Positions 1 to 64,000 of a DNA stretch of 64,000 nt are shown piece after piece. Under the pieces are notes generated by a model that saw only the letters and a program-made list of their open reading frames with translations, was not told the origin of the DNA and did not search any database. The DNA is taken from assembly GCF_016863395.1 (NCBI RefSeq), contig NZ_BOOU01000052.1:110653-174652 (forward strand). The letters run 5' to 3'. The stretch's first letter is position 1. Every line of letters begins with the position of its first letter. The DNA is from Sphaerisporangium rufum (GTDB taxonomy: Bacteria; Actinomycetota; Actinomycetes; Streptosporangiales; Streptosporangiaceae). A program made the position numbers and the translations under genes.

Positions 1-1032
1 GAGTACGACGAGGGCCGCGACCGGATGCTCGCGCTGTACCAGAAGGGTAAGGACAAGCAGTGGGACTCGGTCAAGCGCATCGACTGGGGCCTGGAGGTGG
101 ACCCCTACGACGTGCTCGGCATCCCCGACCAGTCGATCGCCATCTATGACACCCCGCTGTGGCACCGGATGGACGAGCAGCGCCGCAAGGAGGTCCGCCG
201 GCACGGCGCCGCCTGGCAGTTCTCCCAGTTCCTGCACGGCGAGCAGGGCGCGATGATCTGCTCGGCCCGGATCGTCGAGTCGGTCCCCGACCTGGACTCC
301 AAGTTCTACGCGGCCACCCAGACGATGGACGAGGCCCGGCACGCCGAGACCTACGCGCGCTTCCTGCAGGAGAAGGTCGGCATCGCCTACCCGATCAACC
401 GGTACCTGAAGTCCCTGCTGGACGACACCCTCAGCGACTCGCGCTGGGACATGCCCTACCTGGGAATGCAGGTGCTGATCGAGGGCCTGGCGCTGGCGGC
501 GTTCGGCGTGCTGCGCGACATCACCACCAAGCCGCTGCCCAAGCAGATCCTCGCCTACGTGATGCAGGACGAGGCCCGGCACGTCGCCTTCGGCCGGATG
601 GCGCTGCGCGACTACTACCAGAACCTCACCGACGCCGAGCGGCGCGAGCGCGAGGACTTCGTCATCGAGGGCTGCTACCTCATGCGCGACCGGCTGCGCG
701 GCATCGAGCAGTGGGAGGCCCAGGGGCTGTCCAAGCAGGAGGTCAAGGAGGCCACCGAGGCGGTCGACCGCTCGGAGTACCTGCGGCTGTTCCGCTCGCT
801 GCTGTTCAGCCGGATCGTGCCGTGCGTCAAGGACATCGGCCTGTGGAGCGAGCGCCTGCAGAAGGCCTACGCCGACATGGGCGTGCTGGAGATGGCCGGG
901 CAGAACCTCGACGCGCTGATGCGGCAGGACGAGGAGATCGCCGAGAAGCTGGACACCCGGCGGTTCGCCGCCGAGGAGGCCGAACGGGCCGAGGAGGTCG
1001 CCTCGACCGTCGACCTCGGCCGAGACGCCTGA
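1..1032 (+). CDS. Ferritin-like / R2-like diiron protein, 5' end cut by window
   Basis: The reading frame is open from base 1, so the N-terminus is missing; the first visible Met is at base 25. The protein has two E-x(29)-ExxH units typical of the ferritin-like/R2 four-helix fold. Counting from that Met, the likely iron ligands are Glu73, Glu103/His106 (DEARHAE) and Glu153, Glu183/His186 (DEARHVAFG). This pattern is known from ferritin-like oxygenases and ribonucleotide-reductase-R2-like proteins. The specific substrate cannot be read from the sequence. It is soluble and has no signal peptide in the visible part. The C-terminus is an acidic, Ala/Glu-rich tail. A short gap with its own leaderless promoter separates it from the DUF202 pair, so it is probably not in one operon with them. 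Confidence 0.85.
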   Translation, partial: EYDEGRDRMLALYQKGKDKQWDSVKRIDWGLEVDPYDVLGIPDQSIAIYDTPLWHRMDEQRRKEVRRHGAAWQFSQFLHGEQGAMICSARIVESVPDLDSKFYAATQTMDEARHAETYARFLQEKVGIAYPINRYLKSLLDDTLSDSRWDMPYLGMQVLIEGLALAAFGVLRDITTKPLPKQILAYVMQDEARHVAFGRMALRDYYQNLTDAERREREDFVIEGCYLMRDRLRGIEQWEAQGLSKQEVKEATEAVDRSEYLRLFRSLLFSRIVPCVKDIGLWSERLQKAYADMGVLEMAGQNLDALMRQDEEIAEKLDTRRFAAEEAERAEEVASTVDLGRDA

Positions 1033-1092
1033 CCGCGTCCGGTCCCCCCGGCGGGCGCCAACCCGGCTTCCCGCCAGGGAATATCGCTGATT

Positions 1093-1098
1093 TAGCCT
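1093..1098 (+). promoter_or_regulatory. Leaderless -10 (TAGCCT) for DUF202 gene
   Basis: TAGCCT ends 6 nt before the ATG at 1105. There is no Shine-Dalgarno sequence. This is the layout of actinobacterial leaderless transcripts, where transcription starts at or next to the start codon. Confidence 0.6.
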
Positions 1099-1104
1099 CG
1101 CCTC

Positions 1105-1446
1105 ATGGACACCGACGGGAGGGAACCGGATCCCCGGTTCACCCTGGCCAACGAACGCACCTTCCTGACCTGGCTCAGCACCTCGCTCGCGCTCAGCGCG
1201 GGCGGCGTCGCGATGGCCGCGGTCCCGCGCGGCATCTTCGAGCCCTGGGTGCGCACCCTGCTGGCCGTGGTGCTGGTGCTGCTGTCGGCGCTGGCCGCCG
1301 CGCTCTCCTACCCGCGCTGGCGGGAGGTGCAGCGCGCCCTGCGCCGCGAGGCGCCGATCCCGCCGCTCGCGCTGGCCCCGCTGTTCGGGTACGGCGTCGC
1401 GCTGGTCGCCGTGCTGGCCCTGGTCGCCATCCTGCTGGCCGGCTGA
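1105..1446 (+). CDS. DUF202 family membrane protein (first of pair)
   Basis: This 113-residue protein carries the DUF202 signature near its N-terminus (ANERTFLTWLSTSLALSAGG). Three hydrophobic segments follow, at about residues 22-40, 49-66 and 93-112. DUF202 proteins (YidH-like) are small inner-membrane proteins of unknown biochemical role. The start ATG is preceded by a leaderless-type -10 at 1093-1098. The next gene, also DUF202, begins 4 nt after this stop, so the two are almost certainly cotranscribed and may act as a hetero-oligomer; that last point is inference. Confidence 0.85.
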   Translation: MDTDGREPDPRFTLANERTFLTWLSTSLALSAGGVAMAAVPRGIFEPWVRTLLAVVLVLLSALAAALSYPRWREVQRALRREAPIPPLALAPLFGYGVALVAVLALVAILLAG

Positions 1447-1450
1447 CCGG

Positions 1451-1807
1451 ATGGCCGGGCAGGACGGCGTGGCCGGGACGGGCGGCGAGCCCGGGGAACG
1501 GCCAGGGCTGCACAACGAGCGCACGCTGCTGGCCTGGATCCGCACCGCCACCGCGCTGGCCGCCGGCGGGCTGGGCGCCGCCGGGATCGCCGGGCGGATG
1601 TCCGGGGACGGCCGGGCGGCCGTCCCGTTCGTCATCGCCGCGCTGTGCGGCGCGATCCTGCTGGCCCGCAGCCGGCTGCGCCACCGGCGGGCCGAAGGGG
1701 CGCTGCGGGCGGGCCGGCCGCTGGACGACCACGTCGACGCCCTGATCGCCTGGCTCGGCGTGCTCGCCGTCTCAGCCGGCGCCCTGGTCTTCGCCGCCAC
1801 CGCCTGA
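1451..1807 (+). CDS. DUF202 family membrane protein (second of pair)
   Basis: This 118-residue protein is a second, diverged DUF202 member. It has a longer Gly-rich N-terminal leader, the motif LHNERTLLAWIRTATALAAGG at about residues 23-43, and three transmembrane segments. It starts 4 nt after the stop of the upstream DUF202 gene. Tandem DUF202 pairs of about 115 residues are common in actinomycetes. A 20-bp perfect palindrome just after the stop probably ends this transcript and the convergent lipoprotein transcript. Function is unknown beyond membrane localisation. Confidence 0.85.
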   Translation: MAGQDGVAGTGGEPGERPGLHNERTLLAWIRTATALAAGGLGAAGIAGRMSGDGRAAVPFVIAALCGAILLARSRLRHRRAEGALRAGRPLDDHVDALIAWLGVLAVSAGALVFAATA

Positions 1808-1809
1808 GG

Positions 1810-1829
1810 CCGACCGCCCGGGCGGTCGG
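1810..1829. terminator. Bidirectional hairpin between convergent genes
   Basis: CCGACCGCCC is followed directly by its reverse complement GGGCGGTCGG. The palindrome sits 2 nt after the DUF202 stop and 5 nt before the stop of the convergent lipoprotein gene. There is no U-tract, as is usual in high-GC actinomycetes. Confidence 0.6.
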
Positions 1830-1834
1830 TCAGC

Positions 1835-2200
1835 TCAGGTGCACTCCTTGGCGATCGCGGTGACCGCCTCGGTCATGTCCTGCGCCGCCTGCTGCCCCGC
1901 CTTCACCGCGTCCTCGGCGTTCTTTACGTCCAGCGACTCCCAGCCATTGGCGAGCTTGGTCAGCGCCTCGTTGAGCGAGGTGTCGCCGACCTCCTTGCCG
2001 ACATCCTTGAGCTTGGCCGCGCCGTCGTTCAGGGCCTTCTCGAGCGCCTTCGGGTCGTCCAGCGTCTGGGTGATCTTGGTGCCGGTCTCGCTGATCGCGT
2101 TGTTGGCCTCGATGCAGGCCTGCGCCTTGTCGGCGGTACTGCAGCCGGTCAGGGAGATGAGGCCGAGCACGCCGGCCGCGGCCAGAGGGAGAAATCGCAT
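1835..2200 (-). CDS. Small secreted lipoprotein
   Basis: This 121-residue protein has a short charged N-terminus, a hydrophobic h-region and a lipobox LTGC with the lipidated Cys at residue 20. It is therefore predicted to be exported and anchored to the outer face of the membrane. The mature part is a mixed-charge, probably helical domain of about 100 residues with two further Cys. I do not recognise a named family. The ATG follows a leaderless -10 (TAGGGT) by 6 nt. It runs convergent with the DUF202 pair and is transcribed on its own. Confidence 0.75.
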   Translation of the reverse strand: MRFLPLAAAGVLGLISLTGCSTADKAQACIEANNAISETGTKITQTLDDPKALEKALNDGAAKLKDVGKEVGDTSLNEALTKLANGWESLDVKNAEDAVKAGQQAAQDMTEAVTAIAKECT

Positions 2201-2206
2201 GCCCAG

Positions 2207-2212
2207 ACCCTA
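2207..2212 (-). promoter_or_regulatory. Leaderless -10 (TAGGGT) for lipoprotein
   Basis: On the minus strand TAGGGT lies 6 nt upstream of the ATG at 2200, with no ribosome-binding site between them. Confidence 0.6.
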
Positions 2213-2358
2213 GCCAAGATTTTCCGCTCCCGGTCCCGGCCAAGGTCTCGGCCCAGATTCCTGTCCAGGTCCAGGTCCCGGTCCCGGCGCGGGCATCCGC
2301 GCCCGTCCCCCACCCGCGGCCCTCGCGTCCGCGGCCGGCCGCCGCGGGGCGCCGGCGG

Positions 2359-3957
2359 TCAGTCCCGGGCCAGGGTGGCCTCCTCGAAGTCCAGCTCGCG
2401 GGTGACCCGGCGCAGCACCTCGTCGTCGATGCGCCGCTCGTCGCGCATGCGCACCAGCACCTCGCGCTCGGCCGCCAGCATCTCGCGGCGCAGCCGCCGG
2501 TACAGCGCGCTCGGCGTCTCCTCGCCCTGGGGACCCACCCCGCCGCCGAGCCGCTCCCAGGCGCCCATGGCCCGGCGCTCGGCGTTGTCGCGCAGCCGGT
2601 CCACCACCTCGGCGTGCGTCTCGATGACCCCGTCGCCGGTGAGCTCGTCCAGCCGGGCCAGCGCGGCGGTGGCCGCCGCCTGCTGGGCCGCCGCCTCGGC
2701 CAGGTTGTCCCCGTACACCTCCTGGTCGCCGGAGACCCGCAACCGGCGGATCAGCATCGGGAACGACAGCCCCTGCACCAGCAGGGTGCCGATGACGACG
2801 ACGAAGGTCAGGAACAGCAGCAGATCGCGGGCCGGGAAGTCGTCGGGCAGGCCGAAGGCCGCCGCCAGCGACACCACCCCGCGCATCCCCGCCCAGCCGA
2901 GCACCGCCACGTGCGCCGCGGGCGGGCGCGGCTCGCGCTCGCGGATCCGCCGGGACAGCAGGCGGGGCAGGTAGGCGCCCGGCACCAGCCACACCGCGCG
3001 GGCCACCACCACCGCCACGAGCACCGCCACGGCGTACCCGGCCACCCGCCAGGGGTCCTGGCCGGACAGCCCGCGCAGGATGAGCGGCAGCTGCAGGCCG
3101 ATCAGCCCGAAGACGACGATCTCCAGGCAGAAGTCGACCACCTTCCACACCGAGTGGGACACCACCCGCATGCCGTACCCGGTGCGGTTCATCCGGTGGC
3201 CGAGGAAGACGCCGACCACCACGACCGAGAGCACCCCGGAGGCGTGCACCGCCTCGGCGGCCAGGTAGGAGACGAACGGGATCAGCAGCGAGATCGCGCT
3301 GCCGACCAGCACGTCGGTCAGCCGGTCCAGCAGCCACCCGCAGGCGTACGCCAGGGCCAGGCCGATCGCCAGCCCGGCGCCCGCGGCGTAGGCGAACTGC
3401 CCGGCCGCGCCGAGCAGGCTGACGCCCTCCCCCACCATGGCCGCCACCGCGACCCGGTAGGCGGTCAGCGCGGTGGCGTCGTTGAACAGGCTCTCCCCCA
3501 CCAGGATGGTGATCACCCGGCGCGGCAGGCCCAGCCGGCGGGCGACCGCCACCGCCGCCACCGCGTCCGGCGGCGCGACGATGGCGCCGAGGGCGAACGC
3601 GGCGGCCAGCGGCAGGTCCGGCACCATGGCGTGCACGAGCAGGCCCACCACCGCGGTGCTGAACAGCACCAGGCCGACCGACATCAGCCCCACCGGGCGG
3701 CGCACCTCGCGCAGCCGCAGGTAGGAGCTGTCCAGCGCCGCCGAGTAGAGCAGCGGGGGCAGGAAGACGAGCAGGACCAGCTCGGGGTCCAGCTCGTAGG
3801 AGGGCATGCCGGGCATCCGGGCGGACACCAGCCCGATGGCGAGCCCGGCCACCACCAGCAGCAGCGGCGCCGGCCAGCCCCGCGCGCGGGCGAGCGCGGC
3901 GATCGCCAGCGCGACGGCGGGCAGCAGGACGAACTGGATGACGGTGGTCAGGTGCAT
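2359..3957 (-). CDS. Na+/H+ antiporter, CPA1 family
   Basis: This 532-residue polytopic protein has about twelve transmembrane segments in residues 1-400 and a hydrophilic cytoplasmic tail of about 130 residues. CPA1/NhaP-type transport motifs are visible: APPDAVA with Asp131 in the fourth-fifth helix region, and ESLFND with Asn159-Asp160. Length and tail match bacterial CPA1 exchangers, which swap cytoplasmic Na+ or K+ for protons in pH and salt homeostasis. The tail is rich in Arg/Glu heptads and probably helical, a common site of regulation in this family. The gene is monocistronic; ion selectivity is not deducible. Confidence 0.88.
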   Translation of the reverse strand: MHLTTVIQFVLLPAVALAIAALARARGWPAPLLLVVAGLAIGLVSARMPGMPSYELDPELVLLVFLPPLLYSAALDSSYLRLREVRRPVGLMSVGLVLFSTAVVGLLVHAMVPDLPLAAAFALGAIVAPPDAVAAVAVARRLGLPRRVITILVGESLFNDATALTAYRVAVAAMVGEGVSLLGAAGQFAYAAGAGLAIGLALAYACGWLLDRLTDVLVGSAISLLIPFVSYLAAEAVHASGVLSVVVVGVFLGHRMNRTGYGMRVVSHSVWKVVDFCLEIVVFGLIGLQLPLILRGLSGQDPWRVAGYAVAVLVAVVVARAVWLVPGAYLPRLLSRRIREREPRPPAAHVAVLGWAGMRGVVSLAAAFGLPDDFPARDLLLFLTFVVVIGTLLVQGLSFPMLIRRLRVSGDQEVYGDNLAEAAAQQAAATAALARLDELTGDGVIETHAEVVDRLRDNAERRAMGAWERLGGGVGPQGEETPSALYRRLRREMLAAEREVLVRMRDERRIDDEVLRRVTRELDFEEATLARD

Positions 3958-4104
3958 CTAACCCCGAACGTGGGCGGCGGGCCGGCCGGCGGCCCGGGCG
4001 GGCGGAACGACACGAGGATACGTCCCGGCCGAACGCCATCGGCAATCACCGGCCCTGCCTGACCATCGGCCCCGCTCACCACCGGCGGCGGAACCCCGGA
4101 GGGG

Positions 4105-5655
4105 TCACCAGTCGGGGTCGTCGGACCTCCGGCGCGGGCGGGCACGACGGCCGCCGCCCTCCGGGCGCACCCGCTCGCCGGTGCTGTACATCGGGTCGGG
4201 CGCGCCGGGCTGCGGCGCGCGGGCACCCAGGCCGAGCGGGTCGGCCGGGTCGACCCCCGACGGCGGGGCGGTGCGGGCCGCCCAGTCGTAGGTGTCGGAC
4301 TCGCGGTAGCCGGTGTCGGGCTGCTGGCCGTAGGGCAGGGAGTCGTTCACGATGAGGTTCTCCCGGGGCACCGCGTCCCGGTGGCCGTTGCCGTACCCGT
4401 CGCCCGCGCCGTACCCGCCGGCCGGCGGGTAGTCCTGCCCGGCGCCGTAGGCCGGCTGGGCGGAGTAGTCAAGCGGCGGGGTGCCGTAGTCGCCGGCGGC
4501 GTACCGGTCGTCCGGCCGCCGCAGGCTCGGATCGGTGTCGGCCCGCCCGTAGGATTCGCGGCCGGGTCCGGCGGGCCCGTAGCCGGCCGGCGCGGTGTAG
4601 TCGGCGGTGACGCCGTGGTCCCCGCCGGAGGCGTAGTCCGCGCCCCCGAGACCCGCGCCGCCGCGGCCGTACTCGGCGGTGACCCCGTAGTCGGCGGGGA
4701 CCCGGTAGTCGCCGGTCGCGCCGTAGTCGGGCGCGGGATGCTCGCCGGTCGCGCCGTGGTCACCGCCGTGGCCCCGCCCGCCCCGGTGCTCGCGGGCCGG
4801 CGGGTAGGCGGCGGCCGGCACGCCTTCGCCGGGGAAGGCGTAGCCGGTGGGCGGCGTGCTCTCGAAGTTGGTGTGGTCGGCGAGCGGCGCGGCCTGCTGC
4901 GCGCCGGTCTCCGGCATCTGGTGCGACACCTGCGGGGGGACCAGGCCGAGGGCCGGCTCGGGCCGGGCCGGGTGGCCGTGGTGGGCCGCCGCCAGGCCGG
5001 GATGGCCGGGGACGCCGGCGTCCGGCCGCTCCTGCGGCCCGCGCTCGCGGCGCCCGGCACGGCCGGGCTCGCCGCGCGCCGGCCGCGGGCCGGAGGCGAC
5101 CAGCTTGTCGGCCACCGGCGCGGTGCCCCGCGCGACCAGCACGTCGTTGGGCCCGAGCGCCGCGGCGGGCACCTGCTCCTCCCGGCCGTAGGGCTCGTCC
5201 TGGTCGTAAGGCTCATCCTGGTCGTAGGGGCCGGGCCGGCCGTAGTGCTCGTGGCCGGCGGGCTCGTCCTCGTCGTAGGGGTCGTCGGGATAGGCGAGCG
5301 CCTGGGTGTACTCGCCCTCGTCCTCCTCGCCGGTCTCGCCGCCCGGGCGGGCGTACTGGCCGGTGCCCGGGTAGTCGGAGTAGCCGTCCTCGGCGCCGGC
5401 CTCCTCGGCGTAGTCCTCCTCGCCCTCGGCGTACTCGCCGCCGGCCTCCGCGTACCCCTCGTCGAGGGTGTCGAGGAGCCGGCCGACGTCGTCCATGGGC
5501 ATCCGGAAACTGGCGGTGCACATCTCGCCTCGCCACAGGCTGAGCACGAGGGTGCCGTCGTGCCAGGTGACCCTGAGCACGCGCTCCTGGCCCCGGGCGT
5601 CGAAGAACACCTCACCGAACGATGGCAGTGGGACAACTTCCGACATGGCAGACAT
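4105..5655 (-). CDS. Acidic Tyr/Gly-rich protein with small conserved N-terminal domain
   Basis: This is a 516-residue protein. Residues 1 to about 70 look like a compact beta-rich domain (VRVTWHDGTLVLSLWRGEMC-like strands). The rest is low-complexity: acidic and rich in Tyr, Gly, Asp and Pro, with many DY, GYG and DEPYD repeats. It ends in a basic tail (RRARPRRRSDD). It has no signal peptide and no membrane segment. Two Met codons lie at 5655 and 5646; either could start translation. I know of similar actinomycete proteins only as hypothetical. The disordered tail suggests an interaction or condensate-type role, which is inference. It is divergent from the helicase gene. Confidence 0.75.
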   Translation of the reverse strand: MSAMSEVVPLPSFGEVFFDARGQERVLRVTWHDGTLVLSLWRGEMCTASFRMPMDDVGRLLDTLDEGYAEAGGEYAEGEEDYAEEAGAEDGYSDYPGTGQYARPGGETGEEDEGEYTQALAYPDDPYDEDEPAGHEHYGRPGPYDQDEPYDQDEPYGREEQVPAAALGPNDVLVARGTAPVADKLVASGPRPARGEPGRAGRRERGPQERPDAGVPGHPGLAAAHHGHPARPEPALGLVPPQVSHQMPETGAQQAAPLADHTNFESTPPTGYAFPGEGVPAAAYPPAREHRGGRGHGGDHGATGEHPAPDYGATGDYRVPADYGVTAEYGRGGAGLGGADYASGGDHGVTADYTAPAGYGPAGPGRESYGRADTDPSLRRPDDRYAAGDYGTPPLDYSAQPAYGAGQDYPPAGGYGAGDGYGNGHRDAVPRENLIVNDSLPYGQQPDTGYRESDTYDWAARTAPPSGVDPADPLGLGARAPQPGAPDPMYSTGERVRPEGGGRRARPRRRSDDPDW

Positions 5656-5922
5656 CGTCGCTTCAACCAGCCTTATTCGTCCACTCGACCAAGGAACCCT
5701 ACCGAACCATGCTCGTCGCCATCATCACGATCCCGCAGGCCACCCGCGCGGGCGGCCCGTGGAACGGACGGCCGACCGGCAGGTCATCGTTGACCCCCCT
5801 GGACCCGATCCCCGCAAGTCTGCCATGGGAACCACCGCCCGGGATCCGGAATGCCGAGATCAACCCGTAACGCACCGCGGGTCGGCCCGCCGCTCCGGGC
5901 CCGACGACCCCGCCGCGGCCGG

Positions 5923-5928
5923 TAGCGT
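5923..5928 (+). promoter_or_regulatory. -10 (TAGCGT) of helicase gene
   Basis: TAGCGT lies 8 nt before GTG 5937 and overlaps the alternative TTG codon at 5928. This argues for the GTG as a leaderless start and against the TTG. Confidence 0.5.
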
Positions 5929-5936
5929 TGCATGCC

Positions 5937-8342
5937 GTGCTCGACGACTCTCCCAGCGCCACCGGCGACGCCCTCGACGAGATCCTCGACGACACCGGGG
6001 AGGGCCCCGGCGCGCGCGGCCGGGGGTCCGGCCACGACGGTTCCGCCGTGACGGAGGCCCACCGGTCCCCGGAGCCCGCCGGCTCCGGCGAATCGGCCGA
6101 GTCCGCCGAGTCCCCGGCCACCGGCGACACCGAAGACTTCGACGACACCGACGACTTCGAGGCCGAGGACGCCGAGGAGGACGACCTGCCGCCGCTCGAG
6201 CGGCTGCTGGCCGCCGCGGTCGCCGCGGTGGGCGGCACCGAGCGGCCCGGCCAGGTCACCATGGCCCGGGCGGTGCGCGACGCCATCGAGCACGACGAGC
6301 ATGTGGCGGTCCAGGCCGGCACCGGCACCGGCAAGTCGCTGGCCTACCTGGTGCCCGCGCTCCGGCACGCCATCGAGTCCGACAGCGCGGTGGTGGTCTC
6401 CACCGCGACCATCGCCCTGCAGCGCCAGCTGGTCGACCGTGACCTGCCGCGGCTGGCCGGGGCGCTGGGCGACCTGCTCCCGCATGAGCCGCAGTTCGCC
6501 ATCCTCAAGGGAAGGCGAAACTATCTTTGCCGCTACAAGGCGAGCGCCGGCTGGCCCGAGGAGGAGGACGCCCAGCTGTTCGATCCGCGCGAGGTCGGCG
6601 CGACCGGCCGGATGGTGCAGCGCATCCAGGAGTGGGCCGAGACCACCGAGACCGGCGACCGCGACGAGCTGGTGCCGGGGGTGAGCGAGCAGGCGTGGCG
6701 GCAGTTCTCGGTCAGCGCCAGGGAGTGCCTGGGCGCCTCGCGCTGCCCGAGCGGCGCGGAGTGCTTCGCCGAGCAGGCCAGGGAGCGGGCCGGCAACGTC
6801 GACGTGGTGGTCACCAACCACGCGCTGCTCGCCATCGACGCGATGGAGGAGTTCGCCGTGCTGCCCGAGCACGACGTCGTGGTGGTGGACGAGGCGCACG
6901 AGCTGGTGGACCGGGTCACCGGGGTGGTGACCGCCGAGCTGTCCGACACCGCCGTCTCGGTCGCGGTGCGCCGGGTCGGCCGGCTGATCGAACAGGCGGT
7001 CGCCGACCGGCTGCAGGAGGCCGGCGAGGACCTCAAGGCGCTGCTGTCGGCCGCCCCCGCCGGGCGGCTCGACCAGCTTCCCCAGGTGCTCGGCGTCACA
7101 CTGACCGTGCTGCGCGACGCGGCGGCCGCCTGCCTGACCGCGATGGGCCCGCGCGACTCCCGCGGCGGCCGGGACGACCCGGAGCAGGCCGGGCAGCGCA
7201 AGGCCGCGTTCACCGCCCTGGACGAGGTGCACGACACCGCGCAGCGCATCCTCGAGGCCTTCGGCGGCGACTCCGAGGTCGACCGGGCCGAGGTGGTGTG
7301 GCTGGAGGCGGCGACCGACCGCCGGCCCGCGACGTTGAAGGTGGCGCCGCTCAGCGTGGGCGGCATGCTGCGCGACCGGTTGTTCGCCGACCGCACGGTC
7401 ATCCTGACCAGCGCCACCCTCGCCCTCGGCGGCACCTTCGAGGGCATGGCCCGCCAGTGGGGCCTCGGCCCGCCCGCCCCGGACGCCCCCGGCGGCACGG
7501 AGCCGGCACCGGGCGGCACCGGTCCGGCGGATTCCGCCGCCGCGAAGGACGCCGCGAACAACGGCACGGACGACGGCGCGGACGACGGCGCGGACGACGG
7601 CGCGGACGACGGCGCGGACGACGGCGGCGACGATGAAGGGGACGGCGCACGGGGGGCGGCGGCGCGCGGCGCCAAGGCCTGGCGCGGGCTGGACGTCGGC
7701 TCGCCCTTCGACCACGCGCGCAGCGGCATCCTGTACGTCGCGGCGCACCTGCCGCAGCCCGGCCGCGACGGCCTGCCCAAGGAGTACCTGGACGAGATCG
7801 CCGAGCTGATCGAGGCGGCCGGCGGCCGCACCCTGGGCCTGTTCTCCTCGATGCGCGCCGCCCGGGCCGCCACCGACGCGCTGCGCGACCGGCTGTCGGC
7901 CCCGCTGCTGTGCCAGGGCGACGACTCCACCTCGCAGCTGGTCAAGCAGTTCGCCGAGGACCCGGCCACCTGCCTGTTCGGCACCCTGTCGCTCTGGCAG
8001 GGCGTGGACGTGCCCGGGCCGTCGCTCAGCCTGGTGATCATCGATCGCATCCCGTTCCCCCGGCCGGACGACCCGCTGGCCTCGGCCCGGCAGCGGCACG
8101 TCGCGGCGCGCGGCGGCAACGGCTTCATGTCGGTGGCCGCCACCCATGCCGCGCTGCTGCTGGCGCAGGGCGCCGGCCGGCTGCTGCGCTCCCAGCACGA
8201 CCGGGGCGTGGTGGCCGTGCTGGACCCGCGCTTCGCCACCGCCCGGTACGGCTCGTTCCTGCGCGCCTCGCTGCCGCCGTTCTGGGCGACGACCGACCCC
8301 GCGAAGGTCCGCGCCGCGCTGCGCCGCCTCACCGCGTCCTGA
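5937..8342 (+). CDS. DinG/XPD-type ATP-dependent DNA helicase
   Basis: This superfamily 2 helicase is about 801 residues long. After an acidic N-terminal tail of about 85 residues come the Walker A GTGTGKS, motif Ia (VVVSTATIALQ), and an Fe-S cluster region with four Cys (RNYLCRY, RECLGASRCPSGAEC). Then follow the DEAH box (VVVDEAHELVD), motif III-like TSATLALGG, and C-terminal motifs SLWQGVDVPG and QGAGRLLRS. This is the order found in DinG/YoaA/XPD 5'-3' helicases, which unwind D-loops and R-loops in repair. An acidic insertion at about 7490-7670, partly built from a 12-bp repeat, lies between the helicase lobes. GTG 5937 is preferred over TTG 5928 because of the promoter. Confidence 0.9.
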   Translation: MLDDSPSATGDALDEILDDTGEGPGARGRGSGHDGSAVTEAHRSPEPAGSGESAESAESPATGDTEDFDDTDDFEAEDAEEDDLPPLERLLAAAVAAVGGTERPGQVTMARAVRDAIEHDEHVAVQAGTGTGKSLAYLVPALRHAIESDSAVVVSTATIALQRQLVDRDLPRLAGALGDLLPHEPQFAILKGRRNYLCRYKASAGWPEEEDAQLFDPREVGATGRMVQRIQEWAETTETGDRDELVPGVSEQAWRQFSVSARECLGASRCPSGAECFAEQARERAGNVDVVVTNHALLAIDAMEEFAVLPEHDVVVVDEAHELVDRVTGVVTAELSDTAVSVAVRRVGRLIEQAVADRLQEAGEDLKALLSAAPAGRLDQLPQVLGVTLTVLRDAAAACLTAMGPRDSRGGRDDPEQAGQRKAAFTALDEVHDTAQRILEAFGGDSEVDRAEVVWLEAATDRRPATLKVAPLSVGGMLRDRLFADRTVILTSATLALGGTFEGMARQWGLGPPAPDAPGGTEPAPGGTGPADSAAAKDAANNGTDDGADDGADDGADDGADDGGDDEGDGARGAAARGAKAWRGLDVGSPFDHARSGILYVAAHLPQPGRDGLPKEYLDEIAELIEAAGGRTLGLFSSMRAARAATDALRDRLSAPLLCQGDDSTSQLVKQFAEDPATCLFGTLSLWQGVDVPGPSLSLVIIDRIPFPRPDDPLASARQRHVAARGGNGFMSVAATHAALLLAQGAGRLLRSQHDRGVVAVLDPRFATARYGSFLRASLPPFWATTDPAKVRAALRRLTAS
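7568..7615 (+). repeat. 12-bp tandem repeat in helicase gene
   Basis: GGACGACGGCGC is repeated four times exactly, with a fifth partial copy. It encodes Gly-Ala-Asp-Asp units inside the acidic insertion between helicase lobes. Confidence 0.9.
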
Positions 8343-8544
8343 CCCGCGCGGCCGCCGTACCCGGCGACGCCATCCGGCTGGGGCAGGCAGGGCCGGCGGT
8401 CTCCGAGATCAGGTCGCCGTCCGCGTCGACGCCATCCGGACCCGCGGTCCGACCGGACGGCGTGACGGGACGGCTCGGGCCGGGCGCAACAAAGCGCCGG
8501 CGGGTCGCAACGTTCGCCGGTACCGGCGGGCGGGCCCGGCGCGC

Positions 8545-8550
8545 GAGCCT
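8545..8550 (+). promoter_or_regulatory. Possible leaderless -10 (GAGCCT) for carboxylesterase
   Basis: GAGCCT ends 6 nt before ATG 8557, and no ribosome-binding site is visible. It differs from the local TAGCCT pattern in the first base, so the call is weaker. Confidence 0.3.
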
Positions 8551-8556
8551 GGCCGC

Positions 8557-10218
8557 ATGTTCGCACCCAGACCCCTTGCCCGGCTGCTGGCACTGCTCGC
8601 CGCCGGCTGCCTGACCACCGCCGCCGGCGTCCCGCCGGCCACCGCCGCCCCGACCGGCGCCCCGACCGGCGCCCCGACCGGCGCCCCGACCGGCGCCCCG
8701 AGCGCTTCCCTGGACGGGCCGGTCGTCCGGCTGGACGCGGGCCGGATCCGCGGCCTGGACGACGGCACGGTCCGCACCTTCGCCGGGATCCCGTTCGCGC
8801 GGCCGCCGGTGGGCGCGCTGCGCTGGACCGACCCGGTGCCGCCCGCGCCTTGGACCGGCGTGGCCGGCGCGACCAGGCCCGGCGCGCAGTGCCCGCAGCT
8901 GGCGTCGGGCAAGCCGGCCGGCGCCGAGGACTGCCTCTATCTCAACGTCACCGCACCGTCCCGGCCGGCGCGCGGGCCGCGGCCGGTGATGGTGTGGCTG
9001 CACGGCGGCGGCTACACCACCGGCGGCGGCGACCTGTACGGCGCCCGCCGGCTGGCCGGCCAGGGCGACGTCGTCGTCGTGACGCCCAACTACCGGCTCG
9101 GCGCGTTCGGCTACCTGGCGCTGCCCGGGCTCGCCGGCTCGGGCACGTTCGGGCTGGCCGACCAGGTCGAGGCGCTGCGCTGGGTGCGCCGCAACGCGGC
9201 CGCCTTCGGCGGCGACCCGGGCAACGTGACGCTGTTCGGAGAGTCGGCCGGCGGGATGAGCACCTGCGCGCTGCTCACCTCGCCCGCGCTGCGCGGGCTG
9301 GCCGCCAAGGCGATCATCCAGTCCGGGTCGTGCCTGCTGGACTGGGTGAGCGGCACCTACGTCCCGATCCCCGGCATCCCGCCGATCCGGCCCTACAGCC
9401 CGCTCGCCGGCAGCGAGGAGACCGGGCTGTCGGCGGCCGGACAACTCGGCTGCGCCAAGGGCGCGGAGCTGGCGTGCCTGCGGGCCAAGCCGGTCGCCGA
9501 GCTGATGAAGGTCAACGACGGCTTCGCCTCCAACCTCGCCTACGGCACGCCGCTGCTCCCGCTCGACCCGGCCCGGGCGCTGCGCGCCGGGCGATTCGCC
9601 CGGATACCGGTGATATCGGGCGGCAACCGCGACGAGGCCACCGGCTTCGTCGCCGGCGTCGCCCAGGCCGGGTACCCGGTGACGGCGGAGAACTACCCGA
9701 AGCTGATCGAGGGGGCGTTCGGGGAGCACGCGGACGCCGTGGCCCGGGAGTATCCGCTGCGGGACTTCGCCTCGCCCGGCCAGGCGTGGGCGGCGATCAG
9801 CACCGACCGGGCCTGGGCCTGCCCGACCCTGGCCGGTGACCGGGCGCTGGCCGCCCGGACCACCGTGTACGCCTACGAGTTCGCCGACGAGCACGCGCCG
9901 AACGTCAGCGGGGTGACCGCCGATTTCCCGCTGGGCGCCCAGCACGCGAGCGAGCTGCCGTACCTGTTCGACCTGGGCGGGCGGCCGTGGCACGCCATGA
10001 CGGCCGGGCAGTGGCGGCTGGCCGGGCAGATGATCGGCTACTGGACGTCGTTCGCCCGCACCGGCCGGCCGCGGGCCGCGGGGGCGCCCGCCTGGCCGGC
10101 CTTCACCGGGCCGGGCGGGCCGCTGCTGAGCATGCGCCCGGCCGACCAGGGCGGAATCGGGCCGGCCCGCTACCGCCAGGAGCACCGCTGCGGCTTCTGG
10201 GCCGGGCTGGGCGGCTGA
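8557..10218 (+). CDS. Secreted type-B carboxylesterase
   Basis: This is a 553-residue secreted esterase. An N-terminal signal peptide (about residues 1-31) is followed by four Ala-Pro-Thr-Gly repeats and then the alpha/beta-hydrolase catalytic domain. Type-B hallmarks are the EDCLYLN motif at 125-131, the oxyanion HGGGY at 149-153, and the nucleophile elbow GESAGG with Ser230. A C-terminal His in QHASELPYLF is the likely catalytic His. This family hydrolyses carboxylic esters; the natural substrate is unknown. ATG 8557 is chosen because it gives the signal peptide directly. It is followed by the two-component pair, which has its own promoter. Confidence 0.9.
   Translation: MFAPRPLARLLALLAAGCLTTAAGVPPATAAPTGAPTGAPTGAPTGAPSASLDGPVVRLDAGRIRGLDDGTVRTFAGIPFARPPVGALRWTDPVPPAPWTGVAGATRPGAQCPQLASGKPAGAEDCLYLNVTAPSRPARGPRPVMVWLHGGGYTTGGGDLYGARRLAGQGDVVVVTPNYRLGAFGYLALPGLAGSGTFGLADQVEALRWVRRNAAAFGGDPGNVTLFGESAGGMSTCALLTSPALRGLAAKAIIQSGSCLLDWVSGTYVPIPGIPPIRPYSPLAGSEETGLSAAGQLGCAKGAELACLRAKPVAELMKVNDGFASNLAYGTPLLPLDPARALRAGRFARIPVISGGNRDEATGFVAGVAQAGYPVTAENYPKLIEGAFGEHADAVAREYPLRDFASPGQAWAAISTDRAWACPTLAGDRALAARTTVYAYEFADEHAPNVSGVTADFPLGAQHASELPYLFDLGGRPWHAMTAGQWRLAGQMIGYWTSFARTGRPRAAGAPAWPAFTGPGGPLLSMRPADQGGIGPARYRQEHRCGFWAGLGG
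8647..8694 (+). repeat. 12-bp tandem repeat in esterase gene
   Basis: GCCCCGACCGGC is repeated four times exactly. It encodes the Ala-Pro-Thr-Gly linker just after the signal peptide; copy number may vary by slippage. Confidence 0.9.
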
Positions 10219-10243
10219 CCGTGCGGCCGTACCTGCCGGCGGC

Positions 10244-10249
10244 TACCGT
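10244..10249 (+). promoter_or_regulatory. Leaderless -10 (TACCGT) for response regulator
   Basis: TACCGT ends 6 nt before the GTG at 10256, with no Shine-Dalgarno sequence. Confidence 0.6.
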
Positions 10250-10255
10250 GCAAGC

Positions 10256-10924
10256 GTGATCCGCGTGCTGCTCGCCGACGACGATCCGATGGTCCGCCGC
10301 CATCTGCGCGCGATCCTGGGTTCCGGCCCGGGGATCGAGGTCGCCGGCGAGGCCCGGGACGGGGCCGAGGCGGTCGAGGAGGTCCTGCGCCACCGGCCGG
10401 ACGTGGTGCTGATGGACCTGCGGATGCCCGGCGTGGACGGCATCACCGCCACCCGCGAGATCATGGCCCTCGCCGGCCCGCCCGCGGTCATCGCGCTCAC
10501 CACGTTCGACTCCGGCGAACACGTGCTCGGCGCGCTGGAGGCGGGGGCGGCGGGCTTCCTGGTGAAGACCACCCCCGCCGAGGACCTGCTCGACCTGGTC
10601 CGGGTCGCCGCCGCCGGGCACGTGGTGATGTCGCCGGGCGTGACGCGCCGGCTGCTCGCCCGGTCCGCCCAGGGCGACCTGCGGCGGGAGACCGCGCGGA
10701 CACGGGTCGCCGGGCTGGCCGAACGCGAGCGGGAGGTGCTCGCCTGCCTCGGCGAGGGGCTGACCAACGCCGAGATCGCGCGGCGGCTGTTCCTGTCGGA
10801 GACCACCGTGCGCAGCTACGTCTCCCGCCTGCTCGTCAAGCTCGATCTGGCGCACCGCACGCAGGCCGCCCTGCTCGCCCACCAGGCCGGGCTCCTCGGC
10901 GAGCCCGGCGGACCGGAGAGATGA
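10256..10924 (+). CDS. NarL/FixJ-type response regulator
   Basis: This 222-residue DNA-binding response regulator has a receiver domain at residues 2-120: the acidic pocket ADDD near residue 8, phospho-acceptor Asp54 in LMDLRMPG, and conserved Lys near 103. A LuxR/NarL helix-turn-helix lies at about 150-210 (LAEREREVLACLGEGLTNAEIA). It is transcribed from a leaderless GTG. The partner kinase starts 3 nt after its stop, so signal perception and output are co-expressed. No obvious ABC-transporter target lies beside it, although many actinomycete pairs of this type control one. Confidence 0.93.
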   Translation: MIRVLLADDDPMVRRHLRAILGSGPGIEVAGEARDGAEAVEEVLRHRPDVVLMDLRMPGVDGITATREIMALAGPPAVIALTTFDSGEHVLGALEAGAAGFLVKTTPAEDLLDLVRVAAAGHVVMSPGVTRRLLARSAQGDLRRETARTRVAGLAEREREVLACLGEGLTNAEIARRLFLSETTVRSYVSRLLVKLDLAHRTQAALLAHQAGLLGEPGGPER

Positions 10925-10927
10925 TCC

Positions 10928-12109
10928 GTGCGATTCCGGGGGATCCGGCCGGGCCGGCCACTGCTGACCGGCCGCGACCGCCGGGTGACGCTGCTGGCCG
11001 CCACCGGCGTGGCCGTCTCGTGCGCCGCCGTGCAGATCATCGTGTTCGCCGGCGACGGCCCGCTGCCGGAACTGGCGCTGAACCTGCTGCTGGACGCCTG
11101 CCTGCCGCTGGTCGTCCGCCTGCCGCGCACGGTCGGGACGCTGGCGGTCGCGGTCACCGCGCTGCTCGCGCTCGCCGGCGGCCCGGCACCGCCGGCCGCG
11201 GCCTCGCTGGTGGTGTCGTTTCTGGTGTACGTGCTGCCGTGGCGGCAGGCGTTCGCGTTCGCGGCCGTGCTGGCGATCCCGGCGATCCCGCTGTGGGCGC
11301 CGAGCTGGCCCCGCGTGTACGTCGCACTGTCGGCCACCGCGCTGCCCGCGCTGGTCGCGCTCTACCTGCGGACCAGGGTCGAGCTGCTGCGCGCGCTGCA
11401 CCGCCGGGCCGAGCTGGCCGACGCCGAGCGCCGGCTGCTCGCCGAGCGCGCCGAGACCGCCGAGCGCCGGCGGCTGGCGGCCGAGCTGCACGACATCGTC
11501 ACCCACCACGTCACCGAGATCGTGCTGCACGCCGACGCGCTGCGCGTTACCACCGCCGACGCCGAAGCCCGCGCCGCCGCCGAGCACATCCGGCGGGCCG
11601 GCACCCGCACCCTCACCGAGCTGGGCGATCTCATGCGGGTGGTCACCACCGGGGCCCGGCCGGTGCCGGCGCCGCGCGCCGGATATCACACCGACGACGA
11701 CACCGGCGGCGACCTGTCCGCGCTGGCCGCGGCCGACGGGGCGGAGCTGGCGGTGCGCGGCGACCCGGCGACGGTGCCCGCGGTGGTGGCGCGCGCGGTG
11801 TACCGGGTCGTGCAGGAGTCGCTCACCAACGCCCGCAAGCACGCCCCCGGCGCGCCGGTCACCGTCGCGGTGGCCTACCCGGGCGGGCGGGCCGAGGTCG
11901 AGGTGCGCAACGACCGGCCGGCCCGCGGCCCGGACCCGGCGCTGGCCGGGTCGGGCTCGGGGATGGGGCTGGCCGGGCTGCACCGGCGGGTGACCCTGCT
12001 CGGCGGCACCTTCCACGCCGGGCCGGACGGCACCGGCGGCTTCGCGGTCCGCGCCACCGTCCCCGCCGGCGGCGCCGCTCAGGACGGGGGCGGGCCCGGC
12101 GCGGGGTAG
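10928..12109 (+). CDS. NarL-family sensor histidine kinase
   Basis: This is a 393-residue membrane histidine kinase. Residues 15-150 hold about five or six hydrophobic segments without a large extracellular loop, suggesting intramembrane sensing. A coiled-coil linker leads to the HisKA_3 box RRLAAELHDIVTHH with phospho-accepting His188. The HATPase_c domain follows, with N-box QESLTNARKHA and G-box GSGMGLAGLHRR. It uses a GTG start 3 nt after the cognate regulator. Its last 31 nt overlap the 3' end of the convergent SGNH hydrolase gene. The signal is unknown. Confidence 0.92.
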   Translation: MRFRGIRPGRPLLTGRDRRVTLLAATGVAVSCAAVQIIVFAGDGPLPELALNLLLDACLPLVVRLPRTVGTLAVAVTALLALAGGPAPPAAASLVVSFLVYVLPWRQAFAFAAVLAIPAIPLWAPSWPRVYVALSATALPALVALYLRTRVELLRALHRRAELADAERRLLAERAETAERRRLAAELHDIVTHHVTEIVLHADALRVTTADAEARAAAEHIRRAGTRTLTELGDLMRVVTTGARPVPAPRAGYHTDDDTGGDLSALAAADGAELAVRGDPATVPAVVARAVYRVVQESLTNARKHAPGAPVTVAVAYPGGRAEVEVRNDRPARGPDPALAGSGSGMGLAGLHRRVTLLGGTFHAGPDGTGGFAVRATVPAGGAAQDGGGPGAG

Positions 12110-12861
12110 GGGTCCAGCGTGGGGCGTTTGGCGTCCACCAGGTCACCGGAGGAGGTGCCGCGCAGCCGGCGGCCTATCCAGGGCAGCAGGTACCGGCGCA
12201 GCCACAGCCGGTCCTCGCGCAGCTTGACCCGCCGGTCCACCAGCTCGCGCGGCGGCCAGTCGTATCGCCAGTCGTCGTCGCACGGCACGCCGAGCGCCCG
12301 GCACACCTTCGCCGCGACCAGGCGATGACCCTCGGCGTTCATGTGCAGCCGGTCGTCGCTCCAGGCCCGCCAGTCGCGGATCGACTGCATCGACCACAGG
12401 TCCACCAGGTGGCAGCCGTACAGGTCGGCGATGGACCGGACATGCAGGTAGAAGACGGCGAACCGGCCGCGCCCCTGGCGCATCAGCGGGAGGTCGCGCG
12501 GGTCCACCCCGGTGAACAGCACCACCTCCGCGCCGGAGGCCCGCAGGTCGCGGACCGCGCGGGCGAAGGTCTTGGCGAGCCGGTCGGGATCGGAGCCCGG
12601 CCGCAGCAGGTCGTTGGCGCCCGCGCTGAAGGTGACCAGGTCGGGCTTCAGCTCGATGGCGGCCGGCACCTGGAGCTCGGCGACCTGGGCCAGCACCTTG
12701 CCGCGCACCGCCAGGTTGGCGTACCGGAACTCCGGCGACAGGGCGGCCAGCCGCTCGGCGACCCGGTCGGCCCAGCCGCGGAAGTGGCCGTTCTCCCCCG
12801 GGTCGTTCAGCCCTTCGGTGAAGCTGTCGCCGATCGCGACGAACGAGGTGTACGCGCTCAT
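12079..12861 (-). CDS. SGNH/GDSL-family hydrolase
   Basis: This 260-residue protein has the GDSL-like block near its N-terminus ([10 protein letters not shown], nucleophile Ser in GDSF), the GAND block ([11 protein letters not shown]) and a C-terminal DxxH-type element ([11 protein letters not shown]). These are SGNH esterase/lipase hallmarks. It has no signal peptide, so it probably acts on a small cytoplasmic ester. ATG 12861 overlaps the aroQ stop as ATGA, so it is translationally coupled to the shikimate operon as the last gene, though no shikimate-pathway role is known for it. Its 3' end overlaps the convergent kinase gene by 31 nt. Confidence 0.88.
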
Positions 12862-13304
12862 GCCCCCTCCATACCGTCCGCCAGCGCCCGCAGCGCCAGC
12901 TCGTAGGACCGCAGCCCGAACCCGGCGATCGTACCGGAGGCCACTCCGGCCACCACCGAGGTGTGCCGGAACTCCTCGCGGGCCGCGGGATTGGTGATGT
13001 GCACCTCGACCAGCGGCGCGGTGCGCTGGGCGATGGCGTCGCGCAGCGCGTAGGAGTAGTGGGTGAAGGCCGCCGGGTTGAGCACCACCGGGATGGCCTG
13101 GTCGGCGGCGTCGTGCAGCCAGGACACCAGCTCGGCCTCGTCGTCGGTCTGCCGGACCTCGACCGACATGCCGAGCTCGCGGCCGGTGGCCCGGCACAGC
13201 GCCGCGAGGTCGGCGAAGGTGGCCGCGCCGTACTTCTCCGGCTCGCGGCTGCCCAGCCGGCCCAGGTTCGGCCCGTTCAGCACGAAGACCGTCCGCATCG
13301 TCAT
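12858..13304 (-). CDS. aroQ: 3-dehydroquinate dehydratase, type II
   Basis: This 148-residue enzyme has the normal length for type II dehydroquinases, dodecamers that convert 3-dehydroquinate to 3-dehydroshikimate. The family motif [13 protein letters not shown] (residues 10-22) is followed by the active-site Tyr25. [21 protein letters not shown] and RHTS are also present. It lies after aroB in the aro operon with a gap of about 40 nt and couples by ATGA to the SGNH hydrolase. It supplies aromatic amino acids and other chorismate products. Confidence 0.95.
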
Positions 13305-13344
13305 CCCCTCCGCCGGGTCTTCCAGGTGTCCCCGCCGGCGACCC

Positions 13345-14421
13345 TCATCGGGCGATCCGCCGGAAGGCCGCCTCCAGCAGCTCCTCCGGCGGGTCCTCCA
13401 GCCGGGCGACCGCGGCCACGCCGTCCAGCACGACGAACCGCCGCACCGCGCCGCGGTTCTTCTTGTCGACCCGCATGTGGTCGCGCAGCTCGGCCCAGGC
13501 CTCCCGCCGGTAGGCGGTCGGCAGGCCGACCGAGGCCAGGATCTCCCGGGTGCGCGCGGCCAGGCCGGCGGCGGCGTGGCCGGACAGCTCCGACAGCTCG
13601 GCGGCGTAGACCATGCCGATGGCGACCGCCTCGCCGTGCCGCATGCGGTAGTCCTCGGCCCGCTCGATGGCGTGCGCGAGGGTGTGGCCGTAGTTGAGGA
13701 TCTCCCGGACGCCCGACTCGCGCAGGTCGGCGCCCACCACCTCGGCCTTGACCCTGATCTTGCGCTCGACGAGCTCGCGGGTGTGCGGGCCGCCGGGCTC
13801 CCGGGCGCCCTCGGGGTCGGCCTCGACCAGGCGCAGGATCTCCGGGTCGGCGATGAACCCGCCCTTGATCACCTCGGCCAGCCCGGCGACGTAGTCGTCC
13901 CGGGGCACCGTGACCAGGGTGGCCAGGTCGCACAGCACGCCGGCCGGCGGGTGAAAGGACCCGACCAGGTTCTTGCCCTCAGGGGTGTTGATGCCGGTCT
14001 TGCCGCCGACCGCGGCGTCGACCATGCCGAGCAGCGTGGTCGGCACCTGCACCACGGTGACGCCGCGCAGCCAGGTGGCGGCGACGAAGCCGGCCAGGTC
14101 GGTGGTGGCCCCGCCGCCGACGCCGACGACCGCGTCCGAGCGGGTCATGCCGTGCCGGCCGAGCGCCGACCACAGCCCGGCGGCCACCTCGGCCGTCTTG
14201 GCCCGCTCGCCGTCCGGCACCGGCAGCGGCAGCACCGCGTACCCGGCGGCCTCCAGGGCGCCGCAGGCCGGCCGGGCGATCTCCGGCAGGGTCTCGGGGT
14301 GGATCACCGCGACGGTGCCGGCCCGCGGGCCGACCAGGCCGGGCAGCTCGCCGAGCACGCCGGCGCCGACGACCACGTCGTAGGGGCGCTCGCCTCCTAC
14401 GGTGATGCGGGTGACGCTCAC
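13345..14421 (-). CDS. aroB: 3-dehydroquinate synthase
   Basis: This is a 358-residue NAD+- and metal-dependent synthase that closes DAHP into 3-dehydroquinate. NAD-binding and catalytic features are visible: a Gly-rich segment [42 protein letters not shown], and metal-binding residues in [11 protein letters not shown] and [13 protein letters not shown]. Length is normal. The GTG start overlaps the aroK stop by 4 nt (GTGA), indicating translational coupling in the aroC-K-B-Q order common in actinomycetes. Confidence 0.96.
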
Positions 14422-14924
14422 GCCGGGAGCCCCTTGGCGATCTCGGCGGCCACCTCGTCGGGCGTGCGGCCGCCGGTCTCCACCGTGAGGGTGGCCAGCC
14501 GCTCGTAGACCGGGCGGCGCTCCTCCATGAGCGCCTTGAGCCGGCTGCGCGGGTTGAGCACCAGCAGCGGGCGGGCCGAGCCCAGGCCGACCCGGGCCAC
14601 CGCGTCGGCCAGGCCGACCCGCAGGTAGGCCACCGGGTGGCCGGCCAGCAGCTCCTGGGTGCGCGGGTCCAGCACCGCGCCGCCGCCCAGGGCCAGCACC
14701 CCGCCGTGCCCGGCGAGCGCGCCGCGCACGGCATCGGCCTCCAGCTCGCGGAACCGCTCCTCGCCGTCCTCGACGAAGATGTCGGCGACGGCCTTGCCGG
14801 CCGCCGCCTCCACGTCGGCGTCGGTGTCGCGGAAGCCGGTGCCGAGCAGGCCGGCCAGCAGCCGGCCCACGGTCGACTTGCCCGAGCCCGGCGGGCCGAT
14901 GAGCACGACTCTGGGAGAGGTCAC
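14418..14924 (-). CDS. aroK: Shikimate kinase
   Basis: This 168-residue P-loop kinase phosphorylates shikimate at O3. It has Walker [10 protein letters not shown] at residues 10-18, the shikimate-binding DTD motif ([14 protein letters not shown]) and the GGG segment [12 protein letters not shown]. The frame stays open far upstream, but GTG 14924 overlaps the aroC stop as GTGA and gives the standard length, so it is chosen. It is followed by aroB with another GTGA overlap. Confidence 0.95.
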
Positions 14925-16099
14925 TTGATCACCATCGAAGACAGGTAGCCGGACAGGTTGCGGGCGACCTCCTCCACCGAGTCGCCGCCGAGCTTCTCGA
15001 CGGCCACGTCGGCGAGCACCAGCGCGACCATCGCCTCGGCGACGATACCGGCGGCGGGCACCGCGCACACGTCGGACCGCTGGTTGATCGCCTTGGCGGG
15101 CTCGCCGGTGGCGACGTCGACGGTGGACAGCGCGCGCGGCACGGTGGAGATCGGCTTCATCGCGGCGCGGACCCGCAGCGGCTCGCCGTTGGTCATGCCG
15201 CCCTCGACGCCGCCGGCCCGGTTGGTGACCCGCCGCACGCCGTCCGGGGTGTTCTCGATCTCGTCGTGCGCCTGCGAGCCGCGCCGCCGGGCGGTGGCGA
15301 ACCCGTCGCCCACCGCGACGCCCTTGATCGCCTGGATGCCCATCAGCGCGGCGGCCAGCCGGGCGTCCAGCCGGCGGTCCCAGTGGACGTAGCTGCCCAG
15401 GCCGGGCGGCAGGCCGTAGGCCAGCACCTCCACGACGCCGCCCAGGGTGTCGCCCTCCTTGCGGGCCGCCTCGATCTCCTCGTACATCGCGGTGCCGGCC
15501 GCCGCGTCCAGGCAGCGCACCGGGTGCTCGTCGATCGCGGCCAGGTCGCCGGGGCCGGGCACCACGCCGTCGGGGGCCTCGGCCGCGCCGATCGCCACGA
15601 CGTGGCTGACGATCTCGACGCCGAGGGCCTGGCGCAGGAAGGCGCGGGCCACCTGGCCGAGCGCGACCCGGGCCGCGGTCTCCCGGGCGCTGGCGCGATC
15701 GAGCACCGGGCGGGCGTCGTCGAAGCCGTACTTCTGCATGCCGGACAGGTCGGCGTGGCCGGGGCGCGGGCGCGACAGCGGGGCGTTGCGCGCCTGGGCG
15801 GCCAGCAGGTCGGGGTCGACCGGGTCGGCGGCCATGACGGTCTCCCACTTGGGCCACTCGCTGTTGCCGACCCGGATCGCCACCGGGCTGCCCAGCGTGC
15901 GGCCGTGCCGGACGCCGCCGACGATCGTGACCTCGTCCTGCTCGAACTTCATCCGCGCGCCACGGCCGTGCCCCAGCCGGCGCCGGGCCAGGGCGTGCCG
16001 CACGTCGGCGGTCGTCACCTCGACGCCGGCGGGCATGCCCTCCAGGATGGCGACGAGCTCGGGGCCGTGAGACTCACCTGCGGTCAACCAGCGCAACAT
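14921..16099 (-). CDS. aroC: Chorismate synthase
   Basis: This is a 392-residue chorismate synthase that converts EPSP to chorismate with reduced FMN. Family signatures are [18 protein letters not shown] near the N-terminus, the [19 protein letters not shown] segment, [15 protein letters not shown], and [14 protein letters not shown]. It is the first of four coupled shikimate genes. The upstream prepilin peptidase gene ends 91 nt before this start. I saw no clear TANNNT promoter directly before aroC, so cotranscription with the peptidase gene is plausible. Confidence 0.97.
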
Positions 16100-16190
16100 G
16101 GTGACAAGTCTTCCACGTGCCGCCCACTGCCCTCACCGCGCGGGCGGGTGGCGCGATCGGCGCGGCGGACCGCCCGGTGCGGGAGGCCGG

Positions 16191-17057
16191 TCAGCGCAGC
16201 AGGCCGGCCAGCGCGCCCAGCACGATGAACGGCCCCAGCGGGAAGTGGCTGCGCCGGGTGCCGCGCCGGCTGACCAGCAGCGCGATCGCGTACAGGGCGC
16301 CGAACAGCTGGCCGGCCAGCGCGCCGGTCACCCAGGCGGACACCCCGAGCGCGCCGGTCAGCATGCCGGCCGGCCCGGCCAGCTTGACGTCGCCCAGGCC
16401 GAGCGCGTCCGGTCGGGCGAACCACAGCACGAAGTAGCCGGCGGCCAGGCCGAGCCCGCCGGCCAGCGCGCCGGGCAGCTCGCCGGCCAGGGCCAGCGGC
16501 ACCGCGAGGATCGGGTACGACGGCAGGGTGATGGCGTCCGGCAGCCGCCGGGTGCGCCAGTCGATCATCGTCAGCGCGCAGCCGGCGACCGCCCCGTACA
16601 GCCAGGCGATCAGCAGGGCCCAGCGCGCCAGGCCGTGGGCCAGATCGGGGTCCAGATCGGGGTCCAGGCCGGCGGGCGCGGCCGTCAACCTCCAGGCGAC
16701 CAGGGCGCAGGCCGCCGCGGTGGCGAGCTCGGCGACCGGAAGGCGGGTGAGATCGGGCCGGGCGCGCAGCGCGCCGCGGAACGCCGCCCGCGCCTCGGCC
16801 CGGTAGGCCCGCCGCAGCTCCCGCGCCTCCTCCCGGGTGACCACCCGGTCCTCGGGCGCGTCACCGCCCTCCACCGCCGGGCCGCCGGGTGGACCGCCGG
16901 CCGCGGGCGTGCCGCGGGGACGGCCATCGGGCGGCTCCTGCCCGGGGGGCAGGGGCGCGGGGTCGTCCGGGAGCGGGGCGAAGCCGGCCGCCAGGGCGCG
17001 GGCGTAGTGCCCGGCGACCAGGCCGAGCAGCGCGGCGCCGGCGACGATGATGGACAC
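16191..17057 (-). CDS. A24 family prepilin peptidase (type IV leader peptidase-like)
   Basis: This 288-residue polytopic membrane protein has the two catalytic aspartates of A24 aspartyl peptidases: one in MIDWRTRRLPD and one in the GxGD motif GLGDVKLAG. A cytoplasmic stretch of about 80 residues, rich in Pro/Gly and then Arg/Glu, lies after the first helix. The N-terminal methylase domain with Cys pairs found in full-length PilD is absent, as in many actinomycete members. It would cleave class III signal peptides of Tad/type IV pilins. No pilin genes lie in the window. A leaderless promoter precedes GTG 17057. Confidence 0.88.
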   Translation of the reverse strand: MSIIVAGAALLGLVAGHYARALAAGFAPLPDDPAPLPPGQEPPDGRPRGTPAAGGPPGGPAVEGGDAPEDRVVTREEARELRRAYRAEARAAFRGALRARPDLTRLPVAELATAAACALVAWRLTAAPAGLDPDLDPDLAHGLARWALLIAWLYGAVAGCALTMIDWRTRRLPDAITLPSYPILAVPLALAGELPGALAGGLGLAAGYFVLWFARPDALGLGDVKLAGPAGMLTGALGVSAWVTGALAGQLFGALYAIALLVSRRGTRRSHFPLGPFIVLGALAGLLR

Positions 17058-17063
17058 CCGCCG

Positions 17064-17069
17064 ACCCTA
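17064..17069 (-). promoter_or_regulatory. Leaderless -10 (TAGGGT) for prepilin peptidase
   Basis: On the minus strand TAGGGT lies 6 nt before GTG 17057. It may also drive the downstream aro operon. Confidence 0.6.
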
Positions 17070-17083
17070 GTACGCCGGGCCGC

Positions 17084-17110
17084 GCGGGAACGGCGGGAAC
17101 GGCGGGAACG
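17084..17110. repeat. 9-bp tandem repeat, three copies
   Basis: GCGGGAACG is repeated three times exactly in the intergenic region upstream of the prepilin peptidase promoter. No function is apparent. Confidence 0.85.
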
Positions 17111-17290
17111 CGGCCCGGCCCGGACGGCACGGACCCGGGTAACGCCTCGTGGGCCCGGTCGCCTGGAAAACTCCCGCAAAAACGGCCGGACGACCGGCGT
17201 TCCTCATGCGACCCGCCGCTCCCGCCTGGAGATGATCTGTCGAACCGACACCTAGAGATCATCGAGATCCGTTCCCGGAAAGGGGAAGGC

Positions 17291-17953
17291 ATGCGATCTC
17301 ATCGCCGGCACCTGGCGAGCGGCGCCACCCTCACCGCCGCCACCCTGACCGGCGCCACCCTCACCGGTGTGATCCTGGCCGGCCGTCCCGCGCTCGCTGA
17401 CATAAGGGCCGATCGGCCCGCGTTCGCGGACGCCGGAGCCGGCCGTTCCGCGCTCGCAGATGCCGGGCCGGGGCCGGACGCGCCGCCCGCCGCGGCCGGC
17501 ACCGGCACCGGCACCGGCACCGCGATGATCCCCAAGGTCGCGGGCGGCAGGACGCCCCCCGTGGACGGCGCGGGCGGCGGCGACGACCGGACCGCCGGGA
17601 CCACCCGGAGCGCGACCATCAGGAAGGCCGGCACGGCGCCGGTGACGCGCGCGCTGGTGCTGTCGGTGAATCCCGGGCCGGTGGTCTGGCCGCCGGACCG
17701 GGTCGCCGTGCTGGACTGCGGATCCAGCGCCGGATCGCATCCGCGCCCCCGGGAGGCCTGCGCCGAGCTGACCCGGGTGAACGGCGACATCGGCCGGCTC
17801 CGGCCGTCGGACACCACGGCCTGCCCGACGACCTACGCGCCGGTGACGTTCTGGGCGGTGGGCGTGTGGGGCCCGCGTACCATCTCCGGGCTGCGCGTCT
17901 TCACCAACCAGTGCTCGATGCTCGTCACCCTCCGCTCCGTCGCCGCCTTCTGA
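17291..17953 (+). CDS. SSI-family subtilisin inhibitor with long N-terminal extension
   Basis: This 220-residue secreted protein has a C-terminal core of about 105 residues matching Streptomyces subtilisin inhibitor: LVLSVNPG, a Cys143-Cys157 pair (LDCGSSAGSHP, REACAELTRVNGDI), and Cys178-Cys208 around the reactive loop (ACPTTYAP, TNQC). By alignment with SSI (CPMVY) the P1 residue is Thr180, where Met or Lys is usual. An SD (GGAAAGGGG) precedes ATG 17291. Between the signal peptide and the core lies an Ala/Gly-rich linker of about 80 residues with three 10-residue repeats (GRPALAD, DRPAFAD, GRSALAD). Such inhibitors control secreted serine proteases; a subtilase is encoded 5 kb downstream. 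Confidence 0.85.
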   Translation: MRSHRRHLASGATLTAATLTGATLTGVILAGRPALADIRADRPAFADAGAGRSALADAGPGPDAPPAAAGTGTGTGTAMIPKVAGGRTPPVDGAGGGDDRTAGTTRSATIRKAGTAPVTRALVLSVNPGPVVWPPDRVAVLDCGSSAGSHPRPREACAELTRVNGDIGRLRPSDTTACPTTYAPVTFWAVGVWGPRTISGLRVFTNQCSMLVTLRSVAAF

Positions 17954-17985
17954 GCGCTGCGACGGCCGGACGTCCAGCGCCCGGG

Positions 17986-18183
17986 TCAGCCCCGCCGGTC
18001 CCGCGGCAGCAGCGAGCCGGCCACCGCGAGGGTCAGACCAAGTCCGGCCGCCACCAGGAAGACGAGGTCGTAGCCGGCGGCCGGCAGGCCACGTTGATGT
18101 GCGTCCAGGATCACCATGAACGGGCAGGCGCACGCCAGTGCCGGCCCGGACGGGCAGGTTCCGAACGCCCGCGGGACGCGGGG
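17986..18183 (-). pseudogene. Remnant resembling both ends of a DHA2-type MFS transporter
   Basis: A short minus-strand frame reads first like the start of TM1 of DHA2 drug exporters (LACACPFMVILDA). It then runs straight into a typical last transmembrane helix and basic tail (GYDLVFLVAAGLGLTLAVAG, then SLLPRDRRG). The whole is only about 65 codons and has no plausible start with an SD. It looks like a transporter gene from which the middle 400 or more codons were deleted. This is read from remembered family patterns and not from an alignment. Confidence 0.4.
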
Positions 18184-18768
18184 TCAGCGGCGGCGGAACA
18201 GGGCGCGCAGGCCGCGCGGCCGCGGCGGGCCGGGGGCGTCCGGGACGCGGGCCACGGTGACGTCGGCGTGCCGGGACAGCTCGGCCAGCAGCCCGCGCAG
18301 CTCGTCCGGGCCGCCCGCCGGGCGGCCGGCGGCGGCCAGGGCGTGCAGCAGGCCGCCCTCGATGGGGAACGGCGCCGGGCCGGCCACGTCGACCACCACC
18401 GCCGCGGCGCCCTCGCCGAGCGCGGCCCGGCACACCTGCGGGGCAAGCGCCTGGATGGGCCGGGCGTCGGCCCGCCAGCGGCGCAGCGGGCCGCTGCCGG
18501 TGAAGGCCGGGACGGCGGTGCGGCCGTCCGCGCCGACCAGCAGCGGCAGCGCCATCTCGCTCTCCTTCTCTTGCCGCAGGCCGTGCGCGCCGGTCTCGGC
18601 GGCGGTCAGCACGGCCACGACCGGCACCAGCAGCCGGGCGCCGGCCAGCGCGGCGGCCACCTCGGCCGGGCCGGTGGTGCCGGCGGCGTGCCCGGCGAGC
18701 GCGGCGGCCAGCGCCGGGTCGGCGGCGCCGTCGTCATCGGGCACCAGTGGCTGCGGAATGCTCGGCAC
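18184..18768 (-). CDS. SseB-family protein
   Basis: This 194-residue soluble protein matches actinomycete SseB N-terminal-domain proteins: LLVPVVAVL, then a EKESEMALPLLVGADGRTAVPAFT-type core, then VVVDVAGPAPFPI. The family is widespread but without a settled function. It ends in a basic Arg cluster. The first 35 nt overlap the 3' end of the MFS gene in another frame, so the two are likely cotranscribed. The DHA2 remnant begins at its stop codon. Confidence 0.8.
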   Translation of the reverse strand: MPSIPQPLVPDDDGAADPALAAALAGHAAGTTGPAEVAAALAGARLLVPVVAVLTAAETGAHGLRQEKESEMALPLLVGADGRTAVPAFTGSGPLRRWRADARPIQALAPQVCRAALGEGAAAVVVDVAGPAPFPIEGGLLHALAAAGRPAGGPDELRGLLAELSRHADVTVARVPDAPGPPRPRGLRALFRRR

Positions 18769-20038
18769 GACCGTCGAGCCTACCCGGCGCGGCGTCGCCC
18801 GGCTCGCGCAGGGAACGGACCCGGCGGGCGAACATCGGCAGCGCCGATAGTGCCATGCCGGCCGCGCCGGCGGCGACCCCGGCCCGGCAGCCGGCGGCCT
18901 GGCCGATCACCCCGCCGAGCGCGCTGCCGATCGGCAGCACGCCGTAGATCAGCAGCCGGTAGCCGCCGTTGGTGCGGGCCAGCGCGCCGCGCGGCGCGAT
19001 GACCTGGCGCAGGGTGACCGACAGGACGTTCGCCGCGCCGAGCCCGACCCCGGCGACCAGCTGGACGGCGGCCAGCGCCGCCGCCAGCGCGCCGCCCCGC
19101 CAGGGCAGCGCGGCGAGCAGCAGCGGGGTGCCGGTGGACAGCACCAGGGCGGCGGCGAACGCGCGGCCGTACCCGACGCGCCCGGCGAGCCGCAGCGCGA
19201 CCAGGGTGCCGAGGAGCGCGCCGGCCCCGGAGGCGCTGAGGGCCAGGCCGTACAGGCCGGCGCCCAGGCCGCGCTCGGTGACCGCGAAGACGATCAGGTT
19301 GACGGTGAGGATCTGCGCCGCGCAGTTGTAGACCGCGGCGTGCGCGGTGAGCGCCCGCAGGAAGGGGTTGCGGGCGATCGGCCGCAGGCCGTCCAGGATG
19401 CCGGACGGCGCGCCGGCGGCGGCCGGCGGCGGCTCGGGCCGGCGCGCCCCGGCGACGCCGGCGGCACTGGCCACGTAGCTGGCGGCGTCGATCGCCACCG
19501 CCGGCGCCGGCCCGGCGAGCTGGGCGATCATCCCGGCCACGCCGGGCCCGGCGACCTGCGCGGCGGTGGTGGAACCCTGCATGGCCTGGTTGGCGGCCGG
19601 CAGATCCCGCTCGGCGACCAGGGACGGCACGTAGGCGAACCCGCCGATGTCGAAGACGACGCCGGCCGCCCCCACCGCGAAGGCCACCGCGACCAGCAGC
19701 GGGATCGACAGCAGGCCGGCGAGGTGCGCGAGCGGCACCACCAGCAGCGCGGCGGCGCGGAACAGGTCCATGGCGATCATCACCCGGCGCCGGCGGCGCC
19801 GTTCCAGCCAGTGCCCGGCGAGCAGCGGGAGCAGCACGTTGGGCAGGAACGCGGCGGTGGCGACGGCGGCCACCCCGGCCGGTCCGGCGCCCAGGGTCAG
19901 CGAGGCGACCAGCGGCAGGGCGACCGCGGTGACCTGGGCACCCATCGCGGAGACGCTGTGGCCCAGCCAGAAGCGGCGGAAATCGCGGTCGCGGCGCAGC
20001 ACGCCCGTCGGGCTTGTTACCGACACTACCCCTCCCAC
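18734..20038 (-). CDS. MFS transporter (MFS_3/EntS-like exporter)
   Basis: This is a 12-TM major facilitator of about 430 residues. N-terminal FRRFWLGHSVSAMGAQVTAVALPLVA and the loop LERRRRRRVMIAMDLFRA are typical of the MFS_3/enterobactin-exporter branch, which exports small molecules. The start is uncertain: GTG 20038 or GTG 20026. A GGAGGG lies between them, only 3 nt from the second. It is divergent from the CGNR regulator across a region with four GGTAAC-type half-sites, which suggests it is that regulator's target. SseB follows with overlap. Confidence 0.85.
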   Translation of the reverse strand: MGGVVSVTSPTGVLRRDRDFRRFWLGHSVSAMGAQVTAVALPLVASLTLGAGPAGVAAVATAAFLPNVLLPLLAGHWLERRRRRRVMIAMDLFRAAALLVVPLAHLAGLLSIPLLVAVAFAVGAAGVVFDIGGFAYVPSLVAERDLPAANQAMQGSTTAAQVAGPGVAGMIAQLAGPAPAVAIDAASYVASAAGVAGARRPEPPPAAAGAPSGILDGLRPIARNPFLRALTAHAAVYNCAAQILTVNLIVFAVTERGLGAGLYGLALSASGAGALLGTLVALRLAGRVGYGRAFAAALVLSTGTPLLLAALPWRGGALAAALAAVQLVAGVGLGAANVLSVTLRQVIAPRGALARTNGGYRLLIYGVLPIGSALGGVIGQAAGCRAGVAAGAAGMALSALPMFARRVRSLREPGDAAPGRLDGRAEHSAATGAR

Positions 20039-20076
20039 AGGTAACGGTTACCGCAAGACAGTACAGCACCGGTAAT
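20016..20076. promoter_or_regulatory. Four half-site operator between MFS and CGNR genes
   Basis: GTTACC at 20016-20021 and 20047-20052 and GGTAAC/GGTAAT at 20040-20045 and 20071-20076 form a regular array. Each type recurs at exactly 31 bp. The two central sites make the palindrome GGTAAC-G-GTTACC. The array spans the divergent promoters. Confidence 0.5.
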
Positions 20077-20078
20077 CT
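20073..20078 (+). promoter_or_regulatory. Leaderless -10 (TAATCT) for CGNR regulator
   Basis: TAATCT ends 6 nt before ATG 20085 and overlaps the last GGTAAT half-site, which fits autoregulation. Confidence 0.6.
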
Positions 20079-20084
20079 GGTGGC

Positions 20085-20651
20085 ATGGAGCAGCCCGGCG
20101 GCCGGGCGCCCGCGCCCGCGGCGCTGGCGCTGCTACAAGATTTCGCCAACACCGCCGACCTGGAGGCCGGCCGGGACGGGCTGCGCACGGCGGCCGACCT
20201 GGCGGAGTTCTGCGCCGCGCACGGCCTGCCCGGCCTGCGATTCGAAGAGGGCGCGGTGGCCGAGTGCGTGCGGCTGCGCGAGGCGCTGCGCGACGTGTGC
20301 CAGGCGCACGCCGGCGTGGACGTGCCGCCGGCGTCGGCGGCCGTGCTGGAGGAGATGCTGGCCGGTGCCGCGCTGCGCCTGGCGATCGACGCCGGCGGCG
20401 GTGCCCGCGCGGTGCCGGCGGCCGGGCTGGCCGGGCTGCCCGCCCTGGTGGCGCAGCTGGCCTGCGGGGTGCTCGCCGCCGTCGCCGACGGCACCTGGCC
20501 ACGGTTGAAGGCGTGCGCCGCGCACAGCTGCCGGTGGGTGTACTACGACCGCAGCCCGTCCGGCCGCAGCCGCTGGTGCACGATGAGCATCTGCGGCAGC
20601 CGCACCAAGATGCGCGGCTACCGCGCCCGCGGCGGGCAGACGGGCGGCTGA
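20085..20651 (+). CDS. CGNR zinc-finger transcriptional regulator
   Basis: This 188-residue protein has an ABATE-type N-terminal domain (residues 1 to about 135; DFANTADLEAGRDGL start) and a C-terminal CGNR zinc finger: CAAHSCRWVYYDRS, RSRWCTMSICGSRTK, with four Cys. The eponymous CGNR reads CGSR here. The family is taken to bind DNA through the finger and a ligand through the N-terminal domain. It starts leaderlessly and faces the MFS exporter, so it is probably a local regulator of export. The ligand is unknown. Confidence 0.88.
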   Translation: MEQPGGRAPAPAALALLQDFANTADLEAGRDGLRTAADLAEFCAAHGLPGLRFEEGAVAECVRLREALRDVCQAHAGVDVPPASAAVLEEMLAGAALRLAIDAGGGARAVPAAGLAGLPALVAQLACGVLAAVADGTWPRLKACAAHSCRWVYYDRSPSGRSRWCTMSICGSRTKMRGYRARGGQTGG

Positions 20652-20752
20652 CCCGCCCGCCGGCCCGCCACGCCGGGCGCATGCCGAGCTCCCGCCCGGC
20701 CCGCGCGGGGCGGGCGGGCGGCGGGATGGCCGGCCGGGGCGGAGGTGGGATT

Positions 20753-20773
20753 GCCGGCCGCTGACCGGCCGGC
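20753..20773. terminator. Hairpin between convergent CGNR and amidohydrolase genes
   Basis: GCCGGCCG, loop CTGAC, then CGGCCGGC: an 8-bp perfect stem in the gap between two convergent stops. There is no U-tract. Confidence 0.5.
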
Positions 20774-20796
20774 ACGGCTGCGCCGGGTCCCGGCGC

Positions 20797-21903
20797 TCAG
20801 CCCAGGTCGGCGATGGCGGCGACCGGGCCGCCGCCGGAGGGGCCCTGGTGGACGGCGGCCACCGAGACGAACACCGCCGGGTCGCCGGTGACCGCGGCGG
20901 CGACCCCGCCGACCGCCGCCTTGATCTGCCGGTGCCAGTGCACGTCGGAGTCGTCCAGCATGATGTTGCGCCGCCCGCGGACCCGGCCGGTGGGGTCGGC
21001 CTCGCACTTCATGAACACGTTGACCAGCCGGTCGCCGAGATCGGTGGAGTGCGGCCGGTCGGGCAGCTCGATGCCGCTGTCGCGGATGGCCGCCCAGATG
21101 CCGTCGGCGTCCAGCGCGTCCCGCATCACGCTGTGCCCGATGCGGTAGCGGCCGCCGATGCCGCGCACGTTGCCGACCACGACGATCTGCGCGCGGTCCA
21201 GCTCGACGCCGGAGGAGCAGGACGCGACGCTGGAGTAGAGCGACAGGTCCTTGTGGATCTGGTCGGCCGCCGGCATCTCGATCTCGCCCAGCGCGACGGC
21301 GATGCCGAGGGCGGTGGTGGAATTGGAGATGTCCATCGACGGGCCGGTGTCCTCGGTCACCACGTCATGGCCGCGCGAGCGGGCGTCGGTGATGGTGGCC
21401 AGGGTGAGCAGCGGGGTCTTGGTCTGCACGTAGTGCACGTCGGCCGGATCCTCGATACCGGCGATCTTCATGGCCTCGCGGACGCCGGCGGCGACCTTCT
21501 CCACCATCGCCGGGCGGCCGATGTCCTCGGGCAGGATGACGTCGCTCATGGCCACGCCGACCGAGACGCGCGGCTCGCCGGTGGGCTGGACGCCGGCCGG
21601 GTCCACCGAGGCGAAGATCGTGGCGTGCGGGCTGAGCACGCCGTCGGTGCCGCCGGACCACACCAGCGGCACCTGGGCGACCTCCTCGGCGGAGCGGGTG
21701 CCGCGGGCCAGCAGCACCTCGCGGAACGCCCGGTCGGCCAGGATGCGGGTGTAGTCGTTGACGCCGCCGTTGCCCTCGGTCTTGCCGATGACGGCGAGCA
21801 CCCGGTCGGCCTCGATCACCCCGTCGTCGATCAACCGGGCCAGCCCGGAGGCGTCGGTGACGCTCTCGATGGCGACCTTGCGCACCTCGATCGGATCCGG
21901 CAT
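20797..21903 (-). CDS. Ring-opening amidohydrolase (cyanuric acid hydrolase/barbiturase family)
   Basis: This 368-residue enzyme belongs to the AtzD/barbiturase fold, built from three concatenated repeats each giving a Ser-Lys dyad. Candidate dyad residues are Lys41 ([10 protein letters not shown]), Lys162 (KTPLL), Lys299 (MKCEADPTG), Ser83 (WSGG), Ser230/231 (SCSSG) and Ser356 (GPSGGGP). These enzymes open cyanuric acid or barbiturate rings. A strong SD (GGGGAGG) precedes the ATG. The carbamate kinase gene ends 58 nt upstream, suggesting a catabolic unit for a cyclic ureide. The actual substrate cannot be told from sequence. Confidence 0.88.
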
Positions 21904-21961
21904 GTCCTCCCCTTTCGCTTACATCACGTGACACCACGTGCCGGTGCGGGCGCGCCGGCCG

Positions 21962-22870
21962 TCAACCCTCCACCACGGTGCCGACCCGGCCGGACGGCGC
22001 CTCGCCGATGTGCTCCAGCGAGGTGATCACCGCCCGGCCGCCGGACACGGCGAACCGCAGCGCGGCGGCCACCTTGGGCCCCATGCTGCCACCGGCGAAG
22101 TGCCCGGCGGCGTGCAGCCTGCCCAGCTCGGCGGCGGTGATCCGGCCGATCGGCCGCGGGTCGGCGGTGCCGAAGCCGACGACGGCGGCGGGCACGTCCG
22201 TCGCGATGATCAGCACGTCCGCCCGTACCGCTCGGGCGAGCACCGCGGCGGCGGCGTCCTTGTCGACCACCGCCTCCACCCCGGCCAGGGTGCCGTCCGG
22301 CCGCCGGACGACCGGCACTCCCCCGCCGCCGGCCACCACGACCGTGTATCCGGCCGCCATCAGCGCCAGCGCGGCCGGGGCGTCCAGGATCTCCAGCGGC
22401 TCGGGCGAGGCCACCACCCGCCGCCACCCCCGGCCGGGGAACTCCCGCCAGGTCTGGCCCAGCCGCTCGAACCGGCGGGCCTGCGCGGCGTCGAAATAGC
22501 GGCCGATCGGCTTGACCGGGTGCCCGAACGCCGGGTCGGCCGCGTCCACCAGGGTGCGGGTCACCACGACGGCCGCCCGCTCGCCGAGCGCGTTGAGGAT
22601 GAGCGTGCCGATGGTGGCCTGGGTCTGCGCGCCGCACCAGTCCAGCGGGACCGGGGGCACCACGTCCGCGGCGAGCTGGTTCTTCAGCAGCAGGTTGCCG
22701 ACCTGGGGGCCGTTGCCGTGGGTCACGGTGACCTGGTGGCCGCGGCCGATCAGCGCCGTGACGTGCGCCATGGCGCCCTCCACGGCGCGCCGCTGGTCGC
22801 CGGGCGAGGCACTGCCGTCCGGCCCGGTCATCGCGTTGCCGCCCAGCGCGACCAGGACGCGTTCCCCCAC
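21962..22870 (-). CDS. arcC: Carbamate kinase
   Basis: This 302-residue amino-acid-kinase-fold enzyme has the usual length for ArcC. Motifs are VALGGNAM near the N-terminus, TVTHGNGPQVGNLLLKN, VVAGGGGVPV, VVDKDAAAAVLA and GGSMGPKVAAALRF. It interconverts carbamoyl phosphate plus ADP with carbamate plus ATP. It starts leaderlessly with GTG and leads into the ring-opening amidohydrolase. The pairing suggests it recovers ATP from the carbamoyl group released in breakdown of a cyclic ureide. A carbamoyltransferase is not seen in the window. Confidence 0.93.
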   Translation of the reverse strand: MGERVLVALGGNAMTGPDGSASPGDQRRAVEGAMAHVTALIGRGHQVTVTHGNGPQVGNLLLKNQLAADVVPPVPLDWCGAQTQATIGTLILNALGERAAVVVTRTLVDAADPAFGHPVKPIGRYFDAAQARRFERLGQTWREFPGRGWRRVVASPEPLEILDAPAALALMAAGYTVVVAGGGGVPVVRRPDGTLAGVEAVVDKDAAAAVLARAVRADVLIIATDVPAAVVGFGTADPRPIGRITAAELGRLHAAGHFAGGSMGPKVAAALRFAVSGGRAVITSLEHIGEAPSGRVGTVVEG

Positions 22871-22876
22871 AGCCCG

Positions 22877-22882
22877 AAGCTA
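22877..22882 (-). promoter_or_regulatory. Leaderless -10 (TAGCTT) for carbamate kinase
   Basis: On the minus strand TAGCTT lies 6 nt before GTG 22870. It probably drives the kinase-amidohydrolase unit. Confidence 0.6.
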
Positions 22883-23201
22883 TCCACCGGCCGGCCGCCC
22901 CTCATTGGCCATCTCTGCCCACGAACGCCCGTATGTTCGGAAACTTTCGCCAACCCGCGGCCGGCGCCGGCCCGGCCGGGTGCCACCGTCCGCCGCCGCC
23001 GGCCCCGGATAGGCACCGACCGCAAATCGGGTTAGCGACCTGACGATAATCGCCGCCTTTGGCGCTAAGAATCCGCTTTTTCGAGCCCGAAGAAACTTTA
23101 TTTCGGACATACGGCTTTCTACGGGATCGGCCGCCAACCACTTCCCCCCTCAAGTGACTAATAACCAGATGACGGTAGTTGTCCTCTAGCAAAGGATGCT
23201 G
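22883..23201. other. Intergenic region upstream of subtilase gene
   Basis: There is no gene here. The right half (about 23035-23195) is notably AT-rich for this genome and must carry the subtilase promoter. I could not assign a confident -35/-10. The 6-bp inverted arms TTAGCG and CGCTAA occur at about 23034 and 23064. AAAGGA at 23191-23196 is the ribosome-binding site for ATG 23202. Confidence 0.5.
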
Positions 23202-26200
23202 ATGACACCGAAAGTCAGAGCCGCGGCCGTGGCGGCCGTGCTCGTCCTTGGCGGTACGGCGGCGCTCGCCGCGCCCGCCGCGGCGGCCCCCGCGCCGCAG
23301 CCCGCCCCCCGTTCCGGCGGCGGGTCCACCCAGATCACGCTGATCACCGGGGACCGGGTGACGGTCACCGCCGGCCGGGAAGGCCCGCCGGCGTACCGGG
23401 TGGAGCGCGGCGCGGGGCGGAAGGTCTCCTTCTCGATCCGCACGATGGCCGGGCACACCTACGTGGTCCCGTCCGACGCGGCGCCACTGATCGGGCAGGG
23501 CCTGGTGGACCGGCGGCTGTTCGACGTCACCCAGCTGGCCGCCTGGCGCTACGACGACGCGCACCGCGCCGACATCCCGGTCATCACCCAGGGCGGACCG
23601 GCGCCCAAGGCCGCGATCACCGGCCGCGCCGTTCCCCGGCTGGGCCTGACCGCCGCCCGGATCCCCAAGGCGCAGGCGGCCACCGCCTGGCAGCAGCTCG
23701 GGCGCGGCACCGGGGCGCGCACCCTGGCCTCCGGGGTGTCCAAGCTGTGGCTGGACGGCAAGCTGTCCTACTCGCTGGACAAGAGCGTCCCGCAGATCGG
23801 CGCGCCCGAAGCCTGGAAGCAGGGCCTCACCGGCAAGGGCGTCACCGTGGCCGTGCTGGACTCCGGCTACGACCACGCCCACCCCGACCTGAAGGGCGTG
23901 GTCACCCAGGAGGCCAACTTCTCCGACGAGCCCGACACCGGAGACGAGGTCGGGCACGGCACGCACGTCGCCTCCACCGTCGCCGGCTCCGGCGCCGCCT
24001 CCGGTGGCAAGTACCGCGGCGTCGCCCCGGACGCCAAGATCGCCTTCGGCAAGGTCGGCGGTCTCTACGGCGTCTCCGACTCGGCGCTGATCGCCGGCAT
24101 GGAATGGGCCGCCACCCAGGTCAAGGCCAAGGTCGTCAGCATCAGCATCGGCGGCCCCGACAGCGAGGACGTCGACCCGATCGAGCAGGCCGTCAACGAG
24201 CTCAGCGAAAGCACCGGCACCCTGTTCGTCATCGCCGCGGGCAACGCCGGCACTGCGGAGTCGGTGGGCAGCCCGGGCAGCGCGGACGCCGCGCTGACCG
24301 TCGGCGCGGTGGACGATAATGACAAGCTGGCCGGCTTCTCCAGCCGCGGCCCGCGGGTCGGCGACGGCGCGATCAAGCCCGACATCACCGCACCGGGCGT
24401 CGGCATCGTCGCCGCCAACGCCGGCGGCAGCGGGGACAACGCCTACATCTCCTATAGCGGCACCTCGATGGCCACCCCGCACGTGTCCGGCTCGGCCGCC
24501 ATCCTCGCCCAGCGCCACCCCGACTGGTCCGGCGCCCGGCTCAAGGCCGCCCTGATGGGCGCCGCCAAACCCACCGACGGCCTCACCCCCACCGAACAGG
24601 GCACCGGCCGCGTCGACGTACCACGCACCATCGCCCAGCAGATCGTCACCGAAACCCCGAACATCAACGCCTACCTGAAATGGCCGCAAGCGGGCGGCCA
24701 GACCGTCACCAGGGAACTCACCTACACCAACACCGGCGACACCGAGGTGGAGCTGGCGCTGGCCACCGACGGCCCCTACACCCTGTCGGCCGACCGGCTG
24801 CGGCTGCCCGCCGGCGGCACCGGCTCGGTCACCCTCACCCTCAAGGCCGGCCTGCCCACCGGCAACCACGCCGGCACCGTCACCGCCACCACCGGTGACA
24901 CCACCGTCCGCAGCCTCGCGAGCGCCTACGTCGAACCCGAGTCCTACGACGTGACCATCAAGGCGACCGGCCACGACGGCGCCCCGATCCCGTTCGGCTT
25001 CGCCACGATCTACGACCTGAAGGCGCAGCGGTTCCGCGACGTCCTCCTGCAGGACGGGACCGGGCATGCCCGGCTGAGCAAGGGCGAGTGGACGCTGGCC
25101 GCCGACCTGTACGAGGATGCCGGCTACACCCTCGGCTACCAGCGGCTGACCGTCGCCAAGGACACCGAGGTGGTGCTGGACGCCCGCCGCTCCAAGCAGG
25201 TGCGCTTCTCGGTGGACGACCCGGCCGCCAAGCCCCAGGAATTCGCGTCGCTCAACGTGCTACACAAGGACGGCGATCAGCTCTTCGGGTTCTATACCTG
25301 GTCCAGCGGCAACCCCAACGAAGGGTTGTACGTGCTGCCGTCCCGGCTGCCGGGCCTGCAGTTCATGGCCAGGTCGGTGTGGGACCGGGCGGCTCAGGCG
25401 GGTGGCCCGGTCCGTTACGACGTGGCCGGCCACTACACCGGCGGCCTGCCCGCCGACCCGGTCATCCAGGGCCGCCGCGCGGACATGCGCAAGGTCACCG
25501 TCCGCTTCCACGGCCAGGACGTCGCCGCCCCCGGCCTGTTCGACCGGAGCCTGACGCTGCCGGACATGCAGGTCAACTTCTTCGGCTCGCCCGAGACCGT
25601 ACAGGCGCCCGGCATTCTCACCAACTACGTCACCCCGGCCGGCGGCCTGAACATGAGCGGGGCGTTCGGCCATGACGAGGGCTTCTACTTCGAGTCCGAC
25701 CTGAACCCCTATCCGGTGCGCAGCGCGCCGGCGACCGAGGTGTGGAACGCCGCGGCGACCGGGCCGTCCGCGCCGTTCGTCTACCAGGACGGCAACGCCC
25801 TGGGCTACGTCCTGGACGGGCTGTTCACCGACGCCGGGGCCGGCCGGATGGGCTGGGACGGCCACGCCACCGGCACCGCCACGGTGAGCCGCGACGGAAA
25901 GGTACTGGGCACGCAGGAACTGGCCGGTTGCGAGGCCGGCGGCCAGTGCGGCCTGGAGGTGGAGACGCCGGAGGGCACCGGCACCTACACCGTCGCCGTC
26001 TCGGCCCGCCGGAACGTGCCCTACGCCAACCTGGCCACCGCAGTGGAGTCCTCCTGGACCTTCCGCTCGGCGCCCGCACCCGAGTTCGCCCTGGTGGAGG
26101 TGCCGTCGGTCAAGCTCGCGCCGCACGGCCTGAGCGAGCTGAACCGGGCCCGCCCCGGCTCGGTCACCCCGCTGCAGGCCCGCGCCGAAGGCGGCAAGCT

Positions 26201-26402
26201 CACCGGCCTGCGCCTGGAGGCCTCCACCGACGACGGCACCACCTGGCGTCCGCTGCCCGTGGTCCGCACCGGCGGCGCCTGGCTCACAGTGATCACCAAC
26301 CCGCGCACCGCCGGGTACGTGTCGCTGCGCGCCACCGCCACCGGTCCGGACGGCACCGCGGTCAAGCACACCATCACCCGCGCCTACGCCGTCCAGCGTT
26401 GA
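23202..26402 (+). CDS. Large secreted subtilisin-like serine protease (S8)
   Basis: This is a 1066-residue exported protease. Signal peptide about 1-30; prosegment about 40-190; catalytic S8 domain about 195-480 with Asp220 (VAVLDSGYDH), His255 (GHGTHVAS), oxyanion Asn348 (AAGN) and Ser422 (GTSMATPH). About 580 residues of beta-rich C-terminal domains follow, common in large actinomycete subtilases and thought to bind substrate or cell wall. ATG 23202 is favoured because AAAGGA lies 5 nt before it; ATG 23196 in the same frame overlaps that SD. A long hairpin follows the stop. The SSI-like inhibitor 5 kb upstream is a possible partner. Confidence 0.93.
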   Translation: MTPKVRAAAVAAVLVLGGTAALAAPAAAAPAPQPAPRSGGGSTQITLITGDRVTVTAGREGPPAYRVERGAGRKVSFSIRTMAGHTYVVPSDAAPLIGQGLVDRRLFDVTQLAAWRYDDAHRADIPVITQGGPAPKAAITGRAVPRLGLTAARIPKAQAATAWQQLGRGTGARTLASGVSKLWLDGKLSYSLDKSVPQIGAPEAWKQGLTGKGVTVAVLDSGYDHAHPDLKGVVTQEANFSDEPDTGDEVGHGTHVASTVAGSGAASGGKYRGVAPDAKIAFGKVGGLYGVSDSALIAGMEWAATQVKAKVVSISIGGPDSEDVDPIEQAVNELSESTGTLFVIAAGNAGTAESVGSPGSADAALTVGAVDDNDKLAGFSSRGPRVGDGAIKPDITAPGVGIVAANAGGSGDNAYISYSGTSMATPHVSGSAAILAQRHPDWSGARLKAALMGAAKPTDGLTPTEQGTGRVDVPRTIAQQIVTETPNINAYLKWPQAGGQTVTRELTYTNTGDTEVELALATDGPYTLSADRLRLPAGGTGSVTLTLKAGLPTGNHAGTVTATTGDTTVRSLASAYVEPESYDVTIKATGHDGAPIPFGFATIYDLKAQRFRDVLLQDGTGHARLSKGEWTLAADLYEDAGYTLGYQRLTVAKDTEVVLDARRSKQVRFSVDDPAAKPQEFASLNVLHKDGDQLFGFYTWSSGNPNEGLYVLPSRLPGLQFMARSVWDRAAQAGGPVRYDVAGHYTGGLPADPVIQGRRADMRKVTVRFHGQDVAAPGLFDRSLTLPDMQVNFFGSPETVQAPGILTNYVTPAGGLNMSGAFGHDEGFYFESDLNPYPVRSAPATEVWNAAATGPSAPFVYQDGNALGYVLDGLFTDAGAGRMGWDGHATGTATVSRDGKVLGTQELAGCEAGGQCGLEVETPEGTGTYTVAVSARRNVPYANLATAVESSWTFRSAPAPEFALVEVPSVKLAPHGLSELNRARPGSVTPLQARAEGGKLTGLRLEASTDDGTTWRPLPVVRTGGAWLTVITNPRTAGYVSLRATATGPDGTAVKHTITRAYAVQR

Positions 26403-26407
26403 CCCAC

Positions 26408-26440
26408 CCGGCGGGCGCCGGCACCCCCGGCGCCCGCCGG
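26408..26440 (+). terminator. Strong stem-loop after subtilase
   Basis: A perfect 14-bp GC stem (arms 26408-26421 and 26427-26440) encloses a 5-nt loop CACCC. It begins 6 nt after the subtilase stop and has no U-tract. Confidence 0.75.
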
Positions 26441-26560
26441 CCCGGCCGGGGCGGGCCTGAGCACGACCACCCGCCCCGGCCGATCCGCCGAAGGCACCGG
26501 ACGCGACGACCCGCCCAGGCGGCATGGGAAGCCGCCGGGCGAGCGGCGCCGGCGCGCGGG

Positions 26561-26941
26561 TCAGACCCGGGCGAGCAGGCCGCGCAGGCCGTAGGCGATC
26601 TCGTCCAGGCAGGCGTACCGGCCGGCGGCCACCGCGCGGACCAGGTCGCCGGCCGATGCGTCGGCGGCGGCCAGCTCCACCCCGTTGTACTCCAGGAAGA
26701 CCACCGTGCTGATCCAGGCGACCCGGCGGCCGCCCCGGGCGAACGGGCTGTGCGCCGCCAGCGAGTGCAGCAGCGCGGCCGCCTTCACCATGACGTGCGG
26801 ATAGGCCTCGTGCCCGAACATGGACGCCGCCGGGCGCCGCACCGCGGCGTCGAGCAGGCCCCGGTCGCGCAGCCGCGGCGGCGCGGCGAGCGCCAGCCGG
26901 GCCAGGCCGAGGACCTGCTCGCCGGTCAGGTAGCGGGTCAT
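26561..26941 (-). CDS. Doc/Fic-like toxin with degenerate catalytic motif
   Basis: This 126-residue protein has the Doc layout: MTRYLTGEQV start, an AAAVRRPAASMFGHEAYPHV-like helix, and MVKAAALLHSLAAHSPF. Doc toxins are kinases of EF-Tu using the Fic-type motif HPFxDGNKR. Here residues 64-73 read HSPFARGGRR: the catalytic His position holds Ser65, Asp is Arg, and Asn is Gly. It may be inactive or have changed activity. It starts in an ATGA overlap with the upstream ribbon-helix-helix antitoxin, a classic toxin-antitoxin arrangement. Confidence 0.82.
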   Translation of the reverse strand: MTRYLTGEQVLGLARLALAAPPRLRDRGLLDAAVRRPAASMFGHEAYPHVMVKAAALLHSLAAHSPFARGGRRVAWISTVVFLEYNGVELAAADASAGDLVRAVAAGRYACLDEIAYGLRGLLARV

Positions 26942-27135
26942 TCGCCGAGATCGTCCAGCACCGAACGCCAGCGGCGGGCCGCGGCGGCCCCGAGCCGGTG
27001 CACCTCCTCGTCCGCCTCGCGGCGGGCGATGTACTCCTCCACGGCGGCGTGCGCCACCTGCCGCACGCTGCGCCCCTCCTTCTCGGCGCGGCGCCGCAGG
27101 GCGGCGAAGTGCTCGTCGCTGAGGCGCAGCGTCAT
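26938..27135 (-). CDS. Ribbon-helix-helix antitoxin
   Basis: This 65-residue protein has a MTLRLSDEHFAALRRRAEKEG start, the beta-strand and helix of CopG/Arc-type RHH DNA-binding domains. An acidic/basic C-terminal helix of about 25 residues would wrap the toxin. RBS GGGAGG precedes the ATG. The stop overlaps the toxin start by 4 nt. An 8-bp inverted repeat overlaps its promoter and its start region, fitting autorepression by the RHH dimer. Confidence 0.85.
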   Translation of the reverse strand: MTLRLSDEHFAALRRRAEKEGRSVRQVAHAAVEEYIARREADEEVHRLGAAAARRWRSVLDDLGE

Positions 27136-27136
27136 T

Positions 27137-27197
27137 GGTCATACCTCCCGGGCCCCACCGGTATCCGGATCATTTCCGACACGGTGAGTGTATGACC
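27137..27197 (-). promoter_or_regulatory. Toxin-antitoxin promoter with inverted-repeat operator
   Basis: GGTCATAC at 27137-27144 and its reverse complement GTATGACC at 27190-27197 flank the promoter region. On the minus strand the upstream arm overlaps a -10-like TACACT (27192-27187). The downstream arm lies between the GGGAGG ribosome-binding site and the ATG. Confidence 0.45.
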
Positions 27198-27212
27198 ATT
27201 TACCGAACGTTG

Positions 27213-28391
<1,179 letters not shown>

Positions 28392-28398
28392 GGCCGCC

Positions 28399-28404
28399 AG
28401 CCTA
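28399..28404 (-). promoter_or_regulatory. Leaderless -10 (TAGGCT) for aminotransferase
   Basis: On the minus strand TAGGCT lies 7 nt before GTG 28391. Confidence 0.6.
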
Positions 28405-28429
28405 CCGACCCCGCCCGGCGCCGGCGCGC

Positions 28430-28435
28430 TAGCCT
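28430..28435 (+). promoter_or_regulatory. Leaderless -10 (TAGCCT) for leader ORF
   Basis: TAGCCT ends 7 nt before GTG 28443. It is too far (60 nt) from the DUF418 start at 28496 to be leaderless for that gene, so the leader ORF is probably the first translated unit. Confidence 0.55.
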
Positions 28436-28442
28436 TTTGCGG

Positions 28443-28499
28443 GTGATTGTGCGCCTTGCGGCTTTTGTGGACTGGGTCCGCCCCGGCGGGGCGCGGTGA
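28443..28499 (+). CDS. 18-codon leader ORF coupled to DUF418 gene
   Basis: GTG 28443 opens a frame of 18 codons (MIVRLAAFVDWVRPGGAR) ending at TGA 28497-28499. The TGA overlaps the DUF418 GTG start as GTGA. A -10 box lies 7 nt before the leader GTG, and no SD lies before the DUF418 start. The arrangement suggests that ribosomes load leaderlessly on the mini-ORF and reinitiate on the downstream gene. Whether the peptide itself has a role is unknown. It has no run of a single amino acid, so classical attenuation is not indicated. Confidence 0.45.
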   Translation: MIVRLAAFVDWVRPGGAR

Positions 28500-29470
28500 A
28501 CCGGGTCCGGGAGCTGGACATGCTGCGCGGGTTCGCCGTCTGCGGCATCACCCTGGTCAACGCCTGGCAGCACGCGGTGGAGGAACTCCCCCACCGGACG
28601 CCGAGCACGGCCGACTGGCTGGTGGAGAACCTGGCGCAGAGCCGCTTCTTCCCCATCTTCTCCTTCCTGTTCGGCATCGGCTTCGTGCTGTTCCTGCGAT
28701 CGGCGGCCGACCGCACCGCCCGGCCGCGGGCCGTCATGCTGCGCCGGCTGGCCGTGCTGGCCGCCCTCGGCGCGCTGCACACCCTGGTCAACTCCGGCGA
28801 GGTGCTGCTGCCGTACGCCGCGTGGGGCGCCGCCGCGCTGCTGCCCGCCACCTTCCTGCCGCGCGCCGCCGTGCTCGCCGCCGGGGCCGCCGCGACGCTC
28901 GCCGCCGCGCTGCTGCACGGCGGCGGCTCCTGGCTCATCCCCGGGCTGCTGCTGCTCGGCATGGCCGCGGCCCGCTACGCCCCCGGGCCGGCCGCCTGGT
29001 GGCCGGTGTTCGCGGCGAGCGCCGCGCTCGGCGCGCTGCTGACCGGCGGCTGGCTCTACCTGTGGGCGCACCCGGACGTCTATTACGGCATCCCGTTCGC
29101 CATCGCGGTGTACCCGCTGGCCGGGCTGGCCGCCGCCACCGCGTACTGCACCGGGCTGCTGCTCGCCCACCGGCGGTGGTTGGGCCGCCTCGCGTTCCTG
29201 GAGCCGCTCGGCCGGATCGCGCTGACCGCCTACCTGGCCGGCACCGCGGTCTCGCTGGCCACCCGCCCGCTGCTGCCCTACGACACCGGGCGGGCCGGGG
29301 TGCTGGCGCTCGCGGTGCTGACCGCCGCCGCGCTGGCCTGGTTCGCCGATCGATGGCTGGCCCGGTTCACCTACGGGCCGGTGGAGTGGGTGTGGCGGTG
29401 CCTGACATGGGGCGAGCGGGTGCCGCTGCGGCGCCCTCCCGCGCCCGCCGGCCGTACGCTTGAACGGTGA
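28496..29470 (+). CDS. DUF418 family membrane protein
   Basis: This 324-residue polytopic protein opens with RELDMLRGFAVCGITLVNAW, the signature of DUF418/YeiB-like proteins. It continues with FFPIFSFLFGIGFVLFL and about eight further hydrophobic segments, and ends in the usual cytosolic GPVEWVWRCLTWG motif. The family has ten or so TMs and is thought to include acyl or other small-molecule transferases or transporters; no firm function is known. The GTG start overlaps the leader ORF stop. The stop overlaps the GTG start of the nitrilase gene (GTGA). Confidence 0.85.
   Translation: MNRVRELDMLRGFAVCGITLVNAWQHAVEELPHRTPSTADWLVENLAQSRFFPIFSFLFGIGFVLFLRSAADRTARPRAVMLRRLAVLAALGALHTLVNSGEVLLPYAAWGAAALLPATFLPRAAVLAAGAAATLAAALLHGGGSWLIPGLLLLGMAAARYAPGPAAWWPVFAASAALGALLTGGWLYLWAHPDVYYGIPFAIAVYPLAGLAAATAYCTGLLLAHRRWLGRLAFLEPLGRIALTAYLAGTAVSLATRPLLPYDTGRAGVLALAVLTAAALAWFADRWLARFTYGPVEWVWRCLTWGERVPLRRPPAPAGRTLER
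29455..29460 (+). promoter_or_regulatory. Leaderless -10 (TACGCT) for nitrilase gene
   Basis: TACGCT lies inside the end of the DUF418 gene, 6 nt before GTG 29467. The nitrilase may thus have its own start besides coupling to DUF418. Confidence 0.5.
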
Positions 29471-30288
29471 CGCGTATCGCCCTGTGCCAGATACCGGTGG
29501 CCGAGGAGCCCAAGACCAACCTCGAACGGGTCCGTGACGCGCTCGGCCGCGCCGCGGCGGGCGGTGCCGAGCTCGCGGTGTTCCCCGAGGCGACCCTGGC
29601 CCGGTACGGCCGGGGCATCACCGCCGCCGCCGAGCCGCTGGACGGCCCGTTCCTCACCGCGGTCGCCGAGACGGCCCGCGCGCACGAGATCGCCGTCGTC
29701 ATCGGCGTCTTCGAACCGGCCGGCGACCGGGTGCACAACACCGCCGTCGCGCTGGACCGAAGCGGGCGCGCCGTCGCCGCGTACCGGAAGATCCACCTGT
29801 TCGACTCCTTCGGCGCCCGCGAGTCGGAGCTGGTCGCCCCGGGCGACACCCCGGTGGTGGTCGAGCTCGCCGGGCTGCGGGTCGGCCTCATCACCTGCTA
29901 CGACATCCGCTTCCCCGAGCTGGCCCGCGCCCTGGTCGACCAGGGCGCCGAGGTGTTCGCCGTCATCGCCGCCTGGGGGTCGGGCCCGATGAAGGAGGAG
30001 CACTGGACCACCCTGGTCCGCGCCCGCGCCATCGAGAACACCACCTGGACGGTCGCCGTCGGCCAGGCGCCGGAGCCGCGGGCGCGCGACGGGTTCGGGG
30101 TGGGCCGCAGCATGCTGGTCGACCCGATGGGCGTGGTGCGCGCCGACCTCGGCCCGGTGCCCGCCGTGCAGGTCGTCGAGGTGGACCCGGCGGAGACCGC
30201 GCGGGTGCGCGCCACCGTGCCCAGCCTGGCGCACCGGCGGCCCGATATTTATCCCGCGGCGCCGGGCGCCGGGGCCGGCGGATCGTAA
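29467..30288 (+). CDS. Carbon-nitrogen hydrolase (nitrilase superfamily amidase)
   Basis: This 273-residue cytosolic enzyme has the Glu-Lys-Cys triad of the nitrilase superfamily: Glu41 (AVFPEATLARYG), Lys108 (YRKIHLFDSF) and Cys144 (LITCYDIRFPEL). The spacing and the CYDIRFPEL signature resemble deaminated-glutathione amidase/omega-amidase-type members. It would hydrolyse a small amide; the substrate is not certain. GTG 29467 overlaps the DUF418 stop. A -10 for the next gene (TAAGAT) begins in its stop codon. Confidence 0.9.
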   Translation: MTRIALCQIPVAEEPKTNLERVRDALGRAAAGGAELAVFPEATLARYGRGITAAAEPLDGPFLTAVAETARAHEIAVVIGVFEPAGDRVHNTAVALDRSGRAVAAYRKIHLFDSFGARESELVAPGDTPVVVELAGLRVGLITCYDIRFPELARALVDQGAEVFAVIAAWGSGPMKEEHWTTLVRARAIENTTWTVAVGQAPEPRARDGFGVGRSMLVDPMGVVRADLGPVPAVQVVEVDPAETARVRATVPSLAHRRPDIYPAAPGAGAGGS

Positions 30289-30291
30289 GAT
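30286..30291 (+). promoter_or_regulatory. Leaderless -10 (TAAGAT)
   Basis: TAAGAT overlaps the nitrilase TAA stop and ends 7 nt before GTG 30299. It decides for that GTG over the upstream in-frame ATG 30290, which it overlaps. Confidence 0.55.
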
Positions 30292-30298
30292 GCGGGAT

Positions 30299-30757
30299 GT
30301 GAGCGAGCCGGCGCCGAGAACGCCCATGCAGAAGGTCATCCCGCCCCGGCTGCTGGTGCCCTACCTGGCCGGGCAGCGCACCATCATCTCCGGCTACGTC
30401 TACCGCGTGCAGGACTGCTCGCGGCTGTCCAGCCCCGAGCAGCTCGTCTCCGCGCTGGACCTGGTGTTCGAGGGGTCCGAGCTCGGCCCCGGCGTCCCGG
30501 AGCTGTACGTCATGCGCTGGCACAGCCGCGACACCGACACCTACGTCGTGCCCTACGGCCCGCACATGGGCGGAGATTGGAACGATTCGCCGCCGTTCGC
30601 GGGCAACGGCTTCACCACCTCCCGCCGGCACGTGGTGCCGCAGTTCCACACCGCGCCGATGCCCATCCCGGCCGGCGCCGCGATCCACCACCTCACCGCC
30701 GGCGGCGACCGCGCGTTCGCCGAGTACGACGGGCTCACCTGGCGGCCCGCCGCATGA
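30299..30757 (+). CDS. Uncharacterised protein, first of coupled pair
   Basis: This protein is about 152 residues long and I do not recognise it. It has no signal peptide or membrane segment. It is rich in His and aromatic residues in the second half (VMRWHSRDTDTYVVPYGPHMGGDW, then SRRHVVPQFHTAPMP), which could bind metal. The stop overlaps the ATG of the next gene as ATGA, so the two are translationally coupled. A leaderless promoter precedes it. The unit continues by overlaps into an ECF sigma factor gene, suggesting common regulation. Confidence 0.7.
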   Translation: MSEPAPRTPMQKVIPPRLLVPYLAGQRTIISGYVYRVQDCSRLSSPEQLVSALDLVFEGSELGPGVPELYVMRWHSRDTDTYVVPYGPHMGGDWNDSPPFAGNGFTTSRRHVVPQFHTAPMPIPAGAAIHHLTAGGDRAFAEYDGLTWRPAA

Positions 30758-31182
30758 ACGACATCGAGCCCGTCGGGCTGGGCCACATCGCCCACACCGG
30801 CGGCCAGACCTACGCCGCCGCCCTCGGCCCCGGCGCCGACGAGGTCACCCTGTTCTGCGAGGAGCCCCGGGAGGGGTTCGAGCAGACCGGCGGCTACTGG
30901 CGGCGCCGGGTCCGCCGCGCGGAGCTGGACTGGCTGGTGCTGCTGCGCACGGTCGGCGCGTTCGGCGGCGAGCCGTGCGTGGTGCTGGACGAGGACGACG
31001 ACGGCCTGCACATCGCCTACACCGGGCACAGCGGCCTGAAGGCCGAGGCCCTCGGCTACTGGATGGTCGACCACGGCGCCTACGAGGTCGTCGTCCCGCA
31101 CGACGAGGTGCACTCCATCCGGGTGGAACGGGTGTCGATCCCCTGCCAACCGTCCCGGGACCCGAGTGTCTCTCAGGTGTGA
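30754..31182 (+). CDS. Uncharacterised protein, second of coupled pair
   Basis: This is a 142-residue soluble, acidic protein without a family I can name. It contains VVLDEDDDGLHIAYTGHSG in the middle and short beta-strand-like stretches (EVVVPHDEVHSIRVERVSI). ATG 30754 lies in an ATGA overlap with the preceding gene. Its own stop overlaps the GTG start of the ECF sigma factor (GTGA). It is therefore the middle of a tightly packed unit. Acidic, tryptophan-containing segments could mean protein-protein contact; that is speculation. Confidence 0.7.
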   Translation: MNDIEPVGLGHIAHTGGQTYAAALGPGADEVTLFCEEPREGFEQTGGYWRRRVRRAELDWLVLLRTVGAFGGEPCVVLDEDDDGLHIAYTGHSGLKAEALGYWMVDHGAYEVVVPHDEVHSIRVERVSIPCQPSRDPSVSQV

Positions 31183-31694
31183 CCCAAGCACCCTCTCGTG
31201 CCCGCGGGCGTCCGACGTTCGCCGAGACCTTCGCCGCGCACTACCCGGCGATGGTCCGGCTGGCCGGGCTGCTCGGCGCGGACGACCCCGAGGACATCGC
31301 GCAGGAGGCGTTCGCCCGCCTGCACGCGCGGATGAACCGGCTGCGCGACGACGACGCCGCGCTGCCCTACCTGCGGTCGATCGTCTGCAACCTGACCCGT
31401 AACCGGCTGCGCCACCTGCGGCTGGCCCGGCTGCGCCGCCCCGAGCCGCCGCCACCGGCCGGCAGCGGCGAGCAGGCGTACCTCGTCGCCGAACGCCACC
31501 GCGCGCTGCTGGCCGCGGTGGACCGGCTGCCGCGCCGGCAGCGCGAGGCCGTCGTGCTGCGCTACTGGCTGGACCTTTCCGAACGCGAGATCGCCGACGC
31601 GATGGGCGTCACCCCCGGCGCGGTGAAGAGCCACGCCAGCCGGGCCGTCACCGCCCTCGGCCGCGCACTCAAGGAGACCGACGATGATCGATGA
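31179..31694 (+). CDS. ECF-type RNA polymerase sigma factor
   Basis: This 171-residue sigma-70-family factor has region 2 at about residues 18-80 (HYPAMVRLAGLLGADDPEDIAQEAFARLHARM, then YLRSIVCNLTRNRLR) and region 4 at about 115-165 (LPRRQREAVVLRYWLDLSEREIADAMGVTPGAVKSHASRA). There is no region 1 or 3, as expected for ECF/SigE-like factors. The GTG start overlaps the upstream stop by 4 nt. The downstream membrane protein starts 11 nt inside its 3' end and is the likely anti-sigma factor or target. Confidence 0.92.
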   Translation: MTQAPSRARGRPTFAETFAAHYPAMVRLAGLLGADDPEDIAQEAFARLHARMNRLRDDDAALPYLRSIVCNLTRNRLRHLRLARLRRPEPPPPAGSGEQAYLVAERHRALLAAVDRLPRRQREAVVLRYWLDLSEREIADAMGVTPGAVKSHASRAVTALGRALKETDDDR

Positions 31695-32904
31695 CGACCT
31701 GCGCGCGGCGCTGGACGCGCGCGCCTCGACCTACACCACCAGCCCGCTCGCCTGGGCCGAGGTGCAACGGCGCACCCGCGGCGCCCGCCGCCGCCGGCTG
31801 GCCGGCCTGGCCGCCGTCCCGCTCGCGGCGGGGGCCGCGCTGGCCGGCCTGCCCCTGGTGCTCGGCACCGGCGGCGCGAACACCGCCGCCACCGCCACGC
31901 CGCCCACCCCGGCCGCGACGTTCACCTACCACGACGCCTACCAGGCCGGCACGGCACAGAACCCGCCGATCGGCGAGAGCCTCCATCTCACCGGGGAGGG
32001 CACCGCCCGCACCACGATGCTCTGGTTCAGCCGGACGAAAGACCAGGCCGGGGACACGCGGTTGCAGCTGTGCTCGGCCACCCAGCTGCCATCCGGCGGC
32101 TCGACCGCCGGCTGTGCCGATCAGCCGCCCCCGGACGGCGCGGGATGGTACGCCGGCGGCACCGACTCCATGCTCCCGCGTCCCGCGATCGTCGTCATGT
32201 ACGGCGCGGCCATGAACGGGACGGCCAAGGTCGCGGCGATCACCGACGGCGGCAAACGCTATCCCGGCCGGATCGACCAGCCACCCGGTGCGCCGCGCGC
32301 GATATGGAGCGTCCGCCATCCCGGCGCGGCCAGGGTGACCGCGATCGAACTGTCGGACCGGAACGGGAAGCGGCTGCAGCGGATCATCCACCTGCCGGAT
32401 CCGCTCACAGCGACGGACGCGGCGCCGGTCGGGCCGGTGGCGCGGCTGGACGGCGGGGTGACGGCCCGCCTGCACCAGGATCAGTCGCTGGTCTGGTGGA
32501 ACGGTCGCAAGCTGATCGGGTTGGACGTCATCTCCTCGTCACCGGTCGTGAACGCCGGTGAGACCATGGCCGAGGCGTTGGACGGCAGCGGAACGCCGGT
32601 GCAGGACCGGATCGCCGAGGGGTACTGGTTCGGGTTCGCCCGGGCCGGCACCGCGCGGGTCACCCTCACCCTGCCCGACGGCCGCTCGGTGTCGGCGGAG
32701 ACCGCCGCCGACCCGTGGAAGCAGGGCGCCGTGCTGTTCTCGGCGCCGTTCGATCCGGACGGCGACGTCTACGCGGCGGGCTTCCGGGTCACCGGCCACG
32801 CGGCCGACGGCCGCGAGCTGTGGCGCCAGGACACCCCGCCGGTGAAGCCGCTGTGGGACGGCAAGCCCACCGCCTCGCCCGCGGCCTCCTCCGGAGGCGG
32901 CTGA
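31684..32904 (+). CDS. Single-TM protein, likely ECF anti-sigma/partner
   Basis: This 406-residue protein has a cytoplasmic N-terminus of about 37 residues (MIDDDLRAALDARAST), an Arg-rich stop (RRTRGARRRR), one TM (about 39-62) and an extracytoplasmic domain of about 340 residues with two Cys. The gene overlaps the sigma gene by 11 nt, the usual place for an anti-sigma factor. It lacks the HxxxCxxC zinc motif of ZAS anti-sigma proteins. The outer domain ends in a repeat-like PWKQGAVLFSAPF, YAAGFRVTGHAADGRELWRQ block that recurs in the next gene. The role as anti-sigma is inference from position. Confidence 0.75.
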   Translation: MIDDDLRAALDARASTYTTSPLAWAEVQRRTRGARRRRLAGLAAVPLAAGAALAGLPLVLGTGGANTAATATPPTPAATFTYHDAYQAGTAQNPPIGESLHLTGEGTARTTMLWFSRTKDQAGDTRLQLCSATQLPSGGSTAGCADQPPPDGAGWYAGGTDSMLPRPAIVVMYGAAMNGTAKVAAITDGGKRYPGRIDQPPGAPRAIWSVRHPGAARVTAIELSDRNGKRLQRIIHLPDPLTATDAAPVGPVARLDGGVTARLHQDQSLVWWNGRKLIGLDVISSSPVVNAGETMAEALDGSGTPVQDRIAEGYWFGFARAGTARVTLTLPDGRSVSAETAADPWKQGAVLFSAPFDPDGDVYAAGFRVTGHAADGRELWRQDTPPVKPLWDGKPTASPAASSGGG

Positions 32905-33188
32905 CCCCCGGCCGGGCCGGCACCTCACCTCCCGGCCCGGCTCCGCCCCTCCGCACCCGGCCCCGACCGGACGCCCATGCCTTCCTTGTGCTCGACCACC
33001 GCGCCCGCAGGTCATCGTCCCGCGGATTCCGCCGCGGTACTCCGGCACGAGAACAGGCGGGCAGGCGGCACCGGGCTCCGGGCCCACCGGTTCCATCTTC
33101 GTGCCCAGGCGCGGCCAGGTGGCCTGCGGTCCCGGACCGCCGGGGCCCGTCGATTCCGTTATCACCATGAACCGTCGTAGATCATCGC

Positions 33189-33194
33189 TAGGAT
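33189..33194 (+). promoter_or_regulatory. Leaderless -10 (TAGGAT)
   Basis: TAGGAT ends 6 nt before GTG 33201. It lies after a 296-bp gap (32905-33200) without coding signal. Confidence 0.6.
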
Positions 33195-33200
33195 CGCGGC

Positions 33201-34337
33201 GTGCAACCACAGCCCGACTTACGCCGGTCACGCCGCCGCCGGAGCGTCGTCCTCGCCGTCGCCCTGGCCGGAGCGGCCGCCCTGGTCTCCGTCCTCGTCG
33301 TGCGGGGCGGGGCGGCGGACGGCCGGGCCGCCGCGAGGACCGCCGCCTCCCCCGTCGCGCACGAGGACGGGTTCCAGAGCCTGCTGGCGGAGCATCCGGC
33401 GCTGGGCGAGAGCATCGTGATCCGCCACCCCGCCGACGGCGGCCGGATGCGCCTGTGGTTCACCCGGAGTCCGTACCAGGTCGGGCTGGACGTGCCGGTG
33501 ACACCGGGAGCCCCGGTGTACGACACGCTCTGCCAGATAGGGGAGGACGTCACTTTCGGCGGGGCGCCGGGGGGGTGCCGGGCGGATCGCAGTGCCGAGC
33601 ACACCGGCGATCCCGCCTGGTACGTCGCCGGCGCCGGCGACCCGCCGCGAGGCAGGACCGTCCTGGCCTATGGCGTCGCCCGCGCCCCGGTGACCGGGGT
33701 CGTGCTGGTGACCGCCGCCGGTACCCGGATCCGCGGCCTGCTGTACCGGCCGGCGGGGGCACCGGCCGCGATCTGGACCGCCACGTTCCCGTCGAACACG
33801 CGACCGGCGACCTACGAGTTCACCGGTTCCGGCGGAAAGGTCCTGCACCGGGAGCGGGCCGAGCCCGATCCGGCGACGCTCGGCAGGCGGCCGCTCAGCC
33901 CCGTCCTGCACCTGGGTGGCGGACTCCGGGCGACCTTCTACGCCAACAGCGACGACATCATCTGGCGCACCCGGGCCGGCGAGGCCATCGGCGAATTCGG
34001 TGTCCCCGAAGCGGGGGCCAAGGTGGACCGCCGGCAGCCGGGCAGCGTGCTGCTGAGCGAGGGGCGGCTGTTCGGCTACGCCGGCCGCGGAACCGCCGAG
34101 GTGGTACTGAGCAGCGGGCAGGGCGACACCGTCCGGGCCACGACGGCGGCCGATCCGTGGCACCGTGGTCTGGCCATGTTCAGCGCGACCGTACGCGGTT
34201 CGAGCACGATCGCCCGCCAGGGTTATCGGGTCACCGGTTACGACCACGCCGGTAAGGAACTGTGGCGGGAGGACCGGCCGGCGTACCGGCCGATGTGGCC
34301 CGACGTTCCCCTGGCCACCCCCGTCCCGCGCCGCTGA
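33201..34337 (+). CDS. Diverged paralogue of the sigma-partner membrane protein
   Basis: This 378-residue protein has a short basic N-terminus (RRSRRRR), one TM (about 17-34) and an exported domain of about 340 residues. It shares the order and wording of the preceding protein's outer domain: ALGESIVIRHP versus IGESLHLTGEG, AAIWTATFPS versus RAIWSVRHPG, and the terminal PWHRGLAMFSA, GYRVTGYDHAGKELWRED block. It lacks the 37-residue cytoplasmic segment and has no sigma gene of its own. It has its own leaderless promoter. It is probably a duplicate that kept the sensing domain only. Confidence 0.75.
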   Translation: MQPQPDLRRSRRRRSVVLAVALAGAAALVSVLVVRGGAADGRAAARTAASPVAHEDGFQSLLAEHPALGESIVIRHPADGGRMRLWFTRSPYQVGLDVPVTPGAPVYDTLCQIGEDVTFGGAPGGCRADRSAEHTGDPAWYVAGAGDPPRGRTVLAYGVARAPVTGVVLVTAAGTRIRGLLYRPAGAPAAIWTATFPSNTRPATYEFTGSGGKVLHRERAEPDPATLGRRPLSPVLHLGGGLRATFYANSDDIIWRTRAGEAIGEFGVPEAGAKVDRRQPGSVLLSEGRLFGYAGRGTAEVVLSSGQGDTVRATTAADPWHRGLAMFSATVRGSSTIARQGYRVTGYDHAGKELWREDRPAYRPMWPDVPLATPVPRR

Positions 34338-34395
34338 CCGTCCCGACACTCCCCCGGCCCGCCGATCGGACCGGCTCCCCGACCGGGACCGGCGA

Positions 34396-34448
34396 GCCGG
34401 CCTGGTGGCCGGCCGTCCCCCCGCACGCCCGGGACGCTCCGGCGTCCC
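34396..34448. terminator. Two stem-loops between convergent genes
   Basis: GCCGGCC-TGGT-GGCCGGC (34396-34413) and GGGACGC-TCCG-GCGTCCC (34431-34448) are perfect 7-bp stems with 4-nt loops. They lie in the 164-bp gap between convergent stops. Confidence 0.55.
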
Positions 34449-34501
34449 ACCGGCGGGGAACGGCTCCGCGTCGCGACGGCCGGCCTCGCCGGGCCGGTCG
34501 T

Positions 34502-36028
34502 TCAGCCGAGGTGGCGGTAGCGGGCCAGGCGGGTGGCCAGGCGGTCGGCGGCGGGGCGGGCCAGCAGGCCGGTGATCTCCCGGTCCAGCGCCCGGGCCAC
34601 CCGCTCGCAGAACGCGCGCGGCTCGTAGGCGGCGTCCGGGAACTCGGGGATGATCTCGTCGACGATGCCGTCCCGCTTCAGGTCGGCCGCCCGGATGCCC
34701 TGCGTCTTGGCGATCTCCGGGGCGAAGTCGATGGTCCGGTACAGGATCGCCGAGGCGCCCTCGGGCGGCAGCGGGGACAGCCAGCCGTGCTGCGCGCACA
34801 GCACCCGGTCGGCGGGCAGCAGGGCGAGGGCCGCGCCGCCGGCGCCCTCACCGAGCAGCAGGCACACCGTCGGCGCGTCCAGCATCACCAGGTCGGCGAG
34901 CGAGCGGGCGATCTCGCCGGCCAGCCCGCCCTCCTCGGCGGCCTTGGACAGCGCCGCCCCGGCGGTGTCGATCACCGTGACCAGCGGCAGGCCCAGCTCG
35001 GACGCCAGGTGCATGCCGCGCCGGGCCACCCGCAGCCCGGCCGGGCCGAGCGGCGGGCCTTCGCGCAGCCGCCGCCGGTCCTGACCGAGGACGACCGCGG
35101 GGGCGCCGCCGAACCGGGCCAGCGCGAGCAGCAGGCCGGGGTCGTTCTCGCCGACGCCGGTGCCGTTCAGCGGGGTGACATCGGCGGCGGCCAGCCGGAG
35201 CAGCGCTCGCACCCCCGGCCGGTCGTCGCGCCGGGACCGGGTGACCGCCTCCCACGCCCCCACCTCTGAATGCGCCTGGTCCGCGTCATGGCCGGCGGGC
35301 GTGGCCGGGCCGGCGGCGTCACCGGTGGCGGCCCGGCGGGCCTCGCGGGGCGCGCACATCACCGACAGGGCGCGGATCGCGGTGTCCCGGACGTGCTCGG
35401 CCGACACCACCGCGTCCACCAGCCCGTGCCGGAACAGGTTCTCCGCCACCTGCACCCCCTCGGGGAACGGGTAGCCGTGCAGCGACTCGTACACCCGGGG
35501 CCCGAGGAAGCCGATCAGCGCGCCCGGCTCGGCCGCGGTGACGTGCCCGAGCGACCCCCACGAGGCGAACACCCCGCCGGTGGTCGGGTGGCGCAGGTAG
35601 ACGATGTAGGGCAGCCCGGCGGCCCGGTGCGCGGACACCGCGGCGCTGATCTTGATCATCTGGACGAAGGCGAGCGCGCCCTCCTGCATCCGGGTGCCGC
35701 CGGAGGCGGGCGAGGCCAGCAGCGGCAGCCCTTCGGCGGTCGCCCGCTCCACCGCGCGGACCAGCCGCCCGGCGGCCACCACCCCGATCGACCCGGCCAA
35801 GAAGGAGAACTCGCAGGCCACGATGGCCACCCGGCGGCCGGCCAGCAGGCCCTCGCCGGTGACCACCGACTCGTCGTAGCCGGTCTTGGCCCGGGCCGCC
35901 GCCAGGTCGTCGGCGTAGGTCGAGTCCGGTGGCACCCGGTCGCCGGCCGGCTCGTCCCAGGACCGCCACGAGCCCGGGTCCAGCACGATCCGGATCATCG
36001 TCCGCGCGTCCGGCCGCTCCGGGCTCAC
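34502..36028 (-). CDS. Fused acetyl-CoA carboxylase-type carboxyltransferase (beta+alpha)
   Basis: This carboxyltransferase of about 508 residues has both half-domains in one chain. The N-terminal half contains FSFLAGSIGVVAAGRLVRAVE, LLASPASGGTRMQEG and VYLRHPTTGGVFASWGSLGH. The C-terminal half contains LPLVTVIDTAGAAL and LLLGEGAGGAALALLPADRVL. Such enzymes move a carboxyl group between carboxybiotin and an acyl-CoA. No biotin carboxylase or carrier lies nearby. GTG 36028 is preferred over ATG 35998 because a purine-rich stretch lies upstream. The CoA-transferase upstream on the same strand fits acyl-CoA metabolism. Confidence 0.82.
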   Translation of the reverse strand: MSPERPDARTMIRIVLDPGSWRSWDEPAGDRVPPDSTYADDLAAARAKTGYDESVVTGEGLLAGRRVAIVACEFSFLAGSIGVVAAGRLVRAVERATAEGLPLLASPASGGTRMQEGALAFVQMIKISAAVSAHRAAGLPYIVYLRHPTTGGVFASWGSLGHVTAAEPGALIGFLGPRVYESLHGYPFPEGVQVAENLFRHGLVDAVVSAEHVRDTAIRALSVMCAPREARRAATGDAAGPATPAGHDADQAHSEVGAWEAVTRSRRDDRPGVRALLRLAAADVTPLNGTGVGENDPGLLLALARFGGAPAVVLGQDRRRLREGPPLGPAGLRVARRGMHLASELGLPLVTVIDTAGAALSKAAEEGGLAGEIARSLADLVMLDAPTVCLLLGEGAGGAALALLPADRVLCAQHGWLSPLPPEGASAILYRTIDFAPEIAKTQGIRAADLKRDGIVDEIIPEFPDAAYEPRAFCERVARALDREITGLLARPAADRLATRLARYRHLG

Positions 36029-36152
36029 CGCGGCCCGTCCCCGCCGGCCGGCGGCGGGCCGCCGGCACGTCCCTGGCCGATCGGTGCCGCGTGGTCGCCG
36101 CACCGGGTGGCCGGCGCACCGGCGCCCCGTGCCGGCCGGACGCCGCGCACCT

Positions 36153-37310
36153 TCACGCCTCCCGCTTCGCCAGCCAGCCGAGCACCGCGTCGTTGTCCTG
36201 GCCGAGGGCCGGCGGGGCCAGATGCTCGGCCGGTGGCGCGCCGTCGAAGCGCAGCGGTGACCCGGGCAGCTCGATCGGGCCGAGCACCGGATGGTCCACG
36301 GTGACCAGCAGGTCCTGCGAGCGCACCTGGTCCCAGGCGTACACCTCGTCGATCGACCGGATGGCGCCGGCCGGGATGCCGAGCTCGGCCAGCGCGGCCA
36401 GCCAGTGCGCCCGGTCGTGCCCGGCCAGCGCCTTCTCCATGTCGGTGATCAGCTCGTCGCGGTGCGCGGCCCGGTCGCGGTTGGCCGCGTACTTGGGCGC
36501 GGCCGGGTCGATGTTCAGCAGCGGGGCCAGCCGCCGCCACTGCGCGTCGTTGGCCACCGCGATCTGGATCATGCCGTCCGCGCAGCGGAACGCGCCGTAG
36601 GGGGTGATCGAGGCGTGGTGGTTGCCGGCCGCCGCCGGGACCTTGCCGCCGACCGTCCAGGCGGTGCCGTGGTAGGAGTGCACGCCGACCACCGAGGCCA
36701 GCAGCGAGGTGCGCACCACCCGGCCGCGCCCGGTGCGCTCCCGCTCGTACAGCGCGGCCACCACGCCGTAGGCGCCGTGGATGCCGGCCAGCAGGTCGGC
36801 GATGGACGCCCCCACCCGGTACGGCTCGTCCGGCGACGGCCCGGTGAGGCTCATCAGCCCGGCCTCGCCCTGGGCGATCTGGTCGTACCCGGGGCGGCCG
36901 CCCTCCGGCCCGTCGTGGCCGAATCCGGTGATCGACAGGATCACCAGGCGCGGGTTGAGCTCGTGCAGCCGGTCCACCGGGAAGCCGAGCCGGTCCAGCA
37001 CGCCGGTGCGGAAGTTCTCCACCAGCACGTCGCTCTGCCGGACCAGCCGGGCGAGCAGCTCGGCGCCCTCCGGCGACTTCAGGTCAAGGGTGATGGAGCG
37101 CTTGTTGCGGTTGGCGGCCAGGAAGTAGGTGGAGACGTCCCCGTCCGGGCCGGCGAACGGCGGGCCCCACCCGCGCGACTCGTCACCGCCGTCGGGATGC
37201 TCCACCTTGATGACGGTCGCGCCGAGGTCGCCCAGCATCTGCGCGCCGTGCGGCCCGGCGAGCGCGCGGGACAGGTCGAGGACGACGATGTCGCTGAGAG
37301 GTCCCTGCAA
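36153..37310 (-). CDS. CaiB/BaiF family (class III) CoA-transferase
   Basis: This 385-residue enzyme has family III hallmarks: VVLDLSRALAGPHGAQMLGDLGATVIKVEHP, NRNKRSITLDLKSPEG, VLVENFRTGVLDRLG and GYDQIAQGEAGLMSLTG. An Asp in the GASIADLLAGIHG segment matches the family's catalytic Asp. It transfers CoA between carboxylic acids in the cytosol; the acid pair is unknown. The start is TTG 37310: GGAGG lies 6 nt before it, and no better in-frame ATG or GTG is near. The carboxyltransferase gene follows after about 125 nt, so they may share a transcript. Confidence 0.88.
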   Translation of the reverse strand: MQGPLSDIVVLDLSRALAGPHGAQMLGDLGATVIKVEHPDGGDESRGWGPPFAGPDGDVSTYFLAANRNKRSITLDLKSPEGAELLARLVRQSDVLVENFRTGVLDRLGFPVDRLHELNPRLVILSITGFGHDGPEGGRPGYDQIAQGEAGLMSLTGPSPDEPYRVGASIADLLAGIHGAYGVVAALYERERTGRGRVVRTSLLASVVGVHSYHGTAWTVGGKVPAAAGNHHASITPYGAFRCADGMIQIAVANDAQWRRLAPLLNIDPAAPKYAANRDRAAHRDELITDMEKALAGHDRAHWLAALAELGIPAGAIRSIDEVYAWDQVRSQDLLVTVDHPVLGPIELPGSPLRFDGAPPAEHLAPPALGQDNDAVLGWLAKREA

Positions 37311-37316
37311 GGTCAG

Positions 37317-37321
37317 CCTCC
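37317..37321 (-). promoter_or_regulatory. Ribosome-binding site deciding a TTG start
   Basis: GGAGG on the minus strand lies 6 nt before TTG 37310, which fixes this rare start codon for the CoA-transferase gene. Confidence 0.65.
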
Positions 37322-37434
37322 ACGAGGGTCGAGGGCGCTCCGGTGCTTACCGGAAAGCCTGCCAAAAGACCCCTCCTCCCGACACCCGGGCACCCCCACA
37401 ATTCCCCTCGACACCGGCCGGGCCGGAGTGATGG

Positions 37435-37469
37435 CCGGCGGGTGACCCCTGCTCGCGGCCACCCGCCGG
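37435..37469 (-). terminator. Stem-loop after small basic protein gene
   Basis: CCGGCGGGT (37435-37443) and ACCCGCCGG (37461-37469) form a 9-bp perfect stem with a 17-nt loop. It begins 5 nt beyond the stop of the small gene read on the minus strand. Confidence 0.55.
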
Positions 37470-37474
37470 GTGGA

Positions 37475-37630
37475 TCAGTGGTGGCCGCGGCGGGCGCGCC
37501 ACCTGTCGACGAACTCCTGCACCTTGCGCCGGTTCCGCGGGTCCCTGGCCATCGTCTTGGCCCGCTCCACGTGCGCGTGCCCCTTGGGGCTGCTCAGGTA
37601 GGCCTTGATGCGGTCGACCACCGATGCCAT
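37475..37630 (-). CDS. Small basic protein (51 aa)
   Basis: ATG 37630 has the SD GAGGTGG 6 nt upstream. It opens a 51-residue frame (MASVVDRIKAYLSSPKG start, RRKVQEFVDRWRARRGHH end) that is basic and probably two helices. High GC in third codon positions and a following hairpin support a real gene. A longer frame back to 37672 lacks an SD. The function is unknown; the basic, helical make-up could mean nucleic-acid binding. Confidence 0.6.
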   Translation of the reverse strand: MASVVDRIKAYLSSPKGHAHVERAKTMARDPRNRRKVQEFVDRWRARRGHH

Positions 37631-37716
37631 ATCGTTCCACCTCGCGTTTCTCGTCGGCCCTCTCCACTTCAACGGCTACCCTCAGCGACCACCGCCAATC
37701 CCGCGACGCCTTTAAC

Positions 37717-37749
37717 GCCCGGAAAAACCCGACAAATACCCTTCCGGGC
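37717..37749 (-). terminator. Stem-loop after alpha/beta hydrolase gene
   Basis: GCCCGGAA (37717-37724) pairs with TTCCGGGC (37742-37749). It lies 25 nt past the hydrolase stop on the minus strand, with a T-rich loop there (GGGTTT). Confidence 0.5.
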
Positions 37750-37774
37750 AGCGGTGGATTCAGCGGAACAACGA

Positions 37775-38653
37775 TCAGCGGGCGAGCAGCTCGCGGAGGC
37801 GCTCGACGATCTCCGCCGGGGCCTCCTCGGCCATGAAGTGGCCCGCGGTCGTGGTGTGGTGCCGCAGGTCGCCGGCCCACGCACCCCAGACGGCGGCGGC
37901 GTCGTAGCCGAGGGCCGCGCCCCAGTCCTGCTGGACGACGGTCACCGGCATGCGCAGGCGGGTCCCGCGGGCACGGTCGGCGGCGTCGTGCGCGACGTCG
38001 ACGCCCGCCGAGGCACGGTAGTCCGCGACGATCGACGGGATGGCGTCGCGGCAGGCGGCGAGGTAGGCGCCGCGGGCCTCGGCGGGAATCGCCTCGGGGT
38101 CCTTGGCCCACTGGTCGAGGAAGGCGCCGAAGAAGGCGTCGGGGTCGGCGGCGATCATCTTCTCCGGCAGGCCGGGCGGCTGGGCCATGAGATAGAGGTG
38201 CCATCCGACGGCGGCCGACACGCCGTGCATGACGTCCCACATGTCCAGGGTGGGCAGCACGTCCAGGCAGGCCAGATGGGTGACGGCGGCGGGATGGTCG
38301 AGGCCGGCCCGGAAGGCGACCAGGGCACCCCGGTCGTGCCCGGCCAGGGCGAACCGCTCGTGGCCGAGGGCGCGGGCGAGCGCGACCACGTCGGCGGCCA
38401 TCGTGCGCTTGGCGTAGGTGTCCGGGCCGGTCTCGGCCGGCTTGTCGCTCGCGCCGTAGCCGCGCAGGTCGGGACAGATGACGGTGTGGTCGGCGGCCAG
38501 CTCGGCGGCGACGTGCCGCCACATCAGGTGGGTCTGCGGGAAGCCGTGCAGCAGCACGACCGCCGGCCCGGACCCGCCGGTGGCGGTGTTCAGCGCGACG
38601 CCGTCGCCGACGGGGACGCGGTGGTAGGTGAAGCCCGGAATGCCGCTCGTCAT
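37775..38653 (-). CDS. Alpha/beta hydrolase, haloacetate dehalogenase/epoxide hydrolase-like
   Basis: This 292-residue enzyme has HGFPQTHLMWRHV, CPDLRGYGASDKP, and the nucleophile elbow AGHDRGA with Asp107 in place of Ser, typical of haloacetate dehalogenases and epoxide hydrolases. The catalytic His lies in TTAGHFMAEEAP. Compared with known fluoroacetate dehalogenases, the first halide-side Arg is kept (Arg108) but the second is Leu111, and the Trp after the conserved His is Leu. Defluorination is therefore doubtful. SD AGGAG precedes ATG 38653. The divergent BTAD regulator may control it. Confidence 0.82.
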   Translation of the reverse strand: MTSGIPGFTYHRVPVGDGVALNTATGGSGPAVVLLHGFPQTHLMWRHVAAELAADHTVICPDLRGYGASDKPAETGPDTYAKRTMAADVVALARALGHERFALAGHDRGALVAFRAGLDHPAAVTHLACLDVLPTLDMWDVMHGVSAAVGWHLYLMAQPPGLPEKMIAADPDAFFGAFLDQWAKDPEAIPAEARGAYLAACRDAIPSIVADYRASAGVDVAHDAADRARGTRLRMPVTVVQQDWGAALGYDAAAVWGAWAGDLRHHTTTAGHFMAEEAPAEIVERLRELLAR

Positions 38654-38721
38654 GAGATCTTTCTCCTCGGTCGGTCGGACGCCCCCAGGTTGCCCGCCCC
38701 CGATGAGCGTCCGATCAGCGC

Positions 38722-38727
38722 TAACGT
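38722..38727 (+). promoter_or_regulatory. -10 (TAACGT) of BTAD regulator gene
   Basis: TAACGT lies 26 nt before the GTG start at 38754. A purine-rich GGGGGAGG ribosome-binding site stands between them, so this is a leadered transcript. Confidence 0.45.
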
Positions 38728-38753
38728 GAAAGAGCGGGGAGAGGGGGAGGCGG

Positions 38754-40748
38754 GTGTTCATCGGGGTCCTCGGGCCGGTCGCGGCCTGGGACGCCGCGGG
38801 GGCGGCGGTCCCGCTCAAGGGGCCCAGGCACCGGGAGGTCCTGGCCCGGCTCGTCGCGGCCGGCGGGCGGGTGGTATCGGTCGACCTGCTGGCCGCCGAT
38901 CTCTGGGACGACCCTCCGCCGGGCGCGATCGGCGCGATCCGCACGTTCGTCGGAGCGCTGCGCCGGGCTTTGGAGCCCGGCCGCCCGCCCCGGACACCGC
39001 CGAGCCTGATCGTGACCGCCGGAACCGGCTACGCGCTGCGCGCCGCGCCGGACGCCGTCGACGCCTGGCGCTTCGAGCAGGCGGTGGAGGCCCGGGAGCA
39101 GCCGTCCGCGCTGCTCACCCGGCTGGACGCGGCGCTGGCGCTCTGGCGCGGGCCCGCCTACTCCGACTTCGCCGCGGCGCCCTGGGCGGAGCCGGAGCGG
39201 GCCAGGCTGGCGGAACTGCGGTCACGCGCGGTCGAACGGCGTGCCGAGGCACTCCTCGCGCTGGACCGGGCCGCGCAGGCCGTACCCGGCCTCGACGCGC
39301 ACACCCGGGCGCACCCCTGGCGGGAGGAGGGCTGGCGGCTGCTCGCGCTGGCGTACTACCGGGCGGGACGCCAGGCCGACGCGCTCGCGGCCCTGCGCGG
39401 CGCGCGCCGCGCGCTCTCCGAGGAGTTCGGCCTCGATCCCGGGCCGCGGCTGCGCGAGCTGGAGACCGACATCCTGCGCCAGGCCGACCGGCTCGACCCG
39501 CCCGCGGACCCGGCGTCCCAGGTGTGGGCGAACGCGGCGGCCGCCCACGACCGGGCGGCTCCGGGAGCGGGCCTGCGCCTGGAGGCGACGGTCGGGCTCA
39601 TGCGGGGCCTGGCCGTCACCGGAGCCGGCGGCCTGCTCGCCGCCCGCGAGCACCGCGCCGCCGCCGTCCAGGCGGCCGAGGACCTCGGCGACGCCGAGGT
39701 GACCGCCCGGGTGATCGGCGCCTACGACGTCCCGGCGAGCTGGCCCAGGTCCGACGACTCCGCAGAGGCGGCCCGGGTGGTCGCCGCGGCCGAGCGCGCC
39801 CTCGCCGCCCTGCCCGCCGACACCGCCCCCGGCCTGCGGGCACGCCTGCTGGCGACGGTCGCGCTGGAATCACGCGGCACCGGCTCCCCGCGCGCGGGCG
39901 CCGCGGCGCGGGAGGCCGAGCGCATCGCCCGCGGCCTGGACGATCCGGCCCTGTTGGCGTTCGCCCTCAACGCGCGGTACATGCAGTCGTTCCAGACCAC
40001 CGGCATGTCCGGACAGCGGGGCCGCATCGGGGCGGAGATCACCGCCCGGTCGGTCCGGCACGGCCTGCCGACCTACGAGGTGCTGGGCCGGCTGATCGAG
40101 CTGCAGTCCGCCGCGGCGGTCGCCGACTTCACCCGGGCTGACCGCCATGCCGCCCTGCTGGACGCCCTCGCCGAGCGCCACGACCGGCCGCTGGTGACCG
40201 TCTTCACCACCTGGTACCGCGCACTCCGCCGCGCCGAGGAGCCGGGGATCGCCTTCCAGGCCAAGGAGTCGGCCCTGCGCGCCGCCTGCGAGTTGCTGGA
40301 TTCGGCCGGCATGCCGGGACTGAGCGAGGGCCTGCCCGCCCTCGCCGGCCTCGCCCTGCGCCTGCGCCACGGCCGCGCTCCCGAATCGGCCGATCCCGAC
40401 GACTTCGGCCCCTACCGCCCGTGGGCGTTGCCGGTGCTCCTGCTGGCCGGCGGGCGGCGCGACCAGGCCGCCCGGGCGCTGCGCGACGCCCCCGACCCGC
40501 CCCATGACCTGCTCGCCGAAGCGCTGTGGACCCTCCTGGCCAGGGCCGCGCTGGAGCTGGGCGACGTCCCGCCGCTGCGGCGGGCGCACGCCGCGCTGCT
40601 GCCGGCCGCGGGGGAACTGGCGGGCGCCGCGAGCGGCCTGCTCAGCCTCGGCCCGGTCTCCGAGGTCCTCGCCGCGATCGCGGCGGCCCCGGGCATCCGG
40701 TCCGCGCCGGCCCCAGGCCGCACCACGCGAACCGCCCCGCCGTCCTGA
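38754..40748 (+). CDS. AfsR/SARP-like transcriptional regulator with BTAD domain
   Basis: This is a 664-residue regulator. An OmpR-type winged helix spans about 1-93 (LKGPRHREVLARLVAAGGRVVSVDLLAADLW, GTGYALR). A BTAD domain spans about 95-245 (ALWRGPAYSDFA, HTRAHPWREEGWRLLALAYYRAGRQADALAALRGAR, FGLDPGPRLRELE). About 400 residues of helical TPR-like repeats follow. The NB-ARC ATPase of full AfsR is absent. Such regulators activate neighbouring genes; the divergent hydrolase is the nearest candidate. An SD (GGGGGAGG) precedes GTG 38754. Confidence 0.9.
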   Translation: MFIGVLGPVAAWDAAGAAVPLKGPRHREVLARLVAAGGRVVSVDLLAADLWDDPPPGAIGAIRTFVGALRRALEPGRPPRTPPSLIVTAGTGYALRAAPDAVDAWRFEQAVEAREQPSALLTRLDAALALWRGPAYSDFAAAPWAEPERARLAELRSRAVERRAEALLALDRAAQAVPGLDAHTRAHPWREEGWRLLALAYYRAGRQADALAALRGARRALSEEFGLDPGPRLRELETDILRQADRLDPPADPASQVWANAAAAHDRAAPGAGLRLEATVGLMRGLAVTGAGGLLAAREHRAAAVQAAEDLGDAEVTARVIGAYDVPASWPRSDDSAEAARVVAAAERALAALPADTAPGLRARLLATVALESRGTGSPRAGAAAREAERIARGLDDPALLAFALNARYMQSFQTTGMSGQRGRIGAEITARSVRHGLPTYEVLGRLIELQSAAAVADFTRADRHAALLDALAERHDRPLVTVFTTWYRALRRAEEPGIAFQAKESALRAACELLDSAGMPGLSEGLPALAGLALRLRHGRAPESADPDDFGPYRPWALPVLLLAGGRRDQAARALRDAPDPPHDLLAEALWTLLARAALELGDVPPLRRAHAALLPAAGELAGAASGLLSLGPVSEVLAAIAAAPGIRSAPAPGRTTRTAPPS

Positions 40749-40828
40749 AGGCCACCCCGGCACCGGGCCCCCAGGCGGCGTTCGATGCCCGCGGCGAGGC
40801 GGTGCCGGAAAGTGGCACCATCGGCTGT

Positions 40829-41032
40829 ATGGCGGAGACTCGACTGCGGCTTCCGGATGAGACGTACGAGCAGATCAAGCAGATCGCGAGCGGAGACGCC
40901 CAGAGCGTCAACTCGGCGATGGTGCTCGCGATCGAGGAGTACATCGCCCGCCGCAGTCGGGAGCGTTACCGCGCGATGGGGCGGAGGATCGCCGAGCGAG
41001 ACCGGGAGTTGCTGGAGCGGCTCGCCCGATGA
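40829..41032 (+). CDS. Small RHH-type DNA-binding protein
   Basis: ATG 40829 opens a 67-residue frame (MAETRLRLPDETYEQIKQIA start) with the strand-helix-helix pattern of ribbon-helix-helix proteins and a charged C-terminal helix (RERYRAMGRRIAERDRELLERLAR). This resembles antitoxins, but no toxin-sized gene with matching overlap follows. The next frame begins 94 nt later and encodes a DUF2786 protein. It is therefore an orphan antitoxin-like regulator. No clear SD is seen; CACCAT ends 7 nt before the ATG and could be a weak leaderless -10. Confidence 0.7.
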   Translation: MAETRLRLPDETYEQIKQIASGDAQSVNSAMVLAIEEYIARRSRERYRAMGRRIAERDRELLERLAR

Positions 41033-41114
41033 CCGCCCGTCCGAGCCGACCCGCCCGGCGAACCCTTACGCCCGCGAGACCGGCCGGGTGCCCCGGTGTG
41101 CGGCCGCCAGGCGG

Positions 41115-41120
41115 TACGGT
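41115..41120 (+). promoter_or_regulatory. Leaderless -10 (TACGGT) for DUF2786 gene
   Basis: TACGGT ends 6 nt before GTG 41127, with no SD between. Confidence 0.6.
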
Positions 41121-41126
41121 CGGCTG

Positions 41127-42086
41127 GTGCACCATCCGAGCGATCCGGCGGCCGCCGCCACGGACGCGGCCAACGACAAGGTCATGGAGCGGGTCCGGCG
41201 GCTGCTGGAGCTGGCCGAGCATCCCCGCACCGGCGAGGAGGAGGCCGCGCTCGCCTCGGCGCACGCGGCGGCCCTGATGCTCCGGCACGGCCTGACCGCC
41301 GCCGCCGTCCGGCGCCGCCGCACCGGCCGCGCCGAGACGATCGACGGCATCGAGATGGAGGTCTCCAACCGGGGCGGCCACGCCCGGGAACGCTGCTGGG
41401 CGCTGCACCTGGTCTGCGACGCCCTCGGCTGCAAGGGCGCCCAGCACTGGACCGGCGTCAAGGGGCGCGGCATCCGCGGCGCCCGCCGGGTCACCCTCAC
41501 CGTGGTCGGCCCGGAGGCGGTGCTGGACGACCTGCGCATCCTGCTGCCGTCGCTCACCCTGCAGATGGAGAACCAGGTCGCCCCGGCCCTGCGCCGCGCC
41601 ACCGCCGAAGCGGATGCCGGCCACCCTCCCGGCCCGGCGGTCGTCCCCGGTACGCGAGCGGGTGCGAGGAACGGCCCTGACACCGGGCCGGCCGCCTCTC
41701 GTCCGCTTGCCGGCACGAAGAGCGTCCATGGCGACGCGCCGGGCGCCGGAGCGGACGCCGGCCGGCGGGCCAGGGGGGCCGCCGGGTTCCGGCGGGCCTT
41801 CTACGTCGGGTTCGGCGCCGGGGTGGCGGCCCGGCTGCGCGAGCGGATGGCCGAGATGACCGAGGAACTGGCCGGCACCGGCGCCGAGCTGGTGCTGCTG
41901 GACCGCACCGCGCTGGTACGCGCCGAGTTCGACCGCCGCTTCCCCGGCCTCCGCCACGCCCGCACCACGCCCCTGGACGCGGACGGCTACCACACCGGCC
42001 GCGCCGCCGGCCACCGCGCCGACCTCGGCGACCGCACCCTCCACTCCCCCGCCGCCGCCCTGCCGCCCCGCCCCGCTCCCCGCTGA
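41127..42086 (+). CDS. DUF2786 domain protein
   Basis: This 319-residue protein begins with the DUF2786 helix pair (NDKVMERVRRLLELAEHPRTGEEEAALASAHAAALMLRHGL). A beta-rich central part follows (CWALHLVCDALGCKG, RRVTLTVVGPEAVLDDLRILLPSL), and a C-terminal helical part (FRRAFYVGFGAGVAARLRERM) comes after a Pro/Gly/Ala-rich linker. DUF2786 is found in phage and bacterial proteins, possibly nucleic-acid-related, without a defined activity. GTG 41127 is chosen for the leaderless -10. Confidence 0.8.
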   Translation: MHHPSDPAAAATDAANDKVMERVRRLLELAEHPRTGEEEAALASAHAAALMLRHGLTAAAVRRRRTGRAETIDGIEMEVSNRGGHARERCWALHLVCDALGCKGAQHWTGVKGRGIRGARRVTLTVVGPEAVLDDLRILLPSLTLQMENQVAPALRRATAEADAGHPPGPAVVPGTRAGARNGPDTGPAASRPLAGTKSVHGDAPGAGADAGRRARGAAGFRRAFYVGFGAGVAARLRERMAEMTEELAGTGAELVLLDRTALVRAEFDRRFPGLRHARTTPLDADGYHTGRAAGHRADLGDRTLHSPAAALPPRPAPR

Positions 42087-42119
42087 CCCCCGACAGGTCA
42101 CCGCGACGATCCGCGGAGG

Positions 42120-42887
42120 TCAGGGTCGGGTGGCGGCGGTGATGAACAGGGGGAGGGCGATGAACAGGCGGTCGGCGGCGGCACGGCGTTCCTGGTCGGC
42201 CAGCCACCCGTCCACCCGCTCCCGGCCGTCCACCCCGGCCGCGCGGGCGGTCTCGGCCAGGCCGCGCAGCATGGGCAGCATCCGGTCTCCGGTGAACACC
42301 GCGGTGCGCACCTCCACGGTCACCTCGGTGAAGCCGCCGTCCAGCAGCAGGTTGCGGCAGGCGCGGGCGACCCGGGGGCTCGCGACGGTGTCCGCGCGGG
42401 CGTGCACCATGGCCCTGGTCAGCGCGGGGTCGGCGGAGTCGATGACGATGGTGTCCCAGTCCTGGCCCACCAGCACGATCCGGCCGCCCGGTGCCAGCAC
42501 CCGGCGGGCCTCCACCAGCGCCGCGACCGGGTCCAGCAGCTCGTGCAGCACCTTGTCCGCCCGGTACCCGTGCACCTCGCAGTCCCCGAGCGGCAGGTCG
42601 GCGGCGTCCCCGAGGCGCACGTCGGTGCCCGGCCAGCGGCGCCGGGCGGCGGCGACCATCCGCGGGTCGGCGTCCACCCCGATGGCGTTGGCGCCGCGTT
42701 CGACCAGCTCGGCGACCGCGCGCCCGCCACCGCAGCCCACGTCCACCACGGCGGCGCCCGGCGCCGGCCGCAGCAGCTCGTAGGTCCAGGCGCGCAGCAT
42801 GGCCGCGCCCGGCAACGCGTCGGCGGTGTCCAGCAGCCGCAGCAGGGCCGGGTCCTCGTTCTCCACGGTGGCGTGCTCGTTCGACAT
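42120..42887 (-). CDS. SAM-dependent methyltransferase
   Basis: This is a 255-residue class I methyltransferase. Motif I VVDVGCGGGRAVAEL is at about 47-61, the acidic motif II at IGVDADPRM, then DAADLPLGD, and post-motif VEARRVLAPGGRIVLVGQDW. The ubiE/Methyltransf_11-type spacing suggests a small-molecule substrate, which is unknown. Three in-frame ATGs are possible (42917, 42899, 42887). The MerR-type promoter puts transcription start next to 42887, so that start is chosen. The divergent MerR gene is its likely regulator. Confidence 0.88.
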   Translation of the reverse strand: MSNEHATVENEDPALLRLLDTADALPGAAMLRAWTYELLRPAPGAAVVDVGCGGGRAVAELVERGANAIGVDADPRMVAAARRRWPGTDVRLGDAADLPLGDCEVHGYRADKVLHELLDPVAALVEARRVLAPGGRIVLVGQDWDTIVIDSADPALTRAMVHARADTVASPRVARACRNLLLDGGFTEVTVEVRTAVFTGDRMLPMLRGLAETARAAGVDGRERVDGWLADQERRAAADRLFIALPLFITAATRP

Positions 42888-42894
42888 GTCGGCC

Positions 42895-42925
42895 AGCATC
42901 GGACTTAATGTCGACATGAAGTCAA
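42895..42925 (-). promoter_or_regulatory. MerR-type promoter with palindromic operator
   Basis: On the minus strand -35 TTGACT (42925-42920) and -10 GATGCT (42900-42895) are 19 bp apart, the elongated spacer typical of MerR-controlled promoters. A 22-bp dyad fills the spacer (42902-42923, arms of 11 bp with one mismatched pair, centre TCGA). Transcription would start about 7 nt after the -10, at ATG 42887. Confidence 0.65.
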
Positions 42926-43085
42926 GCCCCGTCCTCGCGGCCATCGGGAAACCCGGCTCCCCCGCCGGCCCGGCGGCGAACGCGTCGCGGACCCCTGGCC
43001 GGGGCAGCGCCGTCGCCGGCCGCGGCGCGACGGCACCCCGCCGCATCGGCCGGGCGGTGCGCGCCCGGCGGACCCGGGGTATGTC

Positions 43086-43553
43086 ATGAGCACGGCCCCC
43101 CGGCGGATGCTGTCCATCGGCGAGGCCGCCGCCCGGTTCGGGCTGGCGCCGCACGTGCTGCGGCACTGGGAGTCGGCCGGCCTGCTCGCCCCCGCCCGCG
43201 TCCGGGGGGATCGGCGTCGCTACGGCGACGAGGACCTCTATCGGATGGCGCTGATCCTTCGCGCCAAAGAGGCCGGCTTCACGCTGGACGACATCCGCGA
43301 CATGCTGGCCGTCCGCCACCCGGCGGAGCGCCGGGAGATCCTGCGCCGCCACCACGCCGCCCTGGCCCGCCGCATCGCCGAGGCGCGGGCGGCGCTCGAC
43401 CTGATCGAGACGGCGCTGGACTGTTCGCACGCCGACGTCACCGAGTGCCCGCACTTCCGTGCCGCCGCGCGCACCCGGGCCGGCCTCACCCCGGCCGGCC
43501 CGCCGCACCCGCCCGGCGAGGAATGCCACTGCCACCCGGCCAGCGCCCGCTGA
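43086..43553 (+). CDS. MerR-family transcriptional regulator
   Basis: This 155-residue regulator has an N-terminal MerR winged HTH (LSIGEAAARFGLAPHVLRHWESAGLLAPAR, residues 9-38), the second helix pair (GDRRRYGDEDLYRMALILRAKEAGFTLDDI) and a coiled-coil dimerisation helix (about 78-112). Cys113, Cys121, Cys147 and Cys149 with nearby His (ECPHF, GEECHCHP) could bind a metal or thiol-reactive ligand. It is divergent from the methyltransferase gene, whose promoter has a 19-bp spacer and dyad, so it is most likely the activator/repressor of that gene. Confidence 0.9.
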   Translation: MSTAPRRMLSIGEAAARFGLAPHVLRHWESAGLLAPARVRGDRRRYGDEDLYRMALILRAKEAGFTLDDIRDMLAVRHPAERREILRRHHAALARRIAEARAALDLIETALDCSHADVTECPHFRAAARTRAGLTPAGPPHPPGEECHCHPASAR

Positions 43554-43841
43554 CCGGGCGTGCTGCAGCCCAGGTGCGCCCCGCCGTCCGCCCGGCCGGC
43601 GCGTGCTCGGTCCCAGCGGACCGAGTAGTCCCGGATTCCCTCGCACGCCCGGTGTGTCAGGGCCGTTGGTCTCGGGCCACAACTGGTAGTCGGTCATGGC
43701 GGCCTCATGACGGTCGGGTCGGTGGCCACGAGGCGGGCAGCAGCGGAACGTCACCGCCGGGCAGGCGCACGACGACCATGGGTGATGAGCGGAGATGGGA
43801 AGCGATCATCGCCTTGCGATGTCCCGCAGGTGGGCGTTCGG
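43554..43841. other. Gap with a possible gene-start remnant (minus strand)
   Basis: There is no intact gene. On the minus strand ATG 43697 with a GAGG ribosome-binding site 5 nt upstream opens a frame reading MTDYQLWPETNGPDTP. This resembles the N-terminus of DUF4082-like actinomycete proteins. After about 20 codons the frame continues as Pro/Arg-rich noise. It overlaps a short upstream frame ending MVVVRLPGGDVPLLPASWPP. Together they look like the worn start of a lost operon. Confidence 0.3.
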
Positions 43842-44288
43842 CTATCCGGTCCATCCGTCGAGGCTGAACGGCCGGCCGTGCTGGTATGCCCGGATCCCGG
43901 TGCGGATGTAGGGGACGATCTGTTCGGGGAGGTCGACAAGGTCGAACCAGTCGATCTTGCTGCATTTACCTGGTTCGGCGTTGACCGGCTCGCCGGTCCA
44001 CCGCGTGGTGGTGAAGAACATGCCAATGCGGGCTTGGCCGTCAGGGTCTGCGTGGTGGCATACGTGGGCGAAGACCAGTTCGGCGGGATCGATGACGATG
44101 TCGAGTTCTTCGATCGCTTCGCGGACCGCGCCGGCGGGCAGAGCCTCGCCTTCTTCGAGGCAGCCACCGGGAACAGACCAAGAGCCGTCGGCGAAACCGG
44201 TATTCGCCCTCTTCAGCAGCAGCACCTTGCCGTCTCGAACGAGGATGAGGTGCACGCCGACGTGAGGGCGGAAGATGTGATCGGCCAC
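43842..44288 (-). CDS. NUDIX hydrolase (radical SAM module)
   Basis: This 148-residue NUDIX protein has a complete box: GGCLEEGEALPAGAVREAIEELDI (residues about 41-64), with the REAxEEL core and upstream FADGSWSVPGG. Such enzymes hydrolyse nucleoside diphosphate-X compounds. It starts leaderlessly with GTG 44288. It stands 87 nt downstream of the P-loop kinase gene on the same strand, in a group with a radical SAM gene. A role in cleaning up or maturing a modified nucleotide is inference. GC is lower than the core genome. Confidence 0.9.
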   Translation of the reverse strand: MADHIFRPHVGVHLILVRDGKVLLLKRANTGFADGSWSVPGGCLEEGEALPAGAVREAIEELDIVIDPAELVFAHVCHHADPDGQARIGMFFTTTRWTGEPVNAEPGKCSKIDWFDLVDLPEQIVPYIRTGIRAYQHGRPFSLDGWTG

Positions 44289-44294
44289 TGGGCC

Positions 44295-44300
44295 ACGGTA
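44295..44300 (-). promoter_or_regulatory. Leaderless -10 (TACCGT) for NUDIX gene
   Basis: On the minus strand TACCGT lies 6 nt before GTG 44288. Confidence 0.55.
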
Positions 44301-44375
44301 CCCGGCCGGCTCGTTGTGGTCGGGTCAAGGAACCGGGCGGCGTCGCGGGTTTGCACGGCGCCGCCCGGTCGGCCG

Positions 44376-45044
44376 TCAGCCTCGATCGGCCCCAGCGGGA
44401 ATGAAGGCAGCGATGTGATCGGCGAGTTCGTTGGGGGCGCGGCCGTCGGTGGGCAGCAGGTAGCCGGTCGGGTCGCTGCGGGCGATCTGGTCATAGTGGT
44501 CCTGGAGCCGCGCCAGCAGGGCCCGGTCACGCATCAGGTCTCGGTCGCTTTGGGTCTGGTCTCGTTTGGCACGTATCCGTTCGGTGAGGGCGTCCAGATC
44601 GGTGCGGAGATAGATGGTCAGGTCGGGGGTGGTGAGGTAGCCGGCGAACGGGGCGATCGCCGAGGCGACGGTGTCGTTTTCAAGGCCGTGGACTGCGGCG
44701 TGGTTGGCGATGACAGAGTTGACGTACCGGTCGGCGATGGCGTGCCCGGTCGTGAGGGCTTCCCGGGCGAGGTCGGAGGCGTGGAGAGCGCCGGCGAGGT
44801 AGAACGCCAGTTGGGGGAACGCGCGAGCGTGGGCGTTGATGTAGGGCTGCAGCTCGCTGACCGGAGAGGGGACGGTGTGGAAGTGGGAGCAGGCGAACCG
44901 TTCAGCCAGGATCGTGGCGAGAGTCGACTTGCCTGACCCGCTGACTCCTTCGAGGACCACGAAGATCCCGCGGCGGGGGGTGTCGGCTGGCTGGTAGGCC
45001 TCCGATACCGAGTGGGCAGTGGCAGTGGTCTGCGTAGTGGTCAA
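44376..45044 (-). CDS. Thymidylate-kinase-like P-loop kinase
   Basis: This 222-residue kinase has Walker A LEGVSGSGKST (residues 31-41), a DRY motif (AIADRYVNSVIANHAAVHG) and YLRTDLDALTERIRAKRDQ with the Arg-rich lid. This is the plan of dTMP kinases, though an N-terminal tail of about 25 residues and weak lid motifs set it apart from housekeeping Tmk. It starts with TTG 45044 overlapping the radical SAM stop (TTGA). AAGGGA 7 nt upstream supports that start. Coupling to the radical SAM gene suggests it phosphorylates a nucleotide product or substrate of that enzyme. Confidence 0.85.
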   Translation of the reverse strand: MTTTQTTATAHSVSEAYQPADTPRRGIFVVLEGVSGSGKSTLATILAERFACSHFHTVPSPVSELQPYINAHARAFPQLAFYLAGALHASDLAREALTTGHAIADRYVNSVIANHAAVHGLENDTVASAIAPFAGYLTTPDLTIYLRTDLDALTERIRAKRDQTQSDRDLMRDRALLARLQDHYDQIARSDPTGYLLPTDGRAPNELADHIAAFIPAGADRG

Positions 45045-46084
45045 CGGAGTGTCCCTTCAGTGAAGGCGTCCAGGTGGGCCGAGACCGCCGAGAGCAGCGC
45101 GGCCGGGTCATCGGAGTAGGGGGTGACGTCCATGCGCAGGTCGGTGCGGAGCAGGCACGGGGCGAGGGTGCCCGCCGAGTCCAGGCGCAGCGCCCAGAAC
45201 CCCTCGATGCATTTGCGGCGCGCCGGGCAGGTGGTGCACTGGCCGACGTGGTGGCGGCCGAGGGATGCATCGATGACCTCGATGGTCATCGGCCCGGTGC
45301 TGCCGGTGACGGTGAAGACGCGCCTCCCCTGACCGGTTCCGGTGGTCACGACCTGTTCGGCGGTGGCGATGGCCCGCAGGTAGGAGGCGATGTCTACGGA
45401 GGGGATCTTGGCTCCGCCGAGGCCCGCGTTGTGATCGGTGTCGACCAGCTCGATGATCTGCAGGCCGGTCCCGAGGTGGCGGGAGTAGGCGATTATGTCC
45501 ATCACCTCGTGGGCGTTCTGCTCCTGCAGCAGCAGGTTGAGCTCGACGGTCGGGATCACGTCGATGGCGGCCTCGATCCCTGCTTTGATCTTGGCGATGT
45601 CGCCCGGTTTCCCTTCGGCGATCGCGGCGATGGACGCGTCGGAGAAGTAGTGCAGCGACACCTTCACCCGATCCAGCGTGGTGTCACCCAGCCAGGGCAG
45701 CTCCTTGACGAGAGTCAGACCGTTGGTGATGAGCGTGGTGGTGTACTGGCTGGGCTGGTGGGTGGGGATCCCCTGAAGGACCGGGCGGGCCGCCGGGGAC
45801 AGTAGGGGCTCGCCTCCGGTGAAGAAGACCCGCCGGATGCCGGCGGCGGTCATCGTGTTGATCGCGTTCAGGTAGTCGGCCGGGGCCAGTGCCCGGCGTC
45901 GCGGCTGAATGGTCCGGTCGTGGTGGGTGATCCTCGGTGGGACCTCGCCTTCGTTGTGGCAGAACCAGCTTCCAAGCTGGCAGCGAGGCGTGAAGGAGAC
46001 CCGTAGTTGGCCGCCGCGGCGGGCGAAGTCGACGGCGCCGCCGGAGAGGCCTGGCATGGGGAGATCGGTGAGAGCGCTCACCAA
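45041..46084 (-). CDS. MoaA-like radical SAM protein with altered cluster motif
   Basis: This 347-residue protein has radical SAM/SPASM layout: N-terminal LRVSFTPRCQLGSWFCHNEGE, then FFTGGEPLLSP (SAM-binding GGEP), TTLITNGL, VKVSLHY, and a C-terminal Cys cluster CTTCPARRKC with a later APC. The expected CxxxCxxC is C35-x3-S39-x2-C42: the codon is AGC, one base from the TGC Cys. Without three Cys the 4Fe-4S cluster should not form normally. TTG 46084 or GTG 46081 starts it after AGAAGG. It heads a coupled unit with the kinase and is divergent from a damaged XRE regulator. Confidence 0.85.
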   Translation of the reverse strand: MVSALTDLPMPGLSGGAVDFARRGGQLRVSFTPRCQLGSWFCHNEGEVPPRITHHDRTIQPRRRALAPADYLNAINTMTAAGIRRVFFTGGEPLLSPAARPVLQGIPTHQPSQYTTTLITNGLTLVKELPWLGDTTLDRVKVSLHYFSDASIAAIAEGKPGDIAKIKAGIEAAIDVIPTVELNLLLQEQNAHEVMDIIAYSRHLGTGLQIIELVDTDHNAGLGGAKIPSVDIASYLRAIATAEQVVTTGTGQGRRVFTVTGSTGPMTIEVIDASLGRHHVGQCTTCPARRKCIEGFWALRLDSAGTLAPCLLRTDLRMDVTPYSDDPAALLSAVSAHLDAFTEGTLR

Positions 46085-46269
46085 GGCTCACCTTCTCTGG
46101 TCTGCCGGCCCTAGGGCGGCCGGCGTTGCTTTGTCCTGCATCACGGTCCGCTGCGGCAGGTGAACGCATCAATGTCGCTGTTCGCCCGGGACATTGCCAT
46201 CAAAGGCAATGCCTCGCGCGTGTCGGCAGGACTACTCTCGGTGCAGGTTGTTCGCGCCGGAGGTCCACG

Positions 46270-47467
46270 ATGGCCACGATGAGCCGAGCACGACGGGCCG
46301 AGCTGCAACGCCGAGCCCAAGAGATACGTCTCACCTGCCAACGCGACGGCATTGCCGTCGAGCAGATCGCCCTGGCGATCCTCGATGCCCTGCAGCCGGA
46401 GATGCGGCGCCTTGAGGCGTGGAGGATCGCCTACGGCTGGTCCAGGCCGCAGTGCGTCGCCGATCGTGGACGTGGCGGCAGGCGGCACCAGCGGAAGCGA
46501 GGACCCGATGCGACGTCGGACATTGATGGCCGCGGCGGGTCTGTCAGTGCCGCTGCACCTGCTGGACAGGCTGGATGAGGCGCTCGCCTTGACCCCGTCG
46601 CCGGCGCATGCGGCCGAGGTGGGGGACGTCAAGGCGGCGCTGGCCGGAGCGCGCCGGGCGTATGACGCCGGGAAGCTGGCAGCGGTGGTCGGCGGGCTAC
46701 CTGATCTGCTGGCATCGGCACAGCACGCCGCGGAGCGTACGGGGACGCCGTCGTCGCTGGTGTTGTTGGCGGCGTGTTATGACGTGGCGACCGGAGCGTT
46801 GAACAAGATCGGCAGAAGGCCGGCGAGCCGGATCACCGCGGACCGGTCGTCGGCGTCCTCGGCGCGGTCGGGTTCGGTGGCCGCGATGGCCGCTTCGGCG
46901 CGAGCGCTGGGGATCGTGCTGCGGCATGAGGGGCGCCCGGAGATCGCCGAGCGGGTGACGTTGCAGGCGGCTGGGCGGTTGGAGGCGGCAGGGCTGCGTA
47001 CAACGGTGAAGGCGGCGGTGTATGTACGGATGCTGTGCACGTGCGGCTACAACGCCGCCCAGGCCGGGGACCGGGACCGGGCGTTGGAGCTGATCGGCGA
47101 GGCGGAGCGGGTGTCGCGGATTTCGCGGGGAGGCGATGGGGTATCGCCTCAGGTGACGCTGTATCGCGTCAGTGTGCACTGGGCGCTCGGCGATGCCGGG
47201 ACAGCGCTGCACGCGGGTCGTGGCCTACGGCCGGAGCAGTTCCCCACCCCGGAGCGCCGGGGGCGGCTGCACACCGACCTGGCACGGGCGTGGTGGATGT
47301 GGGGCAAGCCAGAGCAGACCGCCCACGCGCTGCTCGCCGCCGGCCAGGAGGCGCCGAGCGAGGTACGCGACCGGCCGGCGATCCGGGCGATCGCCGGAGA
47401 GTTGGTGGCCCGGCATCCGCGAGTGGCCGGCGTTGGGCAGCTGGCGGCGGTGCTCGACCGCGGGTAG
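46270..47467 (+). pseudogene. XRE-TPR regulator, HTH region deleted and frameshifted
   Basis: ATG 46270 (SD GGAGG 7 nt upstream) opens a frame with the usual start of a family of actinomycete XRE regulators (QRRAQEIRLTCQRDG, RRLEAWRIAYGWSRPQ). At about 46453 that frame loses sense. The coding signal continues in another frame, VDVAAGGTSGSEDP, MRRRTLMAAAGLS and then about 300 residues of TPR-like repeats to 47467. The helix-turn-helix that should lie between the two parts is missing. ATG 46508 could express the TPR part alone (319 aa). It is divergent from the radical SAM gene and presumably once controlled it. Confidence 0.6.
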
Positions 47468-48527
47468 GGCTCGGGGGTTGCGATCGGAGCGGACGTCTGT
47501 TGCGTCCCCGGCGAGGCTGGGCGGGTAGCGAAGTCCCGGACGGCGACTGCCGGGTGCCGGGGAGCCCGGTCAGGGCCGGGTCTCGCGGCCGAGCCAGAAG
47601 GCCAGCCATCCGACGACCGCCATGGCGACCGCCCCCGCGACACCCCAGCGCGCCGGAACCGGCATGACCGCGGACAGGGTCGCGGCCGTATAGACCACGC
47701 AGGGCAGCCCGGCGGCGAATGCGAGCACGAATCCGTCCAGGCCCATCACCACCGCGCAGGCCAGGTGGAACCCGAGCGCGGTCAACGCGGCGGCCGATCA
47801 CCCCGCGGACCCCGGTCTCCGCGACCTGGCCCACCTCACCCCCAACACCGGCCTGGCCGACCACCCCGGTCTGCCCTCGGACGCCCAGCACTCCGCGGAC
47901 CCCGGTCTCGGCGACCTGGCCCACCTCCCCGTGCACCCCGACCTGCCCGACCACCCCCGTCTGGCCCCGGACACCCACCACGCCGCGCACCCCGGTCTCC
48001 GCGACCTGGCCGACCTCGCCCCGCTCCCCCACGTACGAGACCTGACCCACCGCGCCGAGCACGCCCCGGATGGACCGCTGGTCCACGTAGACCGGCCGCA
48101 GCCGGTAGTCGTCCACCCGGTTGAGCAGCGCCTTCCACAGGTCGGCCGGCGTCGCGTACGCCTTGCGGAAGTTCATCAGCCCGGCGATGCGTAAGGCGGC
48201 CGCGGTGACGGTCACGCAGCTGTTGGTGTCCAGGTCGTAGATTCCGGGGTTCGCCCGCTTGTCGTTCATGTACTTCACGACATCGGCGACCTTCTGGTCG
48301 GAGATCGAGAAGGACAGCTTGTCGGCGAACTCCGCGCGGCGGACGTCGTCCACGTTGGGGTTCACGTACATCTTGGTGCCGTGCTCCTCGCGCCACACGT
48401 CCAGCGAGGTGCGCTTGCCGGTGGAGTCGCGCACCTCGACCATCACGTGTCCGAAGTCGTAGATGTATCCGGCGCCGCCGAGGATGCCTTTCGCCGGGCG
48501 GTAGTACACGGTGAGGGTGCCTGCCAT
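47169..48527 (-). CDS. Possible papain-like domain plus collagen-like Gly-X-Y repeats; frame disrupted at 3' end
   Basis: ATG 48527 (SD GGGAG) opens a frame of 452 codons. Residues 1-150 are a folded domain with His27 (FGHVMVEV) and Cys104 (NSCVTVTAAA), a His-before-Cys order as in permuted papain/NlpC-like folds. Residues 154-247 are Gly-X-Y triplets rich in Val, Gln, Arg and Glu without Pro, built from a 30-residue repeat. After residue 247 the frame reads as Arg/Pro-rich noise to the stop at 47169 and overlaps the convergent regulator. In another frame a two-TM hairpin begins exactly there. A frameshift, or misassembly in the repeats, is likely. The function is unknown. Confidence 0.55.
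   Translation of the reverse strand: MAGTLTVYYRPAKGILGGAGYIYDFGHVMVEVRDSTGKRTSLDVWREEHGTKMYVNPNVDDVRRAEFADKLSFSISDQKVADVVKYMNDKRANPGIYDLDTNSCVTVTAAALRIAGLMNFRKAYATPADLWKALLNRVDDYRLRPVYVDQRSIRGVLGAVGQVSYVGERGEVGQVAETGVRGVVGVRGQTGVVGQVGVHGEVGQVAETGVRGVLGVRGQTGVVGQAGVGGEVGQVAETGVRGVIGRRVDRARVPPGLRGGDGPGRIRARIRRRAALRGLYGRDPVRGHAGSGALGCRGGGRHGGRRMAGLLARPRDPALTGLPGTRQSPSGTSLPAQPRRGRNRRPLRSQPPSPTRGRAPPPAAQRRPLADAGPPTLRRSPGSPAGRVPRSAPPGRRRAARGRSALACPTSTTPVPGRCAAAPGAPGWGTAPAVGHDPRAALSRHRRAPSAH
47570..47785 (-). CDS. Two-TM membrane segment following the collagen-like repeats
   Basis: TTG 47785 opens 71 codons giving two good transmembrane helices (ACAVVMGLDGFVLAFAAGLP and WGVAGAVAMAVVGWLAFWLG). It has the third-position GC expected of real coding sequence. 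It begins within 2 nt of the last meaningful codon of the collagen-like protein and lacks an SD. It may thus be the displaced C-terminal anchor of that protein rather than a separate gene. An in-frame TGA lies 4 codons before the Ala-Ala-Ala upstream of the TTG. Confidence 0.5.
   Translation of the reverse strand: MTALGFHLACAVVMGLDGFVLAFAAGLPCVVYTAATLSAVMPVPARWGVAGAVAMAVVGWLAFWLGRETRP
47787..48020 (-). repeat. 90-bp tandem repeat, 2.6 copies, coding Gly-X-Y triplets
   Basis: Units at 48020-47931, 47930-47841 and 47840-47787 (partial) encode a 30-residue block of ten triplets: GEV, GQV, AET, GVR, GVx, GVR, GQT, GVV, GQx, GVx. Differences are single residues. The DNA repeats are a likely site of slippage. 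Confidence 0.85.
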
Positions 48528-48810
48528 CTCGTCTCCCTGCTCGGCCGGAGCCTCGACACCTCGTGATACGGACGCCGATCGCCCGCCCTGAACGTACTTT
48601 TCGACGGCTGACATCTGGTTGCCGTCCGATTTCAGGCTGATCCGGCCCGGTGACGGAACGGTCGCCTTATCGGTTGGATCCCGCCGCGCGCCGGGTACGT
48701 CCTGGTACTTCCACGGTGGTAGGCGCGGCAGGTTCTCATCCCGGGAGGTACGCCGGCGGCCGCTCGGTGCGGGACGCCGGACCACCCAGGCCGGGCGAGG
48801 ATCTCGGTCT

Positions 48811-49305
48811 ATGAGAATCCCCGTCAGGTACGCCCAGGCAGCAGCGACGCTGGCCACCGGGCTGCTCGCCGGTGCGTTCGGGTACGGCGCGGCGAACGTG
48901 GTGCCCACGTTCGCCGCCGTGCCGCTGGACGTCCGGCTGACCTTCCACACCGCGATGATGAAGGTCAACGAACCGGTCATGCAGAGCGCGATGGCGCTGG
49001 CCATCCTGTCCACCGCCGCTCTGGCGGTGGCCGAGCGCGGGCCGGCCCGCCGGACGGCGGCGGTGGCCGCCGGGCTCACCATGACCTCGCTGCTGGTCAC
49101 CGTCTTCGGCAACGTCCCGTTGCACGGGCACTTCCGCCGGTGGGCCGCCACGTCCGTCGTCCCCGAGGGATACACCGGGATCCTGGCGCGGTGGGAGACC
49201 TTCCACACGATCCGGACCGGCACCGCGCTGGCGGCGTTCGTGCTGGTCATCGCGGTCGGCGCCCTGGCCCGGCCCGCGACGCCGGCCGCTCGGAGGCCGG
49301 CATGA
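48811..49305 (+). CDS. DUF1772 family membrane protein
   Basis: This 164-residue protein has four transmembrane segments and the DUF1772/anthrone-oxygenase-like pattern: AGAFGYGAANVVPTF, TFHTAMMKVNEPVM, NVPLHGHFRRW and WETFHTIRTGTALAAFVLV. Fungal relatives act as anthrone oxygenases; bacterial members are uncharacterised. ATG 48811 gives the standard length. Its stop overlaps the ATG of the alpha/beta hydrolase as ATGA, so the two are coupled. Confidence 0.85.
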   Translation: MRIPVRYAQAAATLATGLLAGAFGYGAANVVPTFAAVPLDVRLTFHTAMMKVNEPVMQSAMALAILSTAALAVAERGPARRTAAVAAGLTMTSLLVTVFGNVPLHGHFRRWAATSVVPEGYTGILARWETFHTIRTGTALAAFVLVIAVGALARPATPAARRPA

Positions 49306-50324
49306 CCCGCCCGCGCCGGATCGTCCGGGCCGTCCGCGTCGCGCTGGCCGTGCTGGTCGGGCTGCCCGCGCTGGGCCTGGCCGGGCTGCTGCTGTGGGAC
49401 GGCGGGGTGAACGACGATCCGCGCCGCGAGATCGCCGACGGCGTCCGCGTCGACCTGCGCACGGCGACCACCCGGCTGGGCCCGGTGGAGTACGACCTGT
49501 ACGGGACGCGGGGGCCGGTCGTGCTGGTCGTGCACGCCGGGCTGGGCGGCGCCGACCAGGGCCGGCTGTTCGCCGACTGGCTGCGCGGCGACGGGTTCCG
49601 CATCCTGAGCCCGTCCCGCCCCGGATACCTCGGCACCCCGCTGGACAGCGGCCGGACCAACGAGGAGCAGGCCGACCTGCTGGCAGCGCTGCTGGACGGG
49701 CTCGGGATCGACCGGGTCGGCGTTCTGGCGATCTCGGCGGGCGGCCCGGTCGGTTACACGTTCGCGGCCCGCCACCCCGGCCGGGTCTGGGGCGTGGTCG
49801 CGATCAGCGCGCAGAGCACACCCCGGCCCGCCGCCGAGCCTGCCCCGGTACAGCGGGCCTTTCTGAACGCCATCGGCCAGAAGATCGCCGCGCTGACGGC
49901 GAAGATCTCCCTAGAGGCCATCGTCAAGGGAACCCTGGACGAGACCAGCACCTTCACCGCCGAGCAGCGGGCGGCCCGGGTCGCGTACATCATGGGCACG
50001 CCCCGGGTGCGGGCGTTCTTCCAGGCGATGTTCGCCACCACGTTCCCCTACCAGCGGCGCTGGCCAGGGACCGACAACGACGCCGCGCAGCTCCGGCACA
50101 CCGGCCCGCCGCTGGAGCGCATCACGGCTCCGACGCTGGTGGTGCACGGCAGGCAGGACGGCGACGTGCCGTTCTCCGACGGCGAGTACGCGGCCGGCCG
50201 GATCCCCCGCGCCGAACACCACTGGCTGGAGCAGGACGACCACCTGGCCTTCTGGCTCAGCCCGGCGGCGCCGCGAGCGCAGGCGACCGCCCGGACGTTC
50301 CTCCGCCGCCACGCACCTCGCTGA
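49302..50324 (+). CDS. Membrane-anchored alpha/beta hydrolase
   Basis: This 340-residue protein has an N-terminal hydrophobic anchor (about 10-31). The alpha/beta-hydrolase fold follows: VVLVVHAGLGGADQGR, LSPSRPGYLGTPL, nucleophile elbow LAISAGGPVGYTFA (Ser in ISAGG), Asp in HGRQDGDVPF and His in EQDDHLAFWL. GGAGG precedes ATG 49302, which overlaps the DUF1772 stop. The substrate is unknown. A stretch around its elbow (bases 49785-49853) recurs in decayed form at about 51903-51977. Confidence 0.85.
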   Translation: MTRPRRIVRAVRVALAVLVGLPALGLAGLLLWDGGVNDDPRREIADGVRVDLRTATTRLGPVEYDLYGTRGPVVLVVHAGLGGADQGRLFADWLRGDGFRILSPSRPGYLGTPLDSGRTNEEQADLLAALLDGLGIDRVGVLAISAGGPVGYTFAARHPGRVWGVVAISAQSTPRPAAEPAPVQRAFLNAIGQKIAALTAKISLEAIVKGTLDETSTFTAEQRAARVAYIMGTPRVRAFFQAMFATTFPYQRRWPGTDNDAAQLRHTGPPLERITAPTLVVHGRQDGDVPFSDGEYAAGRIPRAEHHWLEQDDHLAFWLSPAAPRAQATARTFLRRHAPR

Positions 50325-50423
50325 CCGGACCGCGCGGGCCGATGACCGGACCGCGCGGACCGCGGCCGGCGCCGGCCGCCATATCGCCTCGACCGCATGG
50401 CACCGGCGACGCGGACCCGCGCG

Positions 50424-50933
50424 TCAGCCCATGGTCTTGGCACCGTCCAGCGCCTCGCGGATGATGTCGGCGTGCCCGGCGTGCTGGGCGGTCTCGGCGA
50501 TGACGTGCAGCAGCACCCGCCGGACCGACCAGCGCGCCCCCGGCTCGAACCACGGCGCCTTCGGCAGCTCGTGCGAGGCGTCCAGGTCGGGCAGCGTGGC
50601 CACCAGCTCGTCGGTGCGCGCCGCCACCTGCTCGTAGCCCTCCAGCAGACCGGCCAGCGTCTCGCCCTCACCCATGCGATGCTGACCCGCCCAGTCCTCC
50701 GGCTCCAGCCGCATGGCATCCGCGCCGCCGGTCGCGAAGCCCATCCACAGCGACTCGGTGGTGGCGACGTGCTTGATCAGGCCGCCCAGGGTCAGCTCGC
50801 TCACCGTCGTCCGCCGGGCGGCCTGCTCGTCGTCCAGCCCCCGCACGGTCTGGCGCAGGAACCCCCGGTGCTTGGCCAGCGTCTGCAGCAGATCGCGCCG
50901 CTCGCCGCTCAGGGTCTCGTTCGACACGGTCAT
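50424..50933 (-). CDS. DinB/DUF664 family protein
   Basis: This 169-residue four-helix protein has the DinB metal-site His residues: LIKHVATTESLWMGF in the first half and VRRVLLHVIAETAQHAGHADIIREALDG near the C-terminus. DinB-like proteins bind a divalent metal and include mycothiol- or bacillithiol-dependent transferases. The EASLWMGF and HAGHADIIRE words are typical of the actinomycete DUF664 branch. The specific thiol or substrate is not deducible. It is convergent with the hydrolase gene. Confidence 0.9.
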   Translation of the reverse strand: MTVSNETLSGERRDLLQTLAKHRGFLRQTVRGLDDEQAARRTTVSELTLGGLIKHVATTESLWMGFATGGADAMRLEPEDWAGQHRMGEGETLAGLLEGYEQVAARTDELVATLPDLDASHELPKAPWFEPGARWSVRRVLLHVIAETAQHAGHADIIREALDGAKTMG

Positions 50934-51410
50934 CCGGTCCGCCTTCCGGTTCTGGACATCACGAACTCACCGGCCGGCCCGGCGGCCTCCGGTCAGGGAT
51001 GTCGGATTCTCGCGGCCCACCACGCGCGGCTCAACTGCCGCACCCGGTGTCTCACTCGCACACACCCACGACCATAGCCCTCACCACCGACATTTCCCGG
51101 GCCGGCGACCTCCTGCTCCCCAGTGAGTACGAGCACCCGGCCGTACGCCGCCCCGAGCCGTTTGGAAAGAGCCGCTTTTCCCCATCGCCCTTACGATAAT
51201 TGCGGCACATCCGGGCAGATGACGTCAGTCTCCGCAAATCCAGAGAATGTTATTGACGCACGGCAAGAGACGTGCCAGACATCGCCGTGGCCGTACGTCA
51301 GGCGGTCACCTTCGTGGCAGTATCTTGAGCGAAAAGCGGAGCCCTCGACAGCCAGCGAGCTGGGAGAAGCCGAGCAGCCATCCTACGGACAGTGGAAGCA
51401 GGAGTTGAGC
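50934..51410. other. Intergenic region upstream of NUDIX gene
   Basis: There is no convincing gene in 477 bp. The right half is AT-richer than the core genome and probably contains the NUDIX promoter; GATAAT at about 51196 is a candidate -10. AGGAG at 51400-51404 is the ribosome-binding site for ATG 51411. A 61-codon minus-strand frame (51052-51237) has no SD and no recognisable motif. Confidence 0.4.
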
Positions 51411-51878
51411 ATGGACGGCCCTGACCGCCTTCGTAGTAATGGGATGCCGGAGTACCTGGTCGAGCGGAACCCCGGATATTTCGAGTACCAACTGCCGATC
51501 TCGGTGAAATTGGTGGTCGACATGGGCGGGAAGGTCCCGCTGCTCATGAACGAGCGGGACGAGTGGGAACTACCAGGCGGGAAGCTTGAGGTCGGTGAGA
51601 CACCGGAGGTGTGCGTCTACCGGGAGGTCTTCGAGGAGCTGAACCTCACGGTGAGCGTCGAGGAGATCATCGACACCTGGGTCTACGAGATCACCAGAAA
51701 CCGGCACACCTTCATCGTGAGCTATGGCACCACCTACGACGGCGACGAGCAGGTGCGCAGCTCGAACGAGCACAAGGAGCTCGGGCTGTTCAGCTACCTT
51801 GAGGTGCCGGCCCTGCGCATGCCCGAACCTTACAAGCGCACCATCCAGACCTGGCAGAAGATCATCACGCAGCGATGA
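51411..51878 (+). CDS. NUDIX hydrolase
   Basis: This 155-residue protein has an intact NUDIX box GGKLEVGETPEVCVYREVFEELNL (about residues 56-79), preceded by NERDEWELPGG. The N-terminus (ERNPGYFEYQLPISVKLVVDMGGKVPLL) is unlike MutT and resembles ADP-ribose/ADP-sugar-type NUDIX proteins only in general layout. It uses ATG 51411 after AGGAG. Base composition is more AT-rich than the flanking core genes. The restriction-modification operon follows on the other strand, so it may be part of the same accessory segment. Confidence 0.9.
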   Translation: MDGPDRLRSNGMPEYLVERNPGYFEYQLPISVKLVVDMGGKVPLLMNERDEWELPGGKLEVGETPEVCVYREVFEELNLTVSVEEIIDTWVYEITRNRHTFIVSYGTTYDGDEQVRSSNEHKELGLFSYLEVPALRMPEPYKRTIQTWQKIITQR

Positions 51879-51902
51879 CCCGATAGGACCTCCCCGACGC
51901 CG

Positions 51903-51977
51903 GATCCCCGGCCAGGTCCGGGGCGTGGTCGCGATCAGCGCGGAGCACGCCCCGGCCCGCCGCCGAACCCGCCCCGG
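51903..51977 (+). pseudogene. Decayed fragment of alpha/beta hydrolase gene
   Basis: This short segment closely repeats 49785-49853 from the hydrolase gene 2 kb to the left, including GGGGCGTGGTCGCGATCAGC and CCCCGGCCCGCCGCCGA. It has several substitutions and a 2-nt deletion that breaks the frame. It abuts the end of hsdR. It is best read as a relic left at the edge of the inserted restriction-modification genes. Confidence 0.6.
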
Positions 51978-51989
51978 CGCCTCGGGCCG

Positions 51990-54900
51990 TCACGGTCGCG
52001 AAGAAGGCTGAACCGCGTCGTTGTCGATCGCGGCCTCGTAGAACGCGTCGGCGAGCGCCGCGATGACCTCCTGGCCCCTGGGCCCGTCGGTGAAGAAGTA
52101 GTCGGCCATGGTGTTGTGCGCGTGCTGGTTGTCGGCGACGGCCTCGCTGACGGCGGACTGGAAGTCCGCCGACTCCACGAACTGCTTCTTGGAGTTCACC
52201 CGGGTCTGCTGGACCAGGTTGGTGTCGGCGAGCAGCCGCTGCAGGAGTCCCTGCACGAACTCCTGGATCTGGGACCTGGCGAACGACTCGGCACCGAAGA
52301 GGTCGTTCAGCTTCTCGATGACGACCTGGAGCGCGACGTACTTCGGCTCCTTCCTGGTGCCGGTGCCGGCCGCGCCGATCCCCTTCAGCTGCCCGTCCCC
52401 GGTCAGCGAGATGTCGACCGGGATCCCCTTGCTGTGCTTCACGCCGGCCAGCACCACGTCCGATAGGTCGACGTCGGCGCTCCAAGAGGAATCGGCGATG
52501 ACCTTGTCCAGCAGCCGGAGGAAGATCGAGAGCATCTCCAGGTACGGGTCGCCGTAGTCGAGAATCTGGCTCATGAAGTCGTACAGCCGCACGTAGGTGG
52601 CGACGTCCTTGCGGAAGAGGTCGAGCGTGTTGAGCGTGACCTTGTCGTCGGCCTCGATCGCCGCCGCGTAGCGACGCCGGAACTCGTGCTGGGCCGGGCT
52701 GATCGCCGCCGAGAGCGCGTTGTTGCCCTTGCGGGCGACCCACAGCTCGGCGACCTGGCGGACCTGCTCCCTGGTGTAGACCCCTGCCTGGGCGAGCTTG
52801 TCCGCCAGGTTGATGACGACGTACGGGTCGGTCTCGGTCTCCAGGGTGGCGTCGGTGTAGTACGGCTCGAAGGCGGCCCTGATGTCGTCGGGCTTGTTGA
52901 CGAAGTCGATGACGAACGTCTTGGCCTTCTGCTCCCCGCCGGCGGTGCGGTGGGTGCGGTTGAGCCGGGAGAGCGTCTGCACGGCGGTGACCCCCGACAG
53001 CCTCTTGTCGACGTACATCGCCGAGAGCAGCGGCTGGTCGAAGCCGGTCTGGAACTTGTTGGCGACCAGCATGACCTTGAACGTGTCGCCCTTGAACGCC
53101 GCGGCCAGATCGGCGCCCGCTCCGGGGTTCATGTTGGCCTCGGTGAACTCGACGTCCTTGGCCGGCGCCGGCCCCCAGTCCTGGCTCCACGTCTCGTCCT
53201 CGGGCATCGACACCGAGCCGGAGAAGGCGACTAAAGTCCGGTAGTTGTACGACGCGTCCTCGGCGGCCCGCCTGGCAATGTAGGCGTCGATGGCCTTCTT
53301 GTACTTCACCGCCGCCTTGCGCGAGTCGGTGACGACCATCGCCTTCGCCCGGCCTTCCAGCAGGTGGGCGACGCTGACGTGGAAGTGTTCCACGATGATC
53401 TGCACCTTCTGGCCGATGTTGGTGGGGTGCAGCTTCACCCACCGCATCAGCCCCTTGCGCGCGGCCGACTCCTCGACCTCGCCGCCGTCGCCGCTCTCGG
53501 CCTTGCCGATGATCTGCAACGCGGTCTCGTACGACTGGTACCCCTTGAGCACGTCGAGGATGTAGCCCTCCTCGATCGCCTGCTTCATCGAGTACAGGTG
53601 GAACTCGCGCGGCCGGCCGTCCGGCCCCTTCCGGCCGAACAGCTCCAAGGTCTTGTTCTTCGGCGTCGCGGTGAAGGCGAAGTAGGAGATGTTCTTCGAC
53701 TCGGCCCGCTCGGCCATCTCCGCGGCCAGGACCGTCTCGACGTCGACCGGGCCACCGTCCTCGATGTCCTTGATCTCCTCGGCGGTCAGCACCTGCTTCA
53801 GCTTCGAGGAGATCTGCCCCGACTGCGAGGAGTGCGCCTCGTCGGCGATGACCGCGAACCGCCTGCCCTTCAGGCCGGAGTCGGCCCGGATCTCGTCGAG
53901 CGCGAACGGGAACGTCTGCACCGTCACCGCGATGATCAGCTCGCCGTTCTTCAACGCCTGGGCCAGCAGGCCGGACTTCGACGTCGCGCCGGCCTTGCGC
54001 ACGTCCTCGGGGCTGATCGTCGCAACGATGTTCCCGCTGCCGTCGATCTGCCGGATCGCGTCCTGGAGCTGCCCGTCGAGCACCGTCCGGTCGACGACCA
54101 CGATGACCGAGTCGAACACCTTCCGGTCGTCGACGTGCAGCCGGGCGAGGCGGTGCGCGGTCCAGGCGATCGTGTTCGTCTTCCCCGATCCGGCGGAGTG
54201 CTCGATCAGGTATCGCTGGCCGACCCCCTCCTCGGCCACGGCCTCCACGATCTTGGTGACCGCCTCCCACTGGTGGAAGCGGGGGAACAGCATGCTCGTC
54301 CGGCGCACCGGCGTGCCGGTCGCGATGTCCCACTCCTCCCTGGTCTCCACGATCATCAGCCGGCCGATGATGGTGAGCCAGGCGTGCTTCTCCCAGATCC
54401 GCTCCCACAGGTACGCCGTCGCCGACCGCCCGCCGGTGGCGGGCGGGTTCCCGGCACCGTTCTCGTAGCCGACGTTGAACGGCAGGAAGTGCGTATCCTC
54501 GCCCTCCAGCCGGGTGGTCATCGCGGCCAGGCCGTTGGAGACCGCGAAGTGCACCAGCGCCCGGTGCCCGAACGACAGCAGCGGCTCGCGCCGGCCGCCG
54601 GTCAGCGGGTTGCGTTCCTTCTGGTACTGCCGGATCGCCTCGGTCAGCGACTGGGTGAAGTCGGTCTTCAGCTCCACCGTCGCGACCGGGAGCCCGTTGA
54701 CGAAGAACACCAGGTCGATGCTGCGCTGGTCGGCGGTCGAGAAGTGCACCTGCCGCATCACCCGGACCCGCATCGCCGCGTAGTGCGCGTTCGTCGTCTC
54801 GTTCAGCGATGTCTCCGGCCGGAACTGCGCCATTTTCAACCGGCCGCCGCCGATGTACTGCACCCCACCGCGCAGGATGTTCAGCATCCCGCCGCCGTGC

Positions 54901-55142
54901 TCCAGCGGCCGGTCCAGCGCCGCGGCCAGCACATCGAGGAACTTCCCCGCCGACCCCGCCGCCTTCAACGCCTTCTCGTACGCCGCCTGCTGCGTCGCCC
55001 CCAGCCAGGCGAACAGGTCCTCGGGAAAGAGCGCCCGCTCTGGGTCGTACCCGGTGTCGTTCTCCGAGTACAGCCAGCCGTGGGCCGCAAGGTGTTCGCA
55101 GATCTCAGCCTCGAAGGCGACCTCATGGTGGTCGGCCATCAC
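51990..55142 (-). CDS. hsdR: Type I restriction enzyme, R (nuclease/translocase) subunit
   Basis: This is a 1050-residue HsdR. The N-terminal PD-(D/E)xK nuclease has Asp143 and Glu157-x-Lys159 (DLVFFVNGLPVATVELK). The SF2 motor follows with Walker A EHSAGSGKT (314-322), the DEAH box (IADEAHSSQSG), TATPKNKTLELFG and later helicase motifs (QTGFDQPLLSAMYVDKRL, QTLSRLNRTHR). A C-terminal helical region would bind the methylase core. It cuts DNA far from unmethylated target sites after ATP-driven translocation. The start overlaps hsdS as GTGATGG (GTG 55142 or ATG 55139). Confidence 0.96.
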   Translation of the reverse strand: MMADHHEVAFEAEICEHLAAHGWLYSENDTGYDPERALFPEDLFAWLGATQQAAYEKALKAAGSAGKFLDVLAAALDRPLEHGGGMLNILRGGVQYIGGGRLKMAQFRPETSLNETTNAHYAAMRVRVMRQVHFSTADQRSIDLVFFVNGLPVATVELKTDFTQSLTEAIRQYQKERNPLTGGRREPLLSFGHRALVHFAVSNGLAAMTTRLEGEDTHFLPFNVGYENGAGNPPATGGRSATAYLWERIWEKHAWLTIIGRLMIVETREEWDIATGTPVRRTSMLFPRFHQWEAVTKIVEAVAEEGVGQRYLIEHSAGSGKTNTIAWTAHRLARLHVDDRKVFDSVIVVVDRTVLDGQLQDAIRQIDGSGNIVATISPEDVRKAGATSKSGLLAQALKNGELIIAVTVQTFPFALDEIRADSGLKGRRFAVIADEAHSSQSGQISSKLKQVLTAEEIKDIEDGGPVDVETVLAAEMAERAESKNISYFAFTATPKNKTLELFGRKGPDGRPREFHLYSMKQAIEEGYILDVLKGYQSYETALQIIGKAESGDGGEVEESAARKGLMRWVKLHPTNIGQKVQIIVEHFHVSVAHLLEGRAKAMVVTDSRKAAVKYKKAIDAYIARRAAEDASYNYRTLVAFSGSVSMPEDETWSQDWGPAPAKDVEFTEANMNPGAGADLAAAFKGDTFKVMLVANKFQTGFDQPLLSAMYVDKRLSGVTAVQTLSRLNRTHRTAGGEQKAKTFVIDFVNKPDDIRAAFEPYYTDATLETETDPYVVINLADKLAQAGVYTREQVRQVAELWVARKGNNALSAAISPAQHEFRRRYAAAIEADDKVTLNTLDLFRKDVATYVRLYDFMSQILDYGDPYLEMLSIFLRLLDKVIADSSWSADVDLSDVVLAGVKHSKGIPVDISLTGDGQLKGIGAAGTGTRKEPKYVALQVVIEKLNDLFGAESFARSQIQEFVQGLLQRLLADTNLVQQTRVNSKKQFVESADFQSAVSEAVADNQHAHNTMADYFFTDGPRGQEVIAALADAFYEAAIDNDAVQPSSRP

Positions 55143-56353
55143 GCCGCCCCACGCACGTCGATCTCCCCCGTCACAGCCGCCGAGATCAGCGCGCCTCTGC
55201 GCTCCCGCGAGAGTTCGATGAACCGCCTGGTTTCGCCGATCAAGGTGTCGATAGCAGCAACTTTCGTATCCAAGTCAACAGCAATTCGGCGCTGTAAATT
55301 AAGAGAGAAGATCGGCAACGGCAACTCACGCAGAGCCCCTACATTGAAGTGTCCTTGAATTGCTCCAACGGAGCCTTCATTGATACGAGAAGCGGCCACA
55401 GGAGAATTGAGATACCAGACAAGAAAATCTGCGTCAATCCCTGCCCCCGGGCGAACTATGAGTATATCAATAGCATTAGCACCATCAAGCGATTTAGGGA
55501 TCTTGGCGGCTGCACCAGCCTGACCAGTTCGGACCACAACAACATCTCCCGCATTGAGGCGAGACTTGGGGTTTGCTTCATCACCTTCAGCGGAGATGTA
55601 CACCAGGTCACGAGCAGAAACAGATCCTCGGCTGATGTTAAGGCCGCGCAGGGCAGGTACGCCGTCATCTACATACCACCGGGAAGGCTGCACGACGATG
55701 CCGACAGTGACGTCTCGGACTACGCGTTTCAGAGGCTGCTGCGCCTGAGCGTTAAGGAAGGCGGCACCGGTGACTGCCTCGCGACGTTCGTGGAGCAGCT
55801 CGATCAGGCGCTGCTGCTCCTCGATGAGCGTGTCGATGCGGACGGTCTCGCGGTCGAGATAGTCAACGACAGCGCGCTGATACATGAGGGGAGGCACGGT
55901 CAGCCGAAACTGCTTCAGAGCTTCGCACGTAAGGCCGCCCTTCGTGCTTCCGTTCTCCTCGCTGAGGTATCGGAGCTCGTCGTAAGCCGCCCTGAGTGAC
56001 CACAAAAGATAATCCGGAACCCACCGGCTCGGGTCAGGAGTAACGTACGCAACGTGCTGGTTCAGCGTGGCCTCAATGTCGAGGATGGTTGCCATGCCGC
56101 GAGTCTTCCCCTGGCCCGTCAGACCGACCAGAACAGAGCCGGGAGCAACAACTGGCAGGTGGCACTCTCGGAGGGCCGCGGCAGTCACGAACTGTTCGGC
56201 TCGAGTGACACGAGACTCGTTGACGACGGAGCTGTTCAGCCATGGGACGGCACCACTGTCCCAATAGATGGTGCTGTCCCGCCTCGGAGTCGATCCGTTG
56301 CCGATCCGAGCCGTGCGCCCAAGCTTTTCTACGGGCCAGGACCTGTCCATCAC
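55139..56353 (-). CDS. hsdS: Type I restriction-modification specificity subunit
   Basis: This 404-residue HsdS has two target-recognition domains (about 1-150 and 205-360). Each is followed by a conserved helix: YLDRETVRIDTLIEEQQRLIELLHERREA and VDLDTKVAAIDTLIGETRRFIELSRERRGAL. The near-identical helices form the coiled coil setting the spacer of the bipartite target. TRD sequences are AT-rich and unlike the neighbours, as usual for these exchangeable domains. The start overlaps the hsdM stop with the same GTGATGG junction that joins hsdS to hsdR. Confidence 0.95.
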   Translation of the reverse strand: MMDRSWPVEKLGRTARIGNGSTPRRDSTIYWDSGAVPWLNSSVVNESRVTRAEQFVTAAALRECHLPVVAPGSVLVGLTGQGKTRGMATILDIEATLNQHVAYVTPDPSRWVPDYLLWSLRAAYDELRYLSEENGSTKGGLTCEALKQFRLTVPPLMYQRAVVDYLDRETVRIDTLIEEQQRLIELLHERREAVTGAAFLNAQAQQPLKRVVRDVTVGIVVQPSRWYVDDGVPALRGLNISRGSVSARDLVYISAEGDEANPKSRLNAGDVVVVRTGQAGAAAKIPKSLDGANAIDILIVRPGAGIDADFLVWYLNSPVAASRINEGSVGAIQGHFNVGALRELPLPIFSLNLQRRIAVDLDTKVAAIDTLIGETRRFIELSRERRGALISAAVTGEIDVRGAA

Positions 56354-58095
56354 TGCTCGACCTCCCTCAGGAGGTCGAGGATCTTGGTGACCTGCTTTTC
56401 CAGGTCGGCGTCGATTTCGGCGAGGGGGCGGGGTGGGACGTACTTGTAGAAGTGGCGGGTGAAGGGGATCTCGTAGCCGATCTTGACCTTGGTCCAGTCG
56501 ATCCAGGCGTCGGGGACGTGCGGCTTGACCTCGGTGTCGAAGTACGCCTGGATGACTTCGACCTTGGCCGCGGCGCCGGCAGTCGAGCCGCCGTAGGTGA
56601 AGGGCACGTTCTCGGTGTCGCGCTTCTTGGCGTCGGGCTTCGGGTTGCCCTTGCGATCGACGACGGGCTTGCCGGCCTCGTCCAGGAGGGGCCGTTCGAC
56701 GGTGGCGGCCCAGTAGCCGAACTCGTCGTTGCGCAGCACCTTGGAGAAGTCCGGGTCGGCGTCGGTGAAGTCGGCGTACAGCCGGACGACCTGGGCGCGG
56801 TCGGTGTCACTGATCTCGCGGCCCTTGGAGCCGAGGTTCTTGCGCATCTTAGTCCAGAACGACGTGCCGTCGATGAGCTGGACCAGGCCCTTACGGTCGG
56901 GGTGCTTGGTGTTGTCGAGGATCCAGATGTAGGTGGCGATGCCGGTGTTGAAGAACATGTTGGTCGGCAGCGCGACGATCGCGTCGACCAGGTCGTTCTC
57001 CAGCAGCCACTTACGGATGTTGGACGGGCCGGACTCGGCGGCGCCGTTGAAGAGCGGCGAGCCGTTCATCACGATCCCGGCCCGGCCGCCGCCGTCCTCG
57101 GGGGCGCGCATCTTGTGCGCCAGGTGCAGCAGGAACAACATCTGGCCATCCGAGGTGGCGGGCAGGCCCGGCGCGAAGCGGCCGTACGGGCCGGCCTCGT
57201 CGCGCTCCTTGGTGACGGCCTTGGCGTACTGCTTCCAGTCGACGCCGTACGGCGGATTGGACATGCAGAAGTCGAACTGGCGGCCCTTGAAGGCGTCGTT
57301 GGTGAGCGTGTTGCCGAAGGCGATGTTGGACGCGTCGTGGCCCTTGGCGAGCAGGTCGGACTTGCAGATCGCGTACGACTGCGGGTTGTACTCCTGGCCG
57401 TAAAGGCTCAGCCGGGCGTCCGGGTTCTGGGCGAGCAGGTGGTCCTCGGCCACGGTGAGCATGCCGCCGGTGCCGGCGGTGGGGTCGTAGATCGTGCGGA
57501 CGATCCCGGCCTCGGTCAGGGCGGCGTCCTTCTCGGCGAAGAGCAGGTCGACCAGCAGCCGGATCGCGTCACGCGGCGTGTAGTGGTCACCGGAGGTCTC
57601 GTTCGCGGCCTCGTTGAACTTGCGGATGATGTACTCGAACGCGTCCCCCATGTCGGCGTTCGACACGACGTCGGGGTGCAGGTCAACGGCGGCGAAGGAC
57701 TTCACGATCTCGCGCAGGAGACCGGCCTTCTCCAGGGCGATGATCTCCTTCTTGAAGTCGAAGTACTCGAACACATCGACGTCGGCGGAGAACCGGTCGA
57801 TGTAATCGACGAGGTTGTCCTCAAGCCCGTCCGCGTCCTGCAGCAGGTTGGCGAAGCCGTACTTCGAGGTGTTGTAGAACGGCCGGCCGGTGGCCCTTTT
57901 GACCTCGATCCGGAGCCGGTTCGGGTTCTGGTGTGCTGAGGCCAACTCTCGGACGGTCTCGCGGTCCGCCTCCAGAATGCAGTCGAGGCGCCGGAGGATC
58001 GTGAACGGGAGAATCACGTTCCCGTACTGGTTGGGGCGGTAGGGACCCCGAAGCCGATCCGCGATCGACCAGATGAAACTACCAAGTGTGCTCAC
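56350..58095 (-). CDS. hsdM: Type I restriction-modification methylase subunit
   Basis: This 581-residue N6-adenine methyltransferase has the N-terminal HsdM helical domain (IWSIADRLRGPYRPNQYGNVILPFTILRRLD), motif I DPTAGTGG (204-211) and catalytic motif IV NPPY (280-283) in SNPPYGVDW. With HsdS it methylates host target sites. GTG 58095 with SD GAGGAG is preferred; the frame is open 21 codons further without an SD. It is the promoter-proximal gene of hsdM-hsdS-hsdR, with a candidate -10 TATGAT at 58184-58179. Confidence 0.95.
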   Translation of the reverse strand: MSTLGSFIWSIADRLRGPYRPNQYGNVILPFTILRRLDCILEADRETVRELASAHQNPNRLRIEVKRATGRPFYNTSKYGFANLLQDADGLEDNLVDYIDRFSADVDVFEYFDFKKEIIALEKAGLLREIVKSFAAVDLHPDVVSNADMGDAFEYIIRKFNEAANETSGDHYTPRDAIRLLVDLLFAEKDAALTEAGIVRTIYDPTAGTGGMLTVAEDHLLAQNPDARLSLYGQEYNPQSYAICKSDLLAKGHDASNIAFGNTLTNDAFKGRQFDFCMSNPPYGVDWKQYAKAVTKERDEAGPYGRFAPGLPATSDGQMLFLLHLAHKMRAPEDGGGRAGIVMNGSPLFNGAAESGPSNIRKWLLENDLVDAIVALPTNMFFNTGIATYIWILDNTKHPDRKGLVQLIDGTSFWTKMRKNLGSKGREISDTDRAQVVRLYADFTDADPDFSKVLRNDEFGYWAATVERPLLDEAGKPVVDRKGNPKPDAKKRDTENVPFTYGGSTAGAAAKVEVIQAYFDTEVKPHVPDAWIDWTKVKIGYEIPFTRHFYKYVPPRPLAEIDADLEKQVTKILDLLREVEQ

Positions 58096-58178
58096 TAGGC
58101 TCCTCGGGGGGTCACTCAGCGTGCATGGCTGCGCCGCCCCACAATGCGCGTACAGCAAGGGGGGAACACGTAAGCGGC

Positions 58179-58205
58179 ATCATATTTCTTGCGTGACCGT
58201 TCCAA
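58179..58205 (-). promoter_or_regulatory. Candidate hsdM promoter
   Basis: On the minus strand TTGGAA (58205-58200) and TATGAT (58184-58179) are 15 bp apart, a short spacer. They lie in an AT-rich stretch about 85 nt before hsdM. Confidence 0.35.
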
Positions 58206-58218
58206 TACCGATATCCCG

Positions 58219-58410
58219 TCACCGAATCTCGTAATTCGGCAGGCGGCGGAACAACAGGCACGTCCCGATGCACGCCACCTGGAGATCTGGCGTGCGCCGC
58301 GGGCCGTCGAGGAAGCTCACCCGCCCCACCGGCGACCACCCGTCGCCGGTGGGCGCCGTTCGCCCAGAGCCGGATGGGACGCACCGGGCGCACATCCCGG
58401 GGAACGACAT
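58219..58410 (-). CDS. Possible small Cys-containing protein (63 aa)
   Basis: This 63-codon minus-strand frame between hsdM and the membrane protein gene has high GC in third positions and two Cys pairs (MCARC and ACIGTC). It reads SFPGMCARCVPSGSG at the start and CLLFRRLPNYEIR at the end. No SD or leaderless -10 stands before the ATG, and I know no matching family. The remaining sequence of the 58096-58630 gap has no better candidate. Confidence 0.25.
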   Translation of the reverse strand: MSFPGMCARCVPSGSGRTAPTGDGWSPVGRVSFLDGPRRTPDLQVACIGTCLLFRRLPNYEIR

Positions 58411-58630
58411 ACGGACGACGTGGCCACCGAACCGGGATGCCTCGCCGCGACACCGGCAGGCGGTTCCGGCCCTCCAGGCCGCCGCCTAACGTCGCCAAGC
58501 GACCAGCGGCGCCACCCGGGCCCGCGAGACCCGGCCGACCGCGCCACGCGCCACGTCCATGCCGGAGCACTCGGCGGGCGCCCGACTGCGCCCGTTCTTC
58601 CCCCTATCGGAAAGCGGTGGCCGTTCTCCC

Positions 58631-59770
58631 ATGTCCAGCGGTCCGGCTCGGCGAGAGCCTTTCCCGGCGGTCCAGCGCATCCGGTACACCGTGTGGTGCG
58701 CCGGGCTGGCCGTCCTGTTGCTGATCACCAGCACCCAGGCATGGGTATGTGATCACGCGGTGCTCCTCTCGCTGTGGGAGTTGCCACAGCACGACGGACG
58801 GGACGTCAGCGGGCATGGGATGAGCGCGCTTGGCATGCTGCTGCTCGCCCTCGCGCTGACCCTGCTCGCCGCCTGGTGGCCGGCCCGCCCGGTGGTGCTG
58901 TGCGCGCTGCTCGCGGCGGTGCTGAGCTTCTTGAACACCATGTGGCTGCACCAGGCGCTCACTGGCACTCCCACCCGCCTTCCCGGATTCCCGGCCTCGA
59001 TCACCGCCGGCCCCGGAGTGGCCGCCGCGCTCGCCGAGACGCTCGCGCTCATGCTCGGCCTGGGTCTGCTGGCCCTGGTCGACAGCGCGCCCGACGTCCA
59101 GGCGGCGCCGGGGCGGCCCGTGGCCGGCTCGGCGTCCCGCACGGCTGCCGCCGCCGTCCGCCCGCCCGACGGCTGCCCGGCGAGGCACCGCGCCCTCGTC
59201 CCGCAGCCTGCCGACCGCGCCGCACAGCCTGCCGGCCTCGGCCCGCAGCCTGCCGGCCTCCCCCGCCGGCTCCGGTACGCCGCCCAGGGGTCCGTGCTCG
59301 CCGTGCTGCTCCTGCTCGCCGAGACGCTGCCGTGGGCGGCCCGCCACCTTCGCCACCCGGACGGCACCGAGACGACCGGGCACCTGTCGCTGTGGGAGTT
59401 GGCCGCCGGGTCGGCCGGTGACCGCCTGGTCCCGGCCGCCGAGCTGGCGCTCACCCTGCTGGTCGTCTCCTGCCTGCTGATGCTGCTGATCGCCGCCGAA
59501 CCGGATCGCTTCGTCGCCGCCTGGGTCCTGCTGTCGCTCGTCCTCACCCTCCCGGCCGCCGTCCGGCTGCACCTCGCCCTGTCCGCGTCCCCGATGGGCG
59601 ACGAGGGCGCGACGCTGACGGCGCTTCCCGGCGAGGCGGTGGCGCTCGCCGTGCTCATCGCGGCAATGGTGGCGGTCGCGGCGCTGCTCCTCCCCCGGGG
59701 CCGGCGAACCTTCCGCAGGCGGCGGACCGCCCCGGCATCCGGCGAGCCCGGCGCCCATCGCGCCCCCTGA
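58631..59770 (+). CDS. Eight-TM membrane protein with internal duplication
   Basis: This membrane protein is about 379 residues long. Two halves of four TM segments each are joined by a hydrophilic Pro/Ala/Arg linker of about 65 residues. Each half contains LSLWEL followed by a long helix and then an LHxAL helix end: LLSLWELPQHDGRD and MWLHQALTGTP in half one, HLSLWELAAGSAGD and RLHLALSASP in half two. This points to an old tandem duplication. ATG 58631 or 58559 may be the start; neither has a clear SD. I do not recognise the family or a substrate. Confidence 0.65.
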   Translation: MSSGPARREPFPAVQRIRYTVWCAGLAVLLLITSTQAWVCDHAVLLSLWELPQHDGRDVSGHGMSALGMLLLALALTLLAAWWPARPVVLCALLAAVLSFLNTMWLHQALTGTPTRLPGFPASITAGPGVAAALAETLALMLGLGLLALVDSAPDVQAAPGRPVAGSASRTAAAAVRPPDGCPARHRALVPQPADRAAQPAGLGPQPAGLPRRLRYAAQGSVLAVLLLLAETLPWAARHLRHPDGTETTGHLSLWELAAGSAGDRLVPAAELALTLLVVSCLLMLLIAAEPDRFVAAWVLLSLVLTLPAAVRLHLALSASPMGDEGATLTALPGEAVALAVLIAAMVAVAALLLPRGRRTFRRRRTAPASGEPGAHRAP

Positions 59771-59954
59771 ATCCCCTTCTGGCGGCCCGGCCTTCACTCC
59801 GGGCCGCATTCCGGTCGGCGCCCATCGCGGCGATGAAACGCCGTAAATAGCCGATAGCTTCCACCTAGTGCAATTGACGGGACCAACCACGCTCTATCTG
59901 ACAAACAACGCAGACTTGATGAGTTGATCTCCCTTTCCGCCGGGAAATCTGCGT

Positions 59955-59960
59955 TACGGT
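59955..59960 (+). promoter_or_regulatory. -10 (TACGGT) of DUF6571-like gene
   Basis: TACGGT lies 47 nt before GTG 60008, leaving a short 5' UTR with a purine-rich GGGGG ribosome-binding site. The rest of the 59771-60007 gap is AT-rich and shows no gene. Confidence 0.4.
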
Positions 59961-60007
59961 GGGGCCGGGGCTTACCGCGGTGCCGAAGGTGGACAAGGGG
60001 GATCGGC

Positions 60008-62020
60008 GTGAGCACACCGCCGCCAGGGACCGGACCGCTGTCGCCGGAGTTCTCCGGCATCGACCCGCACCTGATGGGCGGCTTCATCACCGAGCTGGAG
60101 CACGCCCGCGGCGTGATCGGTGAACGCACCGAGGCCATCCGCCGGGTCTTCGCCGCCAACGGCGTCCCGGCCGCCTCGCTCGACCCGATCGCCGAGGTCG
60201 AGCGCTGGATCGACGAGCGCCTCCCCGACCTGCGCCGCCGCAACCAGATAGCCCAGGCCACCGCCACCCTCCCCGACTGGTCCCCCGACGGTTCCGCCGG
60301 CCTGGTGCCGTACGAGGAGAAATCCACCCTGCCCGTCGCCGAGGCCCGCCGGCTCGGCCGGGACCTCGCCGCCGACTACCACAAGGCGGGGCTGAACAAC
60401 GTCCTGGACATCGGCCTCAACGACCGGTACCGCGCCATCGTGGACCGGCTGAACGAGCACGCGAACGACGCGGAGTTCACCGCCGCCTTCTTCGCCGCCC
60501 TCGGCGCCCGCGAGACGGTCATGCTGGCCGAGCGCCTCCGCCACGGCATCACCGAGGACGAGGACGGGGCGATCGCCGCCGTCAGCCGCGCGTTCGCCAC
60601 GGCGATCAGCGGCGGCGCGGCCGTGGCCGGGTTCGCCGCCGTCAGCAAGGCGATGAAGGGCAAGGCGGAGAGCGAGAAGGAACGCCGCAGCATGGGCGAC
60701 CTGCTGTCGGCCGGCCGGTTCCCCACCGAATGGCTGGCCCAGGTCGTCGCCACCCAGGTCTTCACGCCCGGTGACAAGACCTCCGGCAAGACCCTCGCCC
60801 CCTACCTGGCGGCCCTGGCCAAGGACCCCGGTGCCGCGCGGCTCGCCGTCTCGCTCGCCACCCGGGACGCACCGCTCCCCCGCGACGTCCTGGCCCGGCT
60901 GATGCCCAACCACCCCGCCACCGGCCGGACCGACAGCCGACCGCAGCTCGCCGACTTCCTCAAGAACCTCAACGACCGCGCGGCGATCGACGACACCTCC
61001 GCCGACACTTTCGGCAAGCTCCTCGCCGCCGCCTCCGGCGCCTACGACGAGCAGGACGGCCGGCACACCGACGCCGCCGCCCGCTTCGCCTTCACCGTCA
61101 TGACCACCGCCGACGACTTCAAGCTCGCCGCCCCCACCCGCATCCACCTCTCAGAAATCGCCGGCTCCTACGCCACCGAAATAGCCGTGGGCGCCAATTT
61201 CACCGATGTAGACCATCAGTCGGCCAGCACCTTAGGTGCAACGAAGAACCCGGTGCCAGGCCTCAGCGCCGCCTTTCGCTTGAGCCCTCAAGATACCTAT
61301 CGGTTCATCAAAACGTTCAGCAACACTCTCGACAACCAAGCTCCATTTCAACAAGGAATCGGCGACCTTGCTCTTAGATTGACCGGTACGGCGTCGCCTC
61401 AGATCATGGGACCGACAGATATTCGCCGCCTCAGCAACGTTTACCCCCTTCTTGGCGGGCTGCGTGGTCTACAGCTTGCAGCGCGTGAAGCATGGGGCGA
61501 CGCCAAAAAGCAGGCCGATGAAGAGCAAGGAAAAGCTTTCAGCTGGATATCGGGTAACGAGATGGGCGGACTAGGGATGATCGTCCCCGGGAAAGCCGTG
61601 GGGGCTGCCATATGGACATTTCTGTGTGCCGCATGGTCCACAGCAGACACCTTCAAATCAGACCCGCCCGATTACTCGGAAGAGACCCGCAAAGACGACG
61701 AGCTGGAGACACTAGGACGCCAGCACACCATCGCAAGTTCTCTTATGGCGATGGGTTTCACAGCGAAGGTATCGATTTCCAACTTCCAAGCCACCCTACC
61801 AACAGGAGTCCGGCTAGCGGACGACCAGGGCAATCTATTGCCCTTCACTGAGATCCTTAAGCAAGGAAAGCCAGCTCTAGGAGCTCTTCAGGACTGGTAT
61901 CGACGAAACGGCATGGGAGAGGGAGACGAGATGGCGATCGGAGAGCAGGCCCGGAAATTAGCCGACCTTTTCGATGGCAGAAAGTCATTTACCAAGGCAA
62001 ACACGAAGAGCTTAAGCTAA
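60008..62020 (+). CDS. DUF6571-like protein, C-terminus of different base composition
   Basis: This is a 670-residue protein. The N-terminus (SPEFSGIDPHLMGGFITELEHARGVIGE, then RRVFAANGVPAASL) is WXG-like helical, and the middle (HADAAARFAFTVMTTAD, VPGLSAAFRLSPQDTYRFIKTFS) matches my memory of DUF6571 proteins of actinomycetes. It has no classical signal peptide, so an ESX-type route is possible. From about 61165 to the stop the GC drops clearly and codon choice changes, while the frame stays open. The last 280 residues thus look like a swapped or diverging C-terminal module. A WXG100-like gene lies downstream. Confidence 0.65.
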   Translation: MSTPPPGTGPLSPEFSGIDPHLMGGFITELEHARGVIGERTEAIRRVFAANGVPAASLDPIAEVERWIDERLPDLRRRNQIAQATATLPDWSPDGSAGLVPYEEKSTLPVAEARRLGRDLAADYHKAGLNNVLDIGLNDRYRAIVDRLNEHANDAEFTAAFFAALGARETVMLAERLRHGITEDEDGAIAAVSRAFATAISGGAAVAGFAAVSKAMKGKAESEKERRSMGDLLSAGRFPTEWLAQVVATQVFTPGDKTSGKTLAPYLAALAKDPGAARLAVSLATRDAPLPRDVLARLMPNHPATGRTDSRPQLADFLKNLNDRAAIDDTSADTFGKLLAAASGAYDEQDGRHTDAAARFAFTVMTTADDFKLAAPTRIHLSEIAGSYATEIAVGANFTDVDHQSASTLGATKNPVPGLSAAFRLSPQDTYRFIKTFSNTLDNQAPFQQGIGDLALRLTGTASPQIMGPTDIRRLSNVYPLLGGLRGLQLAAREAWGDAKKQADEEQGKAFSWISGNEMGGLGMIVPGKAVGAAIWTFLCAAWSTADTFKSDPPDYSEETRKDDELETLGRQHTIASSLMAMGFTAKVSISNFQATLPTGVRLADDQGNLLPFTEILKQGKPALGALQDWYRRNGMGEGDEMAIGEQARKLADLFDGRKSFTKANTKSLS

Positions 62021-62024
62021 GCAA

Positions 62025-62489
62025 TCATGGCTCCAGGCACAAGGTTTCGCCACTTACCTTGTAGACACCAGGCCTCAGAGAGTCGAGGGTCAGCTTTGCC
62101 CCTTCCTTCTTATTCTCTACAACAATAGCGCGCTCCAAGGATTTCCCGTCGACGATCCGATACTCCGCGACACGCGGAAGCGCCCCCAAGAGAGCCGTTC
62201 GAATGTTCTCCGGGCTCATTTTATTGTCGAGATCCATACCAGTGGCCGAAAAGGTCTGCTTCGCCTTACCATCAGCACAGGAAATGCTCTTCCCGCCAGG
62301 ATCCGTGACCATGACGTTCCGCGCGTTCCGCTCTTTCAGAAGACGCAAAATATGAGTCTTGAGGGTTTGGCTCGCCTGAGGCAAAGTAGGAGATCCGTCG
62401 GATGCGCATGCCACTAGACTGAAAATCGCAACCAAGGACAGCACCACATATTTGCCCATAGGCCTTAAAAAACGGGACAGGTTAAGCAT
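62025..62489 (-). CDS. Lipoprotein convergent with DUF6571-like gene
   Basis: This 154-residue protein has a basic N-terminus, a hydrophobic stretch and lipobox LVAC, and is predicted to be anchored outside the membrane. The mature domain (SDGSPTLPQASQTLKTHILRLL) has a Cys pair (SISCADGK and the C-terminal TLCLEP). SD GGAGG precedes ATG 62489. The gene shares the low GC of the end of the DUF6571-like gene. Its stop lies 5 nt from that gene's stop, so the two may have moved together. No family recognised. Confidence 0.75.
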   Translation of the reverse strand: MLNLSRFLRPMGKYVVLSLVAIFSLVACASDGSPTLPQASQTLKTHILRLLKERNARNVMVTDPGGKSISCADGKAKQTFSATGMDLDNKMSPENIRTALLGALPRVAEYRIVDGKSLERAIVVENKKEGAKLTLDSLRPGVYKVSGETLCLEP

Positions 62490-62603
62490 GCTGGTTGCCT
62501 CCAGATCCGATCGCAAGCTGGACGGTCCCCATGATTCCAGTTGCAGCACCGTGCCATCTAGTATCTACTCAACTGAGACTTACCTCGTGGTCGGAGTTTG
62601 GCG

Positions 62604-62906
62604 TTGCCTGTAGATGACGATCTAGTACCGAACCCTCGGCATCACGACCTGGAACTGGCCTTGGCAGAGGTGCGAGCGCATGCTCACATGCTTGAGACTG
62701 TGCTGGATCCACCCTGCGCCCGATTTGGTAGCAATAATGTCTGGGTGGGGCCGAAAGCGCGGATGTTCGGCGACGAGTTGAACGGTCGCCGCAACCGGAT
62801 CAAGAGCGCTGTTCAGCACGTCATTGCAGAGTTGGAAGCGGAGCTGCGCTCCACCCCGAACAAGGTGTCACGCGCGATGGCTTCTGGCATGGCGTCCTGG
62901 AGTTGA
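62604..62906 (+). CDS. WXG100-like small protein
   Basis: This protein is about 100 residues, helical, with the pattern of ESX-type WXG100 proteins: LALAEVRAHAHMLETVL, NNVWVGPKARMFGDELNGRRNRIKSAV, VIAELEAELRSTPNKV. WVG stands for the W-x-G turn. TTG 62604 is chosen because GGAG lies 7 nt before it; TTG 62598 is too close. A -10-like TAGTAT is at 62559-62564. Such proteins form helical-hairpin dimers and are secreted by type VII systems or act as partners of larger effectors. No secretion ATPase is in the window. Confidence 0.6.
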   Translation: MPVDDDLVPNPRHHDLELALAEVRAHAHMLETVLDPPCARFGSNNVWVGPKARMFGDELNGRRNRIKSAVQHVIAELEAELRSTPNKVSRAMASGMASWS

Positions 62907-62941
62907 GGGTTCAGTCAGTGCGCGCCAAGACCCAGGTGTGG

Positions 62942-64000
62942 TCACGGAAGCTTCTGTGAGCCGGACACCGGCAGCGCGGCCAACGCCGCCTGCCATTCGG
63001 CCGTGGTCGCACCGACGTCGGCGAGCAAGGCGTCGAACTCGTGGGCGCGGACCATCACTGTGACACTTTCCCCTGGGGGCCGATCTCGCACGGCTCCTGC
63101 GGCGGTGTGGCAGGCCTCCTCAACCTCGCCCGCTCGGGCCAAGGCACCGGCGTAGGCGAGGCGCACCAAGGTGGGATCGTTTGAGTCCCCCGCGTCGTAA
63201 GCGGTCAGCGTGCGGGTCACCGCGTCTGCGGCACCGGCCAGATCGCCGAGGTCCGACCGTCCCTTCGCCTCGTAGAAGGCGTGCCGTTCCCGCTGGAAGG
63301 ACAGGATGCCGGGCTGCACGGCGTCGGCCGGGCAACGGTCCAAGGTGTACCGGGATCGGTTGATGGCGCGGTCGAATGCGGCGCGGTCGCCGAGGGTGGC
63401 GTGGGCCAGGGCGGCGAACCCCCACATCCAGGCGATCGCCGGCGTGGCGCCTACGGCGTGTTCCAGCCGGGGGCCGACCATGGCGAGGGCGGCTCTCGGT
63501 TCACCCGAGTACGTGGGAATGAGCGCGGTGCTGGCCAGGGCGAGGTCGGCGAGCTGACGATCGCCGGCCTCGTCGGCCGCCCGGGCCGCGGCGGCGTACC
63601 AACGGCGTGCCAGACCGAACCGGTCGGCACAGAACATGATCTCACCGATGACGATGGAGAGTTGGGCGCCGACGCGGGTAAGGCGCCGCTGCGCGTCAGC
63701 CGGCTGGCGATGACCGAGCAGTTCGCGGACGCTCGTGAGGTGGTGCACCGTCTCGGCCAACGACGACATCGGCGGCACCCGTCCACCGAGCCGCCGCGCC
63801 TCATTTTCCAGGTGAAGGAGTCGTGCTTCGCTCACATTGGTCGCGTCGAGCGCCTGTTCCAGCAGGTCCGGCCCCCGGGTGATGCTTTCCGCGAGGCCAA
63901 CGGCCATGGTCGTGGCGCCAAGATGGAAGACCTCTCGCCGGTTCGTGGCGGCCTCCCGGTGTTCAGGGCGCGGCAATTGGGCGCCTGGGTCTTTCTCTCC
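62942..64000 (-). CDS. XRE-TPR family transcriptional regulator, N-terminus beyond window
   Basis: The frame is open through the right edge, so the start and the expected N-terminal helix-turn-helix are not visible. The visible 350 residues are a chain of TPR-like helices (ARRWYAAAARAADEAGDRQLADLALAS, WMWGFAALAHATLGDRAAFDRAINRS, EVEEACHTAAGAV) following the linker NRREVFHLGATTMAVGLAESI. This is the usual C-terminal half of large actinomycete XRE regulators. It ends close after the WXG100-like gene, convergent with it. Confidence 0.75.
   Translation of the reverse strand, partial: GEKDPGAQLPRPEHREAATNRREVFHLGATTMAVGLAESITRGPDLLEQALDATNVSEARLLHLENEARRLGGRVPPMSSLAETVHHLTSVRELLGHRQPADAQRRLTRVGAQLSIVIGEIMFCADRFGLARRWYAAAARAADEAGDRQLADLALASTALIPTYSGEPRAALAMVGPRLEHAVGATPAIAWMWGFAALAHATLGDRAAFDRAINRSRYTLDRCPADAVQPGILSFQRERHAFYEAKGRSDLGDLAGAADAVTRTLTAYDAGDSNDPTLVRLAYAGALARAGEVEEACHTAAGAVRDRPPGESVTVMVRAHEFDALLADVGATTAEWQAALAALPVSGSQKLP

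Follow-up and report, generated by a model that had tools for sequence, protein, structure and literature searches.

A co-inherited radical SAM-kinase-NUDIX cassette of soil actinobacteria that may direct the synthesis of a modified nucleotide

In Photorhabdus asymbiotica, the cluster thmABC comprises genes for a radical SAM enzyme, a nucleoside kinase and a nucleotide hydrolase. According to an excerpt of the published report (PMC12691670), these three are enough to have E. coli form 4′-thiothymidine, and resistance requires only the hydrolase. The same excerpt has the radical SAM enzyme AbmM exchanging sulfur for oxygen on a nucleoside. Excerpts of two further reports describe a Nudix enzyme that takes part in tubercidin biosynthesis (PMC6112128) and radical SAM genes of other types in the albucidin cluster (PMC7074753). 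Among the titles and abstract openings listed by searches of an open-licence library we found no description of the cassette presented here, and the excerpt of PMC13118837 holds nothing on a unit of radical SAM (RSAM), kinase and NUDIX genes.

The locus to be compared with these systems lies in the window, a 64,000-nt stretch of Sphaerisporangium rufum DNA (contig NZ_BOOU01000052.1, positions 110,653 to 174,652), whose relevant features are as follows.

43842-44288, minus strand: NUDIX hydrolase gene (PF00293, 3.6e-18; supported by alignment)
44376-45044, minus strand: kinase gene, thymidylate-kinase fold, overlapping the RSAM gene by 4 nt
45041-46081, minus strand: RSAM gene with a GTG start at 46081; MoaA fold, CHNEG, CX2CX5CX17C, Cys38 changed to Ser
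46192-46211, no strand: candidate operator palindrome CATTGCC-N6-GGCAATG, between regulator and RSAM genes
46270-46578, plus strand: N-terminal fragment of an XRE-type regulator, aligned to the Sphaerisporangium melleum gene and running off frame after a deletion
46352-47467, plus strand: TPR half of the regulator in another frame, with 346 aa aligning at 43% identity to that of S. melleum

The NUDIX gene starts after an 87-nt gap beyond the kinase gene, and Pfam assigned Radical_SAM (1.2e-15), Thymidylate_kin (8.8e-15; Thymidylate_kin/dNK group) and NUDIX to the three products, in agreement with the sequence-only reading of this DNA, which had described overlapping RSAM and kinase genes followed by a NUDIX gene. 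The predicted structure of the kinase has the dTMP kinase fold, and among the NCBIfam matches listed none reached its cut-off (DTMP_kinase, 66.9 bits versus 83.25). The RSAM protein of a congeneric genome is 82% identical to that of the window.

MoaA is the best fold match of the RSAM protein, whose predicted structure has the MoaA fold, and some database records name family members GTP 3′,8-cyclase MoaA or cyclic pyranopterin phosphate synthase, as would be expected if the gene were a second copy of the molybdenum-cofactor gene moaA and its neighbours had nothing to do with it. However, no NCBIfam model reached its cut-off with the window RSAM, the MoaA equivalogs scoring 120, 115 and 112 bits against cut-offs of 325, 231 and 284. 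Combining two best-120 lists gave 198 RSAM family proteins, the window's own included, and none of them carries the CX2CX13C motif or the C-terminal GG that are both found in all 18 MoaA-type loci. Three pocket residues differ from MoaA, the kinase partner is constant, and G000:C55 holds a further MoaA-like gene of weak similarity. We consider a duplicated MoaA highly improbable; MoaA membership itself is ruled out by the sub-cut-off scores, the different auxiliary cysteines and the absence of the GG end.

The family has its own signature, with CHNEG in 188 and the auxiliary motif CX2CX5CX17C in 194 of the 198 proteins. The cluster motif CxxxCxxC is covered by 191 proteins and all three cysteines are kept in 189, as had been anticipated for relatives of a real system; the two exceptions are the window protein and the metagenomic P0057. 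In P0057 the middle cluster cysteine is likewise missing, Gly-Cys being replaced by Asp (RCQLDWFCHNEG). The MoaA-like motif reported earlier for the window protein needs one correction: CHNEG does follow the third cysteine, but the cluster motif reads C-x3-S-x2-C, with Ser (codon AGC) for the middle Cys38.

To compare gene neighbourhoods, 30 distinct loci were examined, every one chosen for holding the RSAM gene. The kinase gene directly follows RSAM in 29 of them (L069 has none), and 28 have a NUDIX gene further along the same strand; in L058 none lies within 6 kb, and in L005 (Streptomyces sp. SID3343, 2893-6946), which may represent an intermediate form, there are two kinases and the NUDIX gene is on the opposite strand. 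The order proposed from the window holds for the three enzymes. With four regulator queries, a homologous regulator gene was seen divergent from RSAM in 10 of the 30 loci, plus Actinomadura oligospora; in the remaining loci these queries found a regulator on the same strand or none. The three-gene form occurs in Nonomuraea, Sphaerimonospora, Actinomadura, an unclassified actinobacterial MAG, Sphaerisporangium and the window. Two extra genes, encoding a phosphoglucomutase-domain-I-like protein and an STM4013/SEN3800-family hydrolase, are interposed in 20 of the 30 loci, corresponding to 20 of the 23 Streptomyces loci (L068, L069 and L075 lack the pair). The phosphoglucomutase-domain-I-like proteins are about 165 aa long (e.g. 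L008:9645-10145); that of L009 has a PGM_PMM_I match (2.5e-6), and no Pfam match was found for those of L008 and L005. The hydrolase of the Streptomyces sp. ISL-100 cassette passes the STM4013/SEN3800 cut-off (334 versus 250 bits), a family whose model is a hypothetical equivalog and which is absent from the window's subtype.

Of 250 genomes of the taxonomic family, 6 have the RSAM, and it is precisely these 6 that have the kinase. Among 392 Streptomyces genomes, RSAM occurs in 20, the kinase in 21 and both in 19, the RSAM-only genome being G656 and the kinase-only genomes G721 (partial match) and G781 (distant, 36%); a class-wide draw of 394 genomes, the window's own included, gave 2 carriers. 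Distances between RSAM proteins track those between kinase proteins over 27 of the 30 loci (r 0.88), the damaged L007, L069 and L075 being left out, and none of 5000 permutations reached as high a value. Co-occurrence, adjacency and distance correlation together rule out a chance neighbourhood of RSAM and kinase. The RSAM-kinase-NUDIX genes are a conserved, patchy, co-inherited unit of scattered soil actinobacteria. Two plasmid records, from Streptomyces albidoflavus and Kitasatospora, carry the cassette. Phage records gave 16 weak matches (<32% identity), among them two with the annotation moaA_1.

The patchy distribution would also suit an anti-phage system following a viperin-like strategy, in which RSAM, by another chemistry, would convert a substrate supplied by the kinase into a chain-terminating nucleotide, which the NUDIX enzyme would detoxify. 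The window kinase matches the PADLOC models PDC-M51B (3.2e-21) and VakA (8.7e-12), but these models have no curated cut-off and the fold of the kinase is widespread. Among the ten cassette proteins scanned, none matched a model named PDC-M51A. RSAM matches pVip weakly, yet it scores only 28.5 bits against the cut-off of 180 for viperin_w_prok (NCBIfam), which rules out membership of the prokaryotic viperins. Like pVip, RSAM adjoins a kinase related to VakA; unlike pVip, it has CHNEG and auxiliary cysteines, and a NUDIX gene beside it. As to neighbours, about 3 kb separate the regulator on the S. albidoflavus plasmid from the cas3 gene of a type I-E CRISPR system, and in the window genes for type I restriction are situated 4.5 to 10.7 kb past the regulator end. 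Neighbours were viewed at these two places alone and uncontrolled, so no enrichment is shown. The PADLOC matches and both sets of neighbours are thus suggestive of defence, in an uncontrolled comparison, and we regard a defence system as rather unlikely.

The restriction genes of the window encode HsdR (SWI2_SNF2 and HSDR_N; 51990-55142) and HsdM (56350-58158; 837 bits to MTase_I), both on the minus strand, and the cassette of the S. albidoflavus plasmid (L082:1-4197) lies near the type I-E CRISPR genes casA and cas3.

A radical SAM enzyme that has lost a cluster cysteine should have no activity. The regulator gene of the window is damaged as well: relative to the S. melleum gene, 197 nt are absent, in two alignment gaps at about 46452-46470, and together with the change of frame this removes the core of the helix-turn-helix. 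The divergent XRE-TPR regulator of the sequence-only reading is recognizable in its orientation and in its DNA-binding and TPR parts, but as a broken gene in two frames; its pieces gave no Pfam, NCBIfam or PADLOC match at E 0.1. Because the regulator is broken and the middle cluster cysteine of RSAM is Ser, the window copy of the cassette is, judged from its genes, probably inactive.

The enzyme genes have fared better. All three frames are open and under ordinary constraint, so the damage would be recent, or else the single codon an error. At alignment columns invariant in the other relatives, residues found only in the window number 3 for RSAM, 6 for the kinase and 4 for NUDIX, the six other relatives having 2-9, 3-10 and 0-8 such residues, respectively, and pN/pS of the window enzymes is not raised (the damaged N. 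ceibae copy being left out); these counts and ratios show no wholesale decay of the three enzymes. The NUDIX box is intact save for its last Gly, which is Asp63 in the window and Gly in 6 of 6 aligned relatives. Other damaged copies exist: RSAM and kinase are both truncated in G887, RSAM is spread over two frames in N. ceibae, and in G656 RSAM stands without the kinase.

The palindrome between regulator and RSAM was first picked out by visual inspection of the window and of S. melleum and only then used as a search pattern. At no more than one mismatch it is the sole site in the window's 7.8 Mb genome (control, 0), and the A. oligospora genome has one such site, an exact one, also between regulator and RSAM (the control gave one hit elsewhere in the genome). 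Half-sites occur in 3 of 27 upstream regions (window, A. oligospora and S. melleum, the last with half-sites only) and are absent from 24; one-mismatch sites number three in the S. melleum genome and two in the N. longispora genome. In some copies, the divergent XRE-type regulator may control the operon through this candidate operator. The divergent regulator of S. melleum shares its HTH domain with that of A. oligospora (52% over 112 residues), and the A. oligospora gene (L003, about 6350-7800, minus strand) is seemingly split too, into two frames after the HTH domain.

A single site for the palindrome in each of two genomes from different genera is suggestive of dedicated control, and the Nonomuraea longispora regulator scores 344 bits with the NsdA-family model NF053720 (cut-off 75), both of which could accompany a cassette that makes a signalling molecule or modified cofactor for its own cell, the NUDIX enzyme turning the product over. 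With the same model the S. melleum regulator reaches 66.9 bits and the window pieces do not match. Regulators differ among copies. With carriers limited to 6 of 250 and 20 of 392 genomes, and several copies damaged, the cassette does not serve a general function, and we hold a signalling or cofactor role to be improbable.

Two further observations concern this region. A second NUDIX protein in the window (51123-51878, plus strand) groups with that of N. longispora (L001:5791-6285), which adjoins the NsdA-family regulator there. Downstream of the regulator remnant, at about 47795-48045, a minus-strand frame holds repeats of the GVRGVxGVRGQTGVVGQ type.

On balance, we favor the reading that RSAM, kinase and NUDIX form a co-inherited minimal nucleotide-analogue cassette, predicted by analogy to make a modified nucleotide, with the window copy likely inactive; this reading is adopted because of the thmABC logic and the role of a Nudix enzyme in tubercidin biosynthesis. 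The small nucleotide-modifying module envisaged from the window sequence is supported in part. An intact RSAM would take hydrogen from a nucleoside or nucleotide; its four C-terminal cysteines would bind another iron-sulfur cluster, which would hold the substrate, or donate sulfur as in AbmM. The thymidylate-kinase-like enzyme would phosphorylate the RSAM product or its precursor, and cleavage of the phosphate chain would fall to the NUDIX enzyme, whether to finish the pathway or to protect the producer, like the NTPase ThmC for 4′-thiothymidine. In Streptomyces, the phosphoglucomutase-domain-like protein and the STM4013-family hydrolase may add a tailoring step. The predicted product would likely serve as an antibiotic or antiviral. 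More tentatively, it is possible that an undescribed RSAM family with an AbmM-type second cluster, in a three- to five-gene actinobacterial cassette, makes a new sugar-modified, perhaps 4′-thio, nucleotide of antibiotic or antiviral use, which the kinase would activate and the NUDIX enzyme disarm. Names such as MoaA and cyclic pyranopterin phosphate synthase in some database records hide this conserved cassette and its predicted nucleotide chemistry. As few as three genes make up its minimal form, so a single expression test in the manner of thmABC could reveal the product.

Compared with AbmM of albomycin (PDB 8wm2), the family aligns at CHNEG and at the same CX2CX5CX17C auxiliary cysteines, with a profile match of 1e-16 and a nucleoside context in common, but the two are only 20% identical over 260 aligned residues, and AbmM belongs to an 18-gene pathway, as stated in an excerpt of PMC9032320. 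The likeness to thmABC, drawn from gene roles given in the excerpt of PMC12691670, consists in an adjacent, co-inherited RSAM, kinase and nucleotide hydrolase. Unlike the cassette described here, which is actinobacterial, thmABC is reported there from gamma-proteobacteria; ThmB is an AbmG homologue, whereas the cassette kinase is TMK-type, and most Streptomyces cassettes carry two more genes. We therefore take thmABC as the nearest published logic and a working likeness, claiming no Thm family membership; if the proposal is right, the cassette would provide a further radical route to natural nucleotide analogues, beside viperin and AbmM.
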